IMG/VR virus record: IMGVR_UViG_3300046003_002463
Span: 1 to 23,290 of that record
Source of the DNA: a virus
Reading direction: 5' to 3' (one strand)
Length of the DNA: 23,290 nucleotides
The position numbers and the translations under genes were made by a program. The notes beneath the pieces were generated by a model. It worked only from the letters and a program-made list of their open reading frames with translations. It did not search any database and had not been told where the DNA came from. How positions within the stretch are numbered: the first letter of the stretch is position 1; every line of letters begins with the position of its first letter. Shown piece after piece: positions 1 to 23,290 of the stretch.

Positions 1-917
1 TATGGATTCCCAGAGCATTTAATGCCTATTTTGAATTTGTCTGATTTTATTATATTCTTTGGATTTTTCAAAGGTTTTAAATAAGTACCTTTCCAAAGAT
101 CATCTTCAGTTAAGTCTAAAACTGATGGAATGCTCATTAATGGCACCCATGTGCATCGAGGATCTATAGAATATATATCATTTACTATTTCATAACCGTG
201 CCTGTGGAAAAGTGAATTTGTATCTTTTCTGTATTTTCCTACAGAGTATAAAATTGGTCGCATTCCAAATTTTTTAAGATAATCAAAGAAACGTATATTG
301 ATTATTTCATCTCCAATTCCACCTTCTCCATCAACATATATTGTTTTACCTGGGCTTATAATACCATCCCACTGTGTCATTTTTAGCTTATCAGAAAATA
401 CACCATTACCTTTATATTTTCCAAGAAAGGCATGCATGCCTTTCTTTAATTGCCCTTCACGCAAATATTTTCCGCAAAGCATAACATCTAGATCATATTT
501 TCTTTGTGGAAATTTATCCATTAAATCAAATATAATTTGTTCTGCCTTTTCTTTATCTCCAAGTAAAGAAATATTAGAAGCCTTTTGACATAATGCATCA
601 AAATCTTCAGGTTTAATACTTAAATTGTGTTCTATATAATACAATGCTTTTTCTGGATAGTTCATCATATTATATGCTTTGTATAGATTAATTCTAGTAT
701 TATATATTTGTTCTGGTGTATTTGCAAGTGCATATGTTGCTTCTGCACAATGTAAATATGTATCTCTCTTATCAGATTTTAAAGATACATATCCGAGCGC
801 ATCATAATCAGATATTGTTTTGGCATGAGATAGATAAAAATCAATCAGATCCCATGCCTTTTTTCGTTCATCACAATTTATTAAGTCTATTACGACGGGT
901 TTAAGATATTCTATCAT
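1..917 (-). CDS. TPR protein with GT-B-like glycosyltransferase domain (3' end outside window)
   Basis: Reading the minus strand from the ATG at 917-915 gives 305 codons with no stop before the window edge, so the C-terminus is missing. Residues about 50-160 look like TPR-type helix pairs (AYNMMNYPEKALYYIEHNL, then LLGDKEKAEQII). From about residue 183 comes the signature of TPR-linked GT-B enzymes: WDG, then KTIYVDGEGGIGDEIINIRF (191-210), equivalent to the glycine-rich G-x-GD motif of heptosyltransferase/GT41-like proteins. At the edge, KIGIKCSGNP matches the usual IGLVWSGNP motif, with K-C in place of V-W. The start overlaps the methyltransferase stop by four bases (ATGA), so the two are probably co-translated. 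The family transfers a sugar from a nucleotide-sugar donor; the acceptor is unknown here. Virion fibres or a host glycan are candidates. The catalytic half lies mostly outside the window, so the enzyme class is inferred. Confidence 0.82.
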   Translation of the reverse strand, partial: MIEYLKPVVIDLINCDERKKAWDLIDFYLSHAKTISDYDALGYVSLKSDKRDTYLHCAEATYALANTPEQIYNTRINLYKAYNMMNYPEKALYYIEHNLSIKPEDFDALCQKASNISLLGDKEKAEQIIFDLMDKFPQRKYDLDVMLCGKYLREGQLKKGMHAFLGKYKGNGVFSDKLKMTQWDGIISPGKTIYVDGEGGIGDEIINIRFFDYLKKFGMRPILYSVGKYRKDTNSLFHRHGYEIVNDIYSIDPRCTWVPLMSIPSVLDLTEDDLWKGTYLKPLKNPKNIIKSDKFKIGIKCSGNP

Positions 918-1459
918 TCTTTATTTACAATTAATTTAATCTGAATTTCACTAACAATATTATTATGCTCATTTGCATAATCTTCAATTTCTTGTGCAGA
1001 TAAATTTTGAAGTTTTAATCTTGCATTATCGTCTGGTGTGTATCTATAATCCAAAACTTCAAAATCAACTTCAAAGTATTCACCAAGCCGAGAAGAAGCA
1101 TAACCTTCTTCACGACAGTGTTTATTGAATTTTTGACTGAAAAGCTGTAATCCAACTACAGTAATTGGTCTTCTGTGTGTTGGATCTGCAAGGAATGAAT
1201 CATGTCTAGGGTGTGGAACACGAATATCTAGTATTGCACCGTGTTTACATACACGATATAGTTCTTTAAGGCAATGGAAGTAGCCATCACCAAGATGCTC
1301 TAGAATATGATGAGCAACCACTGTTTCTACCGAATTATCTTCAAGTGGAAACTTATCTTTTTCTAAATTTACGATGTAATCTGGATTTGCATTTTTATCG
1401 TAATCAAATGTAATAAAGCCTTCGAGTTTTGTATCTCCGGCACCAATATTTAGTTTCAT
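914..1459 (-). CDS. Class I SAM-dependent methyltransferase
   Basis: This 181-residue protein is a small Rossmann-type methyltransferase. Motif I is LNIGAGDTKLEGFITFDYD (3-21): the G-x-G loop for the SAM amino-acid part, then an acidic stretch at the end of strand 2. VETVVAHHILEHL (44-56) is the typical motif of predicted methyltransferases in sugar and surface-polysaccharide gene clusters, and a P-H-P-R-H-D...DPTHRRP patch (82-98) is also characteristic of that subgroup. There is no DNA-methylase NPPY or DPPY motif, so DNA methylation is unlikely. The start is supported by a good ribosome site, TGAGGTG (1473-1467), and a late promoter octamer just upstream. It overlaps the TPR glycosyltransferase by four bases. 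Together they look like a sugar- or protein-modifying pair made late in infection. The substrate cannot be read from sequence. Confidence 0.85.
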   Translation of the reverse strand: MKLNIGAGDTKLEGFITFDYDKNANPDYIVNLEKDKFPLEDNSVETVVAHHILEHLGDGYFHCLKELYRVCKHGAILDIRVPHPRHDSFLADPTHRRPITVVGLQLFSQKFNKHCREEGYASSRLGEYFEVDFEVLDYRYTPDDNARLKLQNLSAQEIEDYANEHNNIVSEIQIKLIVNKE

Positions 1460-1490
1460 AATTTTTCACCTCATAGTAATAATATAGATT

Positions 1491-1498
1491 TATTTATA
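1491..1498 (-). promoter_or_regulatory. T4-type late promoter (TATAAATA)
   Basis: The minus strand reads TATAAATA in an AT-rich setting, a perfect match to the T4-family late octamer. It lies in the 43-base gap after the third RCC1 gene, 31 bases upstream of the methyltransferase ATG. It would place the methyltransferase and glycosyltransferase under late control. Position and exact match support it; activity is inferred. Confidence 0.72.
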
Positions 1499-1502
1499 TA
1501 GA

Positions 1503-2990
1503 TTAGCCGCCGCGGATTCCTGCACTATGTGTCGAGGTACCGACTGAAGTTGCGGCACTTATTTGCACCCAATCAGTAAAACCACCAACAACTGATACAG
1601 GTGATGATGTGTTTGTTGTTGCGGTATTATCTCCCAATTCTCCAGCTGTATTAATTCCCCAAGCCCACGCGGTTCCGTTTGCTCTTAAACCTAGACTATG
1701 TGACTGCCCTCCATCCAATTGTACCCAATCGGTAAAACCGCCGACAACTAATACTGGTGATGATTTAGCCACAACAGTATCATCACCTAATTTTCCATCT
1801 TGACCAGAACCCCAGGCATAAGCAATTCCATTTGATTTTAGTCCTAAACTATGATTACTTCCAGCACTTACTTGTGTCCAATCAGTAAAACCACCAACAA
1901 CTGATACTGGGGATGATGTATTTGTTGTTGTACCGTCTCCTAACGAACCAGCTGAATTACCACCCCAAGCCCAAGCAGTTCCGTTTGCTTGGACACCCAA
2001 ACTGTGTACCCCACCGCCACTTACTTGTATCCAATTAGTAAATCCACCTACTACTGATACAGGTGACGAACTATTTGCTGTAGTACCATCACCAATTCTT
2101 CCGAATGAATTATCACCCCAACCCCATGCGGTCCCATTTGCTCTGAGAGCTACAATATGTCTCTGCCCTGAACTTACTTGTGTCCAATTAGTGAAACCAC
2201 CTACAACTGAAACTGGTGATGATTTATCTACTGTAGTACCATCTCCAAGTTCTCCAGCAAAATTATAACCCCATGCCCATAATGTTCCATTTCCTCTTAA
2301 TCCTAAACTGTGTTTAAATCCACCACTAAGTTGGGTCCAATCACTAAAACCGCCGACTACAGATACAGGAGATGATTTAGAAACTGTAGTTCCATCACCT
2401 AGTTGCCCTGTATCATTAAGACCCCAAGCCCAAGCGGTTCCATTTGCTCTTAAAGCAACAGTATGAGAAGATAATGCTTCTACTTGAACCCAATCAACAT
2501 AATCACCGACTACAGATACCGGAGATGATTTAGAAACTGTTGTTGCATCACCCAACTGTCCGTTAGTATTCGTACCCCAAGTCCAAAGATTATTTAAAGG
2601 TTTTGGATTTTGCAATGTTGGAAATAGTAAAACCCAAGTATCATCACTTCTATAAACATATGGTAAATTTTCATTTATAACAAAAACAACTGTACCTGGA
2701 TCTACTTGTAATAAAGTTAAATCTGTTAAATCTGTTACAAAAATTGTTCTATTTTCAGTTATAAGATGAAGAGCTGCTGTTAATGTAGCAATTTCTTCCA
2801 AACTAGTAGCAGTATTAGCAGAATTTAATCTAGATAATAATTCTGTTTTTATTGTTGAAGAATCTACATCACCCAAAGATGCAGTCTTTAGGATTAAAAC
2901 TAATTCACTGGTTGTCTCGGTAGAAAGAGATAATCCACTTATTAATGTACCTAATTCTGTTACAGCATTTGTTTTAACTATTGATACCAT
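1503..2990 (-). CDS. RCC1-repeat seven-bladed propeller adhesin, copy 3
   Basis: This 495-residue protein has a 139-residue N-terminal part followed by seven RCC1-type repeats of about 50 residues. Each repeat follows the pattern W-G-x4-G-x-LGDGT-x4-SSPVSVVGG-F-x-DW-x-Q-S-G-x2-HSLGLRANGTAWAWG. Counting the DW-Q cores gives exactly seven, as expected for a closed seven-bladed beta-propeller. The chain opens at a WTWG strand and ends at HSAGIRGG, so the first strand should complete the last blade. The N-terminal part is longer than in the two sister proteins (89 and 93 residues), seems to hold two similar helical segments, and ends in a short beta module (VVFVINENLPYVYRSDDTWV). The 5-base gap to the DUF4376 gene suggests coupled translation. 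RCC1 folds are known protein-binding platforms. A surface receptor-binding role here is inferred from the fibre-gene setting. Confidence 0.85.
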   Translation of the reverse strand: MVSIVKTNAVTELGTLISGLSLSTETTSELVLILKTASLGDVDSSTIKTELLSRLNSANTATSLEEIATLTAALHLITENRTIFVTDLTDLTLLQVDPGTVVFVINENLPYVYRSDDTWVLLFPTLQNPKPLNNLWTWGTNTNGQLGDATTVSKSSPVSVVGDYVDWVQVEALSSHTVALRANGTAWAWGLNDTGQLGDGTTVSKSSPVSVVGGFSDWTQLSGGFKHSLGLRGNGTLWAWGYNFAGELGDGTTVDKSSPVSVVGGFTNWTQVSSGQRHIVALRANGTAWGWGDNSFGRIGDGTTANSSSPVSVVGGFTNWIQVSGGGVHSLGVQANGTAWAWGGNSAGSLGDGTTTNTSSPVSVVGGFTDWTQVSAGSNHSLGLKSNGIAYAWGSGQDGKLGDDTVVAKSSPVLVVGGFTDWVQLDGGQSHSLGLRANGTAWAWGINTAGELGDNTATTNTSSPVSVVGGFTDWVQISAATSVGTSTHSAGIRGG

Positions 2991-2995
2991 TATAC

Positions 2996-3634
2996 TTAAG
3001 CCAATTTGTTAATAAAATCTAAATTTAAAAGTTCTTCAGTAGTTAAGCAAGAATCAATTTGCTCATTTAATGACTTTTCCCAATTAAATGTATCTTGAAT
3101 ATAATCTGCACATGCTTTAGCTATAATACTTAATTCTTCTTTAGATATAGTTAACCAACCTTCGGAAAATTTCCAATTTATTACTTCACCATCATTCATA
3201 GTTAAAAACTTTTGTATGTATACATTTCTTCTTTCTCGGGAGGTATCAATGGTTATTTCAAGATTTTGTAAAGTCAATTTAGTATTTGAAATTTCTTTTT
3301 TGTATCTTTCAGATGCCAATACCGATCTAAAATTATCTTTTGCAACTTCAATAGAAATATCTTTTACTTCATAATTTGCAATTATAATATCATTAGAAAA
3401 ATCCCAAATTGGGCCATAATAATAATGAATCATAGTATTTAATTCTGGTCTATTTTCGACAACTCTATGAATTTTAGTATCATTGTCAATTACATATGGC
3501 AATATTTCTGGTTCAATGCCAGGTATATTTGCATCTATTTTATGACGAATTTTAAGAGCTGATGTAAAATACTTTTGGGACCAAGCCATTGGTCCTACAA
3601 CTACTCTATTTTTGTGTACTATTCCATATGACAT
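2996..3634 (-). CDS. DUF4376-domain tail-fibre-associated protein
   Basis: The 212-residue protein has two parts. Residues 1-95 begin IVHKNRVVVGPMAWSQKYF and include YYYGPIWDF, a pattern I associate with phage fibre-linked proteins. Residues about 100-195 match DUF4376: a basic SERYKKEI helix, TLQNLEITIDTSRERR, an MNDGEVINWKFSEGWLT core, then a helix leading to the conserved F-N-W-E-K-S-L. DUF4376 is found in tail-fibre and fibre-assembly proteins of many phages; its biochemical role is not established. It lies between RCC1 copies 2 and 3, with an AAGGAT ribosome site ahead of its ATG, so it may help assemble, cap or attach the propeller proteins. That role is inference. The domain assignment is fairly secure. 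Confidence 0.75.
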   Translation of the reverse strand: MSYGIVHKNRVVVGPMAWSQKYFTSALKIRHKIDANIPGIEPEILPYVIDNDTKIHRVVENRPELNTMIHYYYGPIWDFSNDIIIANYEVKDISIEVAKDNFRSVLASERYKKEISNTKLTLQNLEITIDTSRERRNVYIQKFLTMNDGEVINWKFSEGWLTISKEELSIIAKACADYIQDTFNWEKSLNEQIDSCLTTEELLNLDFINKLA

Positions 3635-3651
3635 ATTACTTAATCCTTATA

Positions 3652-4986
3652 TTATAATGTTCTTATACCGACACTAAATGCACCACCAGCATTTAGTTGA
3701 ACCCAATCATTAAAATTGCCAAATCCACCAATGACAGATGCTGGTGATAATCTACTAGTAACAGTACCATCACCTAAGCGGCCACTACCATTTCCACCCC
3801 AGCCCCATGCTGTACCATTTAATCTTAATCCTACACTATGTATATTAGCACTTACTTGAACCCAATCTGTAAAACCACCTACAACTGACACAGGAGATGA
3901 TTTAGAAACAGTCGTTCCATCGCCAAGTCTTCCATATAGATTATAACCCCATGCCCAAGCAGTTCCATTTGCTCTTATACCGAGATTATGACGATCACCT
4001 GCACTTACTTGAACCCAATCAGTGTACCCACCAACTACTGACACTGGAGACGATTTACCTACTGTAGTATTATCACCAAGTCTTCCATTTGTGTTCGCTC
4101 CCCACGCCCACGCAGTTCCATTTTCTCTAATTCCCAAACTATGGTAACCTCCGGCGCTTACTTGTGTCCAATCTGTAAAACCACCTACAACCGATACAGG
4201 GGAAGATTTGGATACTAAAGTGTTATCTCCAAGCTGTCCGTTACCATTATTACCCCAGGACCAGGCAGTTCCGTTTGCTCTTAAACCTACACTATGCGGG
4301 AATGAGGCTGGCCCAGCACTTACTTGAATCCAATCAACATAACCACCGACTACAGATACAGGAGATAATTTAGAAACTATTGTTTCATCACCTAATTGGC
4401 CCCTAGTATTATTACCCCAGGCCCAGGCAGTTCCGTTTGCTCTTAAACCTAGAGAAAATGCATTTCCAGCACTTACTTCTGTCCAATCTGTAAAACCACC
4501 TACAACAGATACAGGTGATGATCTAACTGTAACAGTATTGTCACCTATTCGGCCGTTGCCGTTATATCCCCAACCCCATAAAGTACCATTAGATCTAATT
4601 ACATGATTATGACTAAATCCAGAACTCGAATAAATCCAATCTGTAAAACCACCAACTACTGAAACTGGTGATTGCTTTCCTATACCGGTATTATCGCCTA
4701 ATTGTCCAGATCCATTTTCGCCAAATGAGAATAGACTTGGACTTCCTTCTACTACCTTAAGTCTATTAGGGCCAAAACTATAATATAGAGAATTTTCAGT
4801 TTCTACAAAATACAGATCACCATATGTATAAGAATCATCAAACATATCTGTATATAAAGTTACAGTTTTTACTTTATTTACATTTAATTTTTCTATAATC
4901 TTAGAAAGGAATAGAAATTCTTGTTCTGTTGTAGAATTAGTAATTTTATCTACTATAATTTCAATAATATTTAATATTGCTGTCAT
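3652..4986 (-). CDS. RCC1-repeat seven-bladed propeller adhesin, copy 2
   Basis: This 444-residue protein has an 89-residue N-terminal region (a predicted helix pair, then a short beta module, GDLYFVETENSLYYSFG) and seven RCC1 blades. Blade openings include ENGSGQLGD, YNGNGRIGD, NNTRGQLGD, NNGNGQLGD, ANTNGRLGD, YNLYGRLGD and GNGSGRLGD. These surface turns vary while the GLRANGTAWAWG and SSPVSVVGG strands stay almost constant. The chain ends at AFSVGIRTL, leaving the last blade to be closed by the first FSFG strand. Its ATG overlaps the stop of copy 1 by four bases (ATGA), so the two are translationally coupled and probably made in similar amounts. Some blades share long identical DNA stretches, which points to recent blade duplication or conversion. 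Role as a virion adhesin is inferred from context. Confidence 0.86.
   Translation of the reverse strand: MTAILNIIEIIVDKITNSTTEQEFLFLSKIIEKLNVNKVKTVTLYTDMFDDSYTYGDLYFVETENSLYYSFGPNRLKVVEGSPSLFSFGENGSGQLGDNTGIGKQSPVSVVGGFTDWIYSSSGFSHNHVIRSNGTLWGWGYNGNGRIGDNTVTVRSSPVSVVGGFTDWTEVSAGNAFSLGLRANGTAWAWGNNTRGQLGDETIVSKLSPVSVVGGYVDWIQVSAGPASFPHSVGLRANGTAWSWGNNGNGQLGDNTLVSKSSPVSVVGGFTDWTQVSAGGYHSLGIRENGTAWAWGANTNGRLGDNTTVGKSSPVSVVGGYTDWVQVSAGDRHNLGIRANGTAWAWGYNLYGRLGDGTTVSKSSPVSVVGGFTDWVQVSANIHSVGLRLNGTAWGWGGNGSGRLGDGTVTSRLSPASVIGGFGNFNDWVQLNAGGAFSVGIRTL
4261..4451 (-). repeat. Exact 29-bp direct repeat between RCC1 blades of copy 2
   Basis: Positions 4261-4289 and 4423-4451 are identical over 29 bases and extend to the left with one mismatch. 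They encode the GLRANGTAW strand of adjacent blades in RCC1 copy 2. This is the same pattern of blade-to-blade DNA identity seen in copy 1. Confidence 0.8.
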
Positions 4987-6308
4987 GCTTTAATTCCTAA
5001 CATATGGGCAACATTTGTGCTTATTTGAACCCAATTGAGGGATCCCACTATAGATACTGGAGACAATTTACCTACTGCCGTGTTGTCACCTAAAATAGCA
5101 GCACCCCAAGCCCAAGCAGTTCCATTAGCTCGAAGACCGACACTATTAGAGGTCCCGGCATTTACTTGAACCCAATCTGTAAAACCACCAACTACAGATA
5201 CTGGTGATGTTCTAGATGAAACCGTACCATCACCTAATTGACCGTTAGTATTATAACCCCATGCCCAAGCAGTTCCATTAGCTCGAAGACCGACACTATG
5301 CCCGCTGCTCAAGCCGCCCGCACTTACTTGAATCCAATCCGTAAAACCACCTACCACTGAAACTGGAGACAATTTAGAAACTATTGTTCCATCACCAAGT
5401 CTGCCATTTGTGCTCGGCCCCCATGCCCAAGCAGTTCCATTTGCTCTTAAGCCAAGACTATGTGTGGCACCAGCACTTACTTGAATCCAATCTGTAAAGC
5501 CACCTACCACCAAAACTGGAGACGATTTGGATACTGTGGTATTGTCCCCCAAAATACCACTTGCACCAGAACCCCAAGCCCATGCGGTTCCATTTGCTCT
5601 TACACCGAGACTATGAATGGCGCCAGCACTTACTTGCACCCAATCTATAAAACCACCTGCAACCGATACAGGAGCCGATTTTGCTACTGCAGTGTTGTCA
5701 CCAAGTCTTCCGTTTGTACCAGCGCCCCATGCCCACGCAGTCCCATTTGCTCTTAAGCCAAGACTATGTGTGGCACCTGCACTTACTTGAACCCAATCAG
5801 TGTACCCACCTGCAACCGATACAGGAGATGATTTAGAAACAGTTGTTCCATCACCTAGTTTTCCCGAGGTGGCGGCACCCCACGCCCATGCAGTCCCATT
5901 TGCACGAATACCAAAACTATGTTGAGAGCCAGCATTTAGTTGAACCCAATCTGTAAAACCACCTATTACAGAAACAGGTGATGATTTAGCAACAGTAGTA
6001 CCATCGCCAAGTCTACCATAGACAGCGGTGCCCCATGCATATCCATTGGCATCTGGAAATCTAAGTATATTATTAATGTCCCAAGTAATACCATTGCTAT
6101 ATACATATTTACTTTCAGAAGTGATGTATACAAATCTACCTTTATTATTGGCAGCAGGCGGTAAATTTAAAGTTGCAGTAACAACTCCTATACCACTTTT
6201 TTCTATTGATTCTATTGCACCAAAAACTTGTGCTAATTCAAGACTAGTCAATCCACCAGTTGCTATAGCAGAATTTAATTTTGTAATGAGACTATTTACA
6301 GGTATCAT
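4983..6308 (-). CDS. RCC1-repeat seven-bladed propeller adhesin, copy 1
   Basis: The 441-residue protein has a 93-residue N-terminal segment: a helical part (LITKLNSAIATGGLTSLELA) and a beta module (GRFVYITSESKYVYSNGITW). Seven RCC1 blades follow. The last is shortened (AAILGDNT) and ends at AHMLGIKA, with the first YAWG strand free to close the ring. Blade 5 carries a small loop insertion (GGLSSGHS). The gene begins one base after the stop of the short fibre gene, with AGGA upstream, and overlaps copy 2 at its end. Eukaryotic RCC1 is a chromatin-bound exchange factor; none of its context is present here, so a host-surface-binding propeller on the virion is the better reading. No signal peptide or membrane segment is visible. 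Confidence 0.86.
   Translation of the reverse strand: MIPVNSLITKLNSAIATGGLTSLELAQVFGAIESIEKSGIGVVTATLNLPPAANNKGRFVYITSESKYVYSNGITWDINNILRFPDANGYAWGTAVYGRLGDGTTVAKSSPVSVIGGFTDWVQLNAGSQHSFGIRANGTAWAWGAATSGKLGDGTTVSKSSPVSVAGGYTDWVQVSAGATHSLGLRANGTAWAWGAGTNGRLGDNTAVAKSAPVSVAGGFIDWVQVSAGAIHSLGVRANGTAWAWGSGASGILGDNTTVSKSSPVLVVGGFTDWIQVSAGATHSLGLRANGTAWAWGPSTNGRLGDGTIVSKLSPVSVVGGFTDWIQVSAGGLSSGHSVGLRANGTAWAWGYNTNGQLGDGTVSSRTSPVSVVGGFTDWVQVNAGTSNSVGLRANGTAWAWGAAILGDNTAVGKLSPVSIVGSLNWVQISTNVAHMLGIKA
5111..5299 (-). repeat. Exact 36-bp direct repeat between adjacent RCC1 blades
   Basis: The stretches 5111-5146 and 5264-5299 are identical over 36 bases. They encode the same strand (LRANGTAWAWG and its lead-in) of neighbouring blades in RCC1 copy 1. 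Other blades encode the same residues with different codons, so the identity points to recent blade duplication or conversion rather than protein-level constraint alone. Confidence 0.85.
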
Positions 6309-6309
6309 A

Positions 6310-6564
6310 TTATAATCCTAAAAATGCTATTGTTCTTGCAAATTCATCAGTACCTGCTCCGCCACCGCCGCCAATGGAACCCCAACCAGCATTACTATAA
6401 CCTTCAAACGAATTTGTTGTAGTATTGTAGCGCAACTGACCTAGAACACCAGTTGGTTGCTGACCAGTTGTTCCCGCAGGAACTTTGACTGCTGTAGTTC
6501 CAGCTAAATCTATGTAAGCAGTTTGATCATTGATGATCGTAGTGCCTTGAATCTTGATTGCCAT
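6310..6564 (-). CDS. Short tail-fibre protein
   Basis: This 84-residue protein starts MAIKIQGTTIINDQ, followed by AVKVPAGTTGQQPTGVLGQL, RYNTTTNSFEGYSNAGWGSI, a glycine run, and a final EFARTIAFLGL. The pattern (an I-x-G-T-T-x-I start, a VPAGTT-x-Q-x-P stretch, then RYNT-x-FEGY-x-G-W) recurs in small fibre or spike proteins of marine T4-like phages. It is a beta-rich module usually found in longer fibres, here standing alone. The start is fixed by a strong GAAAGGGG ribosome site (6579-6572) and a late promoter 37 bases upstream of the ATG. It is first in the transcription unit carrying the RCC1 genes, with a one-base gap to copy 1. It may be the attachment stub or cap of that fibre, which is inference. 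Confidence 0.75.
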   Translation of the reverse strand: MAIKIQGTTIINDQTAYIDLAGTTAVKVPAGTTGQQPTGVLGQLRYNTTTNSFEGYSNAGWGSIGGGGGAGTDEFARTIAFLGL

Positions 6565-6600
6565 CTTCGCGCCCCTTTCATGAGTACTCGGCTATACAAG

Positions 6601-6608
6601 TATTTATA
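6601..6608 (-). promoter_or_regulatory. T4-type late promoter (TATAAATA)
   Basis: A perfect late octamer on the minus strand sits immediately after the stop codon of the 146-residue chaperone gene and 37 bases upstream of the short fibre ATG. It would start a unit of short fibre, RCC1, RCC1, DUF4376 and RCC1. Support comes from the exact match and from its position in a gene gap. Confidence 0.72.
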
Positions 6609-7049
6609 TTACTGAGGCGGTGTCGGCCATACAATATTGTCTGGGAAACCAGCTTGTGATGTCACATCTCTTAATTCTTGACGATATAGTGACCAAGCTT
6701 CTTTATTGATCGAAGCAGGTGCATCTGGAAGTTGTGTATAGTCACAAAGAAGAAGCAGTTGATTACGGATTGCTCTCATTTGTCCTGAGCGCTCTTCCAA
6801 TGTAGGTTCATCAGAATAATCAATTGCACCGAATGCAGCTGCAACATCTATAGTTTGAACTACTGCATCTTTTTCTATCCAATATGCAACAGGTGAATAT
6901 TGGACTATTACAGCTTCTAAAGTTTCACCTTCATATGGAATTCTTGTATATACATTCATATCACCATGAGTTGGTGATGTATATTTAACTTCCATAGTTC
7001 TTCCATTTGTATCAACATTTAATACTTTATATGTATATTTGATTTGCAT
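6609..7049 (-). CDS. Tail assembly chaperone-domain (Phage_tail_APC) protein
   Basis: The 146-residue protein has a beta-rich N-terminal half (residues 1-75) and a C-terminal domain of the phage tail assembly chaperone type (Phage_tail_APC). The domain runs from RAIRNQLLLLCDYTQLPDA (92-110), through EAWSLYRQELRDVTSQAGFP, to an end at WPTPP. The sequence N-Q-L-L...D-x-TQLPD...W..YRQ.LRD...Q.GFP...WP..P is diagnostic. Such proteins sit next to fibre genes in many tailed phages and are thought to act in fibre or tail assembly. Here it directly follows the glycine-rich adhesin gene with a 12-base spacer and an AGGAAA ribosome site. It is the last gene before the next late promoter, so it closes the collagen-fibre transcription unit. 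Its exact partner is not visible; the neighbouring fibre or adhesin is likely. Confidence 0.8.
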   Translation of the reverse strand: MQIKYTYKVLNVDTNGRTMEVKYTSPTHGDMNVYTRIPYEGETLEAVIVQYSPVAYWIEKDAVVQTIDVAAAFGAIDYSDEPTLEERSGQMRAIRNQLLLLCDYTQLPDAPASINKEAWSLYRQELRDVTSQAGFPDNIVWPTPPQ

Positions 7050-7061
7050 GTTGTTTTCCTA

Positions 7062-8102
7062 TTAAACTGTTTCTGTCCCGCCTGCTACAGTTCCTAATGT
7101 AGAAAAAGTAACATAATTTGACCCTTTAACTGCAAGACCTGCAGCTCCACCAGCGCCGCCTGCAGATCCATTAACAATAGTCGCGGAACCAAATGCCCCG
7201 CCTGCAGAATTTCCACTTGTTCCGGCACTGCCCAAAGCCCCACCGCTACCACCATTTGGTGGATTTGACCAGATCAACCCGCCGCTACCACCGGATCCAT
7301 CATTAAATGCATAGTTACCACCATCACCACCACTTCCTCCTGCTGTGGCAGTGCCACTAGAACCATTTGTCGGATATGTTATTGCAGGAATAATAGGAGA
7401 TTGCCATGTTGTTGTGCCGCGAGTACCTCCAGTACCTCCAGTGCCGCCTGCACCACCTCCACCGCCAGGACCCCCGGCCCATAACTTTTTAGCATTTGCA
7501 GTCATAACAGCATATACACCAGCACTGCCGCCGCCGCCGCCGCCACCACCAGCTATAGTACCATTATTAATAACAGTCACCGCAGTGCTAGCATATAATG
7601 CAGCACCTCCAGAACCTCCAGCAGTACCTCGTAATGATGTTGAATTTGTTGCTGGAGAACCACCACCATTTCCACCAGGACCGCCTTTTCCTGCTATAGT
7701 ACCGTTATTAACAATACGAATACCTTTAGGAAATGAGCCAGAAACTGTAAGGGCATAAAAACCTGCACCTGAACTGGTTGTTGATACCGTAATACCCGAA
7801 TCTATTGTTAATACAACTCTTTTAGCTTGATCCCATCCAAGTCCTATTAAATATGTTCTAACATTAACATCATTTGCATTAGTAGAAATTGATGCTCTAA
7901 ATGGTGCATCTTTTCCGTGTCCATCCGAAAATGATATTTGTGATAAATTTGCATATGGTGCTGCCGCAAGATTTGGCGTATCTCCTGCCAGCATATCCCG
8001 AACAATATTTTCATTCATAGTCAGAGTTGTCGTGTCAGTTCTTGCCAACTCGACATTCATTTGATTTGTTGATATTCCGTTAGGAAATAGTGGAAGGGTC
8101 AT
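7062..8102 (-). CDS. Glycine-rich tail-fibre tip adhesin (gp38-like)
   Basis: This 346-residue protein has an N-terminal domain (1-125) with VRTYLIGLGWDQAKRVVLTI and a GFYALTVSG strand. It is followed by IRIVNNGTIAGKGGPGGNGG (128-147) and then long glycine-rich segments to about residue 320, including a second VINNGTIAGGGGGGGG (177-192). Alternating VNNGTI strands and glycine runs resemble the polyglycine-II sandwich of T2/S16-type gp38 adhesins, whose loops between glycine helices contact the receptor. Here the inter-glycine loops (for example MTANAKKLW, QSPIIPAITYPTN, YAFNDGS, LIWSNPPN) would be the binding tips. It follows the collagen fibre gene, as gp38 follows gp37, with GGAAGGGAAA as ribosome site. 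Overall sequence match to gp38 is not proven; a generic glycine-rich virion protein remains possible. Confidence 0.68.
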   Translation of the reverse strand: MTLPLFPNGISTNQMNVELARTDTTTLTMNENIVRDMLAGDTPNLAAAPYANLSQISFSDGHGKDAPFRASISTNANDVNVRTYLIGLGWDQAKRVVLTIDSGITVSTTSSGAGFYALTVSGSFPKGIRIVNNGTIAGKGGPGGNGGGSPATNSTSLRGTAGGSGGAALYASTAVTVINNGTIAGGGGGGGGSAGVYAVMTANAKKLWAGGPGGGGGAGGTGGTGGTRGTTTWQSPIIPAITYPTNGSSGTATAGGSGGDGGNYAFNDGSGGSGGLIWSNPPNGGSGGALGSAGTSGNSAGGAFGSATIVNGSAGGAGGAAGLAVKGSNYVTFSTLGTVAGGTETV

Positions 8103-8105
8103 TAC

Positions 8106-11100
8106 TTATTTCCCTTCCAGACTTTCAATTTTTACAGATAGTTCTTTAATTGCTTCAATTAGAAGTGGAACTATTTTTTCATATCTTACAGTCAGATATC
8201 TTTCATCAATTGGAGCTGGAGCAACAATTTCTGGTAAAATTTCTTTCACTTTCTGAGCAGAAATACCGACTTCTCTTATTGGTTTGTAACCCATTCTCTG
8301 AGCAATTTCATTTGCTTCATAATAGAAACCATCAAGTGTTTTAACTTTTTCAAGTGCATTTTCAATTAACCCAAGTCTAGTTTTAAGTCTATCATCGGAA
8401 TAATAAGCAGTAATATTATTAGTTGCTCTAATTTCACCTGCAGTTCCAGATGCGGTAGTTCCTACCCCAAGACTGTTAAATCGTACGTTACTCGAAGTAT
8501 TTACTGTTTGGTCGGCAGTAACACCTGTAGTACCTTGAATACCTTGGATACCAAAGATCCCTTGAATACCTTGTGACCCAACTCCTGTTATACCTTGCAG
8601 ACCTAAAGTACCCTGAATACCTTGGCGACCTTGAATACCTTGGATACCTTGGATACCCTGTGAACCGTTAGCACCAACACCTGAAAGACCTTGACCACCA
8701 ATAGTTCCTTGTACACCTTGGCGACCTTGTAGACCTTGGAGACCTTGGTTGAAACTTACACCTGAAAGACCTTGAATACCTTGACCACCAATAGTTCCTT
8801 GGACACCTTGGCGACCTTGTAGACCTTGGTTACCAATAACACCTCCGCCGCCCTGAACACCCTGAATACCTTGGAGACCTTGATTAAAGCTTTGACCAGA
8901 AGTACCTTGAAGTCCTTGGAAACCTTGAGCAACCGCATTACCAGATTGTCCTTGAACACCTTGTAAGCCTTGGTTGAAACTTTGCCCTGAAGTACCTTGA
9001 AGTCCCTGGAAACCTTGGGCTACAGCAGATCCAGACTGTCCTTGTATACCTTGATAACCTTGTGCAACAGCAGAGCCTGAAGTACCTTGAAGTCCCTGGA
9101 AACCTTGAGCAACAGCAGATCCAGATTGGCCTTGGACACCTTGGCGACCTTGAATACCTTGTCCTGCAAACAAACCATCGGTACCTTGAAGTCCCTGGAA
9201 ACCTTGTAATACTGCGGAACCAGATTGCCCTTGAACACCTTGAACACCTTGGTTAAAACTTTGACCCGATATTCCCTGGAAACCTTGACGGCCTTGTGTA
9301 CCCTGAACACCTTGTAGGCCTTGATTGAAACTTTGACCGGATATACCTTGAACACCCTGGATACCTTGAGCGGCAAATGACCCAGGAACACCCTGTATAC
9401 CTTGTCGACCTTGAAGCCCCTGTAGGCCTTGGCCCACAAGACCTTGTATACCTTGGACACCTTGTCTACCTTGAGACCCAGTTGAACCTTGAATTCCTTG
9501 GACACCTTGTAGACCTTGAGTACCTTGAGGTCCCTGAATACCTTGTATGCCTTGACCAACAAGTCCCTGAATGCCTTGAACACCTTGGCGCCCCTGAATA
9601 CCTTGAGCTCCAACGAATTGACCTACTTCAGACCAATTTACACCATCATAAACCCATAATTTACCGGTACTGGTTTCAATTACAGCATTACCTGAAACTG
9701 CACTTGGAAACGCAATTTTAAGTGCCGCATCACTTGCTACACTAATACTTCCAATAACAGTAAGCGCAGGTCCGAATGTACCTTGAACACCTTGAAGTCC
9801 CTGAATACCTTGGCCAACAAGACCTTGTAAACCTTGAACACCCTGAGTTCCTTGAGTTCCTTGGACACCTTGAGCGCCTCTTAGACCTTGAACACCTATT
9901 GGCCCTATAATACCTTGACGGCCTTGAATACCTTGATTACCAAATAGACCTTGAATACCTTGGACACCTTGAGAACCTACTGCTCCGACAAATCCTGAAA
10001 TACCTTGAATACCTTGATTACCAAGAATGCCTTGAATACCTTGAACACCCTGAGAGCCTTGGATACCTTGTTGACCGATTTGACCTTGAACACCTTGAGT
10101 TCCTTGCGGGCCCTGAGTTCCTTGCACACCTTGTTGACCTTGAGGTCCTTGTAAACCTTGAATACCCTGTCCTACTTGACCTTGTATACCTTGAGTACCT
10201 TGAGTACCTTGAATACCTTGGCTTCCAATAATACCTTGAGCGCCTTGAATACCTTGCGGCCCCTGGATGCCTTGATTACCTTGAATACCTTGGCTTCCAA
10301 TAATACCTTGAGTGCCTTGAATACCTTGAGTGCCTTGAATACCTTGAGCGCCAATAGATCCTTGTATACCCTGAATACCTTGAGATCCTTGAATACCCTG
10401 TGGTCCCTGAATACCTTGAATACCAATAGAACCTTGAATACCCTGAATACCTTGAATACCAAATAGACCTTGAATACCTTGGTTACCCTGAATACCTTGG
10501 TTACCTTGAATACCAAATAGACCTTGAATACCTTGTCGGCCTTGAGTTCCTTGAATACCCTGTGGTCCCTGAATACCTTGAGTTCCTATCAAACCTTGTA
10601 TACCTTGGACACCCTGTTCACCCTGAGTGCCTTGAATACCTTGGAAACCAATAGAGCCTTGAATACCTTGGGAACCAATAGAACCTTGAATACCCTGAGT
10701 ACCCTGTGTCCCTTGGATACCTTGTGGACCCTGAATACCTTGAATGCCAATAGAACCTTGAATACCCTGAGGTCCTTGGATACCTTGTGGTCCCTGGATA
10801 CCTTGAGTTCCTTGAGTTCCTTGCGGCCCCTGGATACCTTGATTACCTTGAATACCTTGGCTTCCAATAATACCTTGAATTCCTGATCCTGTTATACCCT
10901 GTGTACCTTGGGCGCCTTGTGGACCTTGAATTTGTCCAACATTGTTCCAATTAACACCATCATAAACCCAGAGATTGCCAGATGCTTGATCTATCACACC
11001 ATTGCCCGCAACTGCAGTGTTAAATGCAGTATTTAAAACATCTTGTTCATCATCTGGGGGTGTGTAATTTGAAACATCAAGAACAGATCCGATAATTGTT

Positions 11101-12170
11101 AATGATGGCCCATAAGTTCCTTGAAGACCTTGGCGACCTTGAGTACCTTGAACACCTTGAGTACCCTGTGGCCCCTGAATACCTTGAGATCCCTGAATTC
11201 CTTGATATCCTTGGATACCTTGAACACCTTGAGTACCCTGTGGCCCCTGAATACCCTGTGTCCCCTGTGTACCTTGAATACCTTGAGTTCCTATCGAACC
11301 TTGTATACCTTGAAGTCCTTGCTGACCGACAAGTCCCTGAATACCCTGTGGCCCTTGAGTACCTTGAATACCCTGTGTACCTTGAACACCTTGAGTTCCC
11401 TGGTTCCCCTGAGTTCCTTGAACACCTTGAGTTCCCTGGTTCCCCTGAGTTCCTTGTATTCCTTGTGGTCCTATAGTACCCTGTATTCCTTGAATACCTT
11501 GTTCACCCTGAGTTCCTTGAATACCCTGTTCACCTTGTGTTCCCTGAGTTCCTTGAATACCTTGAGTTCCTTGAATGCCTTGAGCACCCTGTATACCTTG
11601 AATTCCTATTGAACCTTGTATACCTTGAAGTCCTTGCTGCCCGACAAGACCCTGAATACCTTGCTCACCAGTGGAACCTTGAATACCTTGCTGACCCTGA
11701 ATACCCTGATTACCTTGAACACCCTGTGATCCCTGGAGACCCTGAGGTCCTATTATACCTTGAGTTCCCTGAATACCTTGTTGGCCCTGAATTCCTTGAG
11801 GGCCCTGAATTCCTTGTGTACCTTGTTCGCCCTGAATGCCTTGAGGTCCCTGGATACCTTGAATACCTTGACCTACCTGGCCTTGAATACCTTGTATACC
11901 TTGGTAACCTTGTAGACCCTGTAATCCTTGACCAGGTATACCCTGCAAGCCTTGAAATCCCTGCAAACCTTGGATACCCTGAAGTCCTTGTAAACCTTGG
12001 AGACCTTCATTTAATCTAATCCACAGAGTTCCATTTGAATAGTAAACAAATGTATCATCACCATAAACAATAGCACCCTCAAAGTTTTGAGGGTCTAGGT
12101 TAATTGGTGTTTCTAACTTAGATCCTTGTCCAAGAAGAGAAGTTTTACCGCGGATTGTCCTAAAAGCCAT
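8106..12170 (-). CDS. Collagen-like long tail fibre with C-terminal S74 chaperone domain
   Basis: This 1354-residue fibre opens with a globular part (1-53) ending in FVYYSNGTLWIRL. Collagen-like G-x-y triplets then fill about 54-353, 414-798 and 852-1217, almost all G-x-Q with x mostly I, L, T, P or V. Two related globular inserts (353-414 and 798-852) break the triplets; each carries LWVYDGVNW. In the last collagen third, regular substitutions (SFNQ, SAVAQ) replace one glycine yet keep the triplet phase. The end is an S74 intramolecular chaperone domain with the Ser-Lys pair in SDDRLK (Ser1258, Lys1263) and a helical tail (VRYEKIVPLLIEAIKELSVK). In this family the domain helps the trimer fold and then cuts itself off. 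The start overlaps the previous stop (TAATG) behind GGAGA. A long trimeric fibre on the virion is the expected role. Confidence 0.93.
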   Translation of the reverse strand: MAFRTIRGKTSLLGQGSKLETPINLDPQNFEGAIVYGDDTFVYYSNGTLWIRLNEGLQGLQGLQGIQGLQGFQGLQGIPGQGLQGLQGYQGIQGIQGQVGQGIQGIQGPQGIQGEQGTQGIQGPQGIQGQQGIQGTQGIIGPQGLQGSQGVQGNQGIQGQQGIQGSTGEQGIQGLVGQQGLQGIQGSIGIQGIQGAQGIQGTQGIQGTQGTQGEQGIQGTQGEQGIQGIQGTIGPQGIQGTQGNQGTQGVQGTQGNQGTQGVQGTQGIQGTQGPQGIQGLVGQQGLQGIQGSIGTQGIQGTQGTQGIQGPQGTQGVQGIQGYQGIQGSQGIQGPQGTQGVQGTQGRQGLQGTYGPSLTIIGSVLDVSNYTPPDDEQDVLNTAFNTAVAGNGVIDQASGNLWVYDGVNWNNVGQIQGPQGAQGTQGITGSGIQGIIGSQGIQGNQGIQGPQGTQGTQGIQGPQGIQGPQGIQGSIGIQGIQGPQGIQGTQGTQGIQGSIGSQGIQGSIGFQGIQGTQGEQGVQGIQGLIGTQGIQGPQGIQGTQGRQGIQGLFGIQGNQGIQGNQGIQGLFGIQGIQGIQGSIGIQGIQGPQGIQGSQGIQGIQGSIGAQGIQGTQGIQGTQGIIGSQGIQGNQGIQGPQGIQGAQGIIGSQGIQGTQGTQGIQGQVGQGIQGLQGPQGQQGVQGTQGPQGTQGVQGQIGQQGIQGSQGVQGIQGILGNQGIQGISGFVGAVGSQGVQGIQGLFGNQGIQGRQGIIGPIGVQGLRGAQGVQGTQGTQGVQGLQGLVGQGIQGLQGVQGTFGPALTVIGSISVASDAALKIAFPSAVSGNAVIETSTGKLWVYDGVNWSEVGQFVGAQGIQGRQGVQGIQGLVGQGIQGIQGPQGTQGLQGVQGIQGSTGSQGRQGVQGIQGLVGQGLQGLQGRQGIQGVPGSFAAQGIQGVQGISGQSFNQGLQGVQGTQGRQGFQGISGQSFNQGVQGVQGQSGSAVLQGFQGLQGTDGLFAGQGIQGRQGVQGQSGSAVAQGFQGLQGTSGSAVAQGYQGIQGQSGSAVAQGFQGLQGTSGQSFNQGLQGVQGQSGNAVAQGFQGLQGTSGQSFNQGLQGIQGVQGGGGVIGNQGLQGRQGVQGTIGGQGIQGLSGVSFNQGLQGLQGRQGVQGTIGGQGLSGVGANGSQGIQGIQGIQGRQGIQGTLGLQGITGVGSQGIQGIFGIQGIQGTTGVTADQTVNTSSNVRFNSLGVGTTASGTAGEIRATNNITAYYSDDRLKTRLGLIENALEKVKTLDGFYYEANEIAQRMGYKPIREVGISAQKVKEILPEIVAPAPIDERYLTVRYEKIVPLLIEAIKELSVKIESLEGK
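9613..9775 (-). other. Globular insert 2 within the collagen-like fibre
   Basis: These bases encode residues about 798-852 of the collagen-like fibre. The insert begins GPALTVIGS and ends LWVYDGVNWSEVGQ. It is clearly related to the insert at 10929-11113 and lacks the G-x-Q pattern. It may act as a trimerisation knob or bend between collagen segments. Confidence 0.75.
10252..10878 (-). repeat. 60-bp direct repeat pair in the collagen-like tract
   Basis: Positions 10252-10311 and 10819-10878 match over 60 bases with one mismatch (G/A). They encode the same triplets around a GIIGSQG unit. Elsewhere in the tract synonymous codons differ widely, so this pair probably arose by recent duplication or recombination of the intervening 0.6-kb unit. 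Confidence 0.85.
10929..11113 (-). other. Globular insert 1 within the collagen-like fibre
   Basis: These bases encode residues about 353-414 of the collagen-like fibre. The insert begins GPSLTIIGS and ends LWVYDGVNWNNVGQ. Compared with insert 2 it carries a few more residues in the middle (TPPDDEQD). The two are probably duplicated copies that have since diverged. Confidence 0.75.
11144..11255 (-). repeat. 40-bp direct repeat pair in the collagen-like tract
   Basis: Positions 11144-11183 and 11216-11255 are identical over 40 bases and are offset by 72 bases, a multiple of the 9-base triplet unit. Recombination between them would delete or add 24 residues without breaking frame or triplet phase. 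Confidence 0.85.
11385..11456 (-). repeat. Perfect 36-bp tandem duplication in the collagen-like tract
   Basis: Unit 11385-11420 is followed directly by an identical copy at 11421-11456. The pair encodes four G-x-Q triplets twice (GTQGNQGTQGVQ). A 36-base step keeps both the reading frame and the triplet register. Confidence 0.92.
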
Positions 12171-12616
12171 TATACGGTCTCCACTATTCCGTCTACATCA
12201 TCCTGTTCAGCTTGACCCACTGTATAAGATATTGTCACATTAATGCCACTAGCTGCAGAACTAGTAATTTCTAGTTTATCACCACTAGCAATAAATTGAC
12301 CATTTAACGGAAGTGGCAAAATATCAAATGCTGGTATTGGTAATTGTGTAGCAATTAAATAGTTAGTAGTATCGGTATTTCTATAAATTCGTATATCTAC
12401 ATCGATGCTTGCCGCACTTATATTAGTAATAAGTAAAGGGCTGATAATTTCAGCAACACCTGGTACAGTAATGGTTCCCCCGCCGAATGTTTCTTCGGGT
12501 ATTTCATATTCTGGCACTTCTATTAAAGTAGTCCAACCAGCACTAGTTATAGATTTAGAAACTCCGACGGGTTTTGCATCAGGAGCCTGACTTGTTATAA
12601 GTTTTGTTATTGTCAT
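12170..12616 (-). CDS. Small beta-rich virion structural protein (function unknown)
   Basis: The 148-residue protein has no motif I can name with certainty. It is rich in beta-forming and Ser/Thr/Ile residues: AGWTTLIEVPEYEIPEE, a GGGTITVPG turn, LLITNISAASIDVDIRIYRN, and a final KLEITSSAASGINVTISYTV followed by an acidic tail (EQDDVDG). The repeated strand pattern suggests a compact beta-sandwich or jelly-roll, as in head- or fibre-attached proteins of marine T4-like phages. It is coupled at both ends: ATGA overlap with the beta-helix fibre gene upstream and TAATG overlap with the collagen fibre gene downstream. That placement suggests a connector or collar between these two fibres, made in equal amounts. 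This role is inference. Confidence 0.7.
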   Translation of the reverse strand: MTITKLITSQAPDAKPVGVSKSITSAGWTTLIEVPEYEIPEETFGGGTITVPGVAEIISPLLITNISAASIDVDIRIYRNTDTTNYLIATQLPIPAFDILPLPLNGQFIASGDKLEITSSAASGINVTISYTVGQAEQDDVDGIVETV

Positions 12617-14790
12617 GTAATTGATACCCTACTATTTGCTGCTCTTCTTGCTAATCTTCTAACTGATGATGTGAAAGGTCTTCCTTCCAGACGACCGGTC
12701 CTACCGTTAATTTTTAAACCTCCAGCAAAATACTGGTTGTTTAATTCATCTGCACCTGACCATCTTACTCGACCACTATCTTCCTTTAATACTGATCCGC
12801 TAGCAGGCAATGGCTTTCCGACTCTTCTGAAGTTAAGTGGCAGCGCATTTTTATTTACACCTGCGCCCGCCAAGTTAAACTGATGTGCCAAACTTTCAAT
12901 AAGACTGCCAAATAATAGTTTAGATGGATTCAACAAAGTTTTAATAATAATGTTATTAATTAATGTAGAGATCATATCCTGCTGCGCTGTATCTGCAGTC
13001 AATGTTAACATATATATTTTCATTCTTTCGTATGCAAATATAAATGAATCTAGCAATGTTGTATCATTAGGACCAGTATTGGTCCAAGTAGATCCATCGG
13101 AAACATAAACATCACCTTTATATATATTTATAGGTTCTCCATCCGGATCATAAACAATATATGCTGAATTTGGTTCTACTGTATTTGCATCTGGAAGACC
13201 GCCTTCACCGCTAATAGCGGAAACACTTCCAATATATATTGCATCTTCATCCGATGGATTAAATACTTGAAATACGTGATCTGCCTTATAGTCAAAGAAT
13301 GAAGCTGCAAAGTTTCTAGAACTTGTTTGGCCTGCTGAAATTAAATCATAATAAATTGATTGAATAAAACTGTTTGCATCTCGTCTAGTAAGTGCTTCAT
13401 CTATTTCATATCCAAGACCTACAACATAGTCGCTGTATATTCGTTCCCACATATCTTCTATAATATCGTCACGTGCATTATCTATTGTTTCTGCTGCTGT
13501 ATTTGCAAAAATTAAATCATTCTTTTCTACACCAGTTAATTCATATGGTTCTACTACATAGGTAAAACCTTTGGCCCGCATTGATATATCACCGAATTGT
13601 GTGCCGGAGTTATTGAGTGTGACTTGACCACCATTAAGTGCATAGAAAGCACATCTTTGGAAAATTGTAATAGAACCGATACCGTTAATGCCAGCACCAT
13701 TCTTTGCAACATATCCCATCCCATTTGGCGATCTTGGTGTAGCACCAAAAGCTAACATATATGGGAAAATTGTATCATAATCTAAAACCGCGCGATCTGC
13801 AAGAAGAACACCGCCACCTCTACCAACAAGAGGATTAGCATTAACTGGATCTAACGGCGCCGCAATAGCTCTTTCTGTATAGTTACTTACCTGACTGCAA
13901 TCTTTTATATATGGCGATCTAAGTATTGTAGCACCTGGTCTGAATGCAACAGCAAATCCTTTTGTAGGATCATCAAAATCATCTACTCTCATATTTCTGA
14001 AACCGAAACCTTGAATATAGCATCCAGATCCGACCAAGAAACAATTTTCTTCGATTGGATCATGTAAGTACCAATCTACACCCGGTCCATTAGTTGGATC
14101 ATATAGATGTATATTTGTTGCATATTGACCATTTGTTGACACGACTGAACATTTATCTGGAAGTGAAAGATTCCCTTCCGTATAGTAATTACCTGGCATT
14201 ACTGAAATTGAAATTGGATAATTTATTGAATTCATAAAAGCAAATGCTTGTTCTAGTGTTTGATATGGTTTCATATAACTTCCATTGCCGCCGGCGTCAG
14301 CATCAGCAGCTACATACACTTTGTTTACTTTCTTTAACTGCTCTGCAATTTCATCATTTAAATCAGAGAATTTAATTGTAACAGTAGATCCATTTTGTGC
14401 TTCACGGATTATAAATTCATCATTATCATCTAACGGTGCCGCGTATTCATTTAAATTTCCAAATATTGGTTGATTTAATGCTGAATTATTTATAGTACTT
14501 GTATTGATTGTAGCACTGGAAATAGAACCACCAGTAATTGCTGGATTGCTAATAGTAGGACTTGCAATGGAAGTAGTATTAATTACACTATTTGACATTG
14601 TGACATTGTTTATAGTGCCACCAGTTATATTGATATTAGTAAAAGGTTCTTTTTGTAAGGCTTTTGCTAGTTCAGATCTTGTGATATTTTTTGTACCATT
14701 GTCACCTTGCACAAGATTTACCATAACAAAAAGGTCGCTGGATGCAGTTTCATCTGCAAGTAATGGACCTAATTGAGAGATTTTTGACAT
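12613..14790 (-). CDS. Tail fibre/spike protein with predicted beta-helix domain
   Basis: Of the 725 residues, 1-45 form a typical fibre-attachment start (ISQLGPLLADETASSDLFVM). Residues 54-112 hold a short-period N/T/I/S repeat of the stacked-beta type (INNVTMSNSVINTTSIASPT). From 158, VYVAADADAGGNGSYMKPYQ begins a pectate-lyase-like parallel beta-helix, with rungs to about 410 (FLVGSGCYIQGFGF, GSITIFQRCAFYALNGGQVT). Next come a helical segment (430-500), a small beta module with VYVSDGSTWTNTG (560-573), another helical segment, and a basic tail (SSVRRLARRAANSR). No catalytic set for a lyase or hydrolase is evident, so binding is more likely than polysaccharide cleavage, though enzyme activity is not excluded. 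A late promoter and a weak AAGG ribosome site precede the ATG; it leads the unit that contains the collagen fibre. Confidence 0.8.
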   Translation of the reverse strand: MSKISQLGPLLADETASSDLFVMVNLVQGDNGTKNITRSELAKALQKEPFTNINITGGTINNVTMSNSVINTTSIASPTISNPAITGGSISSATINTSTINNSALNQPIFGNLNEYAAPLDDNDEFIIREAQNGSTVTIKFSDLNDEIAEQLKKVNKVYVAADADAGGNGSYMKPYQTLEQAFAFMNSINYPISISVMPGNYYTEGNLSLPDKCSVVSTNGQYATNIHLYDPTNGPGVDWYLHDPIEENCFLVGSGCYIQGFGFRNMRVDDFDDPTKGFAVAFRPGATILRSPYIKDCSQVSNYTERAIAAPLDPVNANPLVGRGGGVLLADRAVLDYDTIFPYMLAFGATPRSPNGMGYVAKNGAGINGIGSITIFQRCAFYALNGGQVTLNNSGTQFGDISMRAKGFTYVVEPYELTGVEKNDLIFANTAAETIDNARDDIIEDMWERIYSDYVVGLGYEIDEALTRRDANSFIQSIYYDLISAGQTSSRNFAASFFDYKADHVFQVFNPSDEDAIYIGSVSAISGEGGLPDANTVEPNSAYIVYDPDGEPINIYKGDVYVSDGSTWTNTGPNDTTLLDSFIFAYERMKIYMLTLTADTAQQDMISTLINNIIIKTLLNPSKLLFGSLIESLAHQFNLAGAGVNKNALPLNFRRVGKPLPASGSVLKEDSGRVRWSGADELNNQYFAGGLKINGRTGRLEGRPFTSSVRRLARRAANSRVSIT

Positions 14791-14810
14791 TTAACTATAC
14801 CTTTTTTAGT

Positions 14811-14818
14811 TATTTATA
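14811..14818 (-). promoter_or_regulatory. T4-type late promoter (TATAAATA)
   Basis: A perfect late octamer on the minus strand lies in the largest gene gap of the window, 20 bases ahead of the ATG of the beta-helix fibre gene. The resulting leader would be very short, with AAAAAAGG as ribosome site. It probably drives the beta-helix fibre, the small structural protein, the collagen fibre, the adhesin and the chaperone-domain gene. Confidence 0.75.
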
Positions 14819-14886
14819 ATTTTAGAATCATATTATTCTGACTCTAACATAACACTGGTCTTTATCATTTTCTTTAAAAAGTTTAC

Positions 14887-14919
14887 ATAAAATGCCGAAA
14901 GATGGTAAAAGCATTTTAT
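14887..14919 (-). terminator. Hairpin at the end of the S74 fibre gene (weak terminator candidate)
   Basis: Positions 14887-14895 and 14911-14919 form a perfect nine-base inverted repeat (ATAAAATGC and GCATTTTAT) with a 15-base loop. The stop codon of the 413-residue fibre gene lies inside the stem. The stem is AT-rich and no clean U-run follows on the transcript, so it may only slow polymerase or protect the mRNA end. The rest of the gap 14791-14915 holds the late promoter and nothing else I recognise. Confidence 0.35.
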
Positions 14920-16157
14920 CTTCCTTTTATTTCGTCTAATTCTGTTTTTAACTCTTTAATAGCTTCTATAAGAAGACCAACAATATTACCATATCGTACA
15001 GCTTTAGATTTTCCGCCAAATGCTTCATCATCTATTTCATAGACTGCTTCTGGTAATACTTTTTCTAATTCTTGAGCAATAACACCGGTTATTTTTCTAT
15101 CATCATTTTTAAAGTTGTAAGTATAACCGCCTATTTGCAGAACCTTTTCAAGTGCATTATCTATTCTTACAATATTTTCTTTCTTTCGTATATCAGATGA
15201 TGATGCGAATGCTGTAATGTCACCATTTGATGATATTGCGCCAGTTGAAGAAATAGTTCCGGTTGTAGTAAGATTTGCAAATTGCACATTGTTACCGATG
15301 CCAACCGCTTGGCCTATAGATATAGCACCGCTTGTAGCATTATACGTGACACCTGTGGATCCACTAATTGCAAGTCGCGCGCGAGGATCGGTGTAATAAC
15401 GATTAGTTGTACCTTCACTGAGATCATTAGTGGTACGACCTGTGAAACTAGTTACAGAACCAGCACTACCAGATACGTTACCAGTTACATTTCCTGTAAC
15501 ATTACCTGTGACGCTACCAGTTAATGCTCCAACAAAGCCTGTCGCAGTTAAAGCACCAGTACTTGGATTATATGTAAAACCAGTATCTGTTCTTACATTT
15601 TCATTTCCAGTTGCTGCATCCACAAAAACTGGAAAATGTGTAGCATTTGTGGTATTTGTAGCGACAAGAGTGACTGTATTTGCGGTTTGAGCAGTACCAG
15701 AAAAAATACCAGTGATTTCTAGATTTCCGGAAGTATCTAATTTAAGAGCACCTCCGCCATTAGTAATTACAAACTTCTTTGTTGTATTATTTTCAAAACC
15801 AATTTGCCAATCAGAGTCTATAGTATTATAAAATGATAATCTCGGGCCAGTTGTACTTGAAAGTCTTTCCAAAACTGTCTGGTTTGTGACTATATTAACT
15901 GGAGCAGTAAATTCTATTGCTGTAGATCCAACATTTGGACTTATAGAATCTACTCTTAATAGGTCAAATGCAGTTATAGTATTGGCTCTAAAATTACCAT
16001 CAAGTGTTGCATTACCGATTGTAATGTCACCATTTGCAGAAGCAAGAGAAGCAGTAACTATATCACTTTGAACAAGATTTACAAGTTCATTTGTTTTGTC
16101 TAACCAAACTTGAAATGTATTATTAGCAGATACTTCAGTTATTGCGGATTTTGCCAT
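14916..16157 (-). CDS. Tail fibre with C-terminal S74 self-cleaving chaperone domain
   Basis: This 413-residue fibre starts with an attachment segment (FQVWLDKTNELVNLVQ, then ANGDITIGNATLDGNF) typical of marine T4-like fibres. Residues about 100-200 are beta-rich with a LSFYNTIDSDWQIGFENN patch. Repeats follow: TGSVTGNVTGNVTGNVSG (213-230) and the common fibre motif NDLSEGTTNRYYTDPRARLA (244-263). Residues 319-413 form an S74 intramolecular chaperone: Ser321 and Lys326 in SDIRKK are the expected self-cleaving pair, with GVIAQELEKVLPEAV and a C-terminal coiled coil (LLIEAIKELKTELDEI). The family trimerises and then releases this domain. Its ATG lies inside the preceding 66-residue gene (23-base overlap), linking their translation. 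Together with the collagen fibre, the phage carries at least two S74-processed fibres. Confidence 0.9.
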   Translation of the reverse strand: MAKSAITEVSANNTFQVWLDKTNELVNLVQSDIVTASLASANGDITIGNATLDGNFRANTITAFDLLRVDSISPNVGSTAIEFTAPVNIVTNQTVLERLSSTTGPRLSFYNTIDSDWQIGFENNTTKKFVITNGGGALKLDTSGNLEITGIFSGTAQTANTVTLVATNTTNATHFPVFVDAATGNENVRTDTGFTYNPSTGALTATGFVGALTGSVTGNVTGNVTGNVSGSAGSVTSFTGRTTNDLSEGTTNRYYTDPRARLAISGSTGVTYNATSGAISIGQAVGIGNNVQFANLTTTGTISSTGAISSNGDITAFASSSDIRKKENIVRIDNALEKVLQIGGYTYNFKNDDRKITGVIAQELEKVLPEAVYEIDDEAFGGKSKAVRYGNIVGLLIEAIKELKTELDEIKGR

Positions 16158-16335
16158 TATTCTTCTCTATTCTATCTTCTAAGAGTTTATATAAATTTTC
16201 TACTTGAGAATAAAGATGATCTATTTCTTTCTGCATAGAAGTCATCTTTCGTACTTTATCTCTTTCCATTTTGTATTTATAAAGGGCATCCGCATCGGTA
16301 TTAATTAATGCCTTTGTTCTTTCGTCTCTAATCAT
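16135..16335 (-). CDS. Small coiled-coil protein
   Basis: The 66-residue protein is charged and helical throughout: ERTKALINTDADALYKYKME, then MQKEIDHLYSQVENLYKLLE with leucine, isoleucine and valine spaced as heptads. It has no signal peptide or membrane segment. The RDERTKALINTDADALYKYK start resembles small conserved proteins between baseplate and fibre genes in T4-like phages, whose function I cannot name. It overlaps the DUF4815 gene by four bases (ATGA) and the S74 fibre gene by 23 bases, so it is likely to be translated with both. A role as a trimeric bundle or adaptor joining fibre to baseplate would fit its coiled coil, but that is inference. The double overlap and plausible codon use argue it is real. 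Confidence 0.75.
   Translation of the reverse strand: MIRDERTKALINTDADALYKYKMERDKVRKMTSMQKEIDHLYSQVENLYKLLEDRIEKNNGKIRNN
16274..16281 (-). promoter_or_regulatory. Possible late promoter inside the 66-residue gene
   Basis: The minus strand reads TATAAATA within codons for L-Y-K-Y, about 117 bases upstream of the S74 fibre ATG. The exact octamer makes it a candidate late promoter for that fibre, but it could be a coding coincidence in AT-rich DNA. Confidence 0.4.
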
Positions 16336-19300
16336 GTAAGTGCAATCCCCCTATAATCGAGAAGTCTTGGTATTGAACCGATTGGTAATCTTCCGGATAC
16401 CTCATCAACTATAAATTCTATCTTTACAGCAAATTTTCTATAACCAGAATATTCACCGGAAGTATTGGAATATGTTAATACACCGCCGACCTTTTCAGTT
16501 TCTGGTAATTTATATACAAACTCTTTAAAATCATTAGTATTACTTGTTGATGAATAAACTTCAGCACCTTCAACTAATTCTAATGGTATCCAATCATTTA
16601 GTTCAAATGCAACTGGATCAGAAGCATGTTGAACTTTGACATAAACATTAATACTTGTATTTAAGGGTCTGTATGCTGTAGTGTAGAGAATAAAATCTTC
16701 TGCATCTAGATTTTCAGCCAATTCAATTGTCCGTGAAATATATGCAGAAGTGTTATCTGTATTAGCACCAACTTTATATTGATATGCTAACATAGTAGCA
16801 GTTTCGACATCTACAAATGGTGATGCGGTAGTATTATTTCCATTAGTAAGAGTTAATGTTATGTCAAACGGTTTAACACCATTTGATTTACTGAAAATAA
16901 TACAGCCTTTTTCGTTAAATGTTGTCTTATTATTAAATGGAATATTTCTTGTATATGTCACATCAGTATCTGAAGGATCTGTGAATGTACCAGTCATTGT
17001 AACATCAGTAACACTGTTATTTGTTTTTAATATGATTGGTTGCATGTAACTCAATTCAACATTATCAACTGTTGAAATTGTTGCCGATGCTTCAGTTACA
17101 AATCCTACAATAGTATCACCAGGAGATAATACCTTAGTTAGACTTGCTGATGAACCTTCGAGTATCATAAGTTCAGGATTTCTATTGGTATAGTAAACAA
17201 TTTTACCTATTACAGCAGGATTTGCAATAAATGATCCGGTAAATTTAGAAGGTTTATCAAATATCATAGCTCCCGACGTAGGAGCTTCTACGATCTTCAT
17301 TAAATCTTTATTTGCGCCACTTTCAACATATACATAGTCATATTGATTGTATGTAGTTGAAAGTGCTGTCCCTGTAGAAGTAGTATTTCCAGCAGAAAGA
17401 GATATCGTATTTGATGTTCCACCGCCGACAGATTTGAGTACGTATACGAGTTCTCCATTTTGGAAGTCACCAGTAATATTTGAAAGAGTCAAGAACTCGT
17501 TATCTTCATTTGTAAGAGTTACAGTTCCAGTTGATTGACTGAATTCTCTTCTATAAAGTGTAAACTTGATGTCTTCATCTTGGTATGACTGCCATGCTCT
17601 ATTATTTGTAGAAGTGAATAGAACACCGTCACCCCAGTCCATAACTACAGGAGAATCTGTAATTAGATCAGTTAGACCCACCTTTGAAGTATATATTAGA
17701 TAATCAGGATCACCTGCATCAGGCATAATAACAATTGCATATTCTTTTTCAACATCAAGTCTTACAGGTGCTTTGAAGAATACAGATGTTGCAGTCAAAC
17801 CATTATCTGAAATTGCAACATCACTTGCATTTAAGTGCACTTTAGAGAAAGGTATTATTTCCGCAGCTGGATAGCCATTAATGACTTCTCTTAGCATGAC
17901 TGTGACACCGTTGGTAACACTTTTTCTCTTGAAGAACAAGTCAACACGTGAAGCAAAGATACAATCTGCTCCGTTTGCCATTGCAGATTTTATAAAGAAT
18001 GTTTGTGCTAGTGGATCAGAGTTTCCTGTAGTTACTGCTACAGGTCTATTTACTACAGTTCTAGTTGTTGAAGTTTCTGAAACTCTTATTTCAGGTTCAC
18101 GTGTCGTGAGAGTTAGACTTTGCTTATTTACAGAGAAATTATATGCTCTATAAGTAATTGAACCACCAGATGTTCCTGCAGATGATACAGAATCTATATT
18201 ATCAACATCAGATACCAATAGAACTCTATCGCCGACATAGAATGCTGCAGATGGTATTGTGAATATTGCTGCAAGACTACCATTAGAATTTGTAATGACA
18301 CTTGCAACTGTAGTCCCTTTTGCAACTACATCACGAACAGAATCTGATGAAGGAACTAAGCCAGGGATAACACTTGAATTCACATCAATATCATCAAAGA
18401 AGAAATAATGACGTGTATTTGGTCTTAAACCGTGCATCAAGATTTTAACTTCTCTTGATCTCATAAATGGATTGAAGTTGAAGTTTGTAACAAATTCACC
18501 TAGATTTTGCTCATTAACACGACCTTCGGAAACTTGAAGGGAACGAGTTATATCTTGAATAATATCAGTTTGCTGTGTGCTAACGGTAGTACTTCGACCT
18601 TTACCTTTGCCTGAAGTTGTTCTTCCAATTTCTTCTATACGTGATTCTAGCAAAGTTGATTGAGTTGAAGTTAATGGTACAAATTCCTGTAGTGCTTCAG
18701 TATATTCAATAAATGGTGTTGCAATGTCAATGTTTATATTTGGAGATGGTGCTGTTACAGTATCATATGCACCATCATATTCTGGAAATAAGAAACCAGT
18801 TCCAATATAGTCATAGAAATTACTTACACAATTTCTAAAGCTTGTTGCATAAGGTTGTGTAATTAACGGTGTGTTAATTGATGTTGCAAGAGTTGCAGCA
18901 TCTATTTCTGCACTACTTGGGTGTAATGAAACATTCGAGGATGTTTTATATTTTAGATTAATAGGTATTGTTTTAACAGCAGGTAAAAGTGATTTTTCTG
19001 TAAAATCTAGTGATGCATTAAATTCTGGATTCTTAACATCTGCTATTGATAAATCATTGAATGGATCTACGAGAATACCATTTTTAAATCTAGTAATACC
19101 AGCTTCATCTGTGATATTTAGATTTTGTGTAGATGCTTCCAATAATGATACGGACATATAGTAGAAAAGTTTACTGATTTTACTGTCAAGATCTCCGATT
19201 TCTTTCATCGTATATGTTTTCGCGCCCAAAGTCTTGGATTTTATTGCCAATGCTGGTTTATTTTCCTGTGATGCTCTATCAGAAGATATGGCAGGAAACC

Positions 19301-21692
19301 CGGGTACGTAAATTTCTGAAATGACTAATTTATCGTCACCGATAGTAGGTGACCGAGATTTTCTTGAAGGTTTACCTTTTGTTGCAGAAAATTTACCATA
19401 CGAATCTATTGTTATAATATCAGTTCTATTAAGATAATATTCGTAATCAAGTGTTGCCGCAGAATTAAGCGCTGGTATTAAGAAAGTACCAGTAAACGTA
19501 GGATTTGCACCTACGGCTGTGCTTACAGTAGGAGCTGTTCCCAGTACTTCGGCACTTGCATATGCTACAGTATTTGCTGCATGTGGTCTAAAGTCTACAC
19601 AATCTCTTAGATTTAATGTTGTGCCAGATGATGTTTTATATGAAGGAATATAACTTAGATCTATTGTATTTGGATAACTATCAACTGTAAAGAAATATGA
19701 TCCTGTTGCAGTACTTACTTTGAATGCTTTTACTCTAATGGTCATAAGACCATTGGCAGGAACTGGGCGACCAGGTATATATTCAATGTATGAAAGATCA
19801 TAGTAATGATCTTGCTGATTTTCTATTAATCTAAAACTATTAGTAACATCATTACTTCCAGAATCTGTTATGCTTACTAATTGATACACATCTGGGAAAC
19901 CAAGACTATATTTTGTTGTTCCAGCAGAGAATGTTGCTTTGACATAAAGTGTTGTATCTAATTTGTCGTATGGTTCTGCAAGTTGTACTCTGGAATTGTA
20001 GTAAATAGTCCCTGTAGCAGCTGGTGTTTGGCCTGCCACTAAATTAATAGTCAATTGAGTTGAACTATCTTTTACAATACTGGATATCTGAAGATTATCT
20101 TGTGTTGTATCTACAATAAGGGTATCATCGAGTTGAACATTAAAATCTTCACCCGAGAGTGAAGTCAAAGTAAACGTGTCTGCAATATTAGTTAATGCTC
20201 TTGCTTTTCTTACGGGAATACTGATATCTGTTACACTTTTAAGAAATGTTTCACCGACATTAAAAATTGAAGTGTCATTACTTTTCTGTTTTATAGTAGG
20301 AATAATTTTTACAGAACCTGCAGCTCCATCAATAGAAGCTACATCACTAAAATTATTTGCACCCATTCTGATGTTTGAAACATATACTCTATCTGGGGTA
20401 AAGTTTCTTACTCTTACAGTACCAATTGTAGTATTACTAATATTTTTTAGAGAAGCGGTTGCGTATGTTCCAACTGGAAGTGTTCCCATTGAATCTGTAT
20501 TTGCAATATCAACATATGATCCGTAATTGAAAGATACAGGTTGATTTGCTTGTGTCTCAGTATCAGAAAGTTCCAATTGGTCAATAGGAACAAAGATCTC
20601 GCCCTTAGTTTCTATTCTATAGCCTTTGACATATGCTACACCTGGTTCCACTGCTGCCTGTATAGCTCCATTTGCGGTGTTGATAACTTTTGTTTTAAAG
20701 CCGCGCACAATATAATTGCCAGATTCTTCGAATGTACGACGAGCCATTTCCTCACCAAGTACATTATACTGAGAAACGTCTCTAACCTGAACAGCACTTC
20801 CGTTAATATAACGGGCAAGTGTAAAGAATGTAGGATCTCCATCTGCTTCCACGGTTGAAATTGCAATAAGTACAGGTTCTAATTTTAATCTGTTTGCACC
20901 AGGGGCATTAAAATTAGGTGTACCAATCGAATTATCATAGAGTGTATTATCGGTCAGAGGGCTAATTAAGCTTTCCCTTACTCTATAACCAACTGAAATG
21001 TTATTTGGTACATTTGTGTACTTTGTTAGTATTACAATTTGTTCTTTGGCATATAAGAAGTGACCTTTTTGATATGTAATACCTATAGCAGATTGTACAC
21101 CAAATGATTTTCCAACATGATTTGCTCTTGATGTCACTGAAAATTCTGCTACTTTTACACCGACACTTGTTACATCATCAGTTATTGTATATCTATAAAT
21201 TTCTAAAGTTTCATTCTGATCAAAAACTTTTTCTTGTGCTTCGTTTGAATTTAGATAATTAATAAAGAATGTATTTAAATCGGGATCATTAGTTTCAAAA
21301 CCAAATGCCGCAGCTATAATCAATGCTTTCAGCCCAGTTATAGCACCTTCAATTTCATAAAATGTTTCAATTCCAGTTTCTGGATCAATCCCACCAACAA
21401 GTTCATTTACTGTTATTTCTAACAGGGGATTTATGATATTGACCGCAGTATCTGTTACTTTTACATAACTTAATGCTGATAATTCAGTAAAGTTACACCC
21501 TTTAATAATACTACCTTCTTTAAAGATATTATCACCAAATTGTTCTACTTGATTTTGTAGAATTGTTTGAAGCTGAGTCAGTTCTCTTGCTTGAACTGCA
21601 TAACCAGGTCTGAATAAAACTCTATGGTACTGTTTAGTAATATCGTAATCATCATAGTATGGAGACTCATTTAGATTAGTGCGAATTGGCAT
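16332..21692 (-). CDS. Very large DUF4815-domain baseplate/fibre-network protein
   Basis: This 1786-residue protein starts with the hallmark of DUF4815: YYDDYDITKQYHRVLF, RPGYAVQARELTQLQTILQN and EQFGDNIFKEGSII in the first 65 residues. The family-typical pattern continues through IVRGFKTKVINTANGAIQAA, VEPGVAYVKGYRIETKG (about 355) and LRDCVDFRPHA. Near residue 1030 a flexible TTSGKGKGRSTT loop precedes NPFMRSREVKILMHGLRPNT and HYFFFDD, then DPLAQTFFI (about 1230). The C-terminus (YRKFAVKIEFIVDE, IPRLLDYRGIALT) matches the usual end of this family. It lies where T4 carries gp9/gp10, directly after gp8 with a nine-base gap and AAGGA ribosome site. In marine T4-like phages such proteins are virion structural components, probably joining baseplate wedges to fibres. 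That role is inferred from order; the domain call is firm. No enzymatic motif is visible. Confidence 0.88.
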   Translation of the reverse strand: MPIRTNLNESPYYDDYDITKQYHRVLFRPGYAVQARELTQLQTILQNQVEQFGDNIFKEGSIIKGCNFTELSALSYVKVTDTAVNIINPLLEITVNELVGGIDPETGIETFYEIEGAITGLKALIIAAAFGFETNDPDLNTFFINYLNSNEAQEKVFDQNETLEIYRYTITDDVTSVGVKVAEFSVTSRANHVGKSFGVQSAIGITYQKGHFLYAKEQIVILTKYTNVPNNISVGYRVRESLISPLTDNTLYDNSIGTPNFNAPGANRLKLEPVLIAISTVEADGDPTFFTLARYINGSAVQVRDVSQYNVLGEEMARRTFEESGNYIVRGFKTKVINTANGAIQAAVEPGVAYVKGYRIETKGEIFVPIDQLELSDTETQANQPVSFNYGSYVDIANTDSMGTLPVGTYATASLKNISNTTIGTVRVRNFTPDRVYVSNIRMGANNFSDVASIDGAAGSVKIIPTIKQKSNDTSIFNVGETFLKSVTDISIPVRKARALTNIADTFTLTSLSGEDFNVQLDDTLIVDTTQDNLQISSIVKDSSTQLTINLVAGQTPAATGTIYYNSRVQLAEPYDKLDTTLYVKATFSAGTTKYSLGFPDVYQLVSITDSGSNDVTNSFRLIENQQDHYYDLSYIEYIPGRPVPANGLMTIRVKAFKVSTATGSYFFTVDSYPNTIDLSYIPSYKTSSGTTLNLRDCVDFRPHAANTVAYASAEVLGTAPTVSTAVGANPTFTGTFLIPALNSAATLDYEYYLNRTDIITIDSYGKFSATKGKPSRKSRSPTIGDDKLVISEIYVPGFPAISSDRASQENKPALAIKSKTLGAKTYTMKEIGDLDSKISKLFYYMSVSLLEASTQNLNITDEAGITRFKNGILVDPFNDLSIADVKNPEFNASLDFTEKSLLPAVKTIPINLKYKTSSNVSLHPSSAEIDAATLATSINTPLITQPYATSFRNCVSNFYDYIGTGFLFPEYDGAYDTVTAPSPNINIDIATPFIEYTEALQEFVPLTSTQSTLLESRIEEIGRTTSGKGKGRSTTVSTQQTDIIQDITRSLQVSEGRVNEQNLGEFVTNFNFNPFMRSREVKILMHGLRPNTRHYFFFDDIDVNSSVIPGLVPSSDSVRDVVAKGTTVASVITNSNGSLAAIFTIPSAAFYVGDRVLLVSDVDNIDSVSSAGTSGGSITYRAYNFSVNKQSLTLTTREPEIRVSETSTTRTVVNRPVAVTTGNSDPLAQTFFIKSAMANGADCIFASRVDLFFKRKSVTNGVTVMLREVINGYPAAEIIPFSKVHLNASDVAISDNGLTATSVFFKAPVRLDVEKEYAIVIMPDAGDPDYLIYTSKVGLTDLITDSPVVMDWGDGVLFTSTNNRAWQSYQDEDIKFTLYRREFSQSTGTVTLTNEDNEFLTLSNITGDFQNGELVYVLKSVGGGTSNTISLSAGNTTSTGTALSTTYNQYDYVYVESGANKDLMKIVEAPTSGAMIFDKPSKFTGSFIANPAVIGKIVYYTNRNPELMILEGSSASLTKVLSPGDTIVGFVTEASATISTVDNVELSYMQPIILKTNNSVTDVTMTGTFTDPSDTDVTYTRNIPFNNKTTFNEKGCIIFSKSNGVKPFDITLTLTNGNNTTASPFVDVETATMLAYQYKVGANTDNTSAYISRTIELAENLDAEDFILYTTAYRPLNTSINVYVKVQHASDPVAFELNDWIPLELVEGAEVYSSTSNTNDFKEFVYKLPETEKVGGVLTYSNTSGEYSGYRKFAVKIEFIVDEVSGRLPIGSIPRLLDYRGIALT

Positions 21693-21701
21693 TTTTTATC
21701 C

Positions 21702-23290
21702 TTAAAATTCTAATACGATCTTATATTCTTCATTCGAAGTAGTTGTTCGAGTGATCGGAACAAAATTAGTTACATAATATACATCCCCAGTTTTCTGGAT
21801 GTAATTCGGTCTTATAATGTTATTTATATTCAATATCTGATTTTGAGATGATATAATAGAACTCTTTATGTTTATTGGAATATCTTCATATCCTTCTGCA
21901 GAACTGTTTGCAGAAGGATACGTTCTATATGGTCCGTGATAATTACACAAATATGCTATATTTCCATCAACAGCATGAACTTCAGAGGAAAATGAAATAG
22001 GTTGTTGATAACTTTGAGTCACAGTTTCACCAACAGTTAAAATGCTTGAACTAAGTGTAAGTTTTAATCTGTTATCAAATAAATCTGTATTAGATGTAAA
22101 TTCTGGATTTTTTACAATACCTATTCTAGTATACACATTTGATGATGGTATAGTTATATTATCAGTATCAGTTAAAGATGTATATACATGTGCTCTTCTA
22201 GATAGTAATTCAGTTTCAAAATTATAACCATGCCCATTTTTAGGTGATAAAATAGGTCTTAATATTGCTTCAACATCAGTTGATAATGCTGATACAGTAT
22301 CAAACCCATAAAGAGGTGTTACTATTCTTGCTGTTGCACGTGTATAACCACTACCTTTATTTAGAATTAATATAGTTTCTATTGTACCTAGACTGTTTAT
22401 TTTGGGCACAGCTTCTGCACCAGTACCATCCCCCGCTATTTCAATTTTAGGGAAAATTTCAAAATCAAAATTAATATCAATAAACGAATCTTTATCTAAA
22501 AGTGTGATAATTGCTTTTTTGGTAGATTCGTTATAACTATATGTATCTATAGTATATGTATTTGCATAATTATTTGTATCTATAACATAAAAGGTCTGGC
22601 CGGAATAATAATTAGCTAAAGGATTTAAATCTAGCTTAGGTGATGATATTGTAATATTAGTTTCACCGACTTCTTCTATTATTCCAGATCTTAATTCATA
22701 TCCTTTATTTAAATCATAATTTTCAACTTCAATGTGATCAATGGATCGCTTATTAACGAGCCCATTTTTTACAACACATTCACCTTGTGATGTTATTTGA
22801 TACGATCCAGTTTCAGTACCGCTAATTGTAAATGAAGTAATTGATGCGGCAGTAATCACTCTATCAGTAACATTAAATTGATTTGGTATAATACCTTTTA
22901 CAGTTACAATCATACCAGGTTTAAAAATATTGTCCGCGAAATATGTAATTGCAGTTCCCGTTGCAACAACGTTTGTAATTACAGCAGTGGGATACACGAT
23001 TGGAAAATATTGAAGTGCGGAATATTTTTGGTATTCTACAGTAGATATCACGTACATAAATTTCCAAACATAACCATCACCCATTCTATAAATTTGTTCA
23101 TCTGTATCTGGATCATAATTTGGTGGATTGAAAGATTTAGCACCATGATCATTTGAAAGACACTTGTACACTCTATAATCGCCAGTACTATTATCAGTAG
23201 GATAGACTATTGCATAGAATTTTTTATCTGATAGATCTGATTTATCATCGTACTTTTCATAAATTAAACCAGATTGCCATCTATTATTTT
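21702..23290 (-). CDS. gp8: Baseplate wedge protein gp8-like (5' end outside window)
   Basis: The frame is open to the window edge, so the N-terminus is missing: 528 codons plus stop are visible. Near the edge, WQSGLIYEKYDD leads into KKFYAIVYPTDNSTGDYRVY, KCLSND and, further on, RMGDGYVWKFMYVIS. This matches the T4 gp8 pattern of LVYRCLD followed by PGDGYVWEYLFEI. Later parts are beta-rich, with glycines at turns (ILNKGSGYTRATARI) and an EVHAVDGNIAYLCNYHGPYR segment. T4 gp8 has 334 residues, so this protein is much longer, as in marine relatives. A GTG at 23171 could be mistaken for the start, but the frame continues upstream with gp8-like sequence. gp8 forms part of the baseplate wedge with gp6, gp7 and gp10. 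The next gene begins nine bases after its stop. Confidence 0.85.
   Translation of the reverse strand, partial: NNRWQSGLIYEKYDDKSDLSDKKFYAIVYPTDNSTGDYRVYKCLSNDHGAKSFNPPNYDPDTDEQIYRMGDGYVWKFMYVISTVEYQKYSALQYFPIVYPTAVITNVVATGTAITYFADNIFKPGMIVTVKGIIPNQFNVTDRVITAASITSFTISGTETGSYQITSQGECVVKNGLVNKRSIDHIEVENYDLNKGYELRSGIIEEVGETNITISSPKLDLNPLANYYSGQTFYVIDTNNYANTYTIDTYSYNESTKKAIITLLDKDSFIDINFDFEIFPKIEIAGDGTGAEAVPKINSLGTIETILILNKGSGYTRATARIVTPLYGFDTVSALSTDVEAILRPILSPKNGHGYNFETELLSRRAHVYTSLTDTDNITIPSSNVYTRIGIVKNPEFTSNTDLFDNRLKLTLSSSILTVGETVTQSYQQPISFSSEVHAVDGNIAYLCNYHGPYRTYPSANSSAEGYEDIPINIKSSIISSQNQILNINNIIRPNYIQKTGDVYYVTNFVPITRTTTSNEEYKIVLEF
21821..21828 (-). promoter_or_regulatory. Possible late promoter inside the gp8-like gene
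   Basis: The minus strand has TATAAATA within codons for N-I-N-N, about 130 bases upstream of the DUF4815 ATG. It matches the late octamer and is placed to boost that large gene, but being inside a coding region it may be chance. Confidence 0.4.

Follow-up and report, generated by a model that had tools for sequence, protein, structure and literature searches.

A TPR-glycosyltransferase paired with RCC1-repeat proteins points to a probable fibre-protein glycosylation system in a T4-like phage

Why should a phage carry a methyltransferase (MT) and a TPR-glycosyltransferase (TPR-GT) directly behind its fibre genes? The question is raised by a virus record of 23,290 bases from a T4-like environmental phage, which was analysed over its whole length (the window) and whose main genes lie on the minus strand. 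Along the direction of transcription, the end of a structural gene is followed by a VrlC homologue and by fibre genes including a collagen-like protein, then by three RCC1-repeat proteins with a DUF4376 'tail fiber' protein between them, by the MT, and finally by the start of the TPR-GT. The relevant features are the following.

3..917, minus strand: TPR-GT, N-terminal 305 of 444 residues; an ORF that runs on past window base 1
914..1459, minus strand: class I SAM-dependent methyltransferase (MT), 181 aa; Pfam and PHROG matches
1491..1498, minus strand: T4-type late promoter octamer TATAAATA; exact match, 31 nt upstream of MT
1503..2990, minus strand: RCC1-propeller fibre protein 1, putative acceptor; Pfam RCC1-like domain, E 4.4e-66, 7 repeats
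2996..3634, minus strand: DUF4376 / phage tail-fibre protein; PF14301, E 8.4e-7; phrog_10508 'tail fiber protein', E 1.9e-14
3652..4986, minus strand: RCC1-propeller fibre protein 2, putative acceptor; Pfam RCC1-like domain, E 1.6e-59, 7 repeats
4983..6308, minus strand: RCC1-propeller fibre protein 3, putative acceptor; repeat HMM, 7 repeats, E 1.3e-141
16332..21692, minus strand: VrlC homologue; Sinorhizobium phage phiM7 VrlC is 33.7% identical over 100%

Judged by its sequence, the VrlC homologue is the start marker of the host recognition cluster of the T4 superfamily, and the gene order is that of such a cluster, i.e. VrlC lies in the window and is followed by fibres and glycosyltransferases, before the neck genes. 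In a relative (L054) a T4-type terminase is found a few kb past the cassette. The DUF4376 protein often adjoins RCC1 genes. The collagen-like fibre protein (window 8106-12170, 1354 aa) contains many GIQG/GLQG repeats, and its C-terminus resembles an S74-type chaperone domain.

A preliminary description, made from the window alone, had recognised a methyltransferase with a perfect late octamer upstream and an overlapping TPR-GT gene, and both the ORFs and the exact octamer match bear this out. The MT matches Methyltransf_11 of Pfam (PF08241, E 6.8e-6) and the methyltransferase family phrog_6636 (E 1.6e-14). Its ORF shares ATGA with that of the TPR-GT, which starts at 917, and its ATG is preceded by a GAGGTG ribosome site. 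What had been described as Ser/Thr/Asn-rich adhesins are indeed the three RCC1 proteins, each with seven repeats and thus forming one seven-bladed propeller. The pair had also been placed at the end of the fibre region, and here the description has to be corrected: a sugar cassette runs on for about 5 kb and is followed by virion genes.

This continuation is seen in two further IMG/VR contigs (L008 and L011), whose DNA is 100% identical to window 1-8917 and which continue the same phage. The truncated TPR-GT of 305 residues matches no GT model of Pfam, PHROG or NCBIfam, so the assignment as a glycosyltransferase needed sequence past the window. The preliminary description had proposed to look there for a GT catalytic domain and further sugar genes, and L008 contains both; the full TPR-GT of 444 aa is completed in L008:8001-9335.

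Sequence searches of the PDB were uninformative (the single protein matched nothing, and its profile essentially TPR proteins), hence a comparison of folds was needed. The AF2 model of the TPR-GT, built on an alignment of 31 relatives (pLDDT 93.4, pTM 0.90), consists of TPR-like helices (residues 2-165) and a GT-B domain (190-440). Nearly all significant matches listed by Foldseek against the PDB are SPINDLY and bacterial or animal OGT, i.e. protein glycosyltransferases (E 6e-7, prob 1.00), and a GT9 enzyme structure appears at rank 50. The whole-chain TM-scores are low (0.2-0.4), which speaks for a shared architecture with SPINDLY and OGT and against close kinship.

It is conspicuous that G200, G202, D203, R313, S369, C370 and H375 do not vary among 31 diverse TPR-GTs, that position 296 (Lys in our phage) is always Lys or Arg, and that the motifs GxGD and SCT..H are conserved. 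By analogy with GT9 enzymes, we take D203 and K296 to be residues of the would-be catalytic site. These invariant GT-B motifs bear on the suggestion that the protein acts chiefly as a chaperone in the folding or assembly of RCC1 propellers, its TPR part being active and its GT part vestigial. Such a chaperone would account equally well for a TPR domain that binds protein and for obligate pairing with a single class of protein, but not for the invariance of the motifs, nor for the short-type members (348 aa), in which the N-terminal part is reduced and the GT domain retained. The co-occurrence of MT, sulfotransferase and sugar-supply genes and a natural fusion of GT and MT, both described below, also argue against it, and we regard the chaperone function as improbable.

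The pairing itself was examined in 167 TPR-GT loci collected from two IMG/VR scans, one bacterial genome scan and three isolate or single-cell virus genomes. The IMG/VR scans were queried with TPR-GT alignments, and RCC1 was part of no query. An RCC1-repeat gene lies at most 3.1 kb away in 156 of these loci, at a median distance of 59 bp. Ten of the eleven remaining loci have the TPR-GT at, or no more than 0.7 kb from, the contig end; in the eleventh (L162) the 3 kb upstream are free of RCC1, and the contig is cut on the downstream side. When the TPR-GTs are clustered at 60% identity, 25 of the 26 clusters are linked to RCC1, the 26th being cut at a contig end. The RCC1 gene is usually upstream on the same strand (145 loci), sometimes downstream on the same strand (7 loci; L169 and L185 have RCC1 downstream) and occasionally on the opposite strand (4 loci). 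In other words, the two genes stay together although strand and order change. In L093/L094 the MT and the TPR-GT are convergent with an RCC1-RCC1-DUF4376-RCC1 series on the opposite strand.

Few phage isolates have RCC1 repeats at all (18 of 50,697 records at E 1e-10), and all isolate or single-cell viruses with a close TPR-GT, i.e. S-SRM01, BUCT-ZZ01 and AG-345-E08, are among the 18. RCC1 fibres without a TPR-GT are present in other phages, so glycosylation is unnecessary for the fold. As a control, 80 phage loci around HldE-type nucleotidyltransferases (HldE-C; L249-L328) were inspected; RCC1 was present in 28 of the 80, an overall rate that is if anything biased upwards, as the query had been built from cassette members. 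Within this set RCC1 accompanies 23 of the 24 loci with a TPR-GT and 5 of the 56 without one (Fisher p 3e-14); the 24th locus is cut at the contig end, and RCC1 is visible in another locus on its contig (L024). An HldD-like gene was seen in 67 and a kinase in 62 of the 80 HldE-C loci, and to judge from these sequences phages commonly have heptose blocks of several enzymes, with or without RCC1.

These counts leave little room for the view that MT and GT act on phage DNA or on some other non-fibre target and lie behind the fibre genes by accident, in a hotspot for gene cassettes. Metabolic genes are known to accumulate in the host recognition cluster, which is hypervariable (PMC7029224), and this would fit such an accident. 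We nevertheless consider it very improbable, since the linkage to RCC1 holds across diverse viral contigs and in bacteria as well, and since another phage sugar-gene family, HldE-C, does not share it. DNA glucosylation was likewise judged unlikely, the linkage being to RCC1 proteins. In the open-licence PMC literature, a coverage that does not establish absence, we found no report of an RCC1 fibre paired with a dedicated TPR-GT. Distant TibC-like and TPR proteins with no annotated RCC1 nearby occur in two Manatee Spring podoviruses and were placed at the edge of the family; a match to the MT in S-CRM01 lies among replication-region genes and was set aside as outside the RCC1/TPR-GT module.

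In BUCT-ZZ01, a Synechococcus phage whose host is S. elongatus PCC 7942, TPR-GT and MT are joined in a single protein of 574 aa, whose gene directly follows an RCC1 gene and precedes VrlC. In Synechococcus phage S-SRM01 and in the marine virus AG-345-E08 the TPR-GT has RCC1 genes, 2OG oxygenases and a sulfotransferase around it. The module is also found in Bdellovibrionaceae, with the order RCC1-TPR-GT-MT in L160 and RCC1-TPR-GT in L161. In L159 the TPR-GT is followed by a 770-aa RCC1 protein (L159:5821-8133) with a Tat-like SRRDFLK leader, and the downstream flank looks cellular. The Bdellovibrionaceae pairs may be ordinary cellular genes or prophage remnants, and the leader makes it possible that the L159 protein is a folded, exported glyco-adhesin of a predatory bacterium.

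The cassette beyond the window edge may hint at the sugar. After the TPR-GT, L008 encodes a sulfotransferase (PF13469, E 1.3e-13), a GT2-type glycosyltransferase and a 180-aa protein, then a cytidylyltransferase-like protein, a PfkB kinase, a cupin and an epimerase, and then more virion genes. The top NCBIfam matches are HldE domain I for the kinase (TIGR02198, 5e-39), HldE domain II for the cytidylyltransferase-like protein (TIGR02199, 1e-32) and HldD for the epimerase (TIGR02197, 1.8e-61; PDB 1eq2, 6e-42), with bit scores below the curated equivalog cut-offs in each case (134 vs 345, 113 vs 181.5 and 208 vs 274.6, respectively). The HldE-like kinase is short. The HldE-like nucleotidyltransferase ends in NNESTT and is without the GRSTT motif, which marks enzymes with broad NTP use (PMC11573728); its absence would make ADP-heptose the likelier product. 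A search for GmhA in 15 contigs, all of them fragments, gave a SIS-domain match in one, far from the cassette, and the host may supply this step.

The 180-aa protein (L008:10874-11416) has no Pfam match; its model (pLDDT 90.8) has its best PDB folds among 2-oxoglutarate/Fe(II) oxygenases, with modest TM-scores; NO66 and MINA53, which hydroxylate proteins, are among them. This oxygenase-like protein is conserved in relatives (e.g. L045:12221-13144 and L054:9083-10066) and has an extra C-terminal domain in several phages. Two further genes of related cassettes were noted: a fusion of APS-kinase-like and nucleotidyltransferase-like domains in a sulfotransferase-bearing cassette (L054:10068-10916), which might supply a sulfate donor, and an Mrp/MinD-like P-loop ATPase within a sugar cassette (L045:11452-12234).

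As GT2, FkbM and other genes in the cassettes are typical of surface-polysaccharide loci, the enzymes could instead alter the glycan recognised by the RCC1 fibre on the host surface (LPS or capsule), so that infected cells and debris would stop binding progeny or competitors. The LPS-type sugar genes (HldE, HldD, GT2, FkbM) agree with this, and a fibre could also be co-inherited with a receptor-modifying enzyme. The same kind of role has been published for the host recognition cluster of pelagimyophages and cyanomyophages: these glycosyltransferases occupy the same genome location after VrlC, together with rfaE, and are read as host O-chain modifiers in the available portion of PMC7029224, in which an RCC1 pairing is not described. 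Against this role, the viral loci contain no visible membrane machinery. At least two TM-like segments were found in 6 of 1230 ORFs around the TPR-GTs, the clearly polytopic ones being in bacterial contigs, and by this measure no flippase, polymerase or lipid-linked machinery (such as a lipid-carrier transferase) is seen near the genes in viruses, which argues for a soluble acceptor. Moreover, the closest solved folds are those of protein glycosyltransferases, the RCC1/TPR-GT pairs of Bdellovibrionaceae would be left unexplained, and phage heptose loci without a TPR-GT are mostly without RCC1. We therefore hold modification of the host surface to be unlikely, though clearly less so than the two alternatives discussed above.

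The timing of expression bears on the same choice. The window contains seven exact octamers, every one of them on the coding strand, a count that is weak alone (3.4 +/- 1.7 expected; 4 of 100 shuffles reach 7); three of the seven lie 20-36 nt upstream of start codons (1459, 6564, 14790). From the octamer the preliminary description had deduced late expression of the MT. The octamer is real in the present phage and rare in the same place among relatives: 3 of 40 distinct regions upstream of the MT contain it, and it was rejected as a conserved feature. In the same 40 regions a sigma-70-like promoter (at least 10 of 12 matches) was found 15 times against 1.7 expected, whereas upstream of the RCC1 genes such promoters are not enriched (4 vs 4.2). 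Perfect TTGACA-17-TATAAT promoters occur immediately 5' of the MT gene in L044, L076 and L088. By these sequence patterns the enzyme operon often has an early-type promoter of its own, and the enzymes may precede the fibres in production. Lateness is thus not conserved and cannot carry the argument for fibre decoration. Early-type promoters 5' of the MT in relatives fit a host-surface role as well, and this is the main reason why we call decoration of the fibres likely and go no further.

We also looked for an acceptor residue in the RCC1 repeats. None stands out, Ser/Thr positions being similar in GT-linked and unlinked repeats. Trp is present at repeat column 29 in 97% of the linked and 63% of the unlinked repeats, the unlinked set being small, phylogenetically mixed and inclusive of truncated copies of the present phage, and no acceptor signal is claimed from it. 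Each RCC1 protein of the window has 5-6 N-G-T sequons, in most repeats; in relatives these are mostly D-G-T, and for want of such conservation HMW1C-like N-glycosylation is unsupported.

Among known systems FlmG of Caulobacter comes nearest in design. It joins TPR and GT-B, and it binds flagellin by its TPR part and glycosylates it in the cytoplasm (PMC7591256). The TPR-GT likewise combines TPR and GT-B in one soluble protein according to the AF2 model, with the N-terminal TPR as putative substrate selector and the GT-B domain C-terminal; gene pairing gives it an appendage partner, the putative acceptor RCC1 being, like flagellin, a subunit of a self-assembling surface appendage, and a dedicated sugar-supply pathway is present in both. 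As acceptor an RCC1 propeller would take the place of flagellin, and a heptose-type supply that of pseudaminic acid; the TPR-GT occurs mainly in phages, and its likeness to FlmG was judged by architecture. OGT and SPINDLY (GT41), which gave the best Foldseek matches, also have TPR followed by GT-B, but the TPR-GT is about 10% identical to them and its TPR domain is shorter. The full-length protein matches neither the GT41 signature nor the GT9 signature PF01075 of Pfam.

TibC and AAH, the bacterial autotransporter heptosyltransferases, are similar to the putative phage system in that a dedicated GT heptosylates a repetitive adhesin (PMC4358343). The phage protein has TPR in place of their N-terminal beta-barrel and, with two Cys in its C-terminal half, is without the four-cysteine iron finger; membership in the TibC/BAHT family was rejected for these reasons. 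A distant relative of the TPR-GT in phage isolates is annotated 'glycosyltransferase tibC'. By analogy, the TPR-GT would probably work like the FlmG and OGT systems, even though the GT41 and GT9/TibC signatures fail. Viral enzymes are known to glycosylate virion proteins in chloroviruses, where the GT-GT-methyltransferase protein A064R of PBCV-1 serves capsid glycosylation (PMC7019647) and joins GT and methyltransferase as BUCT-ZZ01 does, and in mycobacteriophages, whose virion glycans were described by Freeman et al. 2023 as cited in PMC11256854. In these cases, whose GTs were compared by description, the acceptors are capsid proteins, with no RCC1 partner reported.

Taken together, the near-universal pairing, the OGT/SPINDLY-like fold, the fusion of GT and MT and the bacterial RCC1/TPR-GT pairs support decoration of the fibres. 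Virion fibre decoration, which might mask or tune binding, had been proposed in the preliminary description, and gene pairing sharpens it to an RCC1 partner, while the part of the proposal that relied on lateness was only partly right. The enzymes beside the three RCC1 fibre genes probably attach, and then methylate, sugars on the fibres, and we think it likely that the pair opens a cassette for the glycosylation of fibre proteins, in which a TPR-guided cytosolic GT decorates RCC1 fibre tips. The TPR domain of the soluble TPR-GT would bind newly made RCC1-propeller proteins in the host cytosol, and its C-terminal GT-B domain would add the first sugar before fibre assembly. Methylation by the MT would fall on the glycan, the protein being the less likely target. 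The glycan would be extended or capped by the sulfotransferase and the second GT encoded downstream, with the HldE/HldD-like enzymes supplying nucleotide-heptose in the present phage. The decorated propeller would be the fibre tip that meets the host. We infer the RCC1 protein acceptor, the order of the steps, the heptose donor and the biological role.

Glycosylation of tail fibres after translation is hardly known in phages, whose sugar genes are usually read as modifiers of the host surface or of DNA. The pairing points to a purpose-built protein-glycosylation system of viruses, and a GT tied to one fibre family would be a direct exception to the usual reading. The viral nucleotide-heptose enzymes, which are known and active and whose purpose has been described as open (PMC11573728), might find a role here as well. 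At the same time, the pairing suggests a function for the RCC1-repeat phage proteins, which annotations place under chromosome condensation and which have been discussed as DNA-condensing (PMC7247149). More tentatively, RCC1 fibre and TPR-GT, with or without MT, might be a portable glyco-adhesin module that several phage lineages have in common with predatory bacteria, and in which variable sugar genes retune the glycan of the fibre tip. If so, the seven-bladed propeller would be a glycoprotein, heptose, methyl and sulfate genes would change binding or recognition, and phages would have a second layer of host-range variation besides protein sequence.
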